Below are positions 1-64,000 of a DNA stretch of 64,000 nt, in pieces. A program made the position numbers and the translations under genes. A model generated the notes under the pieces. It was not told where the DNA came from, made no database searches, and worked only from the letters and a program-made list of their open reading frames with translations. Positions within the stretch are counted from its first letter, which is position 1. Each line of letters begins with the position of its first letter. The stretch is from positions 4,959,001 through 5,023,000 of the forward strand of contig NC_009901.1 of NCBI RefSeq assembly GCF_000018285.1, in the 5' to 3' direction. This DNA is from Shewanella pealeana ATCC 700345 (GTDB lineage Bacteria; Pseudomonadota; Gammaproteobacteria; Enterobacterales; Shewanellaceae).

Positions 1-344
1 AAGGCAGACCAATTGGCATGTTTTGCGTCAATATGAACTTGTCGTATCCGTTCCCAGAAATTATTAAGACCTTGATGCCAGATACAACCCAGCATCACAG
101 TTTTGATATGACAGAAAACTTCAGCGCATCGGCTGGAGATGTGGTTGAGCAAGCGCTAAACCACGCGATTGCAGAAGTGGAAGCTGATGACAGCGTCAAT
201 CTGAAAGGTCGCAATAAAGCTATTACTAAGGTGTTGTTTGATAACGGCATCTTTGAATTGAAAGAAGCTACTAACATAGTTTCTAACCATTTAAGCATTA
301 CCAAGCATGCGGTGTACAAGTACATCCGTGAATTTAAATCCTAA
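1..344 (+). CDS. YheO-like transcriptional regulator, C-terminal part (partial)
   Basis: The frame is open to the left edge, so the true start lies outside the window; the first ATG at 18 is probably internal. The visible part starts with the end of a PAS-like segment (GRPIGMFCVNMN at the left edge), followed by a linker and a C-terminal helix-turn-helix (GRNKAITKVLFDNGIFELKE, then ITKHAVYKYIREF). This order matches the YheO/DauR family, a PAS-like domain joined to an HTH_22 domain. It ends 19 bases before ridA, with dpaL beyond, so it probably regulates that small amino-acid catabolic unit. The effector is unknown. Confidence 0.8.
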   Translation, partial: GRPIGMFCVNMNLSYPFPEIIKTLMPDTTQHHSFDMTENFSASAGDVVEQALNHAIAEVEADDSVNLKGRNKAITKVLFDNGIFELKEATNIVSNHLSITKHAVYKYIREFKS

Positions 345-363
345 TTATCGAGATAACAACGCT

Positions 364-747
364 ATGAAAACTGTAATCCATACTGAAAATGCTCCTGCTG
401 CAATTGGTCCATACTCTCAAGCTCTTGCTTTCGACAAGTTAGTATTCACCTCTGGTCAGCTACCTCTTGATCCAGTGACTATGGCTTTCGTTGAAGGCGG
501 CGTTAAAGAGCAAGCTTACCAATCTCTAAAGAACCTTAAAGCTGTTCTAGAGCAAGCTGGCGCGGGTACTGACACTGTACTTAAGACAACTTGTTTCCTA
601 GCTAACATGGAAGACTTCGCTGTATTCAACGAAGTGTACACTGAAGTATTCGGTACTGAAGCGGCTCCAGCTCGCTCATGCGTACAAGCTGCTCGTCTTC
701 CAAAAGACGCACTAGTTGAAGTTGAAGCGATTGCTTTCATCAAATAA
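364..747 (+). CDS. ridA: RidA family reactive enamine/imine deaminase
   Basis: This 127-residue protein has the usual length of RidA, a trimeric cytosolic enzyme that hydrolyses 2-aminoacrylate and related enamines/imines to keto acids and ammonia. Diagnostic segments are IGPYSQA near residue 15, FTSGQLPLDP near 30 and APARSCVQAARLP near 100, which holds the conserved Arg that binds the substrate carboxylate. The ATG at 364 gives the standard RidA N-terminus; an upstream in-frame extension from 307 is not needed. The next gene, dpaL, makes 2-aminoacrylate as an intermediate, so RidA here probably clears it. Codon use looks like that of a highly expressed gene. Confidence 0.93.
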   Translation: MKTVIHTENAPAAIGPYSQALAFDKLVFTSGQLPLDPVTMAFVEGGVKEQAYQSLKNLKAVLEQAGAGTDTVLKTTCFLANMEDFAVFNEVYTEVFGTEAAPARSCVQAARLPKDALVEVEAIAFIK

Positions 748-788
748 CTTAAATTTAGGTTATTAACGACCTATTTAAGTCAATCTGA

Positions 789-827
789 CTGTCCATTTGC
801 CAACATGGGTTAAGTGGACAGCAGTCC
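789..827 (+). promoter_or_regulatory. Competing hairpins between ridA and dpaL
   Basis: CTGTCCA at 789-795 can pair with TGGACAG at 815-821, while GGAC at 816-819 can instead pair with GTCC at 824-827. The two structures share bases and are mutually exclusive. No poly-T follows, so this is not a simple terminator. It may be a processing or translation control element upstream of dpaL. Seen in sequence only; function is inferred. Confidence 0.35.
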
Positions 828-854
828 TCCTGTTCAAAATTTATAGTGGTTACC

Positions 855-2033
855 ATGCTAAAGCTGACTCAAAATGATTTCTTTAACGGCGAGACTTCTG
901 AACTTTTCACTGCTCAAGTCGCTGAACAAACTCGTCAATTCCACCAGCAGATCGAAGCTTACCAGCCAACACCGCTGGTCTCTTTAGAGCAGCTTGCTGC
1001 ACGCTTAGGCGTTAAAGCAATTCTGGTTAAAGACGAATCTTACCGTTTCGGTCTAAACGCTTTTAAAGTACTGGGTGGTTCTTACGCATTAGGTAAGCAA
1101 CTTGCTGAGCACTTAAATGTAGATATCAGTGAAATTGATATGAAAACTGTTGCCGCTAAATTAAGCGCGCCATTGGTTTTCGCTACTGCAACTGCTGGTA
1201 ACCACGGCACAGGTGTGGCTTGGGCTGCACGTGAAATGGGCCAAAAGGCTGTTGTTTACATGCCAAAGGGTTCATCTCAAGCGAGTGTGACTCGCATTCA
1301 AAACTTAGGTGCTGAGTGTATCGTTACTGACTGTAACTACGACGACACCGTACGTATTGCTAACCAAACCGCGACTGAAAACGGTTGGATGCTAGTACAA
1401 GATACTGCATGGGAAGGTTACGACAAGATCCCAACTTGGATCTCTCAAGGCTATATGACTATGGCCGTTGAAGCGCAAGAGCAAGTTGAAGCCATGGGTC
1501 TTAAGCCAACTCACCTAATGCTACAAGCAGGTGTTGGTGCAATGGCTGGCGGTCTATTAGGTTACTTCGCTGACAAAGTTGGCGCGACTAACTTCAAGAC
1601 TATTATTGCTGAGCCTGCAAAAGCAGATTGTATCTACAACTCAGGCATTAAAGGCGAAATGGTTGCAGTAACTGGCGAGTTAAACTCTATCATGGCAGGC
1701 CTTGCATGTGGCGAGCCTAACCCAGTCACTTGGCCTATCCTTAAGCAATGCAGCAGCTTCTTCGCATCAGTTGAAGATGAAGTAACCGCGACGGGGATGC
1801 GCGTTCTTGGTAACCCACTAGCGGGTGATACTAAAGTTGTTAGTGGTGAGTCAGGTGCACTAACTCTAGGCCTACTTTACATGCTAGCAAGCCGTGAAGA
1901 GTACAGCGAGTACCGCACGCAGCTTGGCCTAGATCAAGATGCCGTTATCATGCTGTTCAGCACTGAAGGCGACACTAACCCAGACCGTTACCGTCAAATC
2001 GTTTGGGAAGGCATGCACAGCACTGCTAAATAA
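855..2033 (+). CDS. dpaL: 2,3-diaminopropionate ammonia-lyase
   Basis: This 392-residue enzyme (family size about 400) uses PLP to convert D- or L-2,3-diaminopropionate to pyruvate and two ammonia. It has the fold-type II layout: the PLP-binding Lys at about residue 71 in GLNAFKVLGG, a phosphate-cradle loop ATATAGNHGTG near 115, a glycine-rich LQAGVGAMAGG segment, and GDTKVVSGESGA near the C-terminus. The ATG at 855 is preferred over a GTG at 846 because it gives the family N-terminus MLKLTQND. It lies downstream of ridA and a YheO-type regulator and ends in a strong terminator. E. coli YgeX is the named relative. Confidence 0.93.
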   Translation: MLKLTQNDFFNGETSELFTAQVAEQTRQFHQQIEAYQPTPLVSLEQLAARLGVKAILVKDESYRFGLNAFKVLGGSYALGKQLAEHLNVDISEIDMKTVAAKLSAPLVFATATAGNHGTGVAWAAREMGQKAVVYMPKGSSQASVTRIQNLGAECIVTDCNYDDTVRIANQTATENGWMLVQDTAWEGYDKIPTWISQGYMTMAVEAQEQVEAMGLKPTHLMLQAGVGAMAGGLLGYFADKVGATNFKTIIAEPAKADCIYNSGIKGEMVAVTGELNSIMAGLACGEPNPVTWPILKQCSSFFASVEDEVTATGMRVLGNPLAGDTKVVSGESGALTLGLLYMLASREEYSEYRTQLGLDQDAVIMLFSTEGDTNPDRYRQIVWEGMHSTAK

Positions 2034-2043
2034 GTTCTTCGAA

Positions 2044-2090
2044 TTTAGATAACAAAAGCCACTTACATAGTGGCTTTTTTGTTATCTAAA
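2044..2090 (+). terminator. Rho-independent terminator after dpaL
   Basis: A 19-base arm (2044-2062, ending AAAAGCCAC) pairs with 2070-2090 (starting GTGGCTTTTTTG) around a 7-base loop. The T-run lies inside the descending arm, and the hairpin sits 10 bases after the dpaL stop. Confidence 0.9.
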
Positions 2091-2099
2091 AATAGGTTC

Positions 2100-2520
2100 T
2101 AGGTTCTAGGACGTTCGCAGGCTCACTGCGAGGACGGTGCTGAGCACCTACTAGGTTAAAGATAGAGCGCTCGCAGGCTCGCTTCTAGAGCGGTACTTCG
2201 TACCTACGAGGACGCCAACAAGTTGGCTGCTAGGAAAAGATTAAAAGCAACGCCATAACGGACTCGTTGAGCCTAATATTTTTTGATTGTTGCTTTACCG
2301 TCTTAGCTTTTTCCGTAAGCACAGCGTTCCGTCAGTGACGCAGTCACGTTCCCTAGGACGCAGGCCGTCCGTCTTAGCTTTTCCTAGGACCTAGGACCTA
2401 TCTTTTAAGCTTTAACGCCTTTGCCTTTCCTAGAAGCGACAAGGTCGCACCCTCGAAATGACGCAGTCACGCCCTCGCAGGGCGTAGCCCGTCCTCGTCT
2501 TGGCTTTACCGTCTTAGCTT
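2100..2520. repeat. Mosaic of short three-base-loop hairpins, non-coding
   Basis: This stretch has no convincing gene but a dense series of small inverted repeats with unrelated stems: CGCAG/CTGCG (2116-2130), GGTGC-TGA-GCACC (2136-2148), GGTAC-TTC-GTACC (2192-2204), GCCAAC-AA-GTTGGC (2214-2227), GTGAC-GCA-GTCAC (2335-2347), GCGAC-AAG-GTCGC (2436-2448), TGAC-GCA-GTCA (2459-2469) and GGGC-GTA-GCCC (2480-2490). Joining phrases such as CTAGGACCTA, GAGGACG and TCTTAGCTTT recur. It looks like an eroded or growing intergenic repeat. An open frame at 2421-2630 runs through these repeats and is judged spurious. Confidence 0.7.
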
Positions 2521-2633
2521 TCCCTAGGACCTTCAATTATATTTACGCTAACTATCAGCACTATTTAATTTATCAAAACAAGTGCAAGCGCTATACTTTA
2601 AAGCCGACCCGCCTTTTTCTGCAGCCTTAATTG

Positions 2634-3614
2634 ATGACAGCTAAAACCCAGAATCCCCCACAGAAACAACTCCAGAATCAAGCCCAGCCTCCTAATAAGC
2701 TTCATTTAGTCGTCTTTATTATTGCTGGTCTTTTCTGCCTGTTACCTATGGTGTCATCACCTGTGGCGTTGATCTTGGGCTTCACTTTGGCCAGCATTGG
2801 CTGGGCGCCGGATCAAATACACCTAGGGGCACTGACCAAGAAGCTTTTGGCTTACTCGATTGTAGGTTTAGGTTTTGGTATTCAATTAGACGCAGCGGTC
2901 AGAATCAGTCTGCAAAACTTGCCACTCATTCTGGGCTCGATTGTATTGACCTTGATACTAGGTTTGGCACTCACGCGATTGCTCAAGCTGGATCATAAAA
3001 CTGGCTACCTGATCGCCTCAGGCACCGCCATTTGTGGTGGCAGCGCCATTGCCGCGGTATCACCAGCAATTAGAGCGAACAGTGAACAAACGGCTATCGC
3101 CTTAGCCACGGTATTTATCCTTAACTCTGTCGCGCTGTTTGTGTTTCCAGCCATCGGCCATGCACTCTCTATGAGTCAGCATGATTTTGGCGTGTGGAGT
3201 GCGATTGCCATCCACGACACCTCTTCTGTGGTTGGTGCAGCCTCGGCCTATGGTAATGAAGCGCTGACCACTGCCACCACGATTAAGCTAGCACGAGCGC
3301 TATGGATCATCCCTATCGCGTTAATCAGCGCCATGCTGTTTAAAGGCGATAAGAATAAGATGGCCATCCCCTACTTTATCGGCTTCTACTGTTTAGCTAT
3401 CGCCATCGCACATTTTGTGCCAGCGGGAGAAGCAGCCTACAGCGCAATATTTGAGATATCCAAGCGAGTGTTGGTGGTGTGTCTATTCTTGATTGGTGCA
3501 GGAATTACCATTCAGAAGATGAAAGCCACTGGCCCTAAGCCACTGATTTTAGGGGTGCTACTGTGGTTAGCCATTGGCAGTGCTTCACTGACTTATATTC
3601 TGTTGCTGAGCTAG
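2634..3614 (+). CDS. YeiH/UPF0324 family putative permease
   Basis: A 326-residue inner-membrane protein with about ten hydrophobic segments after a polar, Gln-rich N-terminal tail of some 25 residues. Conserved segments of the YeiH/YadS family (Cons_hypoth698, sometimes called putative sulfate exporters) are YSIVGLGFGIQLD, the central SGTAICGGSAIAAVSP, and AIHDTSSVVGAASAYG. Transport activity has not been firmly established for this family. The ATG at 2634 is chosen over the TTG at 2631. The gene is followed by a decayed copy of its own 3' end and then a terminator at 3808-3836. Confidence 0.85.
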   Translation: MTAKTQNPPQKQLQNQAQPPNKLHLVVFIIAGLFCLLPMVSSPVALILGFTLASIGWAPDQIHLGALTKKLLAYSIVGLGFGIQLDAAVRISLQNLPLILGSIVLTLILGLALTRLLKLDHKTGYLIASGTAICGGSAIAAVSPAIRANSEQTAIALATVFILNSVALFVFPAIGHALSMSQHDFGVWSAIAIHDTSSVVGAASAYGNEALTTATTIKLARALWIIPIALISAMLFKGDKNKMAIPYFIGFYCLAIAIAHFVPAGEAAYSAIFEISKRVLVVCLFLIGAGITIQKMKATGPKPLILGVLLWLAIGSASLTYILLLS

Positions 3615-3650
3615 CTGAAGTGATTATTAGTAGCGTACTTAGTTTTAATT

Positions 3651-3772
3651 GCTACCAGCATTCAGAAAATGAAAGCCACCGGCCCTAAACCGTCCCTCTT
3701 CAAAGCCTAGGCATACTGTTATGGCTTGCGATTGGCAGTAGCTCACAGGCGTATATTCTGGCAAGCCATTAG
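3651..3772 (+). pseudogene. Remnant duplicate of the YeiH-type gene 3' end
   Basis: Directly after the YeiH-type gene, this stretch repeats its last 40 or so codons: a piece encoding SIQKMKATGPKP, then after a small insertion and frame change LGILLWLAIGSSSQAYILASH and a stop. The intact gene has TIQKMKATGPKP followed by LGVLLWLAIGSASLTYILLLS. There is no start codon or ribosome site. It is best read as the 3' scar of a tandem paralogue that was mostly deleted, or of an unequal crossover. Confidence 0.75.
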
Positions 3773-3807
3773 CTAGCAGCACGCTGATTTAGCCATAACA
3801 TCTATAT

Positions 3808-3836
3808 AAAAACAGCGCCTATGAGCGCTGTTTTTT
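3808..3836. terminator. Bidirectional terminator
   Basis: AAAACAGCGC pairs with GCGCTGTTTT around CTATGA, with A-rich and T-rich flanks on opposite sides, so it can serve the YeiH side on the plus strand and the small minus-strand gene, whose stop codon lies in the loop. Confidence 0.8.
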
Positions 3837-3980
3837 GCCATTGTCTCGCCAAAATAATAACCCCAATAAACAACTAAATGCGCCTAAATCGATTAACGCA
3901 CGGGTGAGCCCACTCGTCAGTAAAGAGGCGGCAATTAACACTGCACAACACAATAATATTAGCCAGTTATTCAATGTCAT
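3819..3980 (-). CDS. Small two-helix membrane protein (53 aa), unknown function
   Basis: A 53-codon frame starts at ATG 3980-3978 with a good ribosome site just upstream (AGAGGGGAG directly before the ATG on the minus strand). The product begins MTLNNWLILLCCAVLIAAS and ends FWRDNGKKQRS: two hydrophobic segments (about 6-20 and 29-44) and a positively charged C-terminus, as expected of a small inner-membrane hairpin protein. Its stop lies in the terminator at 3808-3836. I do not recognise a family. Support comes from the Shine-Dalgarno site, membrane topology and matching terminator. Confidence 0.6.
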   Translation of the reverse strand: MTLNNWLILLCCAVLIAASLLTSGLTRALIDLGAFSCLLGLLFWRDNGKKQRS

Positions 3981-4118
3981 CTCCCCTCTTAGGCAGGCTG
4001 AATAAATAGCTAGTATTGATGCTTATGGCGAACACCGCCAAGATCCTTTATTACTAATTAATAGCTTATTTGGATAAGACTAGATTATTTGCTTATATCT
4101 AGCTGGCTTTTAAACCGG

Positions 4119-4832
4119 TTAACCGACGGCATAGGGGTCATTATGCGGATTATCATTCCAGTCGTATTCCGTCAGGATCTGAATTCGCTTGGCTTCCTGA
4201 TCGCCATGTAGCTGTTTGATCCAAAACAGTGCCGCATCTGTTCCTGCTGATACGCCTGATGAAGTTAAAAACTTGCCATCAAATACCCAGCGAGCCTTGG
4301 GCTGCCATTGTGGATTATCGTTCAGCGATGTCACCCATTCATAGGCCATTTTATTGGTAGTCGCTTTACGGTCATTGAGTACCGAGGTCATTGCCAGCAA
4401 TGCCGTGCCTGTACAAATGGTAAATACATTCTGGCTACGTGCGATCTGCGCGATTAACCATTGGCGCAGCTCTGTGTCATTAACTAAGGTTCGTGTACCC
4501 AGTCCCCCAGGAATTAACAGTAGGTCACAGTCATAGGTTTGCTCGGTTAAACAGTCAGCCAGCACACGCGGTCCCTGGTAGCTGCTAACAATCTCCTTAG
4601 CGGCCACCAGCTTTATCTCGGTATTTGGCATATGGCCTAGCATCTCTATTGGACCATGTAGATCTAAGGTTTCGTAATCATCAAATACCAACGCCAGTAC
4701 TCGATATTTACCTGTGGTAAACGGTGTTTTAGCGGCTGATAACGGCGAACTCGTTTTAGCCTGTAGTGTGGGTGCGATAATACTGGCGGCCATCATCAAT
4801 GAAGCCCCTTTTATAAACTGTCTACGTTGCAT
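4119..4832 (-). CDS. Tat-exported DJ-1/PfpI family protein
   Basis: A 237-residue protein in the ThiJ/DJ-1/PfpI superfamily. The ATG at 4832 follows GGGAAAGAG and gives a twin-arginine signal peptide (QRRQFIKGASLMMAASIIAP, cleavage probably after LQA near 26), so the mature protein should be folded in the cytoplasm and exported. The domain shows LIPGGLGTR near 112 and the nucleophile elbow TICTGTALLA with its Cys near 140, then TSSGVSAGTDAAL. The arrangement resembles isonitrile hydratase and the sensor domains of AraC-type activators, but no DNA-binding domain is present. The reaction is unknown. Confidence 0.82.
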   Translation of the reverse strand: MQRRQFIKGASLMMAASIIAPTLQAKTSSPLSAAKTPFTTGKYRVLALVFDDYETLDLHGPIEMLGHMPNTEIKLVAAKEIVSSYQGPRVLADCLTEQTYDCDLLLIPGGLGTRTLVNDTELRQWLIAQIARSQNVFTICTGTALLAMTSVLNDRKATTNKMAYEWVTSLNDNPQWQPKARWVFDGKFLTSSGVSAGTDAALFWIKQLHGDQEAKRIQILTEYDWNDNPHNDPYAVG

Positions 4833-4980
4833 CTCTTTCCCATCTATCCCATTATCTTGTGCTGACTTAGTCTGCGCTAACAATAATTAATTCAATGATT
4901 TTCAAACCAAAACAGCATCCGTTCATCAAAAATAGAGACCGCTCAAATTTTGAAAATAAATGGGAGGTATCACTATACAA

Positions 4981-5009
4981 AAAAGCGCCGAGTTGAACTC
5001 AGCGCTTTT
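4981..5009. terminator. Bidirectional terminator
   Basis: AAAAGCGC plus GAGTT pairs with AACTC plus GCGCTTTT, with one internal mismatch. It lies downstream of the HD-GYP gene on the minus strand. Confidence 0.75.
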
Positions 5010-5039
5010 GTTAGTGGCGATAGGCAATTAAGACAGTGC

Positions 5040-6224
5040 TTAATAAAAAGGGGTGGGATCGATCTCTAGGCTACTCGGCGATATGCCTTTCTCGATATTT
5101 AATGACGATCTGAGCAGGTCGATGATCTCAACCTTGGTGTAGCACTTATGCTTTACCGAATAGAAGCACTTCACCTTAGGATTTAGCGCATTGCGCCCTT
5201 TTGCTTCCCAGACGATACCGATACGGCCATCGGACAGCTGCACTAAGGAGCCAACAGGGTAGACGCCGATACAGCGGATAAACTCATATACGAGCTGTTG
5301 ATCTAAGTGGTGAGGAGTCAGGCTAAGTAAGATCTTAAATGCTGCGGCTGGGCTCATCGCCTCTTTATAACAGCGAGTGGCGGTTAAGGCATCGAAGATA
5401 TCGACAATACAGCTCATACGGCCATGGGTAGGTATTTCATCGCCCTTGAGACCAAGAGGGTAACCATTACCATCGAGTTTCTCGTGGTGCATCAGGCTAA
5501 TATCTTGGCTGATCTGGGATAAGCCTTTAGTCTGCCCCATGATCTCAACTGCATAAGTTTGGTGTAACTTAACGTGCTCGAACTCTTCCGGAGTGAGTTT
5601 GCTTGGCTTATTTAAAATCTCGCTGTCGACCTTAATCTTACCGATATCATGCAAAATGCCACCGATGGCCATCTGGCGCAGCATATCGGTATCAAACTTG
5701 AGGTAACGACCAAAGGTAATAAGCAAAAATGCCACATTGATAGAGTGCTCTAATAGATAAGCATCTTTGGAACGCAGGGCTGACACACATTTAAGCGCAT
5801 CGGCATCGAGCATAACAGACTCAATTAAGTTGTCGGCTAACGCCTCGAAAGGTTCAACCTCTACCGCTTTGCCCTCGAACGTTTCAGACAGCACCTTTTG
5901 GATGAGATCTTTTGCCTCAACAATAAGCTCTTTAGCCTGCTTCTGAGTCGTAGCACGTTCAACACTCACTTTTCTTGCCACAGGTTTAGGCGCCGATACG
6001 ACTTTACCTAAACCTAACTCTGGCAGTGAGCGCTCGCCGTTAACCCACACATGACTGACATTGCTTTTATGCAATCTCAATATGGCTTCGGCGCTGCGAA
6101 TTTGTCCCGCATTGGCGATGTTGACTAGACTCTTATCTTTGTCGATGGCCTCAACAAACATACCTAGCTTCAGCTTGGATACAGGTATTTTTATTAAGTT
6201 ACTTGATTCAATTGAATCACCCAT
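5040..6224 (-). CDS. HD-GYP domain cyclic-di-GMP phosphodiesterase
   Basis: A 394-residue cytosolic protein. The N-terminal part (about 10-95) matches the DUF3391 domain often found before HD-GYP domains (VSKLKLGMFVEAID at the start). The HD-GYP domain spans about 140-330 and has all the metal and signature residues: H192-D193 in LHDIGK, HHE at 246-248 and GYP at 254-256 in DGNGYPLGLKGDEI. It should hydrolyse c-di-GMP to pGpG or GMP and so affect the biofilm/motility switch. No receiver or membrane segment is present, so its input is unclear. It is monocistronic and followed by a terminator. Confidence 0.92.
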   Translation of the reverse strand: MGDSIESSNLIKIPVSKLKLGMFVEAIDKDKSLVNIANAGQIRSAEAILRLHKSNVSHVWVNGERSLPELGLGKVVSAPKPVARKVSVERATTQKQAKELIVEAKDLIQKVLSETFEGKAVEVEPFEALADNLIESVMLDADALKCVSALRSKDAYLLEHSINVAFLLITFGRYLKFDTDMLRQMAIGGILHDIGKIKVDSEILNKPSKLTPEEFEHVKLHQTYAVEIMGQTKGLSQISQDISLMHHEKLDGNGYPLGLKGDEIPTHGRMSCIVDIFDALTATRCYKEAMSPAAAFKILLSLTPHHLDQQLVYEFIRCIGVYPVGSLVQLSDGRIGIVWEAKGRNALNPKVKCFYSVKHKCYTKVEIIDLLRSSLNIEKGISPSSLEIDPTPFY

Positions 6225-6467
6225 TATCTCTTAGGTCCCCGGATGACTTAGCCTAAATTACAGTGACAATATTCAACTGTACTCTTCACAGTGGTTTTAT
6301 GTTGTGACTCAGTTTACACCAAGCCCATTTTTATCTTCTGTGAAAGCTAGCTATTCTATTCCGAGCGCTGTTAAATCACCATAGACAAAGTTAATTAATC
6401 TCTTCTAATGCACAACAAATACGCTGCAAACGCTAATATAAAATACAAATACTTAACGCGGTTCGCG

Positions 6468-6704
6468 CTACTTTTTTACTCGGGCTTTATAGCATTGGAA
6501 ACTACTGGGCTGCCAACGACGATACATACAGTTGTAACAAGAGCGTAGAACATTATCCGTGTGTTCGTCTTCATCATCGCTAATGAATTTCTGACAAGCT
6601 GCTGCAGCCTCACGTGCGGCCAAATAGTCTTCTACACCGAAATTAAATTGCCAGAGGTCGTTAACTTGAACAAACCACTGTTGCATACCACTTCCCTTGT
6701 TCAT
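6468..6704 (-). CDS. Small conserved-looking Cys-rich protein, last gene of the TonB-ECF operon
   Basis: A 78-residue soluble protein of unknown function. The C-terminal half has SCYNCMYRRW followed by FQCYK, a CxxC plus a third Cys that could bind metal; the N-terminal part is WFVQVNDLWQFNFGVEDYLAAREAAAAC. Its ATG overlaps the stop of the TiaS-like gene (TAATG), showing translational coupling. A second ATG at 6686, behind GGGAAG, would give a 72-residue protein starting MQQWFVQV and is a real alternative. Tight linkage says it works with the TiaS-like protein and the ECF importer. I do not recognise the family. Confidence 0.7.
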   Translation of the reverse strand: MNKGSGMQQWFVQVNDLWQFNFGVEDYLAAREAAAACQKFISDDEDEHTDNVLRSCYNCMYRRWQPSSFQCYKARVKK

Positions 6705-7462
6705 TAATAAGCCTTTAATTGTTGTTTAGTCGCGTTGCGCCACTCACCTGACTCATTGCTAACTAATAAAGCAAACTGATGTTGGGTGTACACAGCCTTG
6801 ATTTGACCAGCCAAACTAACTACCTGCTCATGACTTAATACTTCACCTGTAGTCGCAATAGCCGCTTGCAACCCAGTCTGTTTAAGCACTTGTGCTACCG
6901 ATAGCTGCACAGCTAACGACTCATCAATGTCCGAGCCAAGTCTTAGCTGCCCCTTAACTCGACCATCTTGACCACTTAGGCGTAAGCCTAAACCCGCCAA
7001 TGCACCAATAATGCCCTGACCCGTGCCGCCATGTTCAGACAAATCAACACCGATCTCGGCCGCCAAGGCATAGGCTTGCTCTTTGGTTTTAACTTCCACT
7101 TTTGACTGTTGACCGAACGCAATTAACTGCTCAACATTGTAGTCGGACGCTAAATCCAAAATCGCCAGCCCCGGATCTGATGCGCTAGCGGATTCTTGCA
7201 GTAAGTGAGCAATACAGATACTTTTTATCTCTGTAAAGTCGAGTTCTGTTTCAACTTGAAAGCACATAGCACTATTGTGCGACGTATAAGGAATATCTGG
7301 GTGTACGAATAGCTGATGCCGTGTGACGAATCGGGTAATAGGTTGTTGTCCACCTTGTAGTGTTAGCGGCGTCAATTTCGCTGCAATCTCTTCAGCGATT
7401 TCGCCTGTACCTTTAGTGCCAATATCATCAGTATCATCAATGCAGATCAACCAAGCTTTCAT
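6704..7462 (-). CDS. TiaS-like (DUF1743/COG1571-type) nucleotide-modifying enzyme homologue
   Basis: A 252-residue protein starting MKAWLICIDDTDDIGTKGTG. The acidic IDDTDDIGTKGT motif followed by a helix and TRFVTRHQLFVHPDIPYTSHNSA closely resembles the catalytic N-terminal domain of archaeal TiaS, which uses ATP to activate C34 of tRNA-Ile2 and attach agmatine. The OB-fold and zinc ribbon of full-length TiaS (about 420 aa) are absent. Bacteria use TilS for that tRNA step, so this protein probably has another substrate. It lies 85 bases after the putative S component and overlaps the Cys-protein gene, suggesting that it acts on the imported compound. The family call is from motifs only. Confidence 0.6.
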   Translation of the reverse strand: MKAWLICIDDTDDIGTKGTGEIAEEIAAKLTPLTLQGGQQPITRFVTRHQLFVHPDIPYTSHNSAMCFQVETELDFTEIKSICIAHLLQESASASDPGLAILDLASDYNVEQLIAFGQQSKVEVKTKEQAYALAAEIGVDLSEHGGTGQGIIGALAGLGLRLSGQDGRVKGQLRLGSDIDESLAVQLSVAQVLKQTGLQAAIATTGEVLSHEQVVSLAGQIKAVYTQHQFALLVSNESGEWRNATKQQLKAY

Positions 7463-7546
7463 CTAAAACCCTTATTATTAATGTTATGTTTCTACGTCGA
7501 ATGAGTTCTTAACCGCGTAAAATAGCTATGCTTATCTTTTACGTCG

Positions 7547-8083
7547 TTACTCAGGCCTTTTCGGCAATAAATCGTGTGCGTGCAAACGGCTTAGAACCGT
7601 TGGAATTAATAGCGCAGCGGCCACAGCAAACATGCCACCTTGAATAAAGCTAAGGCCAAATTCAGCCAGTGCAACTTGACCACTCATTCCTACTAATAAG
7701 TTGCTTATCAAACCTTTGCCTGACCACGCCAAACAACCAATTATCGCCAATACTATGCTCTGCCAACGCAAACTAAATGCCCCAGCCATAAACAGTAACG
7801 CCAAGTCCATTGCCATTGCTGGCAAACCAAACTTAAGCAAGATCATTGGGCCCCCTTTACCAACACTCAGCATCATGGCCACTAGCCCAGCTAATAAACC
7901 ACATGCTGTCATAGCGCCAACGCGATTAACTACGCCGTAGCAAATAAGGTAGAAAAAGGTCATCAAAAACATTGAGTGGCCACTTAAGCCAAGCTTGAGT
8001 CGCAACATGCTTTTTAAAACCACCAACAAGGTGGCACAAAAACCGATAAATAAGGCGTCTTGCAGATCGAATTGAGACTTCAT
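7547..8083 (-). CDS. Putative ECF transporter substrate-binding (S) component
   Basis: A 178-residue integral membrane protein with about six hydrophobic segments, the size and topology of ECF S components. The ATG at 8083 follows GAGAGGAAG and overlaps the ecfT stop (ATGA). Distinctive stretches are LKLGLSGHSMFLMTFF (about 24-40) and SVGKGGPMILLKFGLPAMAMD (about 75-95). They do not match the S-component signatures I know for biotin, thiamin, riboflavin, folate, cobalt/nickel or queuosine. The call rests on topology and on position directly after fused ECF ATPases and EcfT. The ligand is unknown and would be taken up across the outer membrane by the TonB receptor upstream. Confidence 0.68.
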   Translation of the reverse strand: MKSQFDLQDALFIGFCATLLVVLKSMLRLKLGLSGHSMFLMTFFYLICYGVVNRVGAMTACGLLAGLVAMMLSVGKGGPMILLKFGLPAMAMDLALLFMAGAFSLRWQSIVLAIIGCLAWSGKGLISNLLVGMSGQVALAEFGLSFIQGGMFAVAAALLIPTVLSRLHAHDLLPKRPE

Positions 8084-8751
8084 TCTTCCTCTCTTTTTGC
8101 AGGCCAATGGGTTGGCTTATTTACTTTGCCGAAATGACGCAGTTTGGCGGCTTTCGCCATCTGTTTTGATAATTTAAGTAGCTGAATTAGCACTGGCAGC
8201 ACTACGCAGTAGATCAGTTCCGGCCAATTTTTAGGATTCCGTAAGGCTTTAGGAGTGATATTGGCGCCCCGTAAGCATTGAATGGCATAAATTTCTTTGG
8301 TTTCTTGCAGCATGTACGGCAATAAACCTATCGAGGAGGCAATCACAAACGCCCATTTAGCGGGTAAACCCCAGCTCAACACCTCGCCAATTCGCTCTGG
8401 CTTTTGCGTGGCAGACAACCACCAGCCAGGCAGCAATGCTAAGAACACTCGTAGCACCACGATTACGCCTTCGAGCATTTGCCCTTCGCCGTGAATAAGG
8501 TAATAAAGCGGCAAGGTTAATGCCAGTTGCGCTAAGCCTAACCGCAGTAAAGCGGAGATTTTATTTTTTAGGTATACGCCGTGAATAACCAGCAAGATAT
8601 CAATTATGATCAGCCCGCCAAGCGCGCTATTAGGCAAGAAAAAAGCGCTACTCGATAACACTAAGCTCAGCAGTAATGCGCAGGCACAATATTGGGTGGC
8701 AGTAATACGAAAGTATGCCATTTTGGTTGCAATGCGCCCTTTAGCCCACAT
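8080..8751 (-). CDS. ECF transporter transmembrane protein EcfT
   Basis: A 223-residue CbiQ/EcfT family protein. Four or five membrane segments lie in the first 120 residues, followed by the cytoplasmic coupling region. That region carries ETKEIYAIQCLRGANI near 158, where Gln-x-x-Arg-Gly corresponds to the ATPase-contacting motif of EcfT, and a second Ala-x-x-Arg-like site (AKAAKLRHFG) near 203. It overlaps the ATPase gene by 11 bases and the S component by 4, so the three are translationally coupled. It links the ATPases to the S component in the inner membrane. Confidence 0.82.
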   Translation of the reverse strand: MWAKGRIATKMAYFRITATQYCACALLLSLVLSSSAFFLPNSALGGLIIIDILLVIHGVYLKNKISALLRLGLAQLALTLPLYYLIHGEGQMLEGVIVVLRVFLALLPGWWLSATQKPERIGEVLSWGLPAKWAFVIASSIGLLPYMLQETKEIYAIQCLRGANITPKALRNPKNWPELIYCVVLPVLIQLLKLSKQMAKAAKLRHFGKVNKPTHWPAKREEE

Positions 8752-10105
8752 TTACTTGCTCTGATATTTGTGCGCCATCACGCAGATGACCGTTTTCAAT
8801 AAGCCAGTAACGGTCTACTTCTAAAAATGGCAAGCTACGATGACTCGAAAGTAAGATGCCACAGCCTTGAGCGCTCAATTGCAGTATAATCTGCACAACT
8901 TTGGCCACATGTTGTTTATCTAAGCCTGCAAAAGGATCATCGAGCAGTAACAGCTTTGGCTGCAAACAAACTAAAGAAGCCAAAGCAATAATATGTTGCT
9001 GACCATAAGACAGCTTGTGTGGGGAGCAATCTGCTAATGCCTGCAAATCCAGCTCAGCCAAGATCTGTTCTGCCCGCACCAAAGGTAACTTGAAGCGTTT
9101 TAAGCTAAATTGCAGTTCGGTTAATACCGTTTGCTCAAACAATTGCCGATTAGGTCGCTGCATTAATAGGCCTAAATCGCTGCCATAAATCCCCAGCTGT
9201 GGTCGTTTATTCATTACCTTTATCGGTAAATTAGCGATGTTGGCCTGAATGCCTGCTAAGGTTTTCAGTAAGCTACTTTTACCCGCGCCGTTATCGCCAA
9301 CTAGAGCTACAGTCTCACCGCGATGCAGCGATAAGCTCTGCTCGCAATTAAACAGTGGCTCTTGGTCAACAAAACGAAATTGATGCGGCGCTATATTCAC
9401 CACACAATCACGATGACGGGATTTAACACTAGCTCTTATGTTCACGAGTTCAGCTATGGCCGGAGCATGCTGACGCTGCCCAACTCTAAGCTGGCCGCCC
9501 TCAAGTAACCAGAGGTGGTCAACTAAGCTCGCAAATGCGCTGGGATTATGCTCGACCATGACTATCGCCACGCCATCATCTAGTAAGGCTTTTAGTACGC
9601 TATTGAGCTCTTTCACGCCATTATCATCGAGCTGCGCCCAAGGCTCATCGAGTAACAGTAGCGATGGCTTAAACACTAACTGTGCCGCTAACATCAGCCG
9701 ATATTTCTGCCCTAGCGACAGCACTTCAACAGGCGTATCTAGGCTGATATACAGGCCGACTCGCCGCAGTGAATGCTGCACCTTTTCAACCATGGAGTCG
9801 GCTGCTATGCCGAGGTTTTCCAAAGCAAAAGCAATTTCAGCGCCGACACTTTGGCGTAGAACCTGTACATTGGGATCTTGCATGACCAGGCCGACCAACA
9901 ATGAGGGATGACGATATACGTCCCCCTCATAGGGTCGAGACAGCTCCCCTGCGAGTAGATGCAATAGACTGGATTTCCCCGAGCCTGTTGGACCATTAAT
10001 GCAGTGGCATTCACCCGGATTAACAACCAAATTGAGATCATCCAAGATCTCGCTTTGGTTCGATCCATAGCCGAAATGAATCCCTTCTAGCGCTATGAGT
10101 TTCAT
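8741..10105 (-). CDS. ECF transporter double ATP-binding protein (EcfA-EcfA' fusion)
   Basis: A 454-residue fusion of two ABC ATPase domains. Domain 1 (about 1-215) has Walker A GPTGSGKSS near 40, signature LSLGQ near 126 and Walker B LLLLDEPWAQLDD near 148. Domain 2 (about 235-450) has Walker A GDNGAGKSS near 272, signature LSYGQ near 367 and Walker B LLLLDDPFAGLD near 388. In domain 2 the Walker B Glu is replaced by Asp (DDP), and both signatures deviate from LSGGQ. Start ATG 10105 follows GGGGAAGAG. It powers the importer with the adjacent EcfT and S component. Confidence 0.87.
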   Translation of the reverse strand: MKLIALEGIHFGYGSNQSEILDDLNLVVNPGECHCINGPTGSGKSSLLHLLAGELSRPYEGDVYRHPSLLVGLVMQDPNVQVLRQSVGAEIAFALENLGIAADSMVEKVQHSLRRVGLYISLDTPVEVLSLGQKYRLMLAAQLVFKPSLLLLDEPWAQLDDNGVKELNSVLKALLDDGVAIVMVEHNPSAFASLVDHLWLLEGGQLRVGQRQHAPAIAELVNIRASVKSRHRDCVVNIAPHQFRFVDQEPLFNCEQSLSLHRGETVALVGDNGAGKSSLLKTLAGIQANIANLPIKVMNKRPQLGIYGSDLGLLMQRPNRQLFEQTVLTELQFSLKRFKLPLVRAEQILAELDLQALADCSPHKLSYGQQHIIALASLVCLQPKLLLLDDPFAGLDKQHVAKVVQIILQLSAQGCGILLSSHRSLPFLEVDRYWLIENGHLRDGAQISEQVNVG

Positions 10106-10122
10106 ACTCTTCCCCGATAGCC

Positions 10123-12075
10123 CTATAGCTGCCAGTTAATACCGACAAACACCTGACGACCCGCTTGCGGCATAAAGTCACTTTGATAATAAAGCTCATC
10201 AAACAGGTTTGTAGCTCGGACATATAGCTCTAAATTGTCATGCCAAATATTTTGACTCAAACTTAGATCGACTAAGGTGTAATTATCTAATTGAACACCT
10301 TTGCCGTTCACTTGATCAATAACGCGCTCAGCGTTTAAACGCGTCGTTAAACCAAAGGAAAAGTCATAACTCGCTTGCAAGCGCAGATTGTGCGTAGGAC
10401 GGTATTGCAAACGTTCATTGGTAGCACGATCTTCTGTATCGATATAGCTATAGGCAAACGTTAACCCTAGGCTATCGAAGTATTGATTAGTCATCTGCAA
10501 ATCAACACCCATGAAGCGATAATCACCAATGTTTTGCTCTTGGTTGTTATCATCTTTAGCAATGTAGTCATTGGCATCAGTAATATAGCTACTGATATCT
10601 AACTGACTATCGAAAGGTAAAGATTGCTGTAAACCAAGTTCAAACTGGTTAGCTACTTCAGCTTTTAGGTTCACGTTACCGCTGTTAGGTGCGTATAGAT
10701 CGCTGATCGATGGGTAACGCACTTTTCGTGCCAGACCAGTATGGATGCGGCTTGAGTCAGTAACTTGATAAAATGCAGATGCTTGCGCTGAAAAATCTGT
10801 CTCACTGTTAACATCAAGATCGTAATTATGTACCGCTGCACCTAAGCTGTAGCCATACTTACCGTCATCTTGATATTGGTACTCTGCAGCACCGGTATAA
10901 ACCATCAAGCTTTCATCGATATCGCCAGAACCGCCTTGACCGCCGCCAGTGCCGCCACCGCTACCATTGCCTTTTACGACGTTACGTAATGAAGTTGTAT
11001 GCGATGACCAATCTTGCTTTTCAACAATGGCTGAAGTGGTTAACACAGCGCCATAATCAAACTCACTAATAAATTGAATATTCGTACCACTGACTTTAGA
11101 GGTACTTTCGACAATACTATTTAAATTATTTAATCTATGATTATAGAAGTTCTCAACCATATCTGTTTGGTTATAGTAGACAAAACCACGAACAACATAC
11201 TTCTCGTTTATTTCATGCGCCGCACCAAGCTGCATGCTTTGCTCATTGAAGTCTTCAATTCTTGATGGGGTTTTCTTGCGGTCAACAGTAGGCGACTTTC
11301 CCCACTCACCATCACGTTGAGTATAGTTAGCCATCAACTTAGTTGAATCGTTGATAAAGTAACTGCCTTGCGCATAATAGTTAGTTAACTTTCTGTCGGA
11401 GTTAAAACGTACATCACCGATTTGATTGCGCGTATCTTCAAAATCATCAGGCATAGGCGTGCCATCAGTTTCTTGATGAGTAACGCTCATAATACCTTGC
11501 CAGTTGTCACCTGAACCCGCCGCACTAATATCAGCATTCAGAGTATTGTCAGCAGCGGCTTCAACTTTACCTGACAGAGAAGCTGATTCATCACCTTGCT
11601 TGGTAATAATGTTAATAACACCCGCACTTCCGCCAGGGCCGTACAGCACAGATGTAGGGCCTACAGAAACATCAACTCGGGCAATTTGATTTGTTGGAAT
11701 AACACTTGGGTCAAACTGACCGTCTTCAGTGCTACTTGCAGGCACGCCGTTAATTAAGAAGGTAATGTGGCGCGTTTTTAAGCCTCGAATATCGACACGC
11801 GGAGTTGAATCGCCACCGACTCGAACATATATTCCCGGGACGTTTTCAAGTACTTGATCTAAGCTCTGTGCTCCTGATGCCTTGATCTCTTCAGCATCTA
11901 CACTCCAGTGAGTGGTTGCAGCTTCGGTAACAGAGGCACGTTCACCATGCACCACAATCACATCTGTTACATCAAGAATAGGGTCTCGTTCTATCTCATC
12001 AGCCTGCACTTGATAAGCCATGCTCATTGCCAATGCTAAGGTGGATACTTTCAGCGCTTTTTGTTGTTTTTTCAT
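10123..12075 (-). CDS. TonB-dependent outer-membrane receptor linked to an ECF importer
   Basis: A 650-residue protein with a signal peptide (cleavage about residue 25, after VQA), a TonB box DVIVVHG near 38, a plug domain (about 50-165, with VPGIYVRVGGDSTPRVDIRG and GPTSVLYGPGGSAGVINIIT) and a 22-strand-type barrel ending FVGINWQL. It resembles BtuB/siderophore receptors. An unusual glycine-rich loop (GNGSGGGTGGGQGGSGD) lies near residue 370. The ATPase gene starts 17 bases after its stop, so outer-membrane and inner-membrane import of one ligand are encoded together. The leader lacks a recognisable cobalamin riboswitch, and no clear Fur box is seen. Confidence 0.9.
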   Translation of the reverse strand: MKKQQKALKVSTLALAMSMAYQVQADEIERDPILDVTDVIVVHGERASVTEAATTHWSVDAEEIKASGAQSLDQVLENVPGIYVRVGGDSTPRVDIRGLKTRHITFLINGVPASSTEDGQFDPSVIPTNQIARVDVSVGPTSVLYGPGGSAGVINIITKQGDESASLSGKVEAAADNTLNADISAAGSGDNWQGIMSVTHQETDGTPMPDDFEDTRNQIGDVRFNSDRKLTNYYAQGSYFINDSTKLMANYTQRDGEWGKSPTVDRKKTPSRIEDFNEQSMQLGAAHEINEKYVVRGFVYYNQTDMVENFYNHRLNNLNSIVESTSKVSGTNIQFISEFDYGAVLTTSAIVEKQDWSSHTTSLRNVVKGNGSGGGTGGGQGGSGDIDESLMVYTGAAEYQYQDDGKYGYSLGAAVHNYDLDVNSETDFSAQASAFYQVTDSSRIHTGLARKVRYPSISDLYAPNSGNVNLKAEVANQFELGLQQSLPFDSQLDISSYITDANDYIAKDDNNQEQNIGDYRFMGVDLQMTNQYFDSLGLTFAYSYIDTEDRATNERLQYRPTHNLRLQASYDFSFGLTTRLNAERVIDQVNGKGVQLDNYTLVDLSLSQNIWHDNLELYVRATNLFDELYYQSDFMPQAGRQVFVGINWQL

Positions 12076-12513
12076 TGAATCTCATCATCCTAACGATATT
12101 TTTGCGGTATTTTCAAAAAGCGCTAGCTAACACTCAAGCAAATAAAATCATAAAACAAACTTAGATCGACTAATTTGAACAATGGGAAAAGAAACACAAC
12201 CCAGTGCGCGACAAAATGACCCACGAAACATCCTAAAAGGACAAAAGGGCCAATTAATCTCACAAATTTGCCCTAGTGCAATTGCGGGTAAAACTCAGTG
12301 GGGGATGAATAATTGGATTTGATTTGGTTATTTCAAAAGCATGTCGATTAAATAGTCAGTGAGAGTTCACACAGGCGGAGTAATCAACTTGACACTGTAT
12401 CCACAGACTATTACTTTGTGGTAAAGATTCTTATTACCAATGTGCGATGGGTGTATCCCAATTAGAGGCAGCTCCTCTAAGCAAGCCCTTATGATATTTG
12501 TTTGGAGTACTTA
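12076..12513. other. Divergent intergenic region between the TonB receptor operon and menF
   Basis: It holds the promoters of both directions. Towards menF there is TTGACA at 12389-12394 with a weak -10 (TACTTT, 17-base spacing) and a leader hairpin TTAGAGG/CCTCTAA around 12462-12480. The TonB-receptor leader has no cobalamin-box (GCCACTG) or clear palindromic Fur site that I can find. No small gene is evident. Confidence 0.4.
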
Positions 12514-13872
12514 TTGACCATCCCCTTGCTGCCTCAAGCTATTAAGTCTTTAACCGACAAAATCAAATCCTTTACTCTCCAACCAAACAGCGACCCAATT
12601 GCACAGCTGTCTGTGGTGATTTCGCCGATCCCGGTTATTGCCTGGCTATCGGCGCAAACAACTTACCCGAGAGTGTATTGGAAGGGACGTGATACCGAAG
12701 AAGAGGTAGCCGCCATCGGTTGCTGTAAGGACTTTTTCTTTAATGATGATGTCGATGATATAGAGCTAGCCGCCGAGTACCAAAAACAGCGAGCACTCAC
12801 CAGCAATCAGGAGATCCGCTACTATGGTGGTGTCGCCTTCGATCGTCGCAATGAAAGCTGGCCGGAGTTTGGTAAGGCGCACTTCGTGCTGCCTCGCATC
12901 GAACTACGCCGCAGTGGTAACGAATATCGACTCTTGGTTAATCTTAACTTTAGCGAGAATAGCTTCGCTGAAGAGATTGAACTGGCTGTGCAGTCACTGC
13001 AGAAATTAGACTCACCTAAGCCACTCTCCCCGCCTAATAAAGTGGCACTTATGGGACGCAGTGATAGACCCGACAGATACCGCTGGAACGAGCTGGTTAA
13101 TCGTGTCACTCATCCTAAATTTATCCAAGATACGCCTAAAGTTGTTCTGTCTCGAGTCACCCAACTTGAGATAAATGAAGAGGTGGATCCTTGGATGCTA
13201 CTCGCCTGCTGGCAGGGCCGTAATCCAAATAGCTTTCAATTTGGCTTTCAATTTAGTCCAGAAAGCGCCTTTATCTCTTGTACACCAGAGCGCTTATATC
13301 GTCGTCGTCAACGAGAGCTGTTTACCGAAGCCCTCGCAGGCACCACGGTTCGAGGCCTGAACCAAGAACAAGATAAAGCACTGGCACAAGCACTGCTAGA
13401 TGACAGCAAAAACAGCCATGAGAATCAGCTGGTTCGGCAGCATATCGTCGATGTGCTCAATCCACTGAGTAACTACGTGGGCGCAGAAGAGACACCGACT
13501 ATATTTAAGTTAAGCCATATTCAGCATCTGCATCGCTCTATTCGGGCCGAGCTTAAAGCCGGTGTCAGTGATTTTCAGGTGATTCAGGCACTGCACCCTA
13601 CTCCTGCGGTCGGTGGACTCCCGAAAGAGTCTGCGATGAGCTTTATTCGTCAGCAAGAGGGCTACGTTAGAGGTTGGTACGCAGGTGCTTGCGGCTATTT
13701 CAACAAGTACGAAAGCGAGTTTGCCGTCGCCATCCGCAGCGCGCTTATCGAGCCTGGCCGTATTAATCTATTTGCTGGCGCAGGTATTGTCGCGGGTTCA
13801 GAGGCCGATAAAGAGTGGGTCGAGCTAGAGAATAAACTCACTACCATCTTGTCTATCTTGACAGAATTGTAA
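12514..13872 (+). CDS. menF: Isochorismate synthase MenF
   Basis: A 452-residue chorismate-utilising enzyme that converts chorismate to isochorismate, the first step of menaquinone synthesis needed for anaerobic respiration. The C-terminal chorismate-binding domain (about 200-450) shows FISCTPERLYRR, EALAGTTVRG, HENQLVRQHIVDVL, HPTPAVGGLPKE and GWYAGACGYF, all typical of MenF/EntC. The start is a TTG at 12514, six bases after GGAG; the upstream TTG at 12502 lacks a ribosome site, and the ATG at 12491 is closed by a stop after eight codons. The gene stands alone here; the other men genes are not in the window. Confidence 0.9.
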   Translation: MTIPLLPQAIKSLTDKIKSFTLQPNSDPIAQLSVVISPIPVIAWLSAQTTYPRVYWKGRDTEEEVAAIGCCKDFFFNDDVDDIELAAEYQKQRALTSNQEIRYYGGVAFDRRNESWPEFGKAHFVLPRIELRRSGNEYRLLVNLNFSENSFAEEIELAVQSLQKLDSPKPLSPPNKVALMGRSDRPDRYRWNELVNRVTHPKFIQDTPKVVLSRVTQLEINEEVDPWMLLACWQGRNPNSFQFGFQFSPESAFISCTPERLYRRRQRELFTEALAGTTVRGLNQEQDKALAQALLDDSKNSHENQLVRQHIVDVLNPLSNYVGAEETPTIFKLSHIQHLHRSIRAELKAGVSDFQVIQALHPTPAVGGLPKESAMSFIRQQEGYVRGWYAGACGYFNKYESEFAVAIRSALIEPGRINLFAGAGIVAGSEADKEWVELENKLTTILSILTEL

Positions 13873-13906
13873 TTCCTCAAGGTAAAATCAATTACTTAAT
13901 CAAGTT

Positions 13907-13930
13907 CGACGGCCGATCTTTATCGGTCGT
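13907..13930 (+). terminator. Possible weak terminator after menF
   Basis: GACGGCCGAT pairs with ATCGGTCGTC around CTTT, with one G-T pair. The downstream T-run is poor, so it may instead be an mRNA 3' stabilising hairpin. Confidence 0.35.
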
Positions 13931-14045
13931 CAAGATTTCCTCTTGCTCAAATAAAAATCTTCTCTATAATTTGCCGCCCCTAACTCGCTTAGGGAAAACC
14001 ACTTTGTTTAACCAAAATTGTAAAATTATAGCGTTTAGCGCTATT

Positions 14046-14082
14046 GCGGGTTCCCTCACCCCGCCCGATTAACTTAAAAAGG
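14046..14082 (+). promoter_or_regulatory. Candidate preQ1-I riboswitch upstream of yhhQ
   Basis: The leader has a short GC stem (GCGG at 14046-14049 with CCGC at 14061-14064) enclosing a C-rich loop GTTCCCTCACC, followed by an A-rich tail CCGATTAACTTAAAAAGG. This order (tiny stem, pyrimidine-rich loop, A-rich tail ending AAGG) matches the H-type pseudoknot of preQ1-I aptamers, where the tail docks in the minor groove and AGG pairs with the loop CCT. The tail's AAGG at 14079-14082 is also the Shine-Dalgarno of yhhQ, seven bases before its ATG, which fits translational control. The downstream product transports a queuosine precursor, the known regulon. Identification is by eye. Confidence 0.65.
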
Positions 14083-14089
14083 CCACAAG

Positions 14090-14749
14090 ATGTTGATGTT
14101 GACCCATGCACAGGTTCGCCGTGCATTACTGCTATTAGCAGGCTTTCATATTGTTATTATTTGTGCGAGTAACTACCTTGTACAACTTCCCTTTCAAATA
14201 TTTGGCTTCCATACCACATGGGGAGCATTTAGCTTTCCATTTGTGTACTTAGCGACTGACCTTACGGTGAGAATTTTTGGCCAGCAAGCTGCGAGAAAGA
14301 TCATCTTCCTTGCCATGCTACCGGCCCTCATCATCTCTTACTTGATGGGGGTGATCTTTCACCAAGGCAGCTTTCAAGGTGCTGAGGCGCTGCTTGAGTT
14401 CAATAACTTTGTATTCCGTATTGCCTTTGCAAGCTTCGCGGCATATCTAGTGGGCCAGCTGATGGATATCTTCGTATTTGCCAAGCTTAGAGAGACTAAG
14501 TCTTGGTGGGTCGCACCATCAGCTTCCACTATCGTTGGTAACCTGATAGACACGATTGTGTTCTTCGGCCTAGCTTTCTACGCCTCAACAGATGAGTTTA
14601 TGGCAACACACTGGCCTGAAATTGCCACCGTTGATTACGGATTTAAGTTAATTGTTAGCTTAGGCCTATTTTTACCAGCCTACGGTCTGTTATTAAAGTT
14701 CTTACAAGATAAGATCTTACAAGATGCCGCTCGTAAAACCGCCATCTAA
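14090..14749 (+). CDS. yhhQ: Queuosine precursor transporter YhhQ
   Basis: A 219-residue inner-membrane protein of the vitamin-uptake-like QPTR family (E. coli YhhQ is 221 aa), which imports 7-cyano-7-deazaguanine or preQ1 for queuosine in tRNA. About six hydrophobic segments are visible; family stretches include WGAFSFPFVYLATDLTVRIFG, VGQLMDIFVF and STIVGNLIDTIVFFGLAF. The ATG at 14090 follows AAGG seven bases upstream; the in-frame ATG at 14096 is less well placed. A candidate preQ1 riboswitch overlaps the ribosome site. Confidence 0.92.
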   Translation: MLMLTHAQVRRALLLLAGFHIVIICASNYLVQLPFQIFGFHTTWGAFSFPFVYLATDLTVRIFGQQAARKIIFLAMLPALIISYLMGVIFHQGSFQGAEALLEFNNFVFRIAFASFAAYLVGQLMDIFVFAKLRETKSWWVAPSASTIVGNLIDTIVFFGLAFYASTDEFMATHWPEIATVDYGFKLIVSLGLFLPAYGLLLKFLQDKILQDAARKTAI

Positions 14750-14762
14750 CGCCAGTTAACGC

Positions 14763-14792
14763 TTAACAACAACTGGACTGACCTGTTATAAT
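14763..14792 (+). promoter_or_regulatory. Promoter of the GNAT gene
   Basis: TTAACA at 14763-14768 and TATAAT at 14787-14792 are separated by 18 bases, a good sigma-70 promoter pair. The perfect -10 abuts the large inverted repeat at 14793-14854. Confidence 0.5.
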
Positions 14793-14854
14793 TTCGCCAA
14801 TTCGTTCACCTTTCAGCCTATTGGTTTGGCTGCATCACAGGGTGAACTGGCGAA
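14793..14854 (+). promoter_or_regulatory. Large three-part inverted repeat in the GNAT leader
   Basis: Three arm pairs nest in order: TTCGCCA (14793) with TGGCGAA (14848), GTTCACC (14804) with GGTGAAC (14841), and AGCC (14815) with GGCT (14828). The structure begins directly at the -10 box and ends 17 bases before the ATG at 14872. It could be an RNA leader structure or an operator for a dimeric repressor. Confidence 0.55.
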
Positions 14855-14871
14855 GTTATTGAGAAATTAAA

Positions 14872-15330
14872 ATGTACACCATTGAAATTGAAGCTATTAC
14901 CGAGTTCACTCCAGAAGTCCTCGAACTTATCCAAACCAGCTATTCAAGTATTCCAGAATTTGAGCGAGGCTATGCTAGCCAAGAGGTTGCTCAACGCTTA
15001 CTTGCAGGCCCAGCATTATTGCTGCTTGCTAAAGTAGAAGGTGAAATAGCCGGTTTCAAGTTGGGCTATCAAATCGAAGATCAGGTTTTTTATAGCTGGC
15101 TAGGTGGTATTGCCCCCGATTTCCGTGGTCTAGGTTTAGCTAAGAGCCTACTTGAATACCAAGAGAAATGGGCTAAAGAGCAAGGTTACCAGCGAATTGA
15201 CGTTAAGACCCGTAACTGCTTCCCAGCCATGCTCAATATGCTTATTGGTAATCAGTACCAGATCACCGCCATGGTTAGCGATGCGCAAAACCATAGCCAA
15301 AATAAGCTACACCTACAAAAACAGTTCTAA
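14872..15330 (+). CDS. GNAT family N-acetyltransferase
   Basis: A 152-residue single-domain GNAT protein. The acetyl-CoA pyrophosphate-binding motif is IAPDFRGLGLAKSLLEYQEKWA (about 83-104), matching R/Q-x-x-G-x-G/A; the core strand LLLLAKVEGEIAGFKLGY precedes it, and TRNCFPAMLNMLIGNQY follows as the C-terminal helix. The substrate (amine, amino acid or protein) cannot be told from the sequence. It has its own promoter and an unusually structured leader. Confidence 0.82.
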   Translation: MYTIEIEAITEFTPEVLELIQTSYSSIPEFERGYASQEVAQRLLAGPALLLLAKVEGEIAGFKLGYQIEDQVFYSWLGGIAPDFRGLGLAKSLLEYQEKWAKEQGYQRIDVKTRNCFPAMLNMLIGNQYQITAMVSDAQNHSQNKLHLQKQF

Positions 15331-15398
15331 CACTCGTTTTGTATAAGATTACAGAAGTAAAAAAATTAGCAGTATGTGAAAAAGTTGTGCGATAAAGC

Positions 15399-15430
15399 TT
15401 GCAAACCCAAATGAGAATGATTATTGTTAA
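15399..15430 (+). promoter_or_regulatory. Fur-controlled promoter of RyhB-like copy 1
   Basis: TTGCAA (15399-15404) and TATTGT (15422-15427) are spaced 17 bases apart. A Fur-box-like palindrome, AAATGAGAATGATTATTG at about 15409, covers the spacer and -10, so iron-loaded Fur would block transcription. Confidence 0.8.
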
Positions 15431-15433
15431 CAC

Positions 15434-15556
15434 GCGTTCCAGAACTCGGATTAGCAAACAAAGTTCTCATCATCTTTGTTTGTTAAATGAGTTTTTACAG
15501 CACGACATTGCTCACACACTCTTAAGTGGCCGGGATATTTTCCCGGCTTTTTTTTG
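15434..15556 (+). ncRNA. ryhB: RyhB-like iron-responsive small RNA, copy 1
   Basis: About 120 nt from the predicted start to a strong terminator (GCCGGGA/TCCCGGC, then eight Ts at 15529-15555). The core AGCACGACATTGCTCACA at 15499-15516 is identical to the target-pairing core of enterobacterial RyhB (known sequence; Hfq-dependent repressor of iron-using proteins under iron starvation). A Fur box covers the promoter. Upstream is the shared start segment GCGTTCCAGAACTCG. A second copy lies 480 bases downstream. Predicted targets, by analogy, include iron-rich enzymes such as dehydrogenases, but no target was checked. Confidence 0.85.
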
Positions 15557-15879
15557 CCCGAAAGATAAAGAAAACACAAGCTCACATTCGCTTTAATCGC
15601 CAAGGATTATTATCCAGGCTATTTTTTCCGCTACTGTTAACGTACTTATTGCAGTTACTTTTCTTCGTGTAGTGTAGCGCTTCGTTACCTTCGTGGTGAA
15701 TCGCTTTGATCGCAGATTTTTTTGCCCGAAAGAAATGAACCAACAGATTGAAATTCCTGCTCGTTTAAAATCATCAATAGCTAATGTAAACGATTCAAGT
15801 GTAAGCCGCACTTAAACCATTGTTTATAAGTGATTAAATTTTCTTTACTAAAATATTAAGCACTTTTTTACATTTCTAC
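15557..15879. other. Spacer between the two RyhB-like genes, probable decayed copy
   Basis: No convincing gene. A terminator-tail fragment, TTTTTTTGCCCGAAAGA, occurs at about 15550 and again at about 15717, and an AGGCTATTTTTTCCG tail-like piece lies near 15620. This suggests that a further sRNA unit once lay here and lost its core. An open frame at 15593-15811 on the minus strand has no ribosome site and looks spurious. Confidence 0.45.
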
Positions 15880-15910
15880 TTGCAAGACTAAATGATAATG
15901 ATTATTATTT
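15880..15910 (+). promoter_or_regulatory. Fur-controlled promoter of RyhB-like copy 2
   Basis: TTGCAA (15880-15885) and TATTAT (15903-15908) are 17 bases apart. AAATGATAATGATTATTATT at 15890-15909 is close to the Fur consensus GATAATGATAATCATTATC, a better match than at copy 1. Confidence 0.85.
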
Positions 15911-15914
15911 ACAT

Positions 15915-16029
15915 GCGTTCCAGAACTCGCTAACACTTAAAGGCATCTCATCTCCTGCAAGTTAGAGTTTTTTAAGCACGACATTGCTCACACACTCTTT
16001 GGCCGAGATATTATCTCGGCTATTTTTTT
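15915..16029 (+). ncRNA. ryhB: RyhB-like iron-responsive small RNA, copy 2
   Basis: About 115 nt. The core AGCACGACATTGCTCACA (15975-15992) is exactly that of copy 1 and of E. coli RyhB, and the start segment GCGTTCCAGAACTCG is also shared. The middle differs. The terminator stem is GCCGAGATA/TATCTCGGC (16002-16020) plus a T-run, against GCCGGGA/TCCCGGC in copy 1: both arms changed together, so the structure is conserved while the sequence drifts. Fur box and promoter are intact. Both copies therefore appear functional. Confidence 0.85.
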
Positions 16030-16104
16030 GCCTGTGATTTGAGATTAGGTCAACTTATATGAATTGAAATGAGAGAGTAGCCGAGGTACTTTCCGGCTCT
16101 CTAA

Positions 16105-18243
16105 CTAGTCTCGCGACATGTCTGAATGTTTTCCGCAAAATTGCAAACCTTCATAGGGGGTATTACTCTGGTCTTCAATGGCCTTGTGGTATAAGCCTAT
16201 GGTGAATAGACTGCCCTTGCCTACGGTAGAGTTGACTTCTATGGTGCCACCAATACGCTTAATGATACCGTAACTCAGCGATAGCCCCAGTCCAGTGCCG
16301 TCTTTACGGGTAGTGAAAAACGGATCGAAAATGCGATTGAGCTCCTCTTCTGGGATCCCTTTACCTTCGTCTTCAACTTCAATCTTGACGCCAACAGGCT
16401 CTCCACGTTGTACCCAATCATAGGTTCTTATCCAGATCTGCCCCTTACCATTCATTGCGTGAGCCGCATTAACGACGAGGTTAATCAGTACCTGTAGTAG
16501 CTGCGGGCGATTAACCTGAATCGGGTAGCTAGCGTTAAGCTCTTGATTGAGTACCACCTGCTGTTTCTGGATAGAGTGACGCACCAATACCAACATCTCT
16601 TCGATAATCGGCGTGATCTGGTGCATCTCAAGCGGTGCATTAAACTCACCAGGGCGGCTGTATTGCAACAGACTGCGAATAATGGTGCTAATACGGCCTA
16701 CTTGCTGAATAACCAGCTCGATCTCTTCTTCGACATCGGCCGCTCTATCTCCAAGCTCATACTTAAGCAGCTCCATATTACCCAGAATCACCGCCGTAGG
16801 GTTATTGATCTCATGGGCAATACCCGCAGTTAGCTCACCTAGGGCAGTCAACTTCTCGTTGATCACCAGCTGCTGTCGGGTTTCATTGAGTAGAGCGACG
16901 TTAGCCTGCAGCTCTTCTGTCTTCTCTTGTAGGCTGCGAGTTCGTTCTTCGACTTTGACTTCAAGCTGCTCAGCGGCAGCTTGGATCTGGCTGTTACGCA
17001 TCTGCAGTAGATCCAACATGCGGTCAAACTGCTCGGCCAGATTAGATAGCTCATTATCGCTGTCTAAACCCAGTGAACCTATACGTAGATTACGTCCAGA
17101 CTGCACCGCTTTCACCACGTGGTGGATGCGTTCAATAGGTTGTAACAAGCTATAGGCACCGCGGTATACCAACCAGCCAGAGACCAGCAACACCAGCATC
17201 AAGATGGTGCCCAGTTCGATAATATTGAGCAGGTAGTTATGGATAAATGGAGACTCAGAAAATCCGGTATAGATCATACCGATCCGCTTACCGTTAATAT
17301 CTTCCAGCGGTGAGTATGCCGAGATAAACCAGTCATTAAAGACGAAAGCTCTATCGACCCATAGTAGCCCTTGAATCAATACCTTTTCGCGTACCTCAGA
17401 TGAGACTAAGCTGCCTAAGGCACGCCCTTGCTGATCACCTCCTTGAGGAAAGAAGTGCAACGGCACATTGGTACTGATACGGATATTATCGAGGAAAATA
17501 GTCACGGTACCGATTGAGCGCTCCGGCAGCGTGCCCTTGTCGTACACCAGATCACGAATATGGTCGACAATGCGGGTATCGCGATTAAGCATGATGCCGC
17601 CATCTAAGTACCAGGCGACATTACCATTCATGTCGGCAACAGGCAGCAAGCTGCGACTTAACAGGCCACGCTTCTCTTCATGTTTACTGGGCTCTTGAGC
17701 TCGCAAGGTCTTCATTACAGACACTTTGGCCCTATCGGCGAGTACAGGGTCGATGCGAGCCAATCGACTCGGTTCAAGCACCATCAAGCCAGAGAAAGGG
17801 GCTAAACCTTCGATATGCGGCAACATCTGCCGCAGATCAGGATCCGCCGCGGCCTCCGCAACACTGACTAGGCGTAAGAAATCTAAATTAAGATCTTTCT
17901 TCGCTTGTTCTAGTACCAGCTGCAAGTTGTCGCGAGGGAGCTGGGCGCCGTTGCCAATTTTCCTGAAATCATTCTGGAACTGCCAAGACTCCATCACCAA
18001 CTCTAGCTGGTTCTCTTGGTTTGTTTGCACGGTCACTAGGGTGCTGTTTGCAACGGTCAAATCGGCTTTGACCTTCATAAACAGCTGTTTACCTGTGTAG
18101 CTAATATTCCAATAGATGGTAATAAAAACCAAACTCACAAGAGTGAGCAAGATGGGCAACAGGGTTAAAATCAGGATGCGATAGCGCACCTTAGCCTGCA
18201 TTTGTTGCCAACTAACACCAAACATATTGGAAAAAAAAGACAC
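16105..18243 (-). CDS. Membrane sensor histidine kinase (NtrB/DctB-type)
   Basis: A 712-residue kinase. TM1 is at about 22-44, a large periplasmic Cache-like sensor at 46-336, TM2 at 341-361, HAMP at 362-415 and a coiled coil at 415-465. The phospho-acceptor H477 is in GELTAGIAHEINNP, followed by an ATPase domain with N box NLVVNAAHAM, G1 EDEGKGIPEE, F box FDPFFTTRKDG and G2 GTGLGLSLSYGI. The start is a GTG at 18243 behind AGGGGAG. The gene is 31 bases after its sigma-54-type regulator, so they form one two-component operon. The signal is unknown; divergent tupABC suggests tungstate or a linked anaerobic cue. Confidence 0.9.
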   Translation of the reverse strand: MSFFSNMFGVSWQQMQAKVRYRILILTLLPILLTLVSLVFITIYWNISYTGKQLFMKVKADLTVANSTLVTVQTNQENQLELVMESWQFQNDFRKIGNGAQLPRDNLQLVLEQAKKDLNLDFLRLVSVAEAAADPDLRQMLPHIEGLAPFSGLMVLEPSRLARIDPVLADRAKVSVMKTLRAQEPSKHEEKRGLLSRSLLPVADMNGNVAWYLDGGIMLNRDTRIVDHIRDLVYDKGTLPERSIGTVTIFLDNIRISTNVPLHFFPQGGDQQGRALGSLVSSEVREKVLIQGLLWVDRAFVFNDWFISAYSPLEDINGKRIGMIYTGFSESPFIHNYLLNIIELGTILMLVLLVSGWLVYRGAYSLLQPIERIHHVVKAVQSGRNLRIGSLGLDSDNELSNLAEQFDRMLDLLQMRNSQIQAAAEQLEVKVEERTRSLQEKTEELQANVALLNETRQQLVINEKLTALGELTAGIAHEINNPTAVILGNMELLKYELGDRAADVEEEIELVIQQVGRISTIIRSLLQYSRPGEFNAPLEMHQITPIIEEMLVLVRHSIQKQQVVLNQELNASYPIQVNRPQLLQVLINLVVNAAHAMNGKGQIWIRTYDWVQRGEPVGVKIEVEDEGKGIPEEELNRIFDPFFTTRKDGTGLGLSLSYGIIKRIGGTIEVNSTVGKGSLFTIGLYHKAIEDQSNTPYEGLQFCGKHSDMSRD

Positions 18244-18274
18244 CTACACTCCCCTAGAGCAATCTCAATATTGT

Positions 18275-19648
18275 TTAAGATTCTTCTTTGTCGGCTTCAC
18301 CGCCGAACCATTCTTTATATTTTCGATCTAGAGTCTTTCGTGATACCCCCAGATCCCTTGCTGCTGCCGACTTATTGCCACCATGTAGGTCAACAACGCG
18401 AGTCACATGATCACGCTCAACATCTTTAAGCGCCCACTGTAGTGGATAACCTGACTCGCCTGCAGCCTCAGTCTTTGGCTGCACTTTCCAGTATTCAGCA
18501 GGCGGCTTGCCCAATAGGATACAGCGTTCAATCATATTTCGCAGCTCACGAATATTACCTGGCCATTCGTGTTGTTGCAGCTTCAATAGATCTTCATGAC
18601 TCCACACCACCTCTTTCACGCCTAGCTCTGCCGCTAATTGGCAAGTGAAGTGATGAGTCAGCTCAACGATATCTTCTGGGCGATCACGCAACGGCGGGAT
18701 CACTATATCGAGCACATTGAGGCGATAATATAGATCGCGTCTAAAGTTACCCGCTTCAACCTCTTCAGATAGCTTACGGTTAGTCGCTGCCAACACGCGC
18801 ACATCGATATTGATCTCTTTCTCGCTACCGACGGGACGAATGGTACGCTGCTCAAGCACGCGCAATAGCGCCGTTTGCATTTTCAGCGGCATCTCGCCAA
18901 TTTCATCGAGGAAGATTGTACCACCAGAGGCAAAACTAAATAGACCTTCTCGGTTACCCTTCGCGCCTGTAAATGCACCTGCAGAATGACCGAAAAGCTC
19001 GCTCTCTAAAAGTTCTGGGGCGATGGCGCCACAGTTAACTGGCACAAATGGTCCTTGGCGACCACTAAGAATATGCAACTGACGAGCAACCAACTCTTTA
19101 CCCGTACCAGACTCACCCTCAATCAAGACTACGGCATTGGTTGGCGCCACACGTTCAATAACATGCTTCACCTCAGTCATCGCATCGCTTTGGCCAATAA
19201 TGGTAGAAGATTGATTGAAAGACACTTCACGACGTAGCATCAAGTTTTCACGCTTAAGCAAGCGTCGCTCGATACAGCGGTCAACCGCCTTCATCATCTG
19301 TTCAAGGTGGAAAGGCTTCATAATGAAATCAGATGCACCAGCGCGTAGTGCCTTTATTGCCACATCCATATCGGCGTAGCCGGTCATAAAGATGATGTCA
19401 GAGCGCCTTTCTTGATCATTTAACGCCTCATGCCATTCAATTCCCGAGCGCCCAGGTAGGCGAATATCGACAATTAATAGATCAAAATGGCAGCGTGAAC
19501 GCAATTGCTCAGCATCTTCGACACTCGAAGCGGTTTCAACCAAGGCAAATTTCTTCGCTAGCGCTTTTTTCAAAAAACTGCGCATGCCCGGTTCATCATC
19601 GACAATCAATACAGATACAGCTGAAGGAAGTGGCTTCATATTATTCAT
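18275..19648 (-). CDS. Sigma-54-dependent response regulator (NtrC family)
   Basis: A 457-residue activator. The receiver has acidic pocket DDEP near 17 and phospho-acceptor D61 (LLIVDIRLPG). The AAA+ domain has Walker A GESGTGKE near 178, the sigma-54-contacting loop GAFTGA at 224-229, and GGTIFLDEIGEMP. A Fis-type HTH closes the protein (GGNKSAAARDLGVSRKTLDRKY). ATG 19648 is taken over an upstream GTG at 19660. GAFTGA means it should activate a sigma-54 promoter, and a near-perfect one lies just across the divergent gap in front of tupA, making the tup operon its probable target. Confidence 0.93.
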   Translation of the reverse strand: MNNMKPLPSAVSVLIVDDEPGMRSFLKKALAKKFALVETASSVEDAEQLRSRCHFDLLIVDIRLPGRSGIEWHEALNDQERRSDIIFMTGYADMDVAIKALRAGASDFIMKPFHLEQMMKAVDRCIERRLLKRENLMLRREVSFNQSSTIIGQSDAMTEVKHVIERVAPTNAVVLIEGESGTGKELVARQLHILSGRQGPFVPVNCGAIAPELLESELFGHSAGAFTGAKGNREGLFSFASGGTIFLDEIGEMPLKMQTALLRVLEQRTIRPVGSEKEINIDVRVLAATNRKLSEEVEAGNFRRDLYYRLNVLDIVIPPLRDRPEDIVELTHHFTCQLAAELGVKEVVWSHEDLLKLQQHEWPGNIRELRNMIERCILLGKPPAEYWKVQPKTEAAGESGYPLQWALKDVERDHVTRVVDLHGGNKSAAARDLGVSRKTLDRKYKEWFGGEADKEES

Positions 19649-19652
19649 TCTC

Positions 19653-19770
19653 TGTCCCACCTTGTCTTATAGAGGGACATTTTGACTCATTATGGAGCAA
19701 GTCTATCATCTAACCAGTCGAAATAGGTCACTATGAACCATGTAATCGCGACCTTGGGACATAATGTCTG
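19653..19770. promoter_or_regulatory. Candidate upstream activator sites for the NtrC-type regulator
   Basis: Three related motifs lie 75-195 bases upstream of the sigma-54 promoter: TGTCCC (19653-19658), facing GGGACA (19674-19679), and the palindrome GGGACATAATGTCTG (19756-19770). Spacing of this kind is normal for enhancers of NtrC-type activators. The proximal pair also overlaps the regulator's own translation start, allowing autoregulation. Assignment is inferred. Confidence 0.45.
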
Positions 19771-19845
19771 TGCTTTTTCTGCGAGTGATGGGATCGAGAT
19801 CACACAAGAGTTACAAATGTGAACTTAAATAATCCAATACAAGCA

Positions 19846-19860
19846 TGGCATTAAACTTGC
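19846..19860 (+). promoter_or_regulatory. Sigma-54 promoter of the tup operon
   Basis: TGGCA (-24) and TTGC (-12) with exactly six bases between (TGGCATTAAACTTGC) match the sigma-54 consensus TGGCAC-N5-TTGC spacing. It lies 77 bases before the tupA ATG, and a T-run follows the -12 element as usual. Confidence 0.8.
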
Positions 19861-19936
19861 TTTTAGAGAGGCTGATTCGATTTTTTAACAGGCCTCAGGT
19901 ATCGAGTGGCCTATTTTATTTTTCCAAGGAGTTAAA

Positions 19937-20749
19937 ATGCTAAACCTTAAACGCGTTGTTGGCCTTGCGGTTACCGCTGCACTATTTGTTGGTATGCCAG
20001 CCCAAGCTAACGAAGTTATTAAGCTTGCAACAACGACAAGTACTGAAAACTCAGGCCTACTAAAAAACCTACTACCTAAGTTTGAGGCTGAATCAGGCTA
20101 CAAGGTACAAGTTATTGCTACTGGTACAGGTAAGGCGCTAAAGCTTGCTCGCCAAGGCGACGTTGATGTGGTCATGACTCACGCTCCAGGCGCTGAAGCA
20201 AAATTCGTTGAAGAAGGCTACGGTCGTCTTCCACGTGGCATCATGGAAAACGACTTCGTTGTTCTAGGTCCAAAGAACGATCCAGCTAAAATCCGTTCAA
20301 GTAAAACGGCTGAAGAAGCATTTGCTAAAATCGCTAAATCAGGCGTGCCTTTCATCTCTCGTGGTGACAACTCTGGCACCAACATGAAAGAACTGCTTGT
20401 ATGGAAGAATGCTAATATTACTCCAGACTTCAAAGGTTACACTGCGGTTGGTCAAGGAATGGGCAAAACCCTATTAATGGCTAGCGAATTAGAAGCTTAT
20501 ACACTATCTGACCGTGGTACTTTTGTTGCTTATTCAGGTAAAATAGACCTAGCAGTAGATTTCGATGGCGGTCCAGCACTAGCTAACCCATACCAAATCA
20601 TACTAATCAGTGAAAGCAAGTACCCAACGCTAAATCATAAGGGTGCTCAAGCATTGAGCGACTGGCTGATCGGCGCTGAAGCGCAAGGCATGATCAACAA
20701 TTATAAAGTTCAGGGTGAACAATTGTTCAAGGCAACATATAGCGAATGA
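19937..20749 (+). CDS. tupA: Tungstate ABC transporter substrate-binding protein TupA
   Basis: A 270-residue periplasmic protein with a Sec signal peptide (cleavage about 24, after AQA). The ligand motif TTTSTENSGLL at about 32-42 is the TupA signature (TTTS...), distinct from ModA. Further TupA hallmarks are GTGKALKLARQGDVDVVMTHAP and SRGDNSGTNMKE, which hold the oxyanion-binding Ser/Thr/Arg residues. The Tup family binds tungstate with very high affinity and selectivity over molybdate (known from Eubacterium and Campylobacter). It overlaps tupB by four bases and follows a sigma-54 promoter. Confidence 0.92.
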   Translation: MLNLKRVVGLAVTAALFVGMPAQANEVIKLATTTSTENSGLLKNLLPKFEAESGYKVQVIATGTGKALKLARQGDVDVVMTHAPGAEAKFVEEGYGRLPRGIMENDFVVLGPKNDPAKIRSSKTAEEAFAKIAKSGVPFISRGDNSGTNMKELLVWKNANITPDFKGYTAVGQGMGKTLLMASELEAYTLSDRGTFVAYSGKIDLAVDFDGGPALANPYQIILISESKYPTLNHKGAQALSDWLIGAEAQGMINNYKVQGEQLFKATYSE

Positions 20750-21453
20750 ATGAAGGCTGGTTAGCCCTTATACAGCAGGCATTAAGCCTGCTGTTTTCAT
20801 TGGACCCCGAAGTGTGGTCCATTATCTCTGTCTCTTTTGCAGTATCATTTGCGGCACTAGCTATCACGCTGTTGCCTTCAATGGTACTGGGCTTTCTCTT
20901 GGCCTTTACACGCTTTCCGGGCCGATGGTTAGTCACCAATCTTATCCAAACCCTACAGTCCATTCCTACGGTTGTAATCGGTCTATTGGTCTATCTACTG
21001 CTGACCAGAATGGGGCCGTTAGGGGATTTAAAGTGGCTGTTTACCCAAAAAGGTATGATTCTCGGGCAGATGATGATCTGTGCCCCGGTACTTGTCGCCA
21101 TGAGCCAAGCCGCCTTTACCAGTGTCGACCGCAGGGCATGGGAAACCTCCCGTACCTTAGGTGCACCAGCACTGAGTGCGATATGGGCGGTCTGCAGAGA
21201 GCTTAAAGTTCCACTATTATTAGCTATTATCGCCGCATTTAGCCGCATTTTAACCGAGATAGGTTGTTCGATGATGGTGGGCGGCAACATAGCAGGAGTG
21301 ACACGCAACATTCCTACCGCTATCGCACTCGAAACCAGTAAGGGTGACTTTGCCCAAGCGATTGCACTCGGGCTTGTATTACTCGTTTTAGCACTGATTT
21401 TAAATTTTGCTCTGGGTACATTAAGAGGCAAAGCCGAGCCGAGGAGTCATTAA
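20746..21453 (+). CDS. tupB: Tungstate ABC transporter permease TupB
   Basis: A 235-residue inner-membrane permease with five to six hydrophobic segments. The EAA-type cytoplasmic loop, RRAWETSRTLGAPALSAIWAV near 125-145, contacts TupC. ATPase coupling and the segment RILTEIGCSMMVGGNIAGVTRN are typical of Tup/Mod permeases. Its ATG overlaps the tupA stop (ATGA), showing translational coupling. Confidence 0.9.
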   Translation: MNEGWLALIQQALSLLFSLDPEVWSIISVSFAVSFAALAITLLPSMVLGFLLAFTRFPGRWLVTNLIQTLQSIPTVVIGLLVYLLLTRMGPLGDLKWLFTQKGMILGQMMICAPVLVAMSQAAFTSVDRRAWETSRTLGAPALSAIWAVCRELKVPLLLAIIAAFSRILTEIGCSMMVGGNIAGVTRNIPTAIALETSKGDFAQAIALGLVLLVLALILNFALGTLRGKAEPRSH

Positions 21454-21458
21454 CTCAA

Positions 21459-22205
21459 ATGACAGTGACTAATACTAAAGGCAATGCCAAAATCATTGCT
21501 CGAAACCTTGAGATGCGCTTTGAAAACAAGCATCTCTTTAGTACTCGTGAATTAGTTTTTGAGCAAAACCGAGTGATCCATCTGCAGGGTGACAACGGCT
21601 GTGGCAAGACCACCTTGATGAAGTTACTCGCAGGCTTTATCCAGCCAACAGCAGGCTCCATTCAGGCTCAAGGTTTCTCTATTGCCCCTTGGTGGCGCAG
21701 CAAATCTATTACGGGTAAAGCTATCTATCTACATCAACACCCTTATCTTTTCGAAGGCAGTGTGATGTATAACCTCACTTATCCATTAAGGTTTTTGGAC
21801 CGAGATCAACAGCTTCTCAAGGCCCGTACCGAGCAGGCTATTGATATGGCACAGTTGCGCCACTTGCTCACTCAGGCCGCCTCGAGTTTATCCGGTGGTG
21901 AGAAACAACGTTTAGCCATAGCCAGAGCCTGGATTATTCAGCCTAAACTATTGATGCTAGACGAGCCGACTTCCAATATGGATAAGCACTCGCAACAACT
22001 GGTGTTACAGATGATTAGCGATCTAAAGCTGCAAGGCACTGGCATGCTAATTAGTAGCCACCAGACTTGTATGCTGACCAAAGTATGCGATCATGCTTGG
22101 CTAGTTTGCGATAACACGATTACCAGCAGTAATATTAGTGCCAATCAGGATATGACTGATTCTCCCGCTGATATTTCAATGACATTGAATGTGTCAGTTG
22201 GGTAA
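21459..22205 (+). CDS. tupC: Tungstate ABC transporter ATP-binding protein TupC
   Basis: A 248-residue ABC ATPase with Walker A GDNGCGKTT near 46, Q-loop LHQHPYLF near 89, signature LSGGEKQRLA near 145 and Walker B LLMLDEPTSNMD near 165. There is no C-terminal molybdate-binding (MOP) domain, unlike ModC later in the window, so it would not be regulated by bound oxyanion in that way. It starts five bases after tupB and completes the TupABC importer. Confidence 0.9.
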   Translation: MTVTNTKGNAKIIARNLEMRFENKHLFSTRELVFEQNRVIHLQGDNGCGKTTLMKLLAGFIQPTAGSIQAQGFSIAPWWRSKSITGKAIYLHQHPYLFEGSVMYNLTYPLRFLDRDQQLLKARTEQAIDMAQLRHLLTQAASSLSGGEKQRLAIARAWIIQPKLLMLDEPTSNMDKHSQQLVLQMISDLKLQGTGMLISSHQTCMLTKVCDHAWLVCDNTITSSNISANQDMTDSPADISMTLNVSVG

Positions 22206-22257
22206 ACTCATTGGCAATTTTTAGATAAAACTGCGAACAAACAATAGGATAACAGTG

Positions 22258-22860
22258 ATGGCAGCACAAGTTGATGCAGTAATCCTTGCAGGCGGTATGG
22301 CCAGACGCATGGGTGGAAACGATAAAGGTTTAGTCGAACTGCTAAACCGCCCCATGATAGAACATGCAATCGAGCGGATAAAACCTCAAGTTAAGGAGAT
22401 CCTGATCAACGCAAATCGAAACCAAAACCGTTATTCTGAGTTTGGTTTTAAGGTGTTCAGCGACCAAGATTCAGGCTATTTAGGCCCATTGGCTGGCATG
22501 ATCACCGCGATGAGCAATACCGATGCGGAATATTTATTAGTGGTTCCTTGCGATTGCCCACTGTTACCGACAGATTTAGTCGCTAGAATGCTAGCGAAAT
22601 TAACGGCTGAAGACGCCGAACTTGCAGTAGCAAGCGACGGTAAACGAGAGCAACCTGTAGTCATGTTGCTAAAGCCGAGTTTACGCGAGTCTATGAAGGC
22701 ATTTTTAGATGCCGGTGAACGCAAAATCGATTTTTGGTATGCCAAGCATCACTATGTCGTCGCTGAGTTTTCCGATCAGCCAAATGCGTTTGTAAACGTG
22801 AACACACCAGAACAAAAGCAGCAGCTAGGCGAAGCCATAGCTAATGAAGAAAATCACTAG
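22258..22860 (+). CDS. mobA: Molybdenum cofactor guanylyltransferase MobA
   Basis: A 200-residue nucleotidyltransferase that joins GMP to Mo/W-molybdopterin to form MGD, the form used by formate dehydrogenases. The N-terminal GTP-binding motif is [21 protein letters not shown] (about 8-28), followed by the metal site [14 protein letters not shown] near 97. ATG 22258 is chosen over GTG 22255 for spacing to AGGA. It is eight bases before mobB/moeA in the tup operon. Confidence 0.93.
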
Positions 22861-22868
22861 AGGTGTAA

Positions 22869-24668
22869 ATGAGCATACCTTTTACTAATCCGTTACCTAT
22901 TCCTGTACTCGGATTCTGTGCCTACAGTGGCACAGGCAAGACCACATTATTGAAGCAATTAATCCCAGAGCTTAATCGCCGCGGTGTGCGACTCGCAGTC
23001 ATTAAGCATGCTCATCATAACTTCGATGTCGATATTCCCGGTAAAGATAGCTACGAGATGCGTAAAGCAGGCGCAAAGCAGATGCTGGTTGCTTCTCATG
23101 TACGCTGGGCGTTAATGACCGAAGACGCCAAAGATGGCGACCCTGAACTACCACATTTGCTAAAACAGATAGAAGCCGACAAGGTCGATATCGTCCTCGT
23201 TGAAGGTTTCAAAAAGCTCGAACTCCCCAAGATAGAACTGCACCGCGCCGCTCACGGCAAGCCTTTCATCCACACTCATGATGACAATATCCAAGCTATC
23301 GCCTGCTGTGATGACACCGAGCTACCAAGCGAACTACGCCGTTTAGATATCAACAATGTAGAGCAAATCGCCGACTACGTTGGTGAATACATTGCCGCGT
23401 GGAAGCCTTGCCCAATCGATCTACCTATGGCACCCACTTGTGGCTGCGAACTGGATAACAGCAGTACGCTGTCAGTGCGCCAAGGTATCGACAAGATCCT
23501 ATCTTACGTCAACCCAATCAGCGCGACAGAGTCTGTCGAGCTCGATGAGCTTGAGAACCGCGTATTAGCTAGCGATGCCATCTCTCCGGTTGACGTGCCA
23601 CAACACACCAATTCAGCGATGGACGGTTACGCGTTTAAATTAAATGACCAGCCAGACGCCTCATACAAGATGGTTGGCGAAGTGATGGCCGGCCATGCTT
23701 ATGCTGGCACTATCCAAGCGGGCGAAGCGGTACGCATTATGACTGGCGCACCAGTGCCAGCAGGTGCAGATACTATTCAGCTACGTGAGCTTGCCAACGA
23801 GCAGGACGGTGAAGTTCGTTTCGAAGGTGAGATGAGCCTAGGGCAACACATTCGCCTAGCTGGTGAAGACATTGCCCAAGGCGCAACAGCCTTAGCCGCA
23901 CATTCACGCCTACACGCCGCCGAACAAGGCCTGTTAGCCTCATTAGGTTTTGGTGAGTTACCGGTATTTAAGCGTCCAAAAGTAGCCGTATTTTCAACAG
24001 GCGACGAAGTTTGTCAGCCAGGCGAGCCGTTAAAAGCCAACTGCATTTTCGACTCTAACCGCTACACCATTAAATCGATGGCGAAGAAGTTAGGCTGTGA
24101 AGTGATCGATTTAGGCATCATTCAAGATTCAGAAGCCGCACTAGCGCAAGCGCTAAAAGATGGCGCAGCACAGGCCGATATCGTCATCAGTTCAGGCGGT
24201 GTATCTGTTGGTGACGCCGACTATATCAAGACGGTACTAGAGCAAGTGGGCCAGATAAACTTCTGGCGTATCAACATGCGCCCGGGTCGCCCGTTAGCTT
24301 TCGGTCAAATCGATGATGCATTATTCTTCGGTTTACCGGGTAACCCAGTAGCGGTTATGGTGTCGTTCTTACAGTTTGTGCAGCCAGCGATTCGTAAACT
24401 TGCAGGCGAACAGAACTGGGCACCGACTATGGTGCCAGCAATTACCGACAAGCCACTGCGCAGCCGTACAGGCCGCACAGAATTTACCCGTGGCATGTAT
24501 CACTTAGGTGCTGACGGCAAGCTACATGTAACCACAACCGGTGCTCAGGGCTCAGGGATGCTTAGCTCTATGGTAAAAGGAAACTGTCTCATCGTGATTG
24601 GCGAGAAAGATGATCAGTTAAATCCAGGTGACACAGTTTACATTCAACCTTTTGCCGACCTCCTTTAG
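22869..24668 (+). CDS. MobB-MoeA fusion: MGD adaptor and molybdopterin molybdenumtransferase
   Basis: A 599-residue fusion. The MobB part (about 1-175) has P-loop GFCAYSGTGKTTLLKQLIPEL near 16-36, binds GTP and aids MobA. The MoeA part (about 195-599) begins VELDELENRVLASDAISPVDVP, continues HTNSAMDGYAF (substrate loop), RIMTGAPVPAGADTI, and the MPT-binding core SSGGVSVGDADYIK and FFGLPGNPVAVMVSF. MoeA inserts the oxyanion into adenylated molybdopterin. A link rich in Cys (PTCGCELDN) lies between the parts. Placement directly after tupABC and mobA suggests that it inserts tungsten as well as, or instead of, molybdenum. Confidence 0.93.
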   Translation: MSIPFTNPLPIPVLGFCAYSGTGKTTLLKQLIPELNRRGVRLAVIKHAHHNFDVDIPGKDSYEMRKAGAKQMLVASHVRWALMTEDAKDGDPELPHLLKQIEADKVDIVLVEGFKKLELPKIELHRAAHGKPFIHTHDDNIQAIACCDDTELPSELRRLDINNVEQIADYVGEYIAAWKPCPIDLPMAPTCGCELDNSSTLSVRQGIDKILSYVNPISATESVELDELENRVLASDAISPVDVPQHTNSAMDGYAFKLNDQPDASYKMVGEVMAGHAYAGTIQAGEAVRIMTGAPVPAGADTIQLRELANEQDGEVRFEGEMSLGQHIRLAGEDIAQGATALAAHSRLHAAEQGLLASLGFGELPVFKRPKVAVFSTGDEVCQPGEPLKANCIFDSNRYTIKSMAKKLGCEVIDLGIIQDSEAALAQALKDGAAQADIVISSGGVSVGDADYIKTVLEQVGQINFWRINMRPGRPLAFGQIDDALFFGLPGNPVAVMVSFLQFVQPAIRKLAGEQNWAPTMVPAITDKPLRSRTGRTEFTRGMYHLGADGKLHVTTTGAQGSGMLSSMVKGNCLIVIGEKDDQLNPGDTVYIQPFADLL

Positions 24669-24688
24669 AGGCCGTGTAGGTAGCTAGC

Positions 24689-25675
24689 ATGAGTTTAATC
24701 GTTGACACTTTTGGTCGCACGGTAGAATACCTGCGACTATCCGTTACTGATCGCTGCGATTTTCGCTGCGTGTACTGCATGAGTGAAGATCCCTGCTTTT
24801 TAGGCCGGGAACATGTACTCAGCCTAGAAGAATTAGCCTGGGTCGCCCAAGCTTTTACCGAACTAGGCGTTAAGAAGATCCGCTTAACAGGAGGTGAGCC
24901 GTTAGTGCGCACCGACTGCGATCAGCTAGTTAAGCTATTAGGTAAGTTACCGGGCCTTGAAGAGTTGTCGATGACGACCAACGGTTCTCGCTTAACCCGT
25001 TTCGCGCAAGAGATGCATGATTCAGGCTTGAACCGACTCAACATCAGCTTAGATACCTTAAAGCCAGATCTGTTTACCAGTCTTACTCGTAACGGCAAGG
25101 TCGACCGCGTTATTGCCGGTATCGACGCCGCCATTGCAGCAGGTTTTAAAAAGATTAAGATCAACGCGGTGATTTTACGTGGCCAAAACGATGATGAAGT
25201 CTTAGATTTAATCGAGTTTTGCCGCGAACGCGACTTAGATATCGCCTTTATCGAAGAGATGCCACTAGGCGTGATTGATGAGCGCAAGCGCAGCCGTCAC
25301 TGCAGCAGTAAAGAAATTCAAGACATCATCACTGAGCGTTACCCGCTAATCCAGTCAAACCGCCGTACAGGTGGCCCAGCGCGTTACTTCACCATGCCCG
25401 GCAGCGACATACATGTGGGCTTTATCTCGCCCCACAGCAATAACTTCTGCCACGAATGCAATCGCGTCCGCGTCACGGTAGAGGGCAAACTGTTACTCTG
25501 CCTAGGCAACGAAAACTCAGTGGATCTCAAAGCTATTGTCCGCGAATTCCCCGGTGATATCGAAAGGCTAAAAACCGCGATTCTAGACGGCATCCAGCAC
25601 AAACCCAAAGAGCACCATTTCGACCCAAATGGTGAAACGCAGATCTTGCGCTTTATGAATGCAACGGGTGGCTAA
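24689..25675 (+). CDS. moaA: GTP 3',8-cyclase MoaA, tup-operon copy
   Basis: A 328-residue radical SAM enzyme, the first step of pterin synthesis. The SAM cluster motif is CDFRCVYC (about 24-31), with the SAM-binding LTGGEP near 73, and the C-terminal substrate cluster is CHECNR plus a Cys at VEGKLLLCLG (about 258-275). The protein ends in Gly-Gly, which is needed for activation of the MoaA active site. It is a second MoaA: the other (44438-45418) is clearly diverged in sequence. Being in the tup operon, it could boost pterin supply when tungstate import is induced. A terminator follows. Confidence 0.93.
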   Translation: MSLIVDTFGRTVEYLRLSVTDRCDFRCVYCMSEDPCFLGREHVLSLEELAWVAQAFTELGVKKIRLTGGEPLVRTDCDQLVKLLGKLPGLEELSMTTNGSRLTRFAQEMHDSGLNRLNISLDTLKPDLFTSLTRNGKVDRVIAGIDAAIAAGFKKIKINAVILRGQNDDEVLDLIEFCRERDLDIAFIEEMPLGVIDERKRSRHCSSKEIQDIITERYPLIQSNRRTGGPARYFTMPGSDIHVGFISPHSNNFCHECNRVRVTVEGKLLLCLGNENSVDLKAIVREFPGDIERLKTAILDGIQHKPKEHHFDPNGETQILRFMNATGG

Positions 25676-25773
25676 CTGTTGCTTGAACAGTTTTGTCGCT
25701 GATGGTGGTCTGGTGTTTTCTGTCACCACAGTGGTTAACTGTTAGCTTGGAGTTAGCTGTACGCTAGATACAT

Positions 25774-25799
25774 AAAACCCGACGTAAATGTCGGGTTTT
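25774..25799. terminator. Bidirectional terminator after moaA (tup operon)
   Basis: AAAACCCGAC and GTCGGGTTTT pair around GTAAAT. It separates the tup operon from the convergent DUF2806-like gene. Confidence 0.88.
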
Positions 25800-25820
25800 G
25801 TTATCTGACTGATACAGGTT

Positions 25821-26825
25821 TTAAACTTTAACTTCTTGAGGGTTTAGAATTTGACCTCGTGTTGCATTCAAAGGCCGCCAATCTCCTAACTTTACTTTAT
25901 AGCCTTTTTTTACATAATCTTGGGCAATAGAAAGTAAATAGTCGTCTCTTGAACCAAATGAAGCCAAGGCTAATACTTGCCTACCCACACTAGTTAATTG
26001 GTATACCCCTGCATCAGCTTTTTTATTAACATCATCATGCTCTAACACTATTACCTTATTGTTAGATACTAATGCTTTCATATAGCTATTAGGTAATAAA
26101 GAATTCCACGTTACATGTAAACCTGTAGCTTCCACACCAGCAACGACACCAATTTCTTGTAAAAATAACAATGTATTAAAGCTAATGCCACTTTGCTCTA
26201 GGAAAGTATCTTTATGCCGAAAAATTGAACCGTCAACTACAAATTGCGCAAGCTTACTAATTAATTCAGCCTCGTCTTTAGATAATCCTTTTAGAAACTC
26301 CATTGTTCTAAAAGAGTAACTACCCGGGTTTTTAATTTCTCCCGCTAAAATTCGCCCCCAAAGATCCTGTAATTCTTCCGATGAGACTTTACCGGCATTT
26401 TCTCTCCATGAGTACAACCAATCATCTTCTACATTTTGAGTTGGAACTTCCTGCTCTTCATTAGCCAATATGTTCTCGGCAGCAAGGACGGCTTTACTTA
26501 CGTTAACTTCTTTCCTAATGGTTTCTGAAACATTAATATTGGCAGCTGTAATTGCTATATCGGGAAGGCTAATAGTTGGCTCTATTCTTTCTTGCGCAGA
26601 CACACTAATTAGTGGAGTAGTTGTGTCAATAGGTTTCAATCTACCCGCTTTTATATCGGCAGCCATTTTTTCAGCTTCAGCCAACATTATAATCTCATTA
26701 CGCCTTACCTGATTTTTTGCTTCTCCTAGACGTTTTTCATGCCAAGGTTGCAGCGCTGAACCAATTCCTTTTTCAGTTAGAGTCTCCCACATTTTTATAA
26801 CTAACTTTTCGCCTGGAAATTCCAC
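25821..26825 (-). CDS. DUF2806-like protein, accessory gene
   Basis: A 334-residue protein without signal peptide or membrane segments. The central region LYSWRENAGKVSSEELQDLWGRILAGEIKNPGSYSFRTMEFL (about 140-185) followed by LSKDEAELISKLAQFVVDGSIF is the typical core of DUF2806-like proteins, which occur on genomic islands; their function is unknown. The gene is visibly richer in A+T than its neighbours and uses rarer codons, which suggests horizontal transfer. It lies between the tup terminator and a dispersed repeat. A defence-related role is possible but not shown. Confidence 0.6.
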   Translation of the reverse strand: MEFPGEKLVIKMWETLTEKGIGSALQPWHEKRLGEAKNQVRRNEIIMLAEAEKMAADIKAGRLKPIDTTTPLISVSAQERIEPTISLPDIAITAANINVSETIRKEVNVSKAVLAAENILANEEQEVPTQNVEDDWLYSWRENAGKVSSEELQDLWGRILAGEIKNPGSYSFRTMEFLKGLSKDEAELISKLAQFVVDGSIFRHKDTFLEQSGISFNTLLFLQEIGVVAGVEATGLHVTWNSLLPNSYMKALVSNNKVIVLEHDDVNKKADAGVYQLTSVGRQVLALASFGSRDDYLLSIAQDYVKKGYKVKLGDWRPLNATRGQILNPQEVKV

Positions 26826-26914
26826 ATTTACTCCATTAAATATCTATCAGCTTATTGAGCAACACAGATATTCGTTATCAGTGTTCCACATTTAATTATT
26901 ATCAATGCGTCTTA

Positions 26915-27505
26915 ATAATGTTCGCCACTCGAATATAACCTATTGTTTTAAAGCTTCATATCAAATCATTTAAGGAATTATTGATGCGGTTTTATATGTG
27001 TTTAATAACGCGATGACAGCAGCTTAACTGTTTCTCTTTTTATATCGAATTACCTCCGATGCGGCTTCCTACACTGAATGCAGCTAATGACCTGCGGTCA
27101 GCGCATGTGCAGATACTCCTGAGGCTCGCTTGTCGTCATCCCTGACCGCTCAACGAAAACATCCATGTTATCGACGGCCTCAGCCGCACCTACACTGGGT
27201 TAGAAAAGCAGAACTCCTAACTTTTAGCGTTAGCCATTGAAAGAGCTAAACCTACTTCAACGCAGAGCATACAGAAAACAACAGTTCCCCATCGAAGTTG
27301 CCGAAGTGCGTTGGAATAAATTGCGTGAAGCCGACAGGGATGTCGGGTTAGCTTTCGCGGGGCAGGATGCCCCATCGGAAGCGTTAGTGATTTATCCATA
27401 AGTATGAGGATCAACAACTTCGTCGGGGCGGCTCGGGAGATGCAAGAGGGGGAAGCTGTTGTCCCCCTCTTGCCCGAGTGTGAGCTGGAAGCTCACGACC
27501 TTTAT
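26915..27505 (+). repeat. Dispersed structured repeat element, copy A
   Basis: This non-coding stretch is homologous to 30586-31735. Shared landmarks in order are TCGAATATAACCTATTG (26929), one copy of the 112-bp unit (27058-27115, including TGACC-TGC-GGTCA), GTCA-TCCC-TGAC (27135-27146), the block from about 27270 containing CCGACA-GGGA-TGTCGG (27331) and GGGGCA-GGA-TGCCCC (27359), and a 12-bp-arm hairpin GCAAGAGGGGGA/TCCCCCTCTTGC (27442-27473). Arms differ from copy B by paired changes, so structure is conserved. Loops read TCCC in the left half and GGGA/GGA in the right. No mobility gene is present. Confidence 0.75.
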
Positions 27506-27645
27506 CAAGCGGAGCTTGATTAGCTGTATATGTGGGATGGAATCCCACGACGTTAGCTCAGGCGTAGCCTGATAAATTAATCAAACAAAGTTTGATTGAT
27601 CGAATTGTTAGACAAAGTCTAACTTAAAACTCAAGCGCAGCTTGA
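27480..27645 (+). repeat. Array of seven three-base-loop mini-hairpins
   Basis: Back to back with different stems: GTGAGCT-GGA-AGCTCAC (27480), ATCAAGC-GGA-GCTTGAT (27504), GTGGGAT-GGA-ATCCCAC (27532), TCAGGC-GTA-GCCTGA (27558), AATCAAAC-AAA-GTTTGATT (27579), GTTAGAC-AAA-GTCTAAC (27607) and TCAAGC-GCA-GCTTGA (27631). All loops are three bases and most fit GNA or AAA closed by C-G or T-A. Linkers include ACGAC or TTAA/TTA. GNA trinucleotide loops are known to make unusually stable DNA hairpins. Confidence 0.8.
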
Positions 27646-27652
27646 AAACAAA

Positions 27653-27675
27653 AAAGGGTGCTATAAGCACCCTTT
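27653..27675 (-). terminator. Terminator of the Ig-like lipoprotein gene
   Basis: AAAGGGTGC and GCACCCTTT pair around TATAA; on the minus strand it is followed by a T-run (TTTTTTG). Confidence 0.85.
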
Positions 27676-27699
27676 ATGGTTATCAAAAAAGACTAATAA

Positions 27700-29730
27700 C
27701 TAATGAATGGTGATTGGGATAGTTGTTACCAAAGTATCCACACCATTTGGCGTTTGCACCTCAATTAACAGCGCTCCGGTGTTTGCGGTGTCTTCACCCT
27801 TCACCAAGATACCAAAACCAAGCCCTCCCGGCGCATTCGTCGAAGGCCAAACGAAGCTGCTCTTGCTCACTACCGTTCCCGCCGTAGCAGAGATCTCCAC
27901 CTTAGTCCCAGCAGGCATCTGTTGCCCATTGATATCTTTAATGATTAATGAAACCTGTCCCGTCTCTTTACCATATAGGTCTAAGACACTGTCGCCGTTA
28001 TCATTTGAGCTGTCCACAACAGTGAGGTCACTTCCAAATGCGGTACTTCCAGACATGATCAGCACTAGGCTATCTCGAACATTAATCGACTTAGAATCGG
28101 AGACGCCATCGGCACAACCACTATGTACCGGGTCGCTACACAACACACCGTTATATATACCATCTCTAGCGGTAAATGCACCGTCACCATTAAAGTCTAT
28201 TAACTCTTCTAACCCATCTTCATTGAAGCTGCCATCTTCGTTGTAATCGTTAAAGGCTTCATCCATATCATTGGAGCGCCCTGCTACATCCGTTGCTAAA
28301 AAGGCGGCCATCTCAGCGGCATCGAAACGACCATTACCATTAGAGTCAGGGAAAGACTCTTCACCAATAGCTGTGGCGGTAATGGTTGCCCGACCATTTA
28401 GCGGGCGTGGGTTCTGGCTAGACCAAGTCACGCTACACTCGCCATTAGCCGTGAAACAGGAAGAACCGATAGCACCACCTTCGGTGACAAAGGCCACAGC
28501 AGTTCCGTCTGGTGCGAGATTATTAAACGCATCCGCTAGCCTAGCAGTGATCTTGACCTGCTCGCCGTCATAGCTCCAGCCCTCGGCATTTAATATCTCT
28601 GCAGACAATGAAAAGCTATCTTGATCTGGGATCCCGGTTGATACCACTAAGGTGCTCGACTGACTCGATAGGAGTGGATTACTGTTGTCGATGCTTGCCG
28701 TTACCCTTACAGGTGTGGCCACTGTACCTGATGTCACTATGGTTTGGACTATACCGCTGCCATTGGTGCTTGCCGTAGTCGGTTGAATTTTTAGCCCACC
28801 AACTTGGGTATTCAAAGCAAAACTCACCGCAGCATTACTGACAGGATTACCGTTGGTATCTAGCACCTTAAACAGCACTGTGGATGACTCATCCCTGCCC
28901 GAGCCCAAAATGCCAATATCACTCGGTGTCGCCGATACAAACACAATACTGCCCTTCTCTGCGGCTAGAACATTAATACTTCCAGTGGCAAATAGATTGA
29001 TGCCACCGGCATTGGCACTGATATTAATGGTATCGTCGCCAACGCAGCCCTTTGCAAGATAAGTACTGGTCGCGACCCCCTTTACTAACATTACCGGCGA
29101 ACTCACCTCAGCTAATGGCGTAGACAGCAACGAACAACCAGAGCTAAAGAAAACATCTATAGCTTCATTGAAAGGCTGCCCTTGTTCATCGACAATCATC
29201 ACCGACACGCTTGCAGTTCCGCCCGCCGATAGCGAAGCGGTACTCACCTCTGCGACACCGGACTGCAGTGGGTCACCGCTACCCATCTCTAAGTTGGTGG
29301 CACCAATGACTAAGATCGCCATATCTTGTTCACCAGAAACAAGGCTCGCAGTTACCGAACTCGCTCCTAACTCGTTACCCGCGTAGATAACCACACTGGC
29401 ATTGCCATCACTGTCGGTAACCGCCGTGGTAATAGGGAGCTCCCCTAGCGTGCTAGCAAAGCTAACGATAGTCGGTTCAGTGATGCCGCTAACATTAGCA
29501 ACCAGCTTACCTGGATTGACCGAAGAGATAGATGAGATCTCATTGCCCTCGGCATCGGTAATGGTTAACGAAACCTCGTAAATCACAGCCGCTGTAGGCG
29601 CAGCGTTATCGTTGATTAATTCACAGGGGACATTTGAAGGACAAACCGGACCATCACCGTCATCTCCACCACAAGCTGCTAATATGAAACTTAAAAAGAC
29701 GAGAGCGAATATTCTACTGAAGGGCACCAT
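27700..29730 (-). CDS. Lipoprotein with tandem bacterial Ig-like (Big_1-type) repeats
   Basis: A 676-residue surface protein. ATG 29730 (behind GGAG) gives a lipoprotein signal with lipobox LAAC near residue 20, so the mature N-terminus is a lipidated Cys followed by GGDDGDG. The body has several invasin-type Ig repeats marked by VSLTITDAEGNEI, SVMIVDEQGQPFNEAI, KVLDTNGNPVSNAAVSF and LIIKDINGQQMPAGTKVEI. Between them lie calcium-loop-like DxNxDG segments (SNGNGRFDAAEM, DYNEDGSFNEDG, DFNGDGAFTARDG). Probably outer-membrane anchored and adhesive or structural. It sits between the two copies of the dispersed repeat. Confidence 0.8.
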   Translation of the reverse strand: MVPFSRIFALVFLSFILAACGGDDGDGPVCPSNVPCELINDNAAPTAAVIYEVSLTITDAEGNEISSISSVNPGKLVANVSGITEPTIVSFASTLGELPITTAVTDSDGNASVVIYAGNELGASSVTASLVSGEQDMAILVIGATNLEMGSGDPLQSGVAEVSTASLSAGGTASVSVMIVDEQGQPFNEAIDVFFSSGCSLLSTPLAEVSSPVMLVKGVATSTYLAKGCVGDDTINISANAGGINLFATGSINVLAAEKGSIVFVSATPSDIGILGSGRDESSTVLFKVLDTNGNPVSNAAVSFALNTQVGGLKIQPTTASTNGSGIVQTIVTSGTVATPVRVTASIDNSNPLLSSQSSTLVVSTGIPDQDSFSLSAEILNAEGWSYDGEQVKITARLADAFNNLAPDGTAVAFVTEGGAIGSSCFTANGECSVTWSSQNPRPLNGRATITATAIGEESFPDSNGNGRFDAAEMAAFLATDVAGRSNDMDEAFNDYNEDGSFNEDGLEELIDFNGDGAFTARDGIYNGVLCSDPVHSGCADGVSDSKSINVRDSLVLIMSGSTAFGSDLTVVDSSNDNGDSVLDLYGKETGQVSLIIKDINGQQMPAGTKVEISATAGTVVSKSSFVWPSTNAPGGLGFGILVKGEDTANTGALLIEVQTPNGVDTLVTTIPITIH

Positions 29731-30086
29731 ATCTATCTCCATATAAAGCTTAGGTGTATACAAGGTGTATAAAAATCAGGCACTCAATAGGTATAGGTGA
29801 ATATCCGCAATATTTCACATTTAATTTTACTAAACAGCAGAGTATCAGGCCCTCGTGTTTCTGAGCTTCACAGCCCAATTCCTATGCTTTATAAAACCCC
29901 TCGGATGGATAACGGCTCTTGCACAGTCCAGTGCAGTTAATGGTTTGAATTAGTCGACGTGGTGAACTACTGACTGCGCCCCACAAAGCACAAAACCCGA
30001 CATAAAAGTCGGGTTCTCTTTATCTAACATAGATGCAGATTAAGACTAAAATTGCCAAGCGTTTTGAGTCTCATTCTAATGCTTTG
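29731..30086. terminator. Gap between lipoprotein and small secreted protein, with terminator at 29992-30015
   Basis: AACCCGAC/GTCGGGTT (29992-30015) followed on the minus strand by TTTTG ends the 30087-30473 gene; its stem is the same as at 25774. Near 29801 there is GTGAATAT/ATATTTCAC-like symmetry that could be regulatory for the lipoprotein. Nothing else is evident. Confidence 0.65.
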
Positions 30087-30473
30087 TTATATATTTGGCT
30101 GAAGGGTGCATATTTTCCTAACTATTGCTTCCGATAAATCTTTGGGGAGATATTCTTGCGTTTCTTCTTTGGTTAACGCCATAGAGCCAAAGAGTAAACC
30201 AGCCCCATGAATAGTTATCGCTTCTCGTTTGCAATCAATCTTAATCGAAGTCTCTAACGAGCCAGACTTGCCCTCACGATAAAGCTTTAAGTCGTTTAAA
30301 TTATTCAAGTTGCCATCAAGGTACCACTCATCAAAATACGGCCCTCCGACCATATCTTTATATACAAAAACACCATCTAAGCCGAAAGAGCCTTCTTCTG
30401 CAGAAACAGACGCTTGCAAGCAATTAAGCAGCAAGATCGCCGCAGCAATTTTAATTACCTTATACATTTTCAT
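30087..30473 (-). CDS. Small secreted protein of unknown function
   Basis: A 128-residue protein with a clear Sec signal peptide (MKMYKVIKIAAAILLLNCLQ, cleavage about 25 after VSA). The mature part is acidic and has two Cys (CKREAI and KICTLQPN) that may form a disulfide, plus GSFGLDGVFVYKDMVGGPYFDEWY. No family recognised. Its own terminator lies at 29992-30015. It neighbours the dispersed repeat copy B, within the accessory region. Confidence 0.65.
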   Translation of the reverse strand: MKMYKVIKIAAAILLLNCLQASVSAEEGSFGLDGVFVYKDMVGGPYFDEWYLDGNLNNLNDLKLYREGKSGSLETSIKIDCKREAITIHGAGLLFGSMALTKEETQEYLPKDLSEAIVRKICTLQPNI

Positions 30474-30585
30474 CTCAAACTCTGATTACACATAGCAGCT
30501 AATTGAATAGCAGCACTGATGCCAGTGTTATCTATGCTGCACTTTTAATCTTTATCATTGCAACTAGACTTACTATAGCTTCTAG

Positions 30586-31735
30586 ATAATGTCATTCATT
30601 CGAATATAACCTATTGTTTTAAAAGATCACATCAAATCATTCAGGGCATTATCGATGCGCGTTTATGTGTTTTTGATGGGTAATAACAGCTGCTTAACTG
30701 TTACGATTTCAGTAGCTAATCTCGGCATTAGTCACTGCCCACATCTGATGCAACCAATGGCCTCCGGCCGCGTATATACAGAACCTAGAAGTTCCCCAAA
30801 AGCAGTGAACCATTGCTTCATCAATACTTAGGCTGCATTTGATGTAGCTTCCCACACCAGTGGTTCCAATGGCCTGCGGCCGCGTATGTGCAGAACCTAG
30901 AAGTTCACCCAAAGCAGTGAACCATTGCTTCATCAATACTTAGGCTGCATTTGATGTATCTTCCTACACCTGTGGTTCCAATGGCCTCCGGCCGCGTATA
31001 TACAGAACCTAGAAGTTCCCCAAAAGCAGTGAACCATTGCTTCATCAATACTTAGGCTGCATTTGATGTAGCTTCCCACACCAGTGGTTCCAATGGCCTG
31101 CGGCCGCGTATGTGCAGAACCTAGAAGTTCACCCAAAGCAGTGAACCATTGCTTCATCAATACTTAGGCTGCATTTGATGTAGCTTCCCACATCTATGGT
31201 TCCAATGGCCTGCGGCCAGCGCATGTGCAGAACTTAGGATTCCTTCCAAAACAATGAACCTTTGCTTCACCAATGCGTAGGCTGCATTTGATGTACCTTC
31301 CAACATCTGTGGTTCCAATGGCCTGCGGCCAGCGCATGTGCAGACACAGCTGAAACACGCTGCAAGCACATCCCTGTGAGCTCTACGGTTTCATCCCTGA
31401 AACCGAAGGCTTCAGCCGTATCTACACCAAGTTAGAAAAGCGAAATAACTTCAGTTCAGAGTTCTCAATATAAAAACTGAAGTCTAAAAGGCTCCATCAA
31501 TAACCACAGAAAACACCGACTTCCCCATCGAAGTTGCCGAAGTGCGTTGGAATAAATTACGTGAAGCCGACAGGGATGTCGGATTAGCTTTCGCGGGGCA
31601 GGATGCCCCATCGGAAGCGTTAGCCATTTATCCATAAGCATGAGGATCAACAACTTCGTCGGGGCGGCAGGGGTGATCCAAGAGGGGATTGCTGTTGATC
31701 CCCTCTTGGCCGAGTGTGAGCTGGAAGCTCACGAC
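30586..31735 (+). repeat. Dispersed structured repeat element, copy B (expanded)
   Basis: Homologue of 26915-27505, longer because of the internal tandem array (30720-31400). Landmarks: TTCGAATATAACCTATTG (30599), then the array, CACA-TCCC-TGTG (31367), GGTTTCA-TCCC-TGAAACC (31387), the block with CCGACA-GGGA-TGTCGG, GGGGCA-GGA-TGCCCC, and the long hairpin CCAAGAGGGGAT/ATCCCCTCTTGG (31678-31709), whose eight-base loop TGCTGTTG matches AGCTGTTG in copy A. It is followed by GTGAGCT-GGA-AGCTCAC (31716) and TCAAAC-GAA-GTTTGA (31742). Confidence 0.75.
30720..31400 (+). repeat. Tandem array of six ~112-bp units
   Basis: CCAATGGCC recurs at 30754, 30866, 30978, 31090, 31202 and 31315, a period of 112, 112, 112, 112 and 113. 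Units alternate: type a has GGCC-TCC-GGCC, TATATACAG and TTCCCCAAAAG; type b has GGCC-TGC-GGCC, TATGTGCAG and TTCACCCAAAG. The order is a-b-a-b, then two more diverged units. So a 224-bp a-b dimer was duplicated recently. Short minus-strand open frames over it are by-products, since 112 is not a multiple of three. Confidence 0.88.
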
Positions 31736-31868
31736 TTTTTGTCAAACGAAGTTTGATTAAAAAAAGTGTCCAACGGTCACCCTACCATTTCCCAAATTTG
31801 TTAAATCCCCACCTAACAGATACACTTATTAGATACCCAATATTCAACACAAAGCTGAAGTAACAACC

Positions 31869-32327
31869 ATGGCTTTATCCCGCAAGAAGTGGAATACCAT
31901 CATCATCCTCGCATCAGTCTTGATGATCTCAGTCCTGACCGTGATCGAGAGAAATAGCCAGCAAACACCGATGCAGACTCAGGCGCTATTCGACATATCG
32001 GCTCCACTGTCACAGCTGCAATTTGGCGAGCACTGGCTGCAGAAACGCCAGTCAGGCTGGCAATGTAGCAGCCGAGTGCTTAATTGCTTAGAGTGGGCCA
32101 ATGCGTGGGAGCAAGTGCATATTTCGGCGCTAACCGATAAGCCTGAAACCACTGGAGAGCCTATCGAGGTGGTGATCCAAGTGGATGACCTTATCGATGC
32201 CCAGCTATGGATTATGTTTAGCGAGCAAGGCTTGTTAAAGTCACCAGCTGGTAATTGGTATCAAGTGCCACCGAGTTTACGTGAGGCGTTAAGCCCTATC
32301 CTGCGCGCACAGGTCAACGCTCGCTAG
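31869..32327 (+). CDS. Membrane-anchored protein of unknown function
   Basis: A 152-residue protein with an N-terminal membrane segment (about 11-25, IIILASVLMISVLTV) and the rest probably periplasmic; there is no clear cleavage site. The soluble part is Gln/Trp-rich, with WQCSSRVLNCLEW containing two Cys. No family is recognised. It is 69 bases upstream of mutM on the same strand, so they may be cotranscribed. Codon use resembles the core genome. Confidence 0.7.
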   Translation: MALSRKKWNTIIILASVLMISVLTVIERNSQQTPMQTQALFDISAPLSQLQFGEHWLQKRQSGWQCSSRVLNCLEWANAWEQVHISALTDKPETTGEPIEVVIQVDDLIDAQLWIMFSEQGLLKSPAGNWYQVPPSLREALSPILRAQVNAR

Positions 32328-32396
32328 CTCTAGTCCATAGCCCATAGCCATCATCAAGCTATTTATAACAATAAAAAATAACAAGAGAGAGAAGAC

Positions 32397-33212
32397 ATGC
32401 CAGAACTCCCCGAAGTTGAAGTGACTCGACAAGGCGTATCCCCCTATCTCATCGACAACACAGTTACCGACTTAATCGTGCGTAATCCATCACTCAGATG
32501 GCCTGTGCCTGAGATAGCCAAACAGATCATCGGCCAGACGATTCGCAATGTGCGCCGCCGTGCTAAATACCTTCTTATCGATACCGATGCGGGCACCACC
32601 ATTGTGCATCTGGGGATGTCGGGCAGCTTACGAATACTGCCTGCTACCACACCGGCAGAGAAACACGATCATATCGATCTGGTGCTAGCGAGTGGTAAAG
32701 CCCTGCGCTTTAACGACCCGAGACGCTTCGGTGCTTGGCTATGGTGTGAACTGCCTGAACAAGCCCATCCATTATTGTCAAAATTAGGCCCAGAACCTCT
32801 CACTGACGCTTTTAACGCTCCTTACCTATTAGAGAGTTTGGCCAATAAGAAGAAGGCCATAAAGCTGTGCTTAATGGACAATCATATCGTGGTTGGCGTA
32901 GGTAATATTTACGCTAACGAGGCGCTGTTTGCCGCTGGTATTCATCCGCAAGCAGAAGCAGGTAAAGTCGATGCCGAGCGTATCGAGATCTTAGTCAGTG
33001 AAGTAAAACAAATCTTGGCGGGCGCGATTAAACAGGGCGGTACAACACTTAAGGACTTTACCAATGCCGATGGTAAACCGGGCTACTTTGCCCAGAAGCT
33101 ACATGTTTACGGCCGCGGCGGCAAAACCTGCACTCAGTGTGGCCACATGCTCAGTGAAATTAAACTCGGCCAACGGGCAACGGTTTTCTGTAGCTTGTGC
33201 CAGCAAAGATAA
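32397..33212 (+). CDS. mutM: Formamidopyrimidine-DNA glycosylase MutM (Fpg)
   Basis: A 271-residue base-excision repair enzyme that removes 8-oxoguanine and cuts the AP site. The catalytic N-terminus is [12 protein letters not shown], with Pro as nucleophile after Met removal and Glu next to it. NDPRRFG near 105 and the helix-two-turn-helix region [18 protein letters not shown] near 165 are present. A C-terminal zinc finger (CTQCG ... CSLCQ) completes it. Start ATG 32397 gives the required MPEL. Confidence 0.97.
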
Positions 33213-33250
33213 CCGGCTAGCACATAGCAAGTAACAGCTGATAAGCAAGG

Positions 33251-33922
33251 TTATTTCTCTTCAATAATCTCGCTGATCTGCTGTCTTAGCCGAGTCTTAT
33301 ACAGATAAAAAGCAATTATTGATGCACACAAAAATAGGCCACCACTGATTAACAGACTGGTGTTATCAGACAGACCCACCCCAGCTCCTGCAAAGCTAAA
33401 CACCATCATTTGCGGGATAAAACCTATGCCGCTACCGGTGAAAAAGCGCCAAGCACTTATGTGGGTCGAGCCCGCCACTAGATTAGTGAGAAAATTGCTG
33501 CTGAGCGGCAAGATCCGGATCATGATCATCTTCAATATGGTGCGGTGAATGATCAAATTCTCTAAGCGCGTTAATTTGGATTGAAAGCGCTTTTTTAAGC
33601 TACTTCTAAAAACCCAGCGCGCAAAATAAAAGGTGATCACGCAGCCAAGTAGCGCGGATAGGCTACCTATTAGTGCGCCTTTTATACCGCCCAATGCAAA
33701 GCCAAAGGCAAATGCCATAAACTGTCTTGGTCCACCAACACTGGTATAAGCCGCGCCAATGAGGAACAGTACCACAAGCCCCTTATCACCCTGCTCGGCT
33801 AAATAGTCGGCAATCCAATTACTATCGGCAACGGTAGCAAACGCGCCTTGTTGAAACGCGTATATAACCAGTGATAACACGGTAATGATGGATAATATTT
33901 TCGCAAAACGCTTCATAGCCAA
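33251..33922 (-). CDS. TVP38/DedA-like (VTT domain) membrane protein
   Basis: A 223-residue inner-membrane protein with about five or six hydrophobic segments. The SNARE-associated/VTT core is seen as GPRQFMAFAFGFALGGIKGALIGSLSALLGCVITFYFAR and RILPLSSNFLTNLVAGSTHISAWRFFTGSGIGFIPQM. The family is linked to lipid scrambling or membrane homeostasis; the exact role here is unknown. It is convergent with mutM and has a shared-strand neighbour beyond a terminator at 33961-33990. Confidence 0.82.
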   Translation of the reverse strand: MAMKRFAKILSIITVLSLVIYAFQQGAFATVADSNWIADYLAEQGDKGLVVLFLIGAAYTSVGGPRQFMAFAFGFALGGIKGALIGSLSALLGCVITFYFARWVFRSSLKKRFQSKLTRLENLIIHRTILKMIMIRILPLSSNFLTNLVAGSTHISAWRFFTGSGIGFIPQMMVFSFAGAGVGLSDNTSLLISGGLFLCASIIAFYLYKTRLRQQISEIIEEK

Positions 33923-33960
33923 TCCGCAATCATTCTCTTAATGCTTAAGCTGCATTAGCA

Positions 33961-33990
33961 AAAAAGCCAACGTATCAACGTTGGCTTTTT
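33961..33990. terminator. Bidirectional terminator
   Basis: AAAAAGCCAACGT pairs with ACGTTGGCTTTTT around ATCA. It lies after the Wzi-like gene on the minus strand. Confidence 0.88.
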
Positions 33991-34007
33991 CATTGCTTAA
34001 GCGTTAG

Positions 34008-35507
34008 TTAAAACTTGTATTCATAAGTGCCAAATACTGTGGCATTGGTGTCATTTTCTTGCACTTCAAACTCTGACTGAGACACTGTGCCACCAACGCT
34101 CATCATGCCGTACCAAAATGGCATACGATAGCTGAGTTCTAGCATCAACAGGTCTTCTTTAAGAGGTTGCGGTGCCCAGCCGTGACTAGGGCTCTTACCA
34201 TCTTTATTCAGTTGGGCGTAGCGCAGCAGCGAAGTAAAGCCTCTGCTATTGGCGAACTGGCCAATCAAACCTAAAACATACACATTGGCATCGCTATCAT
34301 AGGTGCTGCCTAACGCGCGGTCATAATAACGTGAACCACTCTTGTAAGTTGAGTGCTCGTAGAAACAGTTGAAGGCGTTTTGGTCTTCACCACAAGCCAC
34401 CATGGTATCTGTGTACTCGAGGAACACCTTATACTGCTGACCATCTAAGTTAAAACGAGTATCGGCACCAAATAGCTTTGAGCAATCGACGATATCCCAA
34501 GGTGCCGAACTCTTAGCATCTTCACAAGTTCTTTCGTAGTACACACCGAACGGCACGTTGTACCAAGTATCGCTGAAGCGGATGTCATATCCCGCCATCT
34601 GGTTGCCGTAATTAGAACAACCTACTTCATCGACGTTATCGGCGCGGCAGTCTCGCTGACCTGTGATCGACTTAAACGCACTTTCCCAAGTACATTCTTG
34701 GCCATCGCCACAAAATTGCGTAGTCCACGATAAGCCTAACTCTAGCTGTCTAAATGGACGAATCGAACCTCTAACGTTCCACAGCAGCGTATTGGGAGCA
34801 TATCGATCTTCCTCGAACATGCTAACACCTGCGGTAAGTGTCCAAGGTCCCATCCAAGAAAGCCAAGGGGTCTCAAATGCCTGAGCATTATTACGGCTCA
34901 GCATGAGTGACGGCATGGGTCTGGCGTTATTCGACTTGTGTAGCGCTGAGTCAAACCCCGGTCCCCACCACTGCTCGACGGCGCCAAAGGTGAACATCCA
35001 GTTGCCTAACGCCATGGCAAGGTAAGAATCATCGAAACGAAACTCTTCATCATCTGCAGGATCATAATTCGCCGATGCTGAAACCTTGTAGGCAAAACGC
35101 TCACCTAAATACTCGTAAGAGGCCGTTGCCTCGCCTTGCTCGCGATAGTCTGAACCAAAGTGCTGAAAACGCGCCGGGTCACTAGCTGCAGCCATTTTTA
35201 GGCTGATGTTGCCACGGTTATCGACCGCATTGCGATAGTAATAATTGACTCGCGAAAAAGCCTCGACCAATCCAGGAGTCAAGGTCGAAGGCTCAACCTT
35301 GGCCAAGTCGCCACCAATTCCCGACCACATTAGCGGATAGGTATTCACCGGGACGGTAATAACGCCAGCATCGGCAAGTGCCTGAATATCGGCTCTCAAA
35401 TAGATGTCAGAGGTATCGACCCAAGGCGCAGCAATACTGGCCCCTGAGAAGATTAAGGCTAAAATCGATAAGAATCTAACAGTATGAAACTGGATAAACT
35501 TAAGCAT
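34008..35507 (-). CDS. Capsule assembly Wzi family outer-membrane protein
   Basis: A 499-residue beta-barrel protein with signal peptide (about 1-25, ending ASIA). The N-terminal helical part (WVDTSDIYLRADIQALADAGVITVPVNTYPLMW) and the barrel core (VEQWWGPGFDSALHKSNNARPMPSLMLSRN) are characteristic of Wzi, which holds surface polysaccharide. It ends FGTYEYKF with a C-terminal Phe, the usual BAM signal. ATG 35507 is six bases after the coaD stop; a TTG at 35513 is an unlikely alternative. No capsule cluster is close by. Confidence 0.85.
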   Translation of the reverse strand: MLKFIQFHTVRFLSILALIFSGASIAAPWVDTSDIYLRADIQALADAGVITVPVNTYPLMWSGIGGDLAKVEPSTLTPGLVEAFSRVNYYYRNAVDNRGNISLKMAAASDPARFQHFGSDYREQGEATASYEYLGERFAYKVSASANYDPADDEEFRFDDSYLAMALGNWMFTFGAVEQWWGPGFDSALHKSNNARPMPSLMLSRNNAQAFETPWLSWMGPWTLTAGVSMFEEDRYAPNTLLWNVRGSIRPFRQLELGLSWTTQFCGDGQECTWESAFKSITGQRDCRADNVDEVGCSNYGNQMAGYDIRFSDTWYNVPFGVYYERTCEDAKSSAPWDIVDCSKLFGADTRFNLDGQQYKVFLEYTDTMVACGEDQNAFNCFYEHSTYKSGSRYYDRALGSTYDSDANVYVLGLIGQFANSRGFTSLLRYAQLNKDGKSPSHGWAPQPLKEDLLMLELSYRMPFWYGMMSVGGTVSQSEFEVQENDTNATVFGTYEYKF

Positions 35508-35513
35508 GGACAA

Positions 35514-36020
<507 letters not shown>

Positions 36021-36188
36021 TCAGCGGTCTGAACTACCATAAAATTCATAGTCCTAGAATATGGACTTTTTAGGGGCACTATCCTACTCGTTCTAGAGTG
36101 AATTGTGAATGCAAAAGCTGAGATAAGCGACAAGGTTCATCAAGTTGTTAACTTATCTCAAAGCTTAAAAAACAAACGGGCAACCTGA

Positions 36189-36878
36189 CTAACTCGTACT
36201 GGCCTTTTTCAGCTTAGGCCAGAGTATTTGATGGGGCTGTTGCCAAACTGCAAGTTGTTGGCTTACAGCAATATCTTGAAAGTGTTGGCCGATACTTGGC
36301 GCAACGGTAAATTCGTACTCTTGGCCCAGGTAATCAAAATGCAAACTATAGGCATGCAGATAGCCTCTATCGGCACTCAAACCACCGTACAAGGTATCGC
36401 CTAAAATAGGCACGCCGATGCTGGCCAATGCCACTCTCAGTTGATGAGTCTTACCGCTATGAGGTTTGAGTAGGTACAAGCGCTCCCCCTCTGCGATAGA
36501 GTGAGAGAAAAACTGCGTAATGGCGGGATTTTCGGTAGTGCGAAGCAATTTATGCATACTGCGGCGAGACTTGGCCATATCGCCAATCACCCAGCCCTGC
36601 TTCTTCTTCGGCTTTCCCTTAGCCAAGGCAAGGTAGTATTTCTGCACTAAATGAGCCGAAAACATGCGGGTAAACTCGGCGGCAGCACTGCTAGACTTAG
36701 CTAAGATAATCAGCCCAGACGTCATGGTATCTAGCCTGTGCACGGCGTAGAGCTTGATACCGAGATCGGCTTCGGCTTGAGCCACGACGCCGGCGTTGCC
36801 ATCTTGGCTATGAAAATGCACTTCGGCGGACTTATTAATTACAATAAAGTCGCGCTCATCGGCAATGACTCGATACAT
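36189..36878 (-). CDS. RluA-family pseudouridine synthase
   Basis: A 229-residue enzyme with the catalytic motif HRLDTMTSGLIILAKSS near 48-64 (Asp nucleophile), GDMAKSRRSMHKL, and the C-terminal LKPHSGKTHQLRVALASIGVPILGDTLYG typical of RluA/TruC proteins. No S4 domain. ATG 36878 follows GGAAG; an upstream GTG at 36893 would add five residues. The substrate RNA (rRNA or tRNA site) cannot be assigned. Confidence 0.88.
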   Translation of the reverse strand: MYRVIADERDFIVINKSAEVHFHSQDGNAGVVAQAEADLGIKLYAVHRLDTMTSGLIILAKSSSAAAEFTRMFSAHLVQKYYLALAKGKPKKKQGWVIGDMAKSRRSMHKLLRTTENPAITQFFSHSIAEGERLYLLKPHSGKTHQLRVALASIGVPILGDTLYGGLSADRGYLHAYSLHFDYLGQEYEFTVAPSIGQHFQDIAVSQQLAVWQQPHQILWPKLKKASTS

Positions 36879-36927
36879 AAATAAAGCTTCCACTAAGCCA
36901 CTCTAAGGCAGCTTAGCTATCACAAGA

Positions 36928-38265
36928 CTAAAAAGTGATAATCACCTTTAGGCCTGGCTGATTATCGGTTAGCGCTATTTTAGCATTATGTCGCGATAGA
37001 ATCGCCTTCACCATAGATAAACCTAACCCTGTGCCCTTATGATGACGGCTAGGGTCTAGGCGCACTAGACGCTCAAATACCTTGTCACGAGAGCCCTCGG
37101 GGATCCCAGGACCATTGTCTTGAATCGAAATCACATTGCGATTTTGTGAAATACTTATCTCTGCGCCTTCACCGGAGTATTTGATTGCGTTATCAACTAA
37201 GTTAAACAAGGCTTGGAACAGCAAGTATTTGTCGCCGCTGACCTGAAACTCTTCACCGGTCGTCAGCTTCAACGACTGATCATTAAACTCTGCCATCGCC
37301 TCCGCCATCTCAAACAAGTCTTGGCTAATCGCAATTAAACTCACATCTTGCAGTTCTAAGGTTTGCTGGCCCTCTTCGATACGGGTTAGTGACAACATGG
37401 CATCGAAGGTCGCTAAACAATGATCGAGTTCTTCGGTAAGAATGGCGCAGCTTTCCTCAAGCTCCTCTTTAGGCTTGCTCGGTAATTGCTCAAGCCCGAT
37501 TCTAAGATGAGACAAAGGGGTACGCAGATCATGGGCGATATTGTCAGTGACCCCCCGTACTGCTGCTAAGTTCTTCTCTAGTGCATCGAGTACACCATTA
37601 AATTGCTTAGCCAACATATCAAATTCGTCTTGACGCCAGCTCACGGGTAAACGTGTCGAATATTGTCCTCGCTCAATCTTCTTACTTAAACGGTTATACT
37701 GTACTAAGCGACGTAAAATGGCTTTAGAGAATAGATAGCCAAGCGCTAAAGTCAGCACAACGGTGAGCATCAAGGCGGTGATCGCAGCATTGGTAAATTT
37801 ATCGATAAGCGCGCCGAGCTGGTCGACACGGGTCGCGATCAACATGGGGCCATAGCGAGTCATCACCATGCCACCGGTTAAGATATGCAGTTTTTCAGGG
37901 CCACCAGTAAACACCGGAAACTCGCGTTTCTCTGGTAGCATAGGCATATCGTCGGGGATCATGCTCAAAGAGCCGATATAATCTGAGGAGTCACGCCAAA
38001 CAATCAAGGTGACTTTGGGGTCGGCACTGCGCACTTGAGTCGCAAAGCTGCGCTTATCTAGGGTCAATGCCATCTGTTGATAGCGGGTCTTTTCGGCGTC
38101 TAGATGCAAGTCCAGCTGATACTCTTGCTCATTGATCAGCTGGCGATACATTCCCAGTAACAATGTGCCAATGATGACAGTTACCAGGGCCGAGAATATG
38201 ATGGTAATGCGCCAGGCACTACTCTGATAGGGCTTAATGCCCTTGGCGTAACCGATACCCAGCAC
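36928..38265 (-). CDS. Sensor histidine kinase (HAMP-HisKA-HATPase), partner of the OmpR-type regulator
   Basis: A 445-residue inner-membrane kinase with TM1 at about 20-38, a short periplasmic domain, TM2 at about 165-185 and HAMP at 186-238. The phospho-acceptor His is in VTDNIAHDLRTPLSHLRIG near 247. The ATPase domain has NLVDNAIKYS, IQDNGPGIPEGSRDKVFERL and GTGLGLSMVKAIL. The start is a GTG that overlaps the regulator gene by 32 bases. It is the last gene of the ygiW-PepSY-regulator-kinase operon, similar in layout to ygiW-qseBC; the signal is unknown. Confidence 0.9.
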   Translation of the reverse strand: MLGIGYAKGIKPYQSSAWRITIIFSALVTVIIGTLLLGMYRQLINEQEYQLDLHLDAEKTRYQQMALTLDKRSFATQVRSADPKVTLIVWRDSSDYIGSLSMIPDDMPMLPEKREFPVFTGGPEKLHILTGGMVMTRYGPMLIATRVDQLGALIDKFTNAAITALMLTVVLTLALGYLFSKAILRRLVQYNRLSKKIERGQYSTRLPVSWRQDEFDMLAKQFNGVLDALEKNLAAVRGVTDNIAHDLRTPLSHLRIGLEQLPSKPKEELEESCAILTEELDHCLATFDAMLSLTRIEEGQQTLELQDVSLIAISQDLFEMAEAMAEFNDQSLKLTTGEEFQVSGDKYLLFQALFNLVDNAIKYSGEGAEISISQNRNVISIQDNGPGIPEGSRDKVFERLVRLDPSRHHKGTGLGLSMVKAILSRHNAKIALTDNQPGLKVIITF

Positions 38266-38911
38266 CTCGAACAGTTTCGATTAATTCACCGTGGCCTAGC
38301 TCTTCAAACTTACGTCTCAGTTTGGCGATATGCACATCGATGACATTGGTACGAGGATCGAAGTGATAATCCCACACAGCTTCAAAAAGCAGGGTGCGAC
38401 TAATTACCTGATTAACATGTTCCATCAGGTATTTAAGTAGCTGAAACTCTTTTGGCTGCAGTAAGATTTCTTGCCCATCGAGAGTCACTTTACGAGTCAA
38501 CAACTCTATAGTTAACGGACCCACATTAAGGTCGGTAACCGCTGGCTGTGATTCACCACGCTGCATCAACTTCTCGGCACGAACCAACAGCTCAGAGAAG
38601 GCGAAAGGCTTGGTCATGTAGTCATCACCACCCGCACGTAGTCCTTTTACTCGCTCATCGACATGGCTTAACGCAGATAAGATCAATACTGGCGTTTGAC
38701 TGCCAGTAGCGCGTAGCGCCGCTAACAACTTCAAGCCATCTAGCTGTGGCAACATACGATCTAAAATGATTAAGTCGTACTTCATGCTGGTTGCAAGCAA
38801 CAAACCTTGATGGCCGTCTGTCGCAGTTTCTATATTGTGCCCTTGCTCAACAAATCCCTTTACGACATATTCGATGGTAGTCGCGTCATCTTCAACCATG
38901 AGTATTTTCAT
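38234..38911 (-). CDS. OmpR/PhoB-family response regulator
   Basis: A 225-residue regulator with a receiver domain (EDD near 7, phospho-acceptor Asp in LIILDRMLPQLDGL near 51, Lys in DDYMTKPFAF near 100) and a winged-helix DNA-binding domain (LLQPKEFQLLKYLMEHVNQVISRTLLFEAVW, VHIAKLRRKF). It is directly after the PepSY gene by three bases and overlaps the kinase gene, so the four genes are one operon. Confidence 0.93.
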   Translation of the reverse strand: MKILMVEDDATTIEYVVKGFVEQGHNIETATDGHQGLLLATSMKYDLIILDRMLPQLDGLKLLAALRATGSQTPVLILSALSHVDERVKGLRAGGDDYMTKPFAFSELLVRAEKLMQRGESQPAVTDLNVGPLTIELLTRKVTLDGQEILLQPKEFQLLKYLMEHVNQVISRTLLFEAVWDYHFDPRTNVIDVHIAKLRRKFEELGHGELIETVRGAGYRLRQGH

Positions 38912-38914
38912 GTT

Positions 38915-39436
38915 TTAGTCCCATTTGAGCAGTGGTAATAATTGTTTGTTTTCAATATCGAAGGCCAACTGACGTTTACCATCAATATCAAGGATTTCTA
39001 ATTCTATATAACTGATCCCTAGATCATTGTCGACTTCGGCTTTCACTATGTAGCCGCTACTTTCTTGATTTACTAGGGTCAACATTTCCGATAGCGAGTG
39101 GCCATTTTGTTGCAGCATCAGTACACCTGAAAGCTCATCTTTGTCGTCATTTTTTAGACGAGAGACTTCACGTTCTTTCAAACTGCCATCTATCGCTCGA
39201 TATTCATATTCTGTGATGGTTTTTGCCTGAGGATCGATCATCTTGAATTCGTAAATTAACTCGCCATTTTCGATATCCGCTTCAAATTCGGAGATCACGC
39301 CCTCATGTTGCTGCTCCAGCTGTTGCATCATCTCTGCTGGCATAGGGTAATTCCCCGTAGACAACAATGAATACAAGCCTTGGCTAGCAAACGAGCTACC
39401 AGATACTAATAACAAACCAATTAGCCAACGAGCCAT
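38915..39436 (-). CDS. Periplasmic PepSY-like protein
   Basis: A 173-residue exported protein. ATG 39436, behind GGAGGAG, gives a signal peptide (MARWLIGLLLVSGSSFASQG, cleavage near 18). Two PepSY-like repeats follow: one around PAEMMQQLEQQHEGVISEFEADIENGELIYEFKMI and one around GHSLSEMLTLVNQESSGYIVKAEVDNDLGISYIELEIL. PepSY proteins next to kinases are thought to modulate sensing or protease activity. A TTG 24 bases upstream is a weaker start. Confidence 0.75.
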   Translation of the reverse strand: MARWLIGLLLVSGSSFASQGLYSLLSTGNYPMPAEMMQQLEQQHEGVISEFEADIENGELIYEFKMIDPQAKTITEYEYRAIDGSLKEREVSRLKNDDKDELSGVLMLQQNGHSLSEMLTLVNQESSGYIVKAEVDNDLGISYIELEILDIDGKRQLAFDIENKQLLPLLKWD

Positions 39437-39478
39437 GGCTCCTCCGAAAATAAAACGCAAAACTACTTTTTTAAAGGA

Positions 39479-39829
39479 TTATTCAGAAACCAGACGCAAG
39501 CTGTCAATTTCTATTTCAATACCTTGCCACTCGTCGTCGACTTGACCCACTAATTTTACCTTGCTCTCACCAGTGATCTCAATATCACGCATTAATCTGT
39601 TGTCGATCTCGACTTTAATGTCACCACTCTCATCACGAAACAAATAATTTTCATCGCCGAGGCTTTGTACCAAGTAGCCCGTCAACTCAACAGGGGTATC
39701 GTCCTTTGCGTTAGCAGCATCGGCGGCAGTATTAACATGGCTTGCCACACCGGGGCCATTATATGCAGCCATTGCCGGCATAGTTAATACTGCTGATAAA
39801 ATGATTAAACCTGTTAATTTCTTAGACAT
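39479..39829 (-). CDS. YgiW/YdeI-family periplasmic OB-fold (BOF) protein
   Basis: A 116-residue protein with signal peptide (cleavage about 21, after AMA) and an OB fold: PVELTGYLVQSLGDENYLFRDESGDIKVEID and ESKVKLVGQVDDEWQGIEIEIDSLRLV. The family takes part in stress tolerance (peroxide, cationic peptides) in enterobacteria. First gene of the operon with the PepSY protein, response regulator and kinase. Confidence 0.88.
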   Translation of the reverse strand: MSKKLTGLIILSAVLTMPAMAAYNGPGVASHVNTAADAANAKDDTPVELTGYLVQSLGDENYLFRDESGDIKVEIDNRLMRDIEITGESKVKLVGQVDDEWQGIEIEIDSLRLVSE

Positions 39830-39960
39830 AAAATAGCACTCCTCTCAAATATAGGGGCTCAGTTTATGACATTGTGTATAACATCTAGATGGATCAAAGA
39901 TTAAACTTTGATCATACGCTTAAAGCTTAGATGAATAGCCATAACCTCTCTATAAAATGG

Positions 39961-41067
39961 CTATTTTTCCAGTATATGAATGAGCTCAGACTTTAACGCC
40001 ACAGTCGTTTGTGTGCCTACCGCCAATTCCAGCTGCTGCGCCAAGTATAATGGCACCTCGGCATGGATCTTATGCTGCACGCCTGTCACGCTTGCCAGTA
40101 CACGCACCGTTTCGCCCATGATTAACATTGAATCGACGGTAATATCGAGCTTATTAAAGCTGCGGCACAAGCGCCCCTTCTTAATAGAATTGAAGCGTAC
40201 GCCTTGATTTGGGATCACCCAACGTACCTTAGTACCCACATCTAAGCTTTCAAAATAGGTACTGGCAATCAGGTGTTCACCAAACTTAAGCCAAGTGATC
40301 TGTCGCTCCTCTTCCTGCGCGATCACATAGGCATCGAAGATATTACGCAGACCCATCTGCTTAGCGACGGCTTCATTGCGTGGACGTGTAAGCACCTCTC
40401 GCGGACGACCTTGCTGCAACATCTTTCCTTGACTGATCAAGATCATACTGTCGGCCAACAACATAGCTTCATTTAAGTCATGGGTCACCATAACGACCGG
40501 AATAGCCAACTGCTCCTTGAGTCGAGCCAACTCTAAATAGAGTCGCTCACGGGTTTCTCTATCGACCGCAGAAAAGGGTTCATCCAACAGTAACACCGAA
40601 GGCTCACGGGCCAGTGCTCTTGCCAAGGCGACGCGCTGACGTTGACCGCCAGAAAGGTGCGCAGGCAACCTATCGGGTAGACCGTGTAAGTTGACTCGCT
40701 CGAGCCAATCTTTAGCCCGTGACTCTCGCTCGGCTTTAGGAATATGATCCAGCGCCGCCACCACATTTTCTAACGCGGTTAGATTAGGGAACAGCCCAAA
40801 GTGTTGCGGCACATAGCCAAGGTGTCGTTGCTGCGGCGTTAGCTGTATTCCCTGAGGGCCGTCAAACCAAGCCTTATCGCCATAACGGATCTCGCCGTCT
40901 TCGGGTTTAGTTAACCCGGCAATCATTCTTAATAATGTTGACTTTCCACCACCGGAGGGCCCAACAACCGCCAAGACTTCTCCGGCCTTACAGCTAAACT
41001 CAGCATCGAGCTTAATATGCTTTGCCTGTTTAATGCGGCAATAGAGATCAGCGACGATTTGCGACAT
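39961..41067 (-). CDS. modC: Molybdate ABC transporter ATP-binding protein ModC
   Basis: A 368-residue ATPase: Walker A GPSGGGKST near 36, signature LSGGQRQRVA near 133, Walker B LLLLDEPFSAVD near 153. The C-terminal quarter (about 295-365) is an MOP/TOBE-type domain (LDITVDSMLIMGETVRVLASVTGV) that binds molybdate and can inhibit transport. ATG 41067 behind GGAGG overlaps modB by 20 bases. Confidence 0.93.
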   Translation of the reverse strand: MSQIVADLYCRIKQAKHIKLDAEFSCKAGEVLAVVGPSGGGKSTLLRMIAGLTKPEDGEIRYGDKAWFDGPQGIQLTPQQRHLGYVPQHFGLFPNLTALENVVAALDHIPKAERESRAKDWLERVNLHGLPDRLPAHLSGGQRQRVALARALAREPSVLLLDEPFSAVDRETRERLYLELARLKEQLAIPVVMVTHDLNEAMLLADSMILISQGKMLQQGRPREVLTRPRNEAVAKQMGLRNIFDAYVIAQEEERQITWLKFGEHLIASTYFESLDVGTKVRWVIPNQGVRFNSIKKGRLCRSFNKLDITVDSMLIMGETVRVLASVTGVQHKIHAEVPLYLAQQLELAVGTQTTVALKSELIHILEK

Positions 41068-41728
41068 GCTGACCTCCAACACGGCGCGATAGGCTGGTTG
41101 TTAACGCCAATACCGTAACCGCAAACAGTAAGAGTACCAGCGACATATTGCCCGCACTGGCAAAATCGAATGCCTGTACGCTGTCGTAAATTGAGATGGC
41201 AATGGTCTTGGTTTCGCCAGCAATATTACCGCCCATCATCAGCACCACACCAAACTCACCGAGTACATGAGAAAAACACAATACGATGGCGGTTAATACG
41301 CCCGGCCAAACCATAGGCAGTTCGATCTTAAATAGCACCTTAAGTCGGCTCATACCGCAGCAGGCCGCGGCGTCACGCACATCTTCAGGCACAGCTTCAA
41401 AAGCACGCTGAATTGGCTGAATCGCAAAAGGAATATTGACTAAGATGGAGGCAACCACCAGCCCTGAGAAGTGAAATACCAGTTGGTGGCCAAGCAGTTG
41501 CTCTAACATGCGGCCAAGCCAAGATTCGCTACCGAGCCCCACCAGCAGGTAGTAGCCGATAACCGTTGGTGGCAACACCAGTGGCACCATGACTAAGGCT
41601 TCGACCCATGACTTACCGGGAAAATGCCGATAAGCCAGAAAACGCCCCGCTAGAATCGCTAACGGGATCAAGATAAGCACAGTCACGCTGCTGAGCTTAA
41701 TCGATAGCAGTAACGCTTCCCAATCCAT
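41048..41728 (-). CDS. modB: Molybdate ABC transporter permease ModB
   Basis: A 226-residue permease with five or six membrane segments. The EAA loop is VPEDVRDAAACCGMSRLKVLFKIELP near 115-140; VLMMGGNIAGETKTIAISIYD near 165 is typical of ModB. It starts one base from the modA stop. Works with ModA and ModC to import molybdate. Confidence 0.94.
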   Translation of the reverse strand: MDWEALLLSIKLSSVTVLILIPLAILAGRFLAYRHFPGKSWVEALVMVPLVLPPTVIGYYLLVGLGSESWLGRMLEQLLGHQLVFHFSGLVVASILVNIPFAIQPIQRAFEAVPEDVRDAAACCGMSRLKVLFKIELPMVWPGVLTAIVLCFSHVLGEFGVVLMMGGNIAGETKTIAISIYDSVQAFDFASAGNMSLVLLLFAVTVLALTTSLSRRVGGQHVANRR

Positions 41729-42507
41729 TAATTCATCGCTCTCGCAAAGCCGTAGTCGGCAAACACACTCTGAGCGGCCTCAGACTGCAGATAGGTATAA
41801 AACAATTTGGCGGTTTCGCCCGCTTTTAAGGTCAGCACCATACGCTGATCGAGTGGCGTATAATATTCCTGCGGGATCACCACGTAATTTGCGCGCGCCT
41901 TAAACGGTTTTGCTACAGCTAATGACAGAGCCACTAAACCACCTTGGGTAGCACCACTCACAGCAAATTGTGCCGCTTGAGAAACGTTCTCACCAAAAAC
42001 CAAATTCGGCTGAATATCTTGCCAGAGACCCAACTTTTGCAGTACTTCTTTAGCGCGTTCGCCGTATGGAGCATGCTCAGGGTTGGCGATAGCAAAGCGC
42101 TTTAACTGCTTGGAATCTAAAAACTGTTTAACCCCTTCTAAATTTGCATCTAGGGGTAAAGGTGAAGACTTAGGGGCGGCAATCGCCAGCTGACCCACGG
42201 CGTAAATCACGCCTTGATCAGGTGTTTGCTGCGCTTTGGCTAATTGAGTGATATAGCGCTCATCTGCCGAAAGGAACAGTTCAAATGGCGCACCATTGCG
42301 GATTTGCGCGACAAAGTTACCCGAAGAACCATAAGAAATTCGCACCTTACGGCCTGTCTCTTGGGTAAATTGTCTAGCGATATCGTCGAGGGCAAACTTA
42401 ATGCTCGACGCTGCTGCAATCACGGGAACATCTTGCGCTGCTAAAACCACTTTATTCATTGCTAAAAAGGGCAGCAATAATGCCAGTAACATCACCCTTA
42501 ACTTCAT
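41728..42507 (-). CDS. modA: Molybdate ABC transporter substrate-binding protein ModA
   Basis: A 259-residue periplasmic protein with signal peptide (cleavage about 23, after VLA). The ligand-binding stretches are VIAAASSIKFALDDIA near 30 and ISYGSSGNFVAQIRNGAPFELFLSADE near 58; FAIANPEHAPYGERA follows, with the tyrosine/serine oxyanion contacts of ModA. It is 43 bases after moaE, so moa and mod genes probably share a transcript. Confidence 0.94.
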   Translation of the reverse strand: MKLRVMLLALLLPFLAMNKVVLAAQDVPVIAAASSIKFALDDIARQFTQETGRKVRISYGSSGNFVAQIRNGAPFELFLSADERYITQLAKAQQTPDQGVIYAVGQLAIAAPKSSPLPLDANLEGVKQFLDSKQLKRFAIANPEHAPYGERAKEVLQKLGLWQDIQPNLVFGENVSQAAQFAVSGATQGGLVALSLAVAKPFKARANYVVIPQEYYTPLDQRMVLTLKAGETAKLFYTYLQSEAAQSVFADYGFARAMN

Positions 42508-42550
42508 TTAGCCAATCTCCTTGCGTCCTTAACAGCGCTAATTTTACGCT

Positions 42551-42997
42551 TTATTTATCCCACATTTTTGCGGCTTGTTCGTCGGCGTCACGGGCTTCAA
42601 CCCAGTTAGAGCCTTTGTCACCAGCTTCTAGTTTCCAAAACGGGGCTTTGGTTTTTAGAAAGTCGATCAAGAACTCACAGGCAGCAAATGCCGCTTTACG
42701 GTGCGCGCTAGTCACGCCGATAAATACAATCTGCTCGCCCAGCGCCATAGCGCCGACTCGGTGAATAATGGTGACATTGTTCAGCGGCCAACGCTCACGC
42801 GCCTCGGCTTCAATCTGATTCAGCACTGCTTCTGTCATGCCAGGGTAATGCTCAAGCGTTAAGTCGGTTACCGCGCTGCCATCGTTAAAGTCACGCACTT
42901 TACCGACAAAGGTCACCACAGCGCCATCGCTGTTATCTTGGCTGATTAAGTGATATTCCTCTGGAACATTAAAGTCCTGAGTCTGTACACGGATCAT
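42551..42997 (-). CDS. moaE: Molybdopterin synthase catalytic subunit MoaE
   Basis: A 148-residue subunit that, with thiocarboxylated MoaD, adds the dithiolene sulfurs to cPMP. Typical stretches are GAVVTFVGKVRDFN near 28, ALGEQIVFIGVTSAHRKAAFAACEFLIDFLKTKAPFWKLE (catalytic Lys pair) near 88-128. ATG 42997 follows GGAGGTTAAG and is one base after the moaD stop. Confidence 0.95.
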   Translation of the reverse strand: MIRVQTQDFNVPEEYHLISQDNSDGAVVTFVGKVRDFNDGSAVTDLTLEHYPGMTEAVLNQIEAEARERWPLNNVTIIHRVGAMALGEQIVFIGVTSAHRKAAFAACEFLIDFLKTKAPFWKLEAGDKGSNWVEARDADEQAAKMWDK

Positions 42998-42998
42998 C

Positions 42999-43250
42999 TT
43001 AACCTCCAGTGACTGGTGGGAAGAATGCGACTTCATCACCATCTACAATAGGTGTATCCCACTGGCTAATGGTTTGGTTTACTGCAACTAACAGCTTGTC
43101 TGATGCCAACACTTTGGCCCACTTGTCATCGGTTGCGGCTAACGTTGCACGTAGGCCTTCGGCTGTTTGCGTATTTTCACCTGCTTCAACTTTTACGCCT
43201 GCAGTGCCAATAAGCTCTCTAACTTGTGCAAAAAATAGTACGTTAATCAT
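42999..43250 (-). CDS. moaD: Molybdopterin synthase sulfur carrier subunit MoaD
   Basis: An 83-residue ubiquitin-fold protein that ends PVTGG; the terminal Gly-Gly is adenylated and thiocarboxylated to carry sulfur. The N-terminus MINVLFFAQVRELIG is typical. Between moaC and moaE in the operon. Confidence 0.95.
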   Translation of the reverse strand: MINVLFFAQVRELIGTAGVKVEAGENTQTAEGLRATLAATDDKWAKVLASDKLLVAVNQTISQWDTPIVDGDEVAFFPPVTGG

Positions 43251-43258
43251 ATTGTTCT

Positions 43259-43735
43259 CTATACCTTAAAGTGCCCAGACTTACCGCCACGTTTCTCAGT
43301 TAAACGAACCTGAGAAATCACCATATCTTTTTGGACTGCTTTACACATATCGTAAATAGTCAGTGCTGCAGTAGAAGCCGCCGTTAATGCTTCCATCTCA
43401 ACGCCTGTTTTACCCGATAGCTTACACAGGCTGCGGATCCATACGCGGTTATGCTCAGGCTGCGCTTCTAGCTCAACTTCCACCTTAGTTAACATCAATG
43501 GGTGACAAAGTGGAATAAGATCAGAAGTCTTCTTAGCGGCCTGAATGCCGGCGATACGCGCCGTGGCAAATACATCACCTTTGTGGTGGCTGCCACTCAT
43601 GATCATCTCTAGAGTTTCACTTGCCATCTCAATGTAAGCTTCGGCACGCGCTTCACGCTCGGTAACAGACTTATCGGTTACATCTACCATATGAGCGTTA
43701 CCGTCAGCATTAATATGGGTAAAAGCATTGGTCAT
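43259..43735 (-). CDS. moaC: Cyclic pyranopterin monophosphate synthase MoaC
   Basis: A 158-residue enzyme that converts 3',8-cyclo-GTP to cPMP. Key segments: [48 protein letters not shown] (active-site Lys and HPL), [29 protein letters not shown] 43735 gives the standard N-terminus; an earlier in-frame start would add a non-conserved 22-residue tail. Confidence 0.95.
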
Positions 43736-43815
43736 TGGGTTTACGCCTTCTAATAAATTTGGTTCAGAGTAACAGCACCGCAAAACAGTACTGTAAAACA
43801 TGCCTCAGTTGAGGC

Positions 43816-44340
43816 TTATTCGGTGATTTTTTTCACATGCATCACAAAGTTACAAGGACGATGAGTTGCATCAAGTTGTTCTTTTATCAGCTTATTCCAA
43901 CCGGTTTTGCACGCGCCCGTTGAACCCGGAAGACAGAAGATAGCCGTTTTATTGGCGATACCGCCTAATGCACGCGACTGCACTGTAGATGTGCCAAGCT
44001 CGGTATAAGTGATATGCCTAAATAGCTCACCAAAGCCTTCGATATCTCTATCAAATAACGGCTTAACCGCTTCTGGGGTGTTATCTCTATCGGTAAAACC
44101 TGTACCGCCAGTGGTGATAATGACCTGCACATCTTCGGAGGCGATCCATTGAGAAAGCACCGAGCGAATTTGATACTTATCATCTTTGATAATCTGACGT
44201 TCGGCAAGCTTATGCCCCGCCTCTAATAGTGCTGTTGCAAGAAAAGCACCTGAGGTATCAGATGTGAAATCTCGGGTATCAGATAAGGTTAAAACAGCAA
44301 TGTTTAGTGCCGTAAACTGGCTTTGAGTGCAGTGTCCCAT
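43816..44340 (-). CDS. moaB: Molybdenum cofactor biosynthesis protein MoaB
   Basis: A 174-residue MogA/MoaB-family protein that binds and may adenylate molybdopterin. Motifs: TLSDTRDFTSDTSG, ITTGGTGFTDRDNTPEAV (MPT-binding loop) near 76-94, and FCLPGSTGACKTGWNKLI near 135-152. The arrangement in the moa operon is as in E. coli. Confidence 0.93.
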   Translation of the reverse strand: MGHCTQSQFTALNIAVLTLSDTRDFTSDTSGAFLATALLEAGHKLAERQIIKDDKYQIRSVLSQWIASEDVQVIITTGGTGFTDRDNTPEAVKPLFDRDIEGFGELFRHITYTELGTSTVQSRALGGIANKTAIFCLPGSTGACKTGWNKLIKEQLDATHRPCNFVMHVKKITE

Positions 44341-44437
44341 TATGGTCTCTTATTTGTCCGATTCATTTCGTACTGAGTCATAGCGACAATTATACCTAGC
44401 TTCTGACGCAACTTAGTTGCGTCAGATCAGAGTTTAA

Positions 44438-45418
44438 TTAGCCGCCGATAGAAGCGAGGTGCTGCGTGACGCCTGTGATGCCGTCATGCAGGAAGTGGGT
44501 TTCTTTTTTCTGTGCAAGCTGACCATGCAAGCGTTCAATTAATTCAGCTTGTTGATCTGGAGTTTGCAGCAAGTCACGCAAGTCGACACCATTTTCGGTA
44601 AACAGACAAAGATGCAGTTTACCTTTGGCTGATACTCGCAAGCGGTTACAACTGGCACAGAAGTTTTTCGCGTAAGGCATGATGAGCCCGATGCGGCCTT
44701 GATAGTCTTGATGGCTGAAGTTTTGCGCAGGGCCGTCGTCAGCCGCTGGGGTATCGAATTGCCAACCCGCCTGCTCTAGCTGCAACTTGATGTCGTTACC
44801 CGCTAGATGATGAGCCTTAAAGTAATCGTGGCCTAGACCCGTTTCCATTAACTCAATGAAACGTAAGTCAATCGGGGTGTTCTTAATCCAATGTAAAAAA
44901 CGTGGCAAGTCTTTATCATTCAGGCCTTTAAGCAGAACAGCATTGATTTTAACTCGCTCGAAACCTGCCTCTAGCGCCGCATCGACACCACGCATCACCT
45001 CATCAAACTTATTCTCACCGGTGATCTGGTAGAACATTTTCGGGTCTAAACTATCGACCGAGATGTTGATGCGCCTAAGCCCTGCGTCATACCACTCTTG
45101 GGCATGCTTAGCTAAACGGTAACCGTTAGTAGTCGTGGCAATGGTTTTAATCTTATCGTTGTCTTTAACGATGCGAATGATGTCGGTGAAATCTTTACGC
45201 AAAGAAGGCTCACCACCGGTAATACGGATTTTTTGGGTGCCTACTTGTGAAAAAGCCGAAACCAGATGCTCGATTTCATTGAGATCGAGGAATTTAGGCT
45301 TACCGTCTGGGCGGTAGCCATCTGGGAGGCAATACGTGCACTTAAAGTTACATACGTCAGTCACTGACATACGCAAATAATGAAACCGTCGACCAAAATT
45401 GTCTTGTAGTTGGGACAT
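44438..45418 (-). CDS. moaA: GTP 3',8-cyclase MoaA, moa-operon copy
   Basis: A 326-residue radical SAM enzyme with CNFKCTYC near 24, ITGGEPSLRKDF near 70, the second cluster CASCNR...LCLF near 255-275 and a C-terminal Gly-Gly (HLASIGG). This is the copy controlled by the Moco-type riboswitch in front. ATG 45418, behind GGAAAGG, is preferred to GTG 45424. It is diverged in sequence from the tup-operon MoaA although all cluster Cys are kept in both. Confidence 0.94.
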   Translation of the reverse strand: MSQLQDNFGRRFHYLRMSVTDVCNFKCTYCLPDGYRPDGKPKFLDLNEIEHLVSAFSQVGTQKIRITGGEPSLRKDFTDIIRIVKDNDKIKTIATTTNGYRLAKHAQEWYDAGLRRINISVDSLDPKMFYQITGENKFDEVMRGVDAALEAGFERVKINAVLLKGLNDKDLPRFLHWIKNTPIDLRFIELMETGLGHDYFKAHHLAGNDIKLQLEQAGWQFDTPAADDGPAQNFSHQDYQGRIGLIMPYAKNFCASCNRLRVSAKGKLHLCLFTENGVDLRDLLQTPDQQAELIERLHGQLAQKKETHFLHDGITGVTQHLASIGG

Positions 45419-45424
45419 GATCAC

Positions 45425-45545
45425 CTTTCCAAGTAAGGGGAGGTGAGATCATTTCTTTTCTCACCCCGGTGGCGTTATTGCCACGGCTAAAAACCCTTAT
45501 CTGTCTCGACGTAGGGTAAGAAGCTCGGAGAACCGTCAACCTTGA
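45425..45545 (-). promoter_or_regulatory. Candidate Moco (molybdenum cofactor) riboswitch before moaA
   Basis: The moaA leader (minus strand) is about 120 nt and highly structured. It contains CTCCGAGC near the 5' side, a GTGGC-AATAAC-GCCAC hairpin, and a GGGGTGAG/CTCACCTCCCC hairpin (about 45437-45467). A final CACC/GGTG pairing covers the ribosome site GGAAAGG. These elements and the position before moaA match the Moco RNA motif known in gammaproteobacteria. Recognition is by eye; no covariance model was run. Confidence 0.7.
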
Positions 45546-45799
45546 TTATAGGCGTATTTTTGTGACAAACCATACCCTCAAGCCCACATTTGCCGTCAAA
45601 AACCAACACATATAAAGTTTTTGTGACAGTTATCACGGCATAAGCTGCTTAAAATATCTTCGCTACAAGCTTGTAAACGCTGTGCCCTTGAGCAATTTTC
45701 AGGTAAGGTGAACTAAAATATTAAAACACCCGTTTATAGGCTGCTTGATTCAATCGGCACTATTGTCATCGGGGGAAAATAAGAAGGAAAGGTGATCTG

Positions 45800-47449
45800 A
45801 TGGAACGCGAATCGATGGAATTCGATGTAGTAATCGTGGGTGCCGGCCCAGCGGGCTTGGCAACGGCATGTCGTTTAATGCAAATATCTAAAGACACTGG
45901 CCAAGAGCTCACCGTCTGCGTCGTCGAAAAAGGCTCTGAAGTCGGTGCACATATCTTGTCTGGCGCAGTGTTTGAGCCCAAAGTGCTCGATGAGTTATTT
46001 GACGATTGGCGCGATAAGAATGCTCCCCTACTTACGGCCGTGACCCATGATGAAATCCATATGCTCAGCTCGGCAACCGATGCCCGCGCCATGCCTAATG
46101 CCCTCGTGCCTAAAACCATGCACAACGAAGGTAACTACATCATCAGTGTCGGTAATCTCTGCCGCTGGCTAGCCGAACGCGCCGAAGAGCTTGCTGTCGA
46201 AGTCTTTCCTGGTTTCCCTGCAAGCGAGTTACTGTTCAACGAAGACGGTAGCGTCAAAGGCATTCAAATTGGCGACATGGGCGTAGGTGAAGATGGCCAG
46301 CCCAAAGATGGCTATGAGCCAGGCATGGAGCTACACGCTAAGTACACAGTATTTGGTGAAGGTTGCCGCGGTCACTTAGGTAAACAGCTTATCGAGAAGT
46401 ACCACCTCGACAATGGCAAAACCCCACAACACTATGGCTTAGGTTTTAAAGAGATCTGGACAGTACCGAGCGAACAGCATGAGCTCGGTAAGGTCGTGCA
46501 TACTGGCGGCTGGCCGCTTACCGAAGGTGCCTCTGGCGGTGGATTCATGTATCACCTGGAGAATAATCAGATCGCCGTCGGCTTGATTATCGATCTTAAC
46601 TATAAGAATCCACACTTAAGTCCATTCGATGAGTTCCAGCGTTATAAGACTCACCCTGTTATCGCTAAGACGCTAACTGGCGGCGAACGTATCGCTTACG
46701 GTGCAAGAGCCATTACTAAAGGTGGTCTAAACTCTCTACCTAAGCTGACATTCCCTGGCGGCATGATTATTGGCTGTGATGCTGGCACGCTCAACTTCGC
46801 CAAGATCAAAGGCACACATACGGCAATGAAGAGCGGTATGCTGGCTGCAGAGACACTCGCTCAGGCTATGATGGCAGGTGTTGAGGCGGGTAAAGATCTT
46901 GACTGCTTACAAGACAGATTCGATGAAAGCTGGCTCAAAGAGGAGCTATACGCCTCGCGTAACTTCGGTCCTGCTATGCATAAGTTCGGTACCTACCTAG
47001 GCGGCGCATTTAACTTTATCGATCAAAATTGGTTTGGCGGCAAACTGCCTATCACTCTACGCGATGAGAAGCCTGATTATGCGCAGATGGCTGAGGTGAG
47101 TGCTTACAGCAAGATTGATTACCCTAAGCCTGATGGCAAGTTGAGTTTCGATAAGCTGTCTTCAGTTTATTTGTCTAATACCTTCCATGAAGAAGATCAG
47201 CTATGCCATCTACGCTTAAAGGATGCGCGCATCCCCATCGAAGTGAACTTAATCAAATTCGATGAGCCGGCACAGCGTTACTGCCCTGCTGGCGTGTATG
47301 AGATCGTCGAGGAAGCCGGTGAGAAAAAGTTTGTCATCAATGGGCAGAACTGCATTCACTGTAAGACCTGCGATATCAAAGATCCAAGCCAGAATATCAC
47401 TTGGGTTACTCCCGAGGGTGGCGGTGGACCAAACTACCCCAACATGTAG
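45800..47449 (+). CDS. Electron transfer flavoprotein-ubiquinone oxidoreductase
   Basis: A 549-residue inner-membrane-associated flavoprotein that passes electrons from ETF to ubiquinone. The FAD motif VIVGAGPAGLATACRLM is near residue 11; GGLNSLPKLTFPGGMIIGCDAG is near 310. The [4Fe-4S] motif is CIHCKTCDIKDPSQNITWVTPEGGGGPNYPNM at the C-terminus, with a further Cys upstream (YCPAGVYEI). Full length for the family. It is divergent from moaA and followed by a terminator. No etfAB genes are in the window. Confidence 0.95.
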   Translation: MERESMEFDVVIVGAGPAGLATACRLMQISKDTGQELTVCVVEKGSEVGAHILSGAVFEPKVLDELFDDWRDKNAPLLTAVTHDEIHMLSSATDARAMPNALVPKTMHNEGNYIISVGNLCRWLAERAEELAVEVFPGFPASELLFNEDGSVKGIQIGDMGVGEDGQPKDGYEPGMELHAKYTVFGEGCRGHLGKQLIEKYHLDNGKTPQHYGLGFKEIWTVPSEQHELGKVVHTGGWPLTEGASGGGFMYHLENNQIAVGLIIDLNYKNPHLSPFDEFQRYKTHPVIAKTLTGGERIAYGARAITKGGLNSLPKLTFPGGMIIGCDAGTLNFAKIKGTHTAMKSGMLAAETLAQAMMAGVEAGKDLDCLQDRFDESWLKEELYASRNFGPAMHKFGTYLGGAFNFIDQNWFGGKLPITLRDEKPDYAQMAEVSAYSKIDYPKPDGKLSFDKLSSVYLSNTFHEEDQLCHLRLKDARIPIEVNLIKFDEPAQRYCPAGVYEIVEEAGEKKFVINGQNCIHCKTCDIKDPSQNITWVTPEGGGGPNYPNM

Positions 47450-47469
47450 TAGCGCTCCGCCAAGTAAAG

Positions 47470-47508
47470 AAGCCGCCTTATGAAGAAAGTGGTTTAGGAC
47501 TGAAAACA
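47470..47508. repeat. Decayed copy of the hairpin-plus-tail repeat end
   Basis: Just after the ETF-QO stop, GCCGCCTTATGAAGAAAGTGG followed by TTTAGGACTGAAAACAAAAA is a mutated version of the hairpin and tail at 50768-50810 (AGTAGGTGGTTTAGGGCTGAAAATAAAAA). Confidence 0.55.
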
Positions 47509-47542
47509 AAAATGCCTATCGAATATAGTCGATAGGCATTTT
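47509..47542. terminator. Bidirectional terminator
   Basis: AAAATGCCTATCGA pairs with TCGATAGGCATTTT around ATATAG. It serves the convergent ETF-QO and DUF4870 genes. Confidence 0.9.
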
Positions 47543-47568
47543 GATTTTAGGCATTCGATAAAAGAAGA

Positions 47569-47919
47569 TTAATAGGTCCTAGGCTTAATAAAATTAATCG
47601 TTAGTGGGTATTTATAACTCTCACCTTCACTCGCCTTAATCGCTGCAATAATGGTCACTATGATATCGAAGATGGCTAATAGGCCGAACACTATGAAGCC
47701 GATCCCAACCAACATTAATATTCCGCTGATAATAAAATAGATAATCATGCTGATCTTAAAGTTCAGGCAGTTTCTGCCGCAGCTTTCTACAAATGGAAAT
47801 TCATCGCGCTTCATCAGCCACACAATCAATGGCCCCAAAATGCTACCTAATGGCACTAGGTAACCTGAAAAGCTCGCTAGGTGTACCAACACGCCCATAT
47901 TCTTTTCGTCTCGGGTCAT
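47569..47919 (-). CDS. DUF4870 (Tic20-like) membrane protein
   Basis: A 116-residue protein with three hydrophobic segments. The N-terminus MTRDEKNMGVLVHLASFSGYLVPLGSILGPLIVWLMKRDEFPFV is typical of DUF4870 proteins; FNFKI-type and IKASEGESYKYPLTINFI segments close it. ATG 47919 is eight bases after GGAG; a GTG at 47928 is less well spaced. The function of the family is unknown. Confidence 0.85.
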   Translation of the reverse strand: MTRDEKNMGVLVHLASFSGYLVPLGSILGPLIVWLMKRDEFPFVESCGRNCLNFKISMIIYFIISGILMLVGIGFIVFGLLAIFDIIVTIIAAIKASEGESYKYPLTINFIKPRTY

Positions 47920-47962
47920 ACATTCCACTCCTTGAGGTCACTTGTGTCCATTAGCTAAATTT

Positions 47963-48661
47963 TTATCGCTTTTGCGGCCCATACAGACGCATCTGCCAAT
48001 CTTCGATGGCACTGTTTTCTATGCGGCGCTGCAAGCTATTCACCCAAGCCACAGCTAAGCCTTGGCAGTCCATTAAACGCTTATATTGCTCGGCGTTAAA
48101 CTCAGGTAAGAAATAGATCTGCATCGCCTCGGCGACACTGATATCGCTCAGGCGCTCAAGCAACAAAACTGTATCGGTCTCATAGATAGTGCCTGGCTTG
48201 AGTACTCGGTAAAACCAACCGCAACGTCCGCTTTGCTGCATTGCTAGCGCAAACTCTTGATGACCAAACTGTAGATTGAGCTTAAAGCAGGGAGAGCGCG
48301 GTTGAGTCACTTGTAGTTCAACTTCACCAATCTTAATGATATCTCCAATATGCACTTGGCTCTCATCCAGCCCTACCGTACTAATATTCTCACCCATGGC
48401 TGGCGCATCTTTAAAGCTACTCATGAGATCCCAGCGACGATACTGGCCATAATGCTCACGAGGGAAATGATGCAACACCCGATCTAGCCCGCCGTGATGT
48501 TTGGGATCGGCTTGAGCATCTCCGACAACAGCTTGAACACCGACGAGTAACTCTGTGGCGCGTCCCTTATGATTGATCCCTGAAGTTACGTTACCGAGTT
48601 CAACTATCGCTTCACCATGGTATAAGCCTGAGATCTGCTCGACTAATGTTTGCTGTGCCAT
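47963..48661 (-). CDS. MOSC domain protein (YiiM-like)
   Basis: A 232-residue protein. The MOSC domain (about 30-165) has DPKHHGGLDRVLHHFPREHY, PAMGENISTVGLDESQVHIGDIIKIGEVELQVTQPRSPCFKL, with the conserved Cys that binds the Mo of a Moco cofactor; a C-terminal three-helix domain follows. E. coli YiiM uses Moco to reduce N-hydroxylated bases such as 6-hydroxylaminopurine, and this is the nearest named relative. It would be another consumer of cofactor made by the moa genes. ATG 48661 is used; the TTG before it is ignored. Confidence 0.85.
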   Translation of the reverse strand: MAQQTLVEQISGLYHGEAIVELGNVTSGINHKGRATELLVGVQAVVGDAQADPKHHGGLDRVLHHFPREHYGQYRRWDLMSSFKDAPAMGENISTVGLDESQVHIGDIIKIGEVELQVTQPRSPCFKLNLQFGHQEFALAMQQSGRCGWFYRVLKPGTIYETDTVLLLERLSDISVAEAMQIYFLPEFNAEQYKRLMDCQGLAVAWVNSLQRRIENSAIEDWQMRLYGPQKR

Positions 48662-48770
48662 CAATATCTACTCTGTTGAAAAACTTAAACTATCCTAACA
48701 CCCTCACCGATAGATGCAGCAACTTGATCCAACTCCAATAGAAATGATGTCAGATCTCATCATCAAGCCG

Positions 48771-50228
48771 CTAATAAGACATGACCACTCGATTACGTCC
48801 CTGCTCTTTTGCTTGGTAGAGTGCGATATCGACACGATTAATCAGCTCTTCAGCCTTTTCAGATGTTCTGCACTCTGCCACGCCACAGCTTATGGTGATA
48901 TTGATTTCACAACCATTTATGGTGACCAGTCGGGCCTCCACTAACTTTCTAATCTTTTCGGCAATATCACTACCTTGGCTTAAGCTACAACCGGGTAGCA
49001 AGATCAAAAACTCCTCGCCGCCCCAACGACACAGAAGATCATCATTCCTTAGCTGGCCTTTCAGGAGATGGCTTAAGGTTTGGATCACTAAGTCACCAAT
49101 ATTATGGCCGTGGCAATCATTGACCCTCTTAAAATGGTCAATATCGAGCAGCAGCACTGACATTGGCGAGCTTTCTAATATCGAATTAGCTAAGGATTTA
49201 GCGAAGTAGTCTTCGAATGCTTGGCGATTAGCCGCACCTGTAAGCTTATCGGTCGAGGCCATCCTCTCTAATTTTCGCTGATACTTACCTAAGGTCATAT
49301 TGGCGATAAGTAAAATAGCGATAGTAATTAATAGGCTTAAACCTATGTTGACCCAGAAGGTCGTCAATAGCTTTTGCTCGCCTCGATCTTCCTGTTGCTC
49401 AACAATCAGATGCCACTTGAACTCCGATACTAGGCGGCTGTTTAAATAGACCGTCTCTCCCGCTTTCTGATACGAAAATGAGGCACTAGGACTGGTGAGA
49501 ATTCGAGTGGCGAGAGATTCCAAGCCAGAGCTCGTTTGCAGGCTAGCCGCACCATTGTATTGTTCACTGTGCAAGGTGACGTTACCTTGCCTATCGGTAA
49601 AATAGACGCTGCGGTTATAGCGAGCCTGATATAACTCAATCAGGCGTTTAACGCTTTCAACCGCTAGACCAACCCCGGTCACGCCTATGAAATTACCATC
49701 AAAATCAAATACCTTGTAGTTAACATAGATCACTGTCCGGTTTTTATCCGCCGTATCGGGGTCGATATTCACTTCATAATGCTCATGCTTAGGTAAAGAA
49801 CGCACTCGAAAGTACCAGGCATCCTCCGGTTCGATATCTTCTATCTGCTTTAATACACCGCTAGAGTGGTAATATTTGCGTGAAGCTTCGGAGACAAAAA
49901 AGCTGGTGACTGTAGCGTACTTATCCTGGATCTCTTTGAGATAACGGATAAGTTTATCTGGCGTCTGCTCACGGTTAATGGTCCAGTCTCTGACAAACGT
50001 ATCCTGAGCCATTAACGAGGAGATAAAAATCGGTCTAAGCAGGTCTTGCTGAATTTCGGAGTAAATATTATCGCTAGTGAGCGGCAGAGTATTCTCTTTA
50101 ATCTGTGTACTTAATGAGTCATGGGCAACTTGATAACTGATCCCGCTAGTCACCGCAAAAGCCACTAGCAGCAATAGAGATAGAATCCATATAAAGCGCT
50201 TTTTATCATTCCAAACTCTATTGCCCAT
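48771..50228 (-). CDS. Membrane diguanylate cyclase with Cache sensor
   Basis: A 485-residue protein: TM1 at about 13-32, a periplasmic dCache-type sensor (about 35-285, with YVNYKVFDFDGNFIGVTGVGLAVESV), TM2 at about 290-310 and a GGDEF domain (about 330-485). The active site is RWGGEEF, and an RxxD I-site (RNDD) lies at the normal place five residues earlier, so the enzyme should make c-di-GMP and be product inhibited. It opposes the HD-GYP protein at 5040-6224 in function. The periplasmic ligand is unknown. Confidence 0.93.
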   Translation of the reverse strand: MGNRVWNDKKRFIWILSLLLLVAFAVTSGISYQVAHDSLSTQIKENTLPLTSDNIYSEIQQDLLRPIFISSLMAQDTFVRDWTINREQTPDKLIRYLKEIQDKYATVTSFFVSEASRKYYHSSGVLKQIEDIEPEDAWYFRVRSLPKHEHYEVNIDPDTADKNRTVIYVNYKVFDFDGNFIGVTGVGLAVESVKRLIELYQARYNRSVYFTDRQGNVTLHSEQYNGAASLQTSSGLESLATRILTSPSASFSYQKAGETVYLNSRLVSEFKWHLIVEQQEDRGEQKLLTTFWVNIGLSLLITIAILLIANMTLGKYQRKLERMASTDKLTGAANRQAFEDYFAKSLANSILESSPMSVLLLDIDHFKRVNDCHGHNIGDLVIQTLSHLLKGQLRNDDLLCRWGGEEFLILLPGCSLSQGSDIAEKIRKLVEARLVTINGCEINITISCGVAECRTSEKAEELINRVDIALYQAKEQGRNRVVMSY

Positions 50229-50370
50229 ACTCCATCCTCACTCAACATCAGTGAACTGCTGCAAGCCTAAGCTCAGCAGTTGTTAAACTTTTGTGAATGG
50301 TAACTGAAAAGCATGGGACTCGCATCGAATTTTATCTATTGCTGCAATTTAAATACAACAAATAAAAAAT

Positions 50371-50791
50371 CCACCTTCTGAAGAAGGTGGCTTTGCTACC
50401 GGTTCCAAATAAGACTCCCTAAAAGGGAGCTTTCCTACCGTGCGTTAGCAAGACGCCGTAAATATATCCCTATAGGCCTTTCTTTAAAGCATGGGCTAAA
50501 TCACTGACTGCCATGGATTGGCGGAAATGCCAACAAATGTAGGGAACATTTGTAGCCCTGATTTAGAAGCTTGCACCCCACTATTAGCAAAGCTCATGCA
50601 TCACTAGAGCTAACAAGCTATGTTTAAGCCGTGTATCGCAGGGATGCTAAGCTCGCCTCCATGGACCCTTTTTCTTTCAGCAAAAGTCGGCGTGCGAATA
50701 AGTCGTTAAACATAGCCTTACTCCCCGAATTCATTGAAAATATTTCAGGCAAAGCCTAATTGATGATAACCACCTACTGAAGTAGGTGGTT
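50371..50791. repeat. Hairpin-bounded non-coding element, IS200/IS605-end-like
   Basis: CCACCTTCTGAAGAAGGTGG (50371-50390) and a matching palindrome built on CCACCTACTGAAGTAGGTGG (centre 50779) bound about 420 bp. On the left, hairpin plus CTTTGCTACCG is followed by a second hairpin CTCCCT-AAA-AGGGAG (50415-50429) plus CTTTCCTACCG, a tandem motif. The interior has ACAAATGT-AGGG-AACATTTGT-type and GCA-GGGA-TGC mini-hairpins. No transposase is present. Matching palindromes near both ends without terminal inverted repeats recall non-autonomous IS200/IS605 elements; the assignment is tentative. Confidence 0.45.
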
Positions 50792-50804
50792 TAGGGCTGA
50801 AAAT

Positions 50805-50830
50805 AAAAAAGCCTCGCTGAAGGAGCGAGG
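50805..50830 (-). terminator. Terminator of the PfkB-type kinase gene
   Basis: GCCTCGCT and AGCGAGGC pair around GAAGG; on the minus strand the stem is followed by TTTTTTATTTT. Confidence 0.8.
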
Positions 50831-50987
50831 CAAAATATACAGCTTAGGATTGGAAGTTTTCATTCAGGGTGTATCTGCGGGCTATCCTAGACGCTGAAGA
50901 TGACACTTGTATGTCACAGAGATGACATCGATATGATTTAGCCATGACTTAGATATCGCTTAGATATGGCTTAGTTATAACCAAGGA

Positions 50988-51830
50988 CTACTCCGGCGAT
51001 AAATGCTGTTTCAAGCCCTTACCCGGGATAGAGCTGTTACACGCCACAGCAAACCCTGACCAAACCGCGGCTTCCTGCATCGACTCTTTCATGGTTTGTT
51101 GACTGACTAAGCCATGAATAAGTCCTGCGGCATAAGCGTCCCCAGCACCAGTGGTATCAACAACTTGGCTTGGCACTGCTGCTACGTGTATAGGATCGTT
51201 TGAACTGTACGCCGTGGCACCATGCTCACCATCTGTTACCACAAAATACTTTAGTTTTTTACCCGCTATCGCTTGAGCAAACTGCCAAGGATCCCCCTTG
51301 CAACGCCCCTGCATATCGCTTAACGATGCGATAAGTACATGACATGGCCGCGCCCGCTCATCTTTTGCTAGCTGAGCCACCACCCAACAATGAGGCATGG
51401 CCGTTTTAGACCAACTCGCCGCGCCTTCAGTTGAGGAGTTGATATACAGGGCATCGACATCTGTCCAGCTTGGCGGCAAAGGTAACTCGAATTTTGGTCG
51501 CTCAGGTCTAATAATCGTGCGCTCGCCATCAGGGGTCATCATCAACAACATCTCACAGGTATTACCTGCTCGGCGTTGGATCTGGCTACAGTTAATCCCT
51601 TGGGTACTCGCCTCGGCTATCAACCAATCGCCAACCTTATCTCGGCCAACCTCTGTCACTAAGGATACCTGATGCCTAGCCCAGACTAACCCGATACCAG
51701 TATTGGCACCGCCTCCACCTAGACGTTGACCACCATCTTTATAATGAAATCGACCGCCGGGTTTAAGCGGATGGTTGAGCAAAAAAATACGATCACAATT
51801 GAGGTTTGCTACCAGTAATATATTCGCCAT
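50988..51830 (-). CDS. PfkB-family sugar kinase
   Basis: A 280-residue carbohydrate kinase. The N-terminal signature is GGQRLGGGGANTGIGLVWAR near 33-52 and the C-terminal ATP/anion-hole motif is VVDTTGAGDAYAAGLIHGL near 222-240, with the catalytic Asp in GAGD. Length is normal for ribokinase-like proteins. The substrate (ribose, fructose, nucleoside or other) is unclear. It stands alone. Confidence 0.87.
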   Translation of the reverse strand: MANILLVANLNCDRIFLLNHPLKPGGRFHYKDGGQRLGGGGANTGIGLVWARHQVSLVTEVGRDKVGDWLIAEASTQGINCSQIQRRAGNTCEMLLMMTPDGERTIIRPERPKFELPLPPSWTDVDALYINSSTEGAASWSKTAMPHCWVVAQLAKDERARPCHVLIASLSDMQGRCKGDPWQFAQAIAGKKLKYFVVTDGEHGATAYSSNDPIHVAAVPSQVVDTTGAGDAYAAGLIHGLVSQQTMKESMQEAAVWSGFAVACNSSIPGKGLKQHLSPE

Positions 51831-52157
51831 GACTTTTCGATAAGAAAGATAATTAGACCGATAGTAAGAGATTTACGAGCCAGTTCCAAGCTGTTGGATA
51901 AACATGTGTCATAAAGGGCAAGTCGTCGCATTTATTCCCCTTCATGTAGGCGATCTCTCAAGCTCATGTAAGCCCCCGCAAGCACTACTTCCTCTTTAAT
52001 TCTCACGCTTAATGACTAACCATATGAAAGTTAACAAAACAAATACAAGGCTCGGCAAAGCCTCATCATGATTAGATTTAGCTGTTCAATAATGTAATAG
52101 CAAAAATAAGATTTACGAAAGTAGTATATAGCTAAGCATCTAAGTAGGAATGATTGA
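51831..52157. other. Intergenic region, no gene seen
   Basis: It separates the divergent kinase and 61-codon gene. A GGCT-CGGCAA-AGCC hairpin lies near 52052. No open frame with a ribosome site was found; it presumably holds the two promoters. Confidence 0.4.
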
Positions 52158-52343
52158 ATGGACTCAATTATTGGTGTCAACGAGCAAATGGAGTTTGGGG
52201 CAACGCCAGAGGCCCAGCTTGCTAGGTATCAAATCTGTTTGTCTGAATTCGAACAGCTACAATATACCGATGAATACGTATTGCAGATCAAAGAAGATAT
52301 CAAAAAGCTACAGGCACTGATCGCAAAAAAGGGTGGGCGCTAA
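52158..52343 (+). CDS. Small hypothetical coiled-coil protein (61 aa)
   Basis: A 61-residue acidic, helical protein (TPEAQLARYQICLSEFEQLQY, then EYVLQIKEDIKKLQALIAKKGGR) with heptad-like spacing of Leu/Ile, so probably a short coiled coil. The ATG has AGGA ten bases upstream, and a terminator overlaps its 3' end, both supporting a real gene. No family recognised. Confidence 0.65.
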   Translation: MDSIIGVNEQMEFGATPEAQLARYQICLSEFEQLQYTDEYVLQIKEDIKKLQALIAKKGGR

Positions 52344-52359
52344 CGCGGTCACCCTTTTT
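52325..52359. terminator. Bidirectional terminator
   Basis: AAAAAAGGGTG pairs with CACCCTTTTT across a 15-base loop that contains the stop of the 61-codon gene. It also serves the convergent radical SAM gene. Confidence 0.75.
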
Positions 52360-52374
52360 AACTTGTTTACAAGG

Positions 52375-53703
52375 CTACATGTCGCAGGCTTTTAGTGGCT
52401 TACGTAACTGCGCTCGTACGTTATCCATGCCTGAATAGAACTCTTTCATCATCAGTAGTCCCATCATCTTGCCGTTGTCGGTAACAATCAGGTTATCAGG
52501 GTCAGTTGGGTCGTTCTTAATCGCACCAATCGCCTTCATCGAAGTCATCTCTTTAAACAGCGCTGTGTCTAGGTTAACGCCAAATGTCTCACGGAAATAC
52601 TTACGCGATAGACGACCTGAGAACATGCCTAGCAAGAAACGATACTGCATCACTTCTTTACGACCATAGTTCTTCTGCTGGTCAACACCCATCTGCCCAT
52701 TAGCGATACGCTCTTGGTACTTGCGTAACGAGAAGGTATTCACATAAAGCGTGTCATTCAAGAAACTGAATGAGCCTGAACCTACCCCTAAGTATTCATC
52801 AAAATCGATCACGTACTCATCGAAGCCCTCATCGTTTGCTTTACCAAAAGCCCACGCTGATAACTGATTGTACTGACCGTTTAAGCTATTCAGAATCTGG
52901 CGGTATTGACGCGCCATATCGCCCTGAGGTGCAGCTAACTTACCTTTTACGCTCTTACGAGTTTGGTGAGTGATCATCAATGGATAAGTGGTGATCTGGC
53001 GAGGATCTAGCTTTGACGCCATGTCCAAGTCATGTTGGATCACTTCATCAGTTTGGCCACGGAAACCGAAAATAAGATCGACGTTGATGATCGGAAATAA
53101 CTCTTTTGCCGCCATGATCTTATCGAAAGTCTGTTGTCCAGAACCGAACTTCTCGATTCGATCTGTCATGGCAAGAATATCGTCATTGAAACTCTGCACG
53201 CCGATAGACATACGATCCACTAAGCCTTCAAGCTGCTTAAAGCCAGGACTATCAAGGTGCTGTGGATCCGACTCACAAGACACTTCTTTAATGCTCGGGA
53301 ATAGCTTCTTAGCGTGCTCGATAGTGCGTGCAAGCTCATCTTCAAGCACGGTTGTGGTACCGCCACCGATATACATAGACTCGAAGTCATAGCCTAAGGC
53401 TTTAACCATATCCATCTCTTTACGCAAGGAGATGAAATAAGCGCGCGCCTTATCTTCTTTAAACAGAAAACGATGGAAAGTACAAAATGAGCACAAGGTA
53501 TGGCAGAAAGGGACATGTGCATACAGCATGTACTTTTTGCCTTCAATTGGATTTGGCATCATCTCTGCCGAAACCGTATCGAGTCGTAAATTACGGTCCA
53601 CATAAAACTGCATGACTTTTTCCATACCGCTAATCATCCAATCGGGCGTGGTGATATTGGCGTTATAAGGTTGAACAGAATCAGGCAGAATAATTGACGA
53701 CAT
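52375..53703 (-). CDS. HemN-like (coproporphyrinogen III oxidase family) radical SAM enzyme
   Basis: A 442-residue radical SAM protein with cluster motif CHTLCSFC near 67-74 (CxxxCxxC), then the HemN-type GGGTTTVLEDELARTI near 118, VSCESDPQHL, RMSIGVQSFND and NVDLIFGFRGQTDE. The C-terminal HemN domain follows. Related proteins include true HemN, HemW and the haem-degrading ChuW/HutW type. The N-terminal 60 residues differ from E. coli HemN, and no haem-use genes are adjacent, so the substrate is unassigned. The enzyme is oxygen-sensitive by family. Confidence 0.82.
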   Translation of the reverse strand: MSSIILPDSVQPYNANITTPDWMISGMEKVMQFYVDRNLRLDTVSAEMMPNPIEGKKYMLYAHVPFCHTLCSFCTFHRFLFKEDKARAYFISLRKEMDMVKALGYDFESMYIGGGTTTVLEDELARTIEHAKKLFPSIKEVSCESDPQHLDSPGFKQLEGLVDRMSIGVQSFNDDILAMTDRIEKFGSGQQTFDKIMAAKELFPIINVDLIFGFRGQTDEVIQHDLDMASKLDPRQITTYPLMITHQTRKSVKGKLAAPQGDMARQYRQILNSLNGQYNQLSAWAFGKANDEGFDEYVIDFDEYLGVGSGSFSFLNDTLYVNTFSLRKYQERIANGQMGVDQQKNYGRKEVMQYRFLLGMFSGRLSRKYFRETFGVNLDTALFKEMTSMKAIGAIKNDPTDPDNLIVTDNGKMMGLLMMKEFYSGMDNVRAQLRKPLKACDM

Positions 53704-53915
53704 ATAAGTTCCTATAGAAGAATGCTAATTACAAAAGAACCGGGAAATTGGAATGCACTAGCGGTGAACAAAATTAGCACTTTAAATAAGCATAAAACGT
53801 GATTAGGTTATAACTTAACGTTTCCTATCAATGAAATGTAGTTTTTTTTGTTAAGCGGATCATACTTTAGCGATTGCGCATAAAACATACAGGCTGTATT
53901 TTGCAGCAGATATAA

Positions 53916-53947
53916 AAACACCCCAGCTATTACTAGCTGAGGTGTTT
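53916..53947. terminator. Terminator of formate dehydrogenase cassette 1
   Basis: AACACC and CAGCTA pair with TAGCTG and GGTGTT around TTAC, with one mismatch. It lies 21 bases beyond the fdhC stop on the minus strand. Confidence 0.8.
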
Positions 53948-53968
53948 AGCCATTAAGTGTAAAGAAGA

Positions 53969-54952
53969 TTATTCTTTGTACTTAAGGGTACCGTTTTCTT
54001 TGATTTCATCGAACCAAAGGTTATGGTGTTGGCTTGCCCATGTTTCGTCACAGTAGCCAGAAACCATACACTCCATACCACCTTCAGACATAACCGTTGC
54101 CATGAAGATATGCACGATTGAGAAAGCAGTAATGATGATAGCAGCTACAGAGTGAAGCACTAATGCGATTAGGCTTAATGTGCGGCTAGGCTCGAACAAG
54201 TTCGGGAATAGCAACAACATACCTGATGCAGAAATCACTAGACCGAACACAGCGAATGCCCAGAACCATAACTTCTCACCCGCGTTAGCAAAACCAGCGT
54301 CAGGGTGCTTACCTTTGAATGGACCGAAGTTGATGTAACCACCAACAACCATCATCCACTTAAGGTCATACATTTTAGGCATCTGGTTCTTAGCCCATAA
54401 CGTTACCATAAGCGCCCAACCTAACATGAACGGGATCGCCATGATGTCGTGGATCTGCTTAGCAGCGTTAACTAGGCCAGCCCATAGGCCTTCACCGATG
54501 TACGGCTGAACAAAGTAACGTCCAGCAATTAGCATTAAGCCTGTTAGGATCAATAGCAGACAAGGGATCGCACCTAGCCAGTGAATTGATACGTCAAACT
54601 TAGACCAACGGTATACCAGCTTGCCTGAATAACCACCGTGAAGCTTAGAAATGCCATTCACTTTGATAAACAGAACAAAAATAATGATCATGCCGAAAAG
54701 GGCTGCCATTAACGCTGGAGCAAGAATATCACTACGCAATTCAAGCACACGTAGATCATAGGTGTTGATTGCTTGACCGTGGAATTCACTCGTTGAAGTT
54801 GTACGACCTTCTTCGCCCGCTTTTAGCTGAGCCCAGATTTGGCCGTTGTTAACTTCAATAGTGTCGCCCACTTTGTCAGTAGCGTTAGCAAAAACAGACA
54901 CACTGAAAAACAGTGCAATTGCCACGCCTATGTGTTTTAACCATTTGTTCAT
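53969..54952 (-). CDS. Formate dehydrogenase cytochrome b subunit, cassette 1
   Basis: A 327-residue subunit that anchors FdhAB in the membrane and passes electrons to quinone. It has a signal peptide (about 1-24), an extra periplasmic stretch of about 50 residues (GQIWAQLKAGEEGRTTSTSEFHG), a TM near 78-98 and then four TMs of the cytochrome b556 type with haem His residues in VSIHWLGAIPCLL, QIHDIMAIPF and IALVLHSVAAIIITAFSIVHIFMA. It is nearly identical in large parts to the cassette 2 subunit. Confidence 0.9.
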   Translation of the reverse strand: MNKWLKHIGVAIALFFSVSVFANATDKVGDTIEVNNGQIWAQLKAGEEGRTTSTSEFHGQAINTYDLRVLELRSDILAPALMAALFGMIIIFVLFIKVNGISKLHGGYSGKLVYRWSKFDVSIHWLGAIPCLLLILTGLMLIAGRYFVQPYIGEGLWAGLVNAAKQIHDIMAIPFMLGWALMVTLWAKNQMPKMYDLKWMMVVGGYINFGPFKGKHPDAGFANAGEKLWFWAFAVFGLVISASGMLLLFPNLFEPSRTLSLIALVLHSVAAIIITAFSIVHIFMATVMSEGGMECMVSGYCDETWASQHHNLWFDEIKENGTLKYKE

Positions 54953-55032
54953 AATACGTCCTCTATTACCACTAGGTGGCTCAAACTAATGAGCCACTCA
55001 GGGTACGCTGGAAGTTAGTCAACCTAAGTTGA

Positions 55033-55602
55033 TTAACCCCAAGCTGCGTTTTTAGAACCACGGTATGCAACACGCTCACGGAAGATTGCAGAAACAATCT
55101 CAGCATCACCCGCTAGTAGCGACTTAGTTGCACACAGCTCAGCACACATAGGTAGCTTGCCTTCAGCGATACGGTTTGCACCGTACTTCTGACGCTCTGC
55201 ATCAGAGAAGTTCTCTTCTGGGCCACCCGCACAGAAAGTACACTTGTCCATCTTACCGCGCGCACCGAATGCACCCTGTTTAGGGAACTGTGGCGCACCA
55301 AATGGGCAAGCGTATAGGCAGTAACCACAACCGATACAAGTATCTTTGTCGTGAAGTACGATGCCATCTTCTGTCTTGTAGAAACAGTTTGCTGGGCAAA
55401 CAGCCATACAAGGTGCGTCGTCACAATGCATACAAGCAACAGAGATAGAGGCTTCGCCCTTCTCACCGTCATTGATAGTTACTACGCGACGACGTTGAAT
55501 TCCCCACTCAAGAGCAGAGTCGTTTTCGTTCTTACATGCTGTGACACAACCGTTACACTCGATGCAGCGCTTGGTATCACATAAAAATTTCATTGTAGCC
55601 AT
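55033..55602 (-). CDS. Formate dehydrogenase iron-sulfur subunit, cassette 1
   Basis: A 189-residue ferredoxin-type subunit that relays electrons from FdhA to the cytochrome b. It has four [4Fe-4S] sites: CDTKRCIECNGCVTACK, CMHCDDAPCMAVCP, CIGCGYCLYACPFGAPQFP and CTFC...CAELCATKS. No signal peptide or C-terminal TM, so it is exported with FdhA by the Tat hitchhiker route. Almost identical to the cassette 2 copy. Confidence 0.93.
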   Translation of the reverse strand: MATMKFLCDTKRCIECNGCVTACKNENDSALEWGIQRRRVVTINDGEKGEASISVACMHCDDAPCMAVCPANCFYKTEDGIVLHDKDTCIGCGYCLYACPFGAPQFPKQGAFGARGKMDKCTFCAGGPEENFSDAERQKYGANRIAEGKLPMCAELCATKSLLAGDAEIVSAIFRERVAYRGSKNAAWG

Positions 55603-55631
55603 TCTGGCAATTCTCCTAGCGAATACTGCAA

Positions 55632-58505
55632 TTATGCTTTAGCAATCTGACAAAGTGATGCTTTAGTTTCCTGCATCTGAGTCACTGGGTCATAACCATA
55701 AGTCATTACCGTGTTTGCTGACTCACCAACAATGTAAGGTTTAGTGCTAATGCCACCCGATTCTGGGTATTGCAGATCTTCACCGTGCATCACACCCGCA
55801 AAGTGATAAGGCATCCAAGTCACACCTGGCTTAACGCGTGGAGTTACCATCGCCTTAATTAGGATACGACCACCTTCAGCGCCTTCAACCCAAACGTCAT
55901 CACCGTCACGTAGACCGCGATCAGCAGCGTCTGCAGGGTTGATTTCGATGAACATTTCTTGCTGTAGCTCTGCAAGCCATGGACAAGAACGAGATTCTTC
56001 ACCACCACCTTCGTACTCAACCAAACGGCCTGAAGTTACGATTAGTGGATACTTCTTATCTAGATCATCAGAGATCACTTTGTCTTGTAACGTCTTGAAT
56101 AACGTTGGTAGACGGTGAACTTGCATGTCGTTGTGAGTTGGGTATTTCTCAATTAGATCACGACGTGAAGTGTAGATTGGCTCACGGTGAACAGGCACTT
56201 CGTCTGGGAAAGTCCAAACGCGACAACGTGCTTTAGCGTTACCGTATGGCACCATGTTGTGTGCTAGCGCAACACGTACGATACCGCCGCCTAAGTCAGT
56301 AGACCAAGTACGGTTTTCAGCTAGTGCTTTCTCTTCAGCAGTTAGCTCGTCCCACCAGCCAAGTTGCTTCAGCATCTTGTCATCGAATTGTGGGTAGCCG
56401 TCTTGGATATCAGCACCAACAGAAGCTGAATCTTCAGCTAGAATGCTAACGCCTTCATGCTCAACACCGAAACGTGCACGGAAGTTACCACCACCTTGGT
56501 TAACGTTCATACCTGTGCGGTATAGAATCTGTGAACCAGGGTGCTTCTGCTCTGGAGTACCCCAACATGGCCAAGGTAGACCGTAAGTTTCGCCCTTGTT
56601 CACGCCACCTGGTGCTTCTAGTGTTTCAGAAGAGAAATCACCCCAGTTCATGGTGTGAGCACGGATACGCTCTGGGCTCCAACCTGTGTAACCGATTGAA
56701 CGCATACCTTTAGCGTATTCACGCATGATGTCATCAGGATCAGGCATGTTGCCGTTAACCTTGATGTGCTTAGTCCATGTGTCAGCAATGCCTACATGCT
56801 TCGCGATGCGGTACATGATCTCTAGGTCATTCTTAGACTCGAATAATGGCTCAACAACCTGTTGACGCCACTGTGCACTACGGCCAGAGTTGTTTACTGA
56901 ACCTTCACACTCAAACTGAGTTGCTGCAGGTAGAATGTAAACGCCATCTTGACGACGGTGCATAACACCCGCCATTGTTGGGTATGGGTCAACAACGACT
57001 ACTGTTTCTAACTTGTCCAATGCGTCACGCACTTCCATCTGACGAGTTTCAGTGTTGATTGACTGACCCCAGAAGAATGCTAGACGTAGGTTATCTTTTT
57101 GAGCAAGTTTATCTTTAGCTTCTAACACACCATCTTGCCAGCGTGAACATGGCATACCTGGAGTAGTCATTGGGCTACGACCTAAGTAAGACTTTTGGTC
57201 GAAACGTGCTTTTACAGAATCGAATGGTAGATCCCATACGCGAGACCAGTGGTGCCATGCGCCTTCACCAACGCCGTAGTAGCCTGGTAAGTTGTCGAAT
57301 AGCAGACCCATGTCCGTTGCGCCCTGAACGTTGTCGTGGCCACGGAAAATGTTAGTACCACCACCAGACACACCCATGTTACCTAGCACTAGCTGCAGGA
57401 TAGAGTACATACGCGTGTTAGCGTTACCAACGTGATGCTGAGTACCACCCATACACCAAATTACGGTACCAGGACGGTTAGTCGCCATCTGCTTAGCAGC
57501 AGCATAAACTGCATCGCGAGAAACACCGGTAACGTTTTCAACTTCTTCAGGAGTCCAACGCGCAGCTTCTTCACGGATCTTGTCCATGCCGTAAGCACGT
57601 GTGCGGATGAACTCTTTATCTTCCCAGCCATTTTCAAAAATGTGCCACATTAGACCGTAAACCAAAGGAATATCGGTACCTGGACGTAATGGAAGGTGGA
57701 TATCGGCGTGAGCCATAGTGCGAGAGAAACGTGGATCGGCAACAGTAATTGTCGCGCCGCGCTCTTTAGCGATCATGATGTGCTGCATCGCAACTGGATG
57801 CGCCTCTGCTGGGTTTGCCCCAATCAGGAAGATATTTTTTGCGTTACGAATATCGTTGAAAGAGTTGGTTTGTGCACCGTAACCCCAAGTGTTCGCAACA
57901 CCAGCAACTGTAGTTGAGTGACAAATACGCGCTGAATGGTCAACGTTGTTTGTGCCCCACATTGCCGCAAACTTACGGTACATGTATGCACCTTCGTTTG
58001 AGAATTTCGCACTACCCATGAAGTAAACTGAGTCAGGACCAGATGTTTGCTTGATCTCAAGCATCTTATCGCCGATTTCAGATACAGCTTGTTCCCACGA
58101 AAGCTTCTTCCACTTACCGCCTTCAAGCTTCATTGGGTACTTAACACGCTTATTTGAATGCGTGTGGTAACGTAAGCTCGCGCCTTTAGCACAGTGGCCG
58201 CCAGAGTTGAATGGGTGGTCAAATGCAGGCTCTTGACCTGTCCAAACACCATTTTGAACTTCAGCGTATAGACCACAACCTACCGCACAAGCACTACATA
58301 CAGTACGCTTGATTTCAGTTGGTGCATCATAAGCAACAGTTTGCACTTTAGCTTCAGCTTTACGCATCATGCCTGTGCCTAATAAAGAAGCTGCTGCGAT
58401 ACCACCAGATGTGATACCTGCTTGCTTCATAAACTGACGACGGCTGATACCTAGAGTCTTTTTCTCTACAGTAGGTGCCGCGTTGGATTGGCGAGTTAAC
58501 TTCAT
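55632..58505 (-). CDS. Formate dehydrogenase catalytic subunit (Mo/W-bis-MGD, Cys type), cassette 1
   Basis: A 957-residue periplasmic enzyme that oxidises formate to CO2. It has a twin-arginine signal (SRRQFMKQAG near 20), a proximal [4Fe-4S] motif CSACAVGCGLY near 70, and the active-site metal ligand Cys in SARICHSTTVAGVANTWGYG near 190, where selenocysteine sits in E. coli FdnG/FdhF. Pterin-binding regions include GANPAEAHPVAMQH, RGHDNVQGATDMG and WMPYHFAGVMHGE. Upstream is the small Tat protein; fdhB and fdhC follow closely. It consumes the bis-MGD cofactor made by genes earlier in the window. Confidence 0.95.
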   Translation of the reverse strand: MKLTRQSNAAPTVEKKTLGISRRQFMKQAGITSGGIAAASLLGTGMMRKAEAKVQTVAYDAPTEIKRTVCSACAVGCGLYAEVQNGVWTGQEPAFDHPFNSGGHCAKGASLRYHTHSNKRVKYPMKLEGGKWKKLSWEQAVSEIGDKMLEIKQTSGPDSVYFMGSAKFSNEGAYMYRKFAAMWGTNNVDHSARICHSTTVAGVANTWGYGAQTNSFNDIRNAKNIFLIGANPAEAHPVAMQHIMIAKERGATITVADPRFSRTMAHADIHLPLRPGTDIPLVYGLMWHIFENGWEDKEFIRTRAYGMDKIREEAARWTPEEVENVTGVSRDAVYAAAKQMATNRPGTVIWCMGGTQHHVGNANTRMYSILQLVLGNMGVSGGGTNIFRGHDNVQGATDMGLLFDNLPGYYGVGEGAWHHWSRVWDLPFDSVKARFDQKSYLGRSPMTTPGMPCSRWQDGVLEAKDKLAQKDNLRLAFFWGQSINTETRQMEVRDALDKLETVVVVDPYPTMAGVMHRRQDGVYILPAATQFECEGSVNNSGRSAQWRQQVVEPLFESKNDLEIMYRIAKHVGIADTWTKHIKVNGNMPDPDDIMREYAKGMRSIGYTGWSPERIRAHTMNWGDFSSETLEAPGGVNKGETYGLPWPCWGTPEQKHPGSQILYRTGMNVNQGGGNFRARFGVEHEGVSILAEDSASVGADIQDGYPQFDDKMLKQLGWWDELTAEEKALAENRTWSTDLGGGIVRVALAHNMVPYGNAKARCRVWTFPDEVPVHREPIYTSRRDLIEKYPTHNDMQVHRLPTLFKTLQDKVISDDLDKKYPLIVTSGRLVEYEGGGEESRSCPWLAELQQEMFIEINPADAADRGLRDGDDVWVEGAEGGRILIKAMVTPRVKPGVTWMPYHFAGVMHGEDLQYPESGGISTKPYIVGESANTVMTYGYDPVTQMQETKASLCQIAKA

Positions 58506-58523
58506 CGCTGTACTTCTCCTAGA

Positions 58524-58721
58524 CTAGCCGCGTAAGCTATTGTAATAACTGCGAATATGTGCAGTTTCATGATAGCCGTTTTCATTTTTTGTGCTGACTT
58601 TCGTTTCACTTGCTTGAGCAACACTTACGCCAGTAGCGGCGATAGCGACACTTGCAGTGCCACCGATAGTTAATGCTTTCAGCAAAGATCTGCGGTTCAG
58701 ATCAGGCTGTTGCTTGTTCAT
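58524..58721 (-). CDS. Small Tat-targeted formate dehydrogenase region protein
   Basis: A 65-residue protein with a twin-arginine signal (LNRRSLLKALTIGG) and a short tail HIRSYYNSLRG. It matches the small Tat-target proteins found in front of formate dehydrogenase genes in Shewanella-type bacteria, whose role is not known. ATG 58721, behind AGGAG, is the start; a longer in-frame reading to 58820 is unlikely. It is 18 bases upstream of fdhA. Confidence 0.85.
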   Translation of the reverse strand: MNKQQPDLNRRSLLKALTIGGTASVAIAATGVSVAQASETKVSTKNENGYHETAHIRSYYNSLRG

Positions 58722-59599
58722 TTTCACTCCTAGTAGGAAGGAATAGTTTTGTTTATAAACACTTAAGATAGATCCAATAACGCTACGACTTGCAACGCAG
58801 GTTAATCGTCTGTTACCCAAACGCTTAACATTGTAAAAAGTGTATATTCATTAGAGCTACCCCCAATATAGCTCGCGTAATATAAAGAGTTTCAATGTTT
58901 GAAAAGTTGATCTAAATCCGATTAAACACCCGATTTTAGCGCGATCGAACAAAAAGTGTTAACTAGAGCATGTTTTAAGACACCAACTAACGCACAACCA
59001 CAAATAAATGCGCAACCAACTGAAACCACCACACGTAAAAGTAACTAGCCATCAGCAACTTACACAATAAACCACCAATAACACCACTTTATAACACGTG
59101 TTACCTCCAAACCAGAATTAAGCAGTGATAACCACCAACATACTCACTTTGTGGTGTAAGTTTGTTGTTTTTTGGTGATAAACAAACAGGCAATTATGTA
59201 GAAAAACTTGAGCTACGCATGCTCTTAACACCCTTTAACGTTAGCGAACATAAAGCGGCTGCCAACGTGGTGAAATCAAGTATTGAGAGCTGTTTTATAT
59301 GGGGATTTAACTGTGCGTTTACATAGTTTGAGTGGCTGTAAGGTAAACATGGCTTTCATATACCAATAACCGCTGGCACTGAAGACTTGCGCTAAGGCTA
59401 CTGCTAGCGAAAAAGAGAGATGACTCAAGCTTGGATGATTGTAACCACTATAGATAGATTGCAGCTGAATGCCGCCCCAACTGTGTTTAACAGCGCCATA
59501 GAGACTTGGTTAATAATAGTCTCAAAATCTGCGACACTCGTCGTTGTAGAGCGTCCTGGCAGGTACTAGATATTGAATCACTTTAGCAACAGACTCTAA
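58722..59599. other. Upstream region of the fdh cassette 1, no gene seen
   Basis: About 880 bases without a credible gene. It should hold the fdh promoter. Exact AACCACCA octamers occur at 59024, 59070 and 59130, with related GTGGTG/GGTGAT words at about 59150-59178, which may be binding sites of a regulator. The remaining part to 59599 is unremarkable. Confidence 0.4.
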
Positions 59600-59926
59600 T
59601 ACCAATCAGTATAAGAAGTTGATCTACTCAGAGTGCTTTTTGGCAAACTAATTTAAGGCGAATGGACGACATAATGGTTGTTCCCTTATGAGTTCATTCA
59701 ACGCAGAATTAGGCAGCCAAAAACACTCCTTACAGGCGAGTCTTAGCGGTTCTGATGCTGTGACTCTTATGGAACAAGAGGGAGCTTGAACCTAGTTTAA
59801 CTATGCTCTTCACTCGCTGCAAACCACATGGATGTGGTGAATGTCATTAATGCAGGAGCATTTAATGACCTTGCCTCAGGACCGCTAAACTCTCGCTGAG
59901 CGATCAAATCTTTATACTGATTGGTA
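59600..59926. mobile_element. MITE-like element, 327 bp
   Basis: The left end TACCAATCAGTATAAGAAG...TTGATC (59600-59624) and the right end, read in reverse complement, TACCAATCAGTATAAAGAT...TTGATC (59902-59926) form about 25-bp inverted repeats with few mismatches. TAA flanks both sides (59597-59599 and 59927-59929), a likely 3-bp target duplication. The interior is structured: GAGTG-TTTTTGGC against GCCAAAAACACTC, ACCACAT/ATGTGGT and GTCATTAATGC/GCATTTAATGAC. No coding capacity. The parent transposase is not in the window. Confidence 0.75.
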
Positions 59927-59949
59927 TAATCCCGACGCTGTTTGCCTTA

Positions 59950-59975
59950 AGTTATACCAATCAGGATATGATTTT
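59950..59975. repeat. Solo end fragment related to the MITE
   Basis: TTATACCAATCAGGATATGATT resembles the element's terminal repeat (TACCAATCAGTATAA) and lies about 25 bases beyond its right end. Probably a relic of another insertion. Confidence 0.5.
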
Positions 59976-60000
59976 GCTGTACTCAGCGATTTTTAGCTAA

Positions 60001-60030
60001 AAAAATGCCCCGACATAGTCGAGGCATTAT
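60001..60030 (-). terminator. Terminator of formate dehydrogenase cassette 2
   Basis: AATGCC and CGAC pair with GTCG and GGCATT around ATA, with a mismatch; on the minus strand it is followed by a T-run. Confidence 0.78.
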
Positions 60031-60052
60031 TTAGACAATATTCAAACGAGTA

Positions 60053-61033
60053 CTAGTCTTTGTACTTAAGGGTACCGTTCTCTTTGATCTCATCGAACCA
60101 AAGGTTATGGTGCTGGCTTGCCCATGTTTCATCACAGTAACCAGAAACCATACACTCCATACCACCTTCTGACATTACCGTTGCCATGAAGATATGCACG
60201 ATTGAGAAAGCAGTAATGATGATAGCGCCAACAGAGTGAAGCACTAGTGCGATTAAGCTTAGTGTACGGCTAGGCTCGAACAAGTTCGGGAATAGCAACA
60301 GCATACCTGATGCTGAAACTACTAGACCGAACACTGCGAATGCCCAGAACCATAACTTCTCACCGGCGTTAGCAAAACCCGCGTCTGGGTGCTTACCTTT
60401 GAATGGACCGAAGTTGATGTAACCACCAACCACCATCATCCACTTAAGGTCATACATCTTAGGCATCTGATTCTTAGCCCACAGCACAGTCATCAGCGCC
60501 CAGCCAATCATGAACGGGATCGCCATGATATCGTGGATCTGCTTCGCACCATTAACTAGGCCAGCCCACAGACCTTCGCCTATGTATGGTTGGAAGAAGA
60601 AACGTCCAGCCAGTAAGGTTAAGCCGGTCAGGATCAATAACAGACAAGGAATAGCCCCTAGCCAGTGAATCGATACATCAAACTTAGACCAACGGTAAAC
60701 CAGCTTGCCTGAAAAACCACCGTGCAGCTTAGAGATACCGTTCACTTTGATAAACAGTACAAAGATAATGATCATGCCGAAAAGGGCAGCCATCATTGCT
60801 GGCGCAAGAATATCACTACGCAAATCAAGTACACGTAGGTCATAGGTGTTGATTGCTTGACCGTGGAACTCACTTGTTGAAGTGGTATAGCCTTCTTCGC
60901 CCGCTTTTAGCTGAGCCCAGATTTGACCATTCACTTCATTGGTGTCACCCACTTTAGGGGCGTCTTGGGCAAATACAGACACACTAAATAAAAGTGCAAT
61001 TGCCACGCCTATGTGTTTGAACCATTTGTTCAT
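60053..61033 (-). CDS. Formate dehydrogenase cytochrome b subunit, cassette 2
   Basis: A 326-residue paralogue of the cassette 1 subunit with the same layout: signal peptide (ending VFA), periplasmic stretch, then five membrane segments and the same haem-ligand His motifs. Differences cluster in the signal peptide and first mature residues (DAPKVGDTNEVNG) and near LTLLAGRFFFQPYIG. ATG 61033, behind AGGAGGTGAT, is the start. It anchors the second formate dehydrogenase. Confidence 0.9.
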   Translation of the reverse strand: MNKWFKHIGVAIALLFSVSVFAQDAPKVGDTNEVNGQIWAQLKAGEEGYTTSTSEFHGQAINTYDLRVLDLRSDILAPAMMAALFGMIIIFVLFIKVNGISKLHGGFSGKLVYRWSKFDVSIHWLGAIPCLLLILTGLTLLAGRFFFQPYIGEGLWAGLVNGAKQIHDIMAIPFMIGWALMTVLWAKNQMPKMYDLKWMMVVGGYINFGPFKGKHPDAGFANAGEKLWFWAFAVFGLVVSASGMLLLFPNLFEPSRTLSLIALVLHSVGAIIITAFSIVHIFMATVMSEGGMECMVSGYCDETWASQHHNLWFDEIKENGTLKYKD

Positions 61034-61108
61034 ATCACCTCCTGATTGCTGCAAGCAACCTCAATGAGGCAGCTTGCAGCGATTATGGACTAACGCAATA
61101 TTTGAGGC

Positions 61109-61678
61109 TTAACCCCAAACATTTTTGTTAGAACCACGGTATGCAACACGCTCACGGAAGATAGCAGAAACAACTTCTGCGTCACCCGCAAGTAATGACT
61201 TAGTTGCACACAACTCAGCACACATAGGTAGCTTACCTTCAGCGATACGGTTTGCACCGTACTTCTGACGCTCTGCTTCAGAGAAGTTCTCTTCTGGGCC
61301 GCCGGCACAGAAAGTACACTTATCCATCTTACCGCGAGCACCAAAAGCACCTGATTTAGGGAACTGTGGCGCGCCAAATGGGCAAGCGTATAGGCAGTAA
61401 CCACAACCGATACAGGTATCTTTGTCGTGCAATACGATGCCATCTTCTGTCTTGTAGAAACAGTTTGCTGGGCAAACTGCCATACAAGGTGCATCACTAC
61501 AGTGCATACATGCTACTGAGATTGATGCTTCGCCTTTAACACCGTCATTGATAGTCACTACGCGACGACGTTGAATTCCCCACTCTAGAGCAGAGTCGTT
61601 TTCGTTCTTACATGCTGTGACACAACCGTTACACTCGATGCAGCGCTTGGTATCACATAAAAATTTCATTGTAGCCAT
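61109..61678 (-). CDS. Formate dehydrogenase iron-sulfur subunit, cassette 2
   Basis: A 189-residue subunit with the same four [4Fe-4S] motifs as the cassette 1 protein; only about ten residues differ, for example CMHCSDAPC for CMHCDDAPC and GSNKNVWG at the end for GSKNAAWG. Such close identity suggests recent duplication or gene conversion. Confidence 0.93.
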   Translation of the reverse strand: MATMKFLCDTKRCIECNGCVTACKNENDSALEWGIQRRRVVTINDGVKGEASISVACMHCSDAPCMAVCPANCFYKTEDGIVLHDKDTCIGCGYCLYACPFGAPQFPKSGAFGARGKMDKCTFCAGGPEENFSEAERQKYGANRIAEGKLPMCAELCATKSLLAGDAEVVSAIFRERVAYRGSNKNVWG

Positions 61679-61707
61679 TCTGGCAATTCTCCTAGCTAAT
61701 TCTGCAC

Positions 61708-64000
61708 TTAGGCTTTAGTGATCTGACAAAGCGATGCCTTGGTTTCCTGCATCTGAGTCACAGGATCATAACCATAAGTCAATGCAGTGTTAGCCGATTC
61801 ACCAATAACGTAAGGGACCGTACCTTCTGGGTAGTTAGCCGCCAAGCTTTCGCCGTGCATCTCACCCGCGAAGTGATAAGGCATCCAAGTGACACCAGGC
61901 TTAACGCGTGGGGTGACCATAGCCTTAATCTTAATACGACCACCTTCAGCACCTTCTAGCCATACAGTGTCGCCATCGCGAATGCTGCGATCTGCCGCAT
62001 CAGCTGGGTTGATCTCAACAAACATCTCTTGTTGAAGTTCAGCCAACCATGGGTTAGAGCGAGATTCTTCACCACCACCCTCGTACTCAACGAGACGACC
62101 AGAAGTCAGACCTAGCGGGTATTTAGCTGCCGAGTCTTTATCTTGAATAGTCTTGTAAAGTGTTGGTAGACGGTGCACTTGCATGTCAGCGTATGTTGGG
62201 TACTTAGACACAAGATCACGACGTGGCGTGTATAACGGCTCACGGTGAACAGGGACTTCGTCTGGGAAAGTCCAAACTATACAACGTGCCTTAGCGTTAC
62301 CAAATGGAATACAACCGTGCTTCATTGCCACACGTTGAATACCACCTGAGATATCTGTCTTCCAGTTCTTACCTTCAGCTAGCGCTTTTTCAGCCGCTGT
62401 TAGGTCGTCCCACCAGCCGAGTTGCTTAAGCATGTCAGCAGTGAACTCTGGGTAACCATCTTGGATTTCAGCGCCTTTAGAGAAGCTGCCTTCGGCAAGT
62501 AGGTTCTTACCTTTATACTCAACACCGTAACGAGCACGGAAGTTACCGCCGCCCTCAAGTACGTGTTTGTTTGTGTTATAAAGGATCTGTGTACCAGGAT
62601 GCTCTTGCTCTGGCGTGCCCCAACATGGCCAAGGTAGACCGTAAGTGTCACCTTTAGCAGGACCGCCAACAGCTTCAAGCGTCTTGTTGCTGAACGTACC
62701 CCAGTTTTGAGTATGTAGCTTCAGACGCTCAGGGCTTTGACCTGTCATACCGATTGTCCACATACCGCGGTTGATTTCGCGAGTCACGTCTTCGATAACA
62801 AGAACGTCATTGGCGTCTTTAGCGATACGCTTAGTGTACTCATCAGCAAAACCAAGCTTTTGAGATAGACGGTACATGATCTCAAGATCAGTCTTAGATT
62901 CGAATAGAGGCTGGATAACCTGCTCACGCCACTGCTGGCTACGACCAGAGTTTGACACAGAACCTTGAGTTTCGAACTGAGTTGCAGCTGGTAGAAGGTA
63001 AACACCATTCTTACGGCGATGCATCACACCCGCCATTGTTGGGAATGGATCCACAACCACGACAGTGTCCATCTGATCGAGTGCATCACGCACGTCGCGC
63101 TGACGGGTTTCAGTGTTAACTGATTGACCCCAGAAGAATGCCATGCGAACGCGGTCTTTCTGCGCTAACTTCTCAGGCGTTTCTAGCACACCGTCGTGCC
63201 AACGTGAACAAGGAATACCCGGCGTGTTCATTGGAATGCGGCCTAGGTATGAGTTTTGGTCGAAACGAGCCTTAACCCAATCGTAGTCCAAGTCCCAAAC
63301 GTTACACCAGTGCTTCCAAGAACCCGTCTTAAGACCGTAGTAGCCTGGTAGAGTATCGAACAGTAGACCTAAGTCAGTTGCGCCCTGTACGTTATCGTGA
63401 CCACGGAAAATGTTAGTACCGCCACCAGACACACCCATGTTACCTAGGGCTAGCTGAAGGATACAGTATGCACGAGTGTTAGCGTTACCCACGTGATGCT
63501 GAGTACCACCCATACACCAAACAACAGTACCTGGACGGTTGTCTGCCATTAGCTTAGCGGCTTGGTAAACTTCTTCTTCGCTACAACCTGTGATGTTCTC
63601 AACTTCTTTAGGTGGGAACTTCTTCACTTCCTCACGGATGGTGTCCATTTCGAATACGCGTTGCTCGATAAATGTCTTATCTTCCCAACCGTTTTCAAAG
63701 ATGTGCCAAAGCATACCGTAGATGAATGGAATATCTGTACCTGGACGCAGGCCGCAATGAAGATCTGCGTGAGCAGCTGTGCGAGAGAAACGTGGATCAA
63801 CTACGATGATCTTAGCGTTATTCTTCTCTTTCGCGATCAAGATATGCTGCATGGCAACAGGATGCGCTTCAGCCGGGTTTGAGCCGATGAAGAAAATTGC
63901 GTTTGCATTCTGGATATCGTTGAAAGAGTTAGTTTGCGCACCATAACCCCAAGTGTTTGCAACACCGGCTACAGTGGTAGAGTGACAAATACGTGCAGAG
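61708..64000 (-). CDS. Formate dehydrogenase catalytic subunit, cassette 2 (partial)
   Basis: The frame runs off the right edge of the window, so the N-terminus with the Tat signal and first cluster is missing. The visible part, about 763 residues, begins ARICHSTTVAGVANTWGYG and so includes the active-site Cys; it is also a Cys-type enzyme. It then has GSNPAEAHPVAMQH, RGHDNVQGATDLG and WMPYHFAGEMHGE. It is similar throughout to cassette 1 FdhA but more diverged than the B and C subunits. Confidence 0.94.
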   Translation of the reverse strand, partial: SARICHSTTVAGVANTWGYGAQTNSFNDIQNANAIFFIGSNPAEAHPVAMQHILIAKEKNNAKIIVVDPRFSRTAAHADLHCGLRPGTDIPFIYGMLWHIFENGWEDKTFIEQRVFEMDTIREEVKKFPPKEVENITGCSEEEVYQAAKLMADNRPGTVVWCMGGTQHHVGNANTRAYCILQLALGNMGVSGGGTNIFRGHDNVQGATDLGLLFDTLPGYYGLKTGSWKHWCNVWDLDYDWVKARFDQNSYLGRIPMNTPGIPCSRWHDGVLETPEKLAQKDRVRMAFFWGQSVNTETRQRDVRDALDQMDTVVVVDPFPTMAGVMHRRKNGVYLLPAATQFETQGSVSNSGRSQQWREQVIQPLFESKTDLEIMYRLSQKLGFADEYTKRIAKDANDVLVIEDVTREINRGMWTIGMTGQSPERLKLHTQNWGTFSNKTLEAVGGPAKGDTYGLPWPCWGTPEQEHPGTQILYNTNKHVLEGGGNFRARYGVEYKGKNLLAEGSFSKGAEIQDGYPEFTADMLKQLGWWDDLTAAEKALAEGKNWKTDISGGIQRVAMKHGCIPFGNAKARCIVWTFPDEVPVHREPLYTPRRDLVSKYPTYADMQVHRLPTLYKTIQDKDSAAKYPLGLTSGRLVEYEGGGEESRSNPWLAELQQEMFVEINPADAADRSIRDGDTVWLEGAEGGRIKIKAMVTPRVKPGVTWMPYHFAGEMHGESLAANYPEGTVPYVIGESANTALTYGYDPVTQMQETKASLCQITKA

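Follow-up and report, generated by a model that had tools for sequence, protein, structure and literature searches.

A sigma-54 two-component system predicted to join tungstate import with a formate dehydrogenase in Shewanella and relatives

What controls tungstate uptake in Shewanella pealeana ATCC 700345 is a question raised by a divergent gene arrangement within a 64,000-nucleotide stretch of contig NC_009901.1 (positions 4,959,001 to 5,023,000; termed the window, in whose own numbering coordinates are given). A sensor kinase and a response regulator lie back to back with an operon for a Tup-like transporter and cofactor enzymes. A sequence-only reading had proposed that this pair, an NtrC-type regulator with intact GAFTGA and a Cache-type kinase, governs the operon through a sigma-54 promoter. 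All the elements lie where that reading placed them, and comparative evidence, in the form of conservation of the promoter, the dyad, and the neighbourhood, strongly supports the proposed control.

The kinase gene (16105..18243, minus strand), counterpart of SO_4717, encodes an sCache_3_3 sensor domain (E = 4.1e-23) with invariant Arg residues, together with HAMP, HisKA, and HATPase domains. The motif GIAHEINNP begins at residue 474, which makes His 477 the predicted phospho-acceptor. The regulator gene (18275..19660, minus strand), counterpart of SO_4718, probably starts at the ATG at 19648 or 19639 rather than at the GTG at 19660. Its product has the domains and motifs of the NtrC-type class: a receiver whose phospho-acceptor is placed at Asp 65 because IVDIRLPG begins at residue 63; an AAA+ domain with GESGTGKE (Walker A) at residue 182 and an intact GAFTGA at residues 228-233; and a Fis-type helix-turn-helix (HTH_8). 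On the target side, a sigma-54 -24/-12 promoter is recognized by both sequence and conservation. Among the best 25 NCBIfam matches shown, the regulator reaches no equivalog cut-off (AtoC 391/714, NtrC 384/559, and ZraR 318/760 bits), which sets the system apart from ZraSR, AtoSC, and NtrBC as equivalogs. It resembles all three in pairing a histidine kinase with a GAFTGA-bearing regulator of receiver-AAA+-HTH_8 architecture and in having dyads ahead of a -24/-12 promoter. Its predicted targets differ: uptake of tungstate, cofactor synthesis genes, and a formate dehydrogenase.

The divergent operon (plus strand) consists of tupA (19937..20749; Tup-like binding protein), tupB (20746..21453; Tup-like permease), tupC (21459..22205; ABC ATPase), mobA (22255..22860; above the TIGR02665 cut-off), a mobB/moeA fusion (22869..24668; above the NF011060 cut-off), and moaA (24689..25675; above the TIGR02666 cut-off), with gaps of -4, 5, 49, 8, and 20 bp between successive genes. 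To call it a complete tungstate-to-cofactor operon, as the first reading did, is too strong, since moaA is the sole moa gene inside it. TupA, TupB, and TupC fall short of the NCBIfam cut-offs of NF041772/3/4 (195/400, 174/320, and 100/400 bits), so the transporter is only “Tup-like” and molybdate is a possible substrate. The closest solved structures to TupA are 3muq (9.6e-88), which is uncharacterized, and then 3lr1 (9.8e-68), which places a tungstate-binding protein among its nearest solved relatives. A terminator-like stem lies inside tupB (20772-20794); such stems occur at chance level in the window (8 versus 6.5 expected).

Upstream of tupA, the sigma-54 promoter TGGCATTAAACTTGCT occupies 19846-19861 (plus strand), the TGGCA-N6-TTGC element already noted from the sequence, so the tupA transcript would be expected to start at about 19872. 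Conserved sites stand further upstream: site A, GGACATTTTGACTCA (19675..19689); site B, GGTCACTATGAACC (19726..19739), which may repeat that dyad in weaker form; and site C, GGGACATAATGTCT (19756..19769), where GACANNNTGTC is found in 69/69 Shewanella regions, 88-89 bp upstream of the sigma-54 promoter in the 12 regions listed. The GGGACA/TGTCCC motifs of the first reading are found here as TGTCCC at 19653-19658 and GGGACA at 19674-19679 and 19756-19761. A box at 19789..19804, TGGGATCGAGATCACA, resembles the CRP consensus and is present at ≤1 mismatch in 51/69 Shewanella.

Within the window neither pattern is enriched by itself: the sigma-54 pattern gives 44 sites at ≤2 mismatches versus 43.1 in shuffles, and the dyad pattern at 1 mismatch gives 20 versus 17.5. 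Across genomes, the exact TGGCA-N6-TTGC[TA] precedes tupA in 66 of the 69 Shewanella regions (mean of 0.2 and maximum of 2 in shuffles), the other 3 failing the promoter regex, and the dyad GACA-N3-TGTC stands upstream of the tupA promoter in all 69 (mean of 0.275 and maximum of 4 in shuffles); these are 70 regions minus L105, for which the N-terminal match was not found. Regulator-bearing regions of other genera have the exact tup promoter in 17/18 and the dyad in 16/18. Named Moritella and Vibrionaceae loci, a set that shares at least seven members with those 18, have the exact promoter in 79/79 usable cases (80 minus L342, which ends short of tupA), and the dyad regex is unmatched in 11 of the 79.

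The neighbourhood is equally constant. The regulator occurs in 107 of 117 Shewanella genomes and tupA in the same 107, always as divergent neighbours, and the remaining 10 lack both. Among 345 genomes sampled across the order, the regulator was found with tupA in 65/65, and neither sample holds a regulator without tupA. The pattern that would speak against the proposed link, two-component genes mostly lacking tup in relatives, is thus not what the genomes contain. The 10 tup-less genomes yielded 3 matches to mobB/moeA, with the entire fusion only in G106.

A second target, new here, is suggested by the same dyad and sigma-54 site upstream of a formate dehydrogenase (fdh) operon. The dyad together with TGG-N8-TTGC, a pattern loosened after inspection of the data, lies within 130 bp upstream of this operon at 30 of 31 loci in Shewanella and at 17 of 19 in other genera, and in 0/1000 single-base shuffles. 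The missing Shewanella locus (L268) belongs to a stretch that stops short of the expected dyad position; of the two exceptions elsewhere, one genome has no regulator and the other has a regulator that has lost GAFTGA. The strict TGGCA-N6-TTGC[TA] stands within 120 bp before fdh at 28/31 Shewanella loci and at 1/19 of other genera (L279). S. pealeana has three formate dehydrogenase sets. The dyad and sigma-54 promoter precede the first (G000:C1:5033265-5033280), outside the window, and this target had been overlooked in the sequence-only reading. Another set, fdhC, fdhB, and fdhA (53969..58505, minus strand), lies in the window, where no dyad was found in 58505-60200 on the minus strand and a TGG-N8-TTGC site occurs at 58632. 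FdhA aligns over its full length with the formate dehydrogenase 9vap_A in the PDB (residues 1-957, 1589 bits) and is named from that relative because it scores below the cut-offs of TIGR01591 (490/666 bits) and TIGR01553 (356/814 bits). TIGR01553 was also considered as a marker of the client enzyme and set aside as not the partner, being found in only 46/117 genomes.

Two published observations favour this target. Excerpts of one paper list FdhAB of S. oneidensis as Cys-W, that is, tungsten-holding, with the locus unnamed there (PMC13397495). According to parts of a Vibrio cholerae study, VC1511-1518 (fdh) and VC1523-1524 are up together in a ribD mutant, and VC1511-1518 and VC1523, not VC1524, are up in a ribN mutant (PMC5816637). 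A phase variant of V. cholerae shows fdh genes up 4-5 fold, with VC1523 and VC1524 absent from the main text (PMC5109742). In S. oneidensis MR-1, the fdh sets are described in excerpts as shifting oppositely with electrode potential, which counts against the proposed regulon (PMC5852097), and tupB is up 1.55 in co-culture, the same passages naming no MR-1 fdh gene (PMC7784907).

Losses of the components are coupled. G196 and G229 have no regulator: in G196 the dyad and promoter are absent at both tup and fdh, and in G229 TTGCC replaces TTGCT at tup and the dyad is absent. G145 retains the kinase/regulator pair with DAFAGG in place of GAFTGA, and its tup -12 box is damaged.

The pair may instead be essentially a sensor of formate, or of another carboxylate, for the formate dehydrogenase, with tungstate uptake merely supplying cofactor, a reading that we consider possible though doubtful. 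An FdhA homologue co-occurs as tightly as tupA (106/117 genomes, comprising all with tup except G101, which is 52% complete, and 0/10 without), and the operon shares the dyad and promoter. Outside Shewanella, an fdh accessory gene lies 2.5-35 kb from tupA on the same contig in 18 of the 19 genomes with a match. The Cache sensor with its invariant Arg would suit such a role, since small organic acids are common ligands of Cache domains. Against this reading, the pair adjoins tup in every Shewanella genome that has it, while fdh lies 36-56 kb away in S. pealeana, and G145 keeps dyad-like sites at tup and has neither dyad nor promoter at fdh.

Quite improbable is the view that the sigma-54 promoter is real yet minor and that tup is set by CRP or another regulator, such as the HTH_17/PBP_like protein encoded next to fdhD. 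The CRP-like box does stand 56-58 bp upstream of the promoter in 65/69 Shewanella, and parts of one study assign SO4718 to an expression module in which a CRP-like motif occurs (PMC2667191), but the sigma-54 site and dyads are common to Moritella and Vibrionaceae, and promoter decay follows regulator loss. That the promoter is a chance match beside unrelated regulator genes is scarcely credible despite the chance-level score of the single site within the window, given the conservation (66/69 and 79/79), the fixed neighbourhood, and the second target.

The dyad word is too common genome-wide to pick out targets by itself. A first guess, RGGWCANNNTGWCCY with 1 mismatch, was discarded, matching 88 times per strand in the S. 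pealeana genome versus 86 in a backward control, with no enrichment. GGACAWWWTGWC occurs 11 times versus 11 in the control, and 14 versus 8 in G012. Four of the 11 S. pealeana sites are those at tup and fdh; at the other sites scanned (7 in S. pealeana and 9 in G012, with L241, L250, and L252 not counted separately as reverse-strand twins), no sigma-54-like site lies within 250 bp. A possible third target is a TonB receptor/ECF-like operon with a dyad ~150 bp upstream (12210..12221); the dyad is present in those Shewanella that have the operon. No sigma-54 site was found at the TonB gene, so the dyad may be a site for a different protein or may work independently of sigma-54. That one system would run the whole tungsten economy, with TonB/ECF-like outer-membrane capture, import, cofactor loading, and a tungsten formate dehydrogenase under a Cache kinase sensing extracellular tungstate, we regard as unlikely.

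The preferred reading, which the comparisons make very likely, is that the pair switches on tungstate import and cofactor loading together with a formate-handling tungsten enzyme in Shewanella, Vibrio, and relatives; import, cofactor, and client enzyme look like a tungsten regulon. From the genes, sites, conservation, and coupled losses in the genomes we infer binding, phosphotransfer, activation, and the locations of the sensor domain and enzyme. The kinase would respond to a signal arising outside the inner membrane by phosphorylating the regulator, which would then bind GGACANNNTGTCC-like dyads ahead of two sigma-54 promoters and use its GAFTGA to open the sigma-54 polymerase complex. One promoter would yield TupABC, MobA, MobB/MoeA, and MoaA, and the other the subunits of a periplasmic formate dehydrogenase of the Cys type along with its maturation proteins. 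The tungsten enzyme would thus increase jointly with the uptake of tungstate and with the making and loading of the cofactor. In Shewanella, carbon or anaerobiosis input may be added through the CRP-like box that separates the dyads from the tup promoter. As to the signal, our guess is periplasmic tungstate scarcity or presence first, and formate next.

Known systems share parts of this design. TunR proteins, the one-component tungstate regulators of sulfate reducers, likewise control tungstate uptake genes, whereas a membrane kinase and a sigma-54 activator are predicted here. FhlA of E. coli senses formate in the cytoplasm and has no kinase; sigma-54 control of formate dehydrogenases would be common to both systems and the membrane kinase particular to this one. 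In a 2025 survey, 176 members of a single COG are predicted to be under sigma-54 control, and 32% of these are formate dehydrogenases; its main text has no word starting “tungst” (PMC12316311). The available part of a D. vulgaris sigma-54 regulome paper has 0 matches for “tungstate” (PMC4641369), and the Geobacter RpoN regulon is the subject of another (PMC2725144). In MR-1, excerpts label SO4718 a sigma-54 regulator “for tungstate (molybdate) transport” (PMC2667191) and SO_4717 a “Tungstate-responsive histidine kinase” (PMC5148205). The statement that such control is not described therefore holds in part: these labels already propose the same tungstate-transport role for the same genes, but they are annotation only, and the literature searched, in the portions available, yielded no experiment on the pair. 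The binding sites, the fdh target, and the spread beyond Shewanella come from the present analysis.

If the reading is true, the much-studied Shewanella, Vibrionaceae, and Moritella would possess a dedicated tungsten regulon under a sigma-54 two-component system. Metal import would be tied to its client enzyme, and tungsten sensing outside the cell would be testable in MR-1. The system would also offer ways to express the tungsten FdhAB described for S. oneidensis, which is of interest for CO2 reduction.

In the Shewanella pealeana genome (one contig of 5.17 Mb), a histidine kinase with sCache_3_3, HAMP, HisKA, and HATPase domains (16105–18243, minus strand) and an NtrC-type regulator with a receiver, an AAA+ domain bearing GAFTGA, and HTH_8 (18275–19660, minus strand) are divergent from tupA, tupB, tupC, mobA, a mobB/moeA fusion, and moaA, which lie on the plus strand with intergenic gaps of −4 to 49 bp. 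The flanking hydrophobic stretches suggest that the Cache domain of the kinase is outside the membrane. NCBIfam cut-offs are reached by MobA, MobB/MoeA, and MoaA and are not reached by TupA (195 of 400 bits), TupB (174 of 320), or TupC (100 of 400). Given these scores, with the TupA model as the sole NCBIfam match of TupA and the tungstate-binding protein 3lr1 as its second-best solved relative (9.8e-68), the transporter is termed Tup-like only, and molybdate may be its substrate.

The kinase and regulator, denoted the pair, belong to tup. Among 117 genomes of the genus (regulator E ≤ 1e-120, tupA E ≤ 1e-20), the regulator and tupA occur in the identical 107, always as divergent neighbors with 260–623 bp between matches, and the other 10 have neither. 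Across the order, 345 genomes (regulator E ≤ 1e-115, tupA E ≤ 1e-35) contain the regulator in 65 and tupA in 67; all 65 regulators are divergent neighbors of tupA, and only G196 and G229 have tupA without it. The arrangement that the sequence-only reading saw in one genome holds in each regulator-bearing genome of both samples, and the counter-case it named, a pair devoid of tup in most relatives, did not appear. Gene order from the kinase through mobB/moeA is kept in 18 of 20 loci outside Shewanella (exceptions G196 and G229). A moaA match was obtained at 16 of 20 Shewanella loci; among the 20 of other genera, G145 alone has one. The arrangement is also seen in named loci of Moritella, Photobacterium, Grimontia, Enterovibrio, Aliivibrio, and Vibrio, taken from the best 80 of 573 relatives of the kinase sensor domain. 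At L080, in Shewanella, the top match to the kinase covers just residues 346–702. One genome without tup and regulator, G106 (L151), retains mobA and the mobB/moeA fusion.

A sigma-54 promoter, TGGCATTAAACTTGCT, is predicted at 19846–19861 before tupA. Alone it is no evidence because looser matches occur at chance level. Of 69 Shewanella upstream regions, 66 contain TGGCA-N6-TTGC[TA] (shuffle mean 0.2); these regions come from the 107 tup-bearing genomes, and a 70th (L105) was left out because it gave no N-terminal match. Much of the surrounding sequence diverges, and the distance from promoter to aligned start ranges from 68 to 131. The exact pattern is found in 17 of 18 regulator-adjacent regions of other genera. 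The best 80 sensor-domain relatives supply 79 usable loci, which partly overlap the 18, and all 79 have it. The GGGACA/TGTCCC words noticed with it are present and are now read as parts of three inverted repeats before tupA, dyads A (GGACATTTTGACTCA), B (GGTCACTATGAACC), and C (GGGACAWWWTGTC), which are predicted regulator sites. GACANNNTGTC occurs in all 69 Shewanella tup regions (shuffle mean 0.275) and in 16 of the 18 from other genera; where its position was read, in 12 regions, it lies 88–89 bp upstream of the sigma-54 site. GACANNNTGT[CA] is found in 68 of the 79 named loci (from the best 80 of 573 sensor-domain relatives), and the 11 without it are ten Grimontia or Enterovibrio and one Aliivibrio assembly. 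Between dyad C and the promoter is a CRP-like box (19789–19804), matched with at most one mismatch in 51 of 69 Shewanella regions versus 17 of 1380 single-base shuffles, and with at most two in 67 of 69 versus 178 of 1380. In 65 of the 69 regions its distance to the promoter is 56–58 bp, a nearly constant spacing.

The word GGACAWWWTGWC by itself picks out no target when set against a backward control (11 versus 11 in the S. pealeana genome, 14 versus 8 in the sampled genome G012). Both genomes have one perfect palindrome between fdhD and a divergent operon leading to formate dehydrogenase (fdh). In S. pealeana, a sigma-54 site, TGGCACACTAATTGCT (G000:C1:5033265–5033280, minus strand, beyond the window end), lies 65 bp from this dyad. 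Thirty-one Shewanella fdh loci were checked, from the 106 genomes that have FdhA; in 28 of them strict TGGCA-N6-TTGC[TA] comes no more than 120 bp after the dyad, with a spacing of 64–65 bp. In other genera the strict pattern is limited to L279 (1 of 19). Relaxed to TGG-N8-TTGC within 130 bp, a change made only once other genera had been inspected, the pattern accompanies the dyad in 30 of 31 Shewanella and 17 of 19 other-genus loci (spacing 82–94 bp), and appears in 0 of 1000 single-base shuffles. At the remaining Shewanella locus, L268, the promoter is at the stretch edge and the sequence stops short of the dyad position.

An FdhA homolog (E ≤ 1e-200) is present in 106 of the 117 genus genomes. 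All tup-bearing genomes have it save G101 (52% complete), and the 10 without tup all lack it. The window FdhA falls under the NCBIfam formate dehydrogenase cut-offs and is related to 9vap_A over its full length (1589 bits), with an active-site residue that we take to be cysteine from the translation motif ARICHS. The second target is very probably a tungsten enzyme, given this homology and the listing of S. oneidensis MR-1 FdhAB as Cys-W in a 2026 review that leaves the locus unnamed (PMC13397495). Two similar fdhABC sets lie within the window on the minus strand (53969–58505, and 60053–63999, cut by the window end), and a third lies beyond it. Before the set at 53969–58505, a TGG-N8-TTGC site is found at 58632 and the dyad is absent. 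In L255, fdhD is followed by an HTH_17 and PBP_like protein (8371–9276, plus strand), which may be a one-component sensor of a metal or cofactor; in G145 a frame resembling it separates an fdhD-like frame from the kinase.

Natural losses bear on the mechanism. G196 lacks the regulator; the 450 bp preceding its tupA and the 1.5 kb preceding its fdh accessory gene contain no dyad and no sigma-54 site. For G229 there is no regulator hit and the only kinase-like hit is short; its tup promoter has TTGCC and no accompanying dyad, and a search found no fdh accessory protein. In G145 the kinase and regulator are kept (regulator L225 3955–5307), with GAFTGA replaced by DAFAGG. Its tup promoter has CTGCG in place of TTGCT while dyad-like sites persist, and the interval between fdh accessory gene and kinase lacks both dyad and promoter. 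The best hint at mechanism is that the promoter has decayed where the activator lost its sigma-54 loop; it comes from this one genome, whose regulator may be an enhancer-binding protein that departed from sigma-54.

Sigma-54 control of tungstate uptake, which the sequence-only reading did not know to be described, is already implied by MR-1 labels. SO4718 was annotated in 2009 as "two component Sigma54 specific transcriptional regulator for tungstate (molybdate) transport" (PMC2667191) and SO_4717 in 2016 as "Tungstate-responsive histidine kinase" (PMC5148205). In the open-licence literature searched, no experiment was found that addressed the pair, nor any text uniting tup and fdh under it. 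Among 176 members of one COG for which a 2025 survey predicts sigma-54 control, 32% are formate dehydrogenases; the word tungsten is absent from the main text of that survey (PMC12316311).

A Vibrio cholerae ribD mutant shows a joint rise of VC1511-1518 (fdh) and of VC1523-1524; in a ribN mutant, VC1511-1518 and VC1523 rise and VC1524 does not (PMC5816637). VC1522 is a response regulator (PMC4441509) divergent from VC1523 (PMC6855506), which is presumably tupA; VC1524 and VC1525 are labelled tungstate transport (PMC12505965). A separate V. cholerae study reports fdh genes up 4–5 fold, with VC1523 and VC1524 unmentioned in its main text (PMC5109742). In S. oneidensis, a fur mutant has lowered expression of tupA and tupB as well as of fdh genes, and absence of ryhB restores them; since RyhB overexpression lowers SO_4506-4510 and not tupA or tupB, this is co-movement and not proof (PMC5826389). 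The same source places MR-1 ryhB between SO_4716 and SO_4717. Downstream of the window kinase are two weak PrrF/RyhB matches (15400–15556 and 15881–16029, plus strand; 35 and 31 bits versus a gathering score of 90), possibly tandem RyhB copies. MR-1 tupB is up in a co-culture (PMC7784907), and SO4718 is among nine regulators induced 2.8–8 fold during anaerobic iron reduction (PMC2667191, citing unpublished data). Electrode potential moves SO_4509-4511 and SO_4513-4515 oppositely (PMC5852097), which argues against simple coupling and indicates that the fdh sets have further inputs.

A possible third target, a lead and not a result, is a minus-strand run (6704–12075) of a TonB receptor (10123–12075, the first gene), a double ABC ATPase, a CbiQ-like protein, a membrane protein, and a distant methanogenesis-marker-11 relative. 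A dyad lies ~150 bp upstream of the receptor, which is found in 9 of 20 additional Shewanella stretches. In all 11 loci (these nine, G012, and the window), G[AT]CANNNTGTC occurs at −149 to −181, with exact GACANNNTGTC in 7, and the sigma-54 pattern before the receptor in none.

Control of both the tup and fdh operons by kinase, regulator, dyads, and sigma-54 is, whatever the signal, highly likely. The signal may be formate, as FdhA co-occurs with the pair as tightly as tup does, and outside Shewanella an fdh accessory gene lies 2.5–35 kb from tupA on the same contig in 18 of 19 genomes. We lean toward tungstate because, wherever a genome was seen to carry both, the pair adjoins tup. A signal outside the membrane would pass through the kinase to the regulator, which would act at the dyads with sigma-54 to switch on two operons, one for import and cofactor, the other for the client enzyme.
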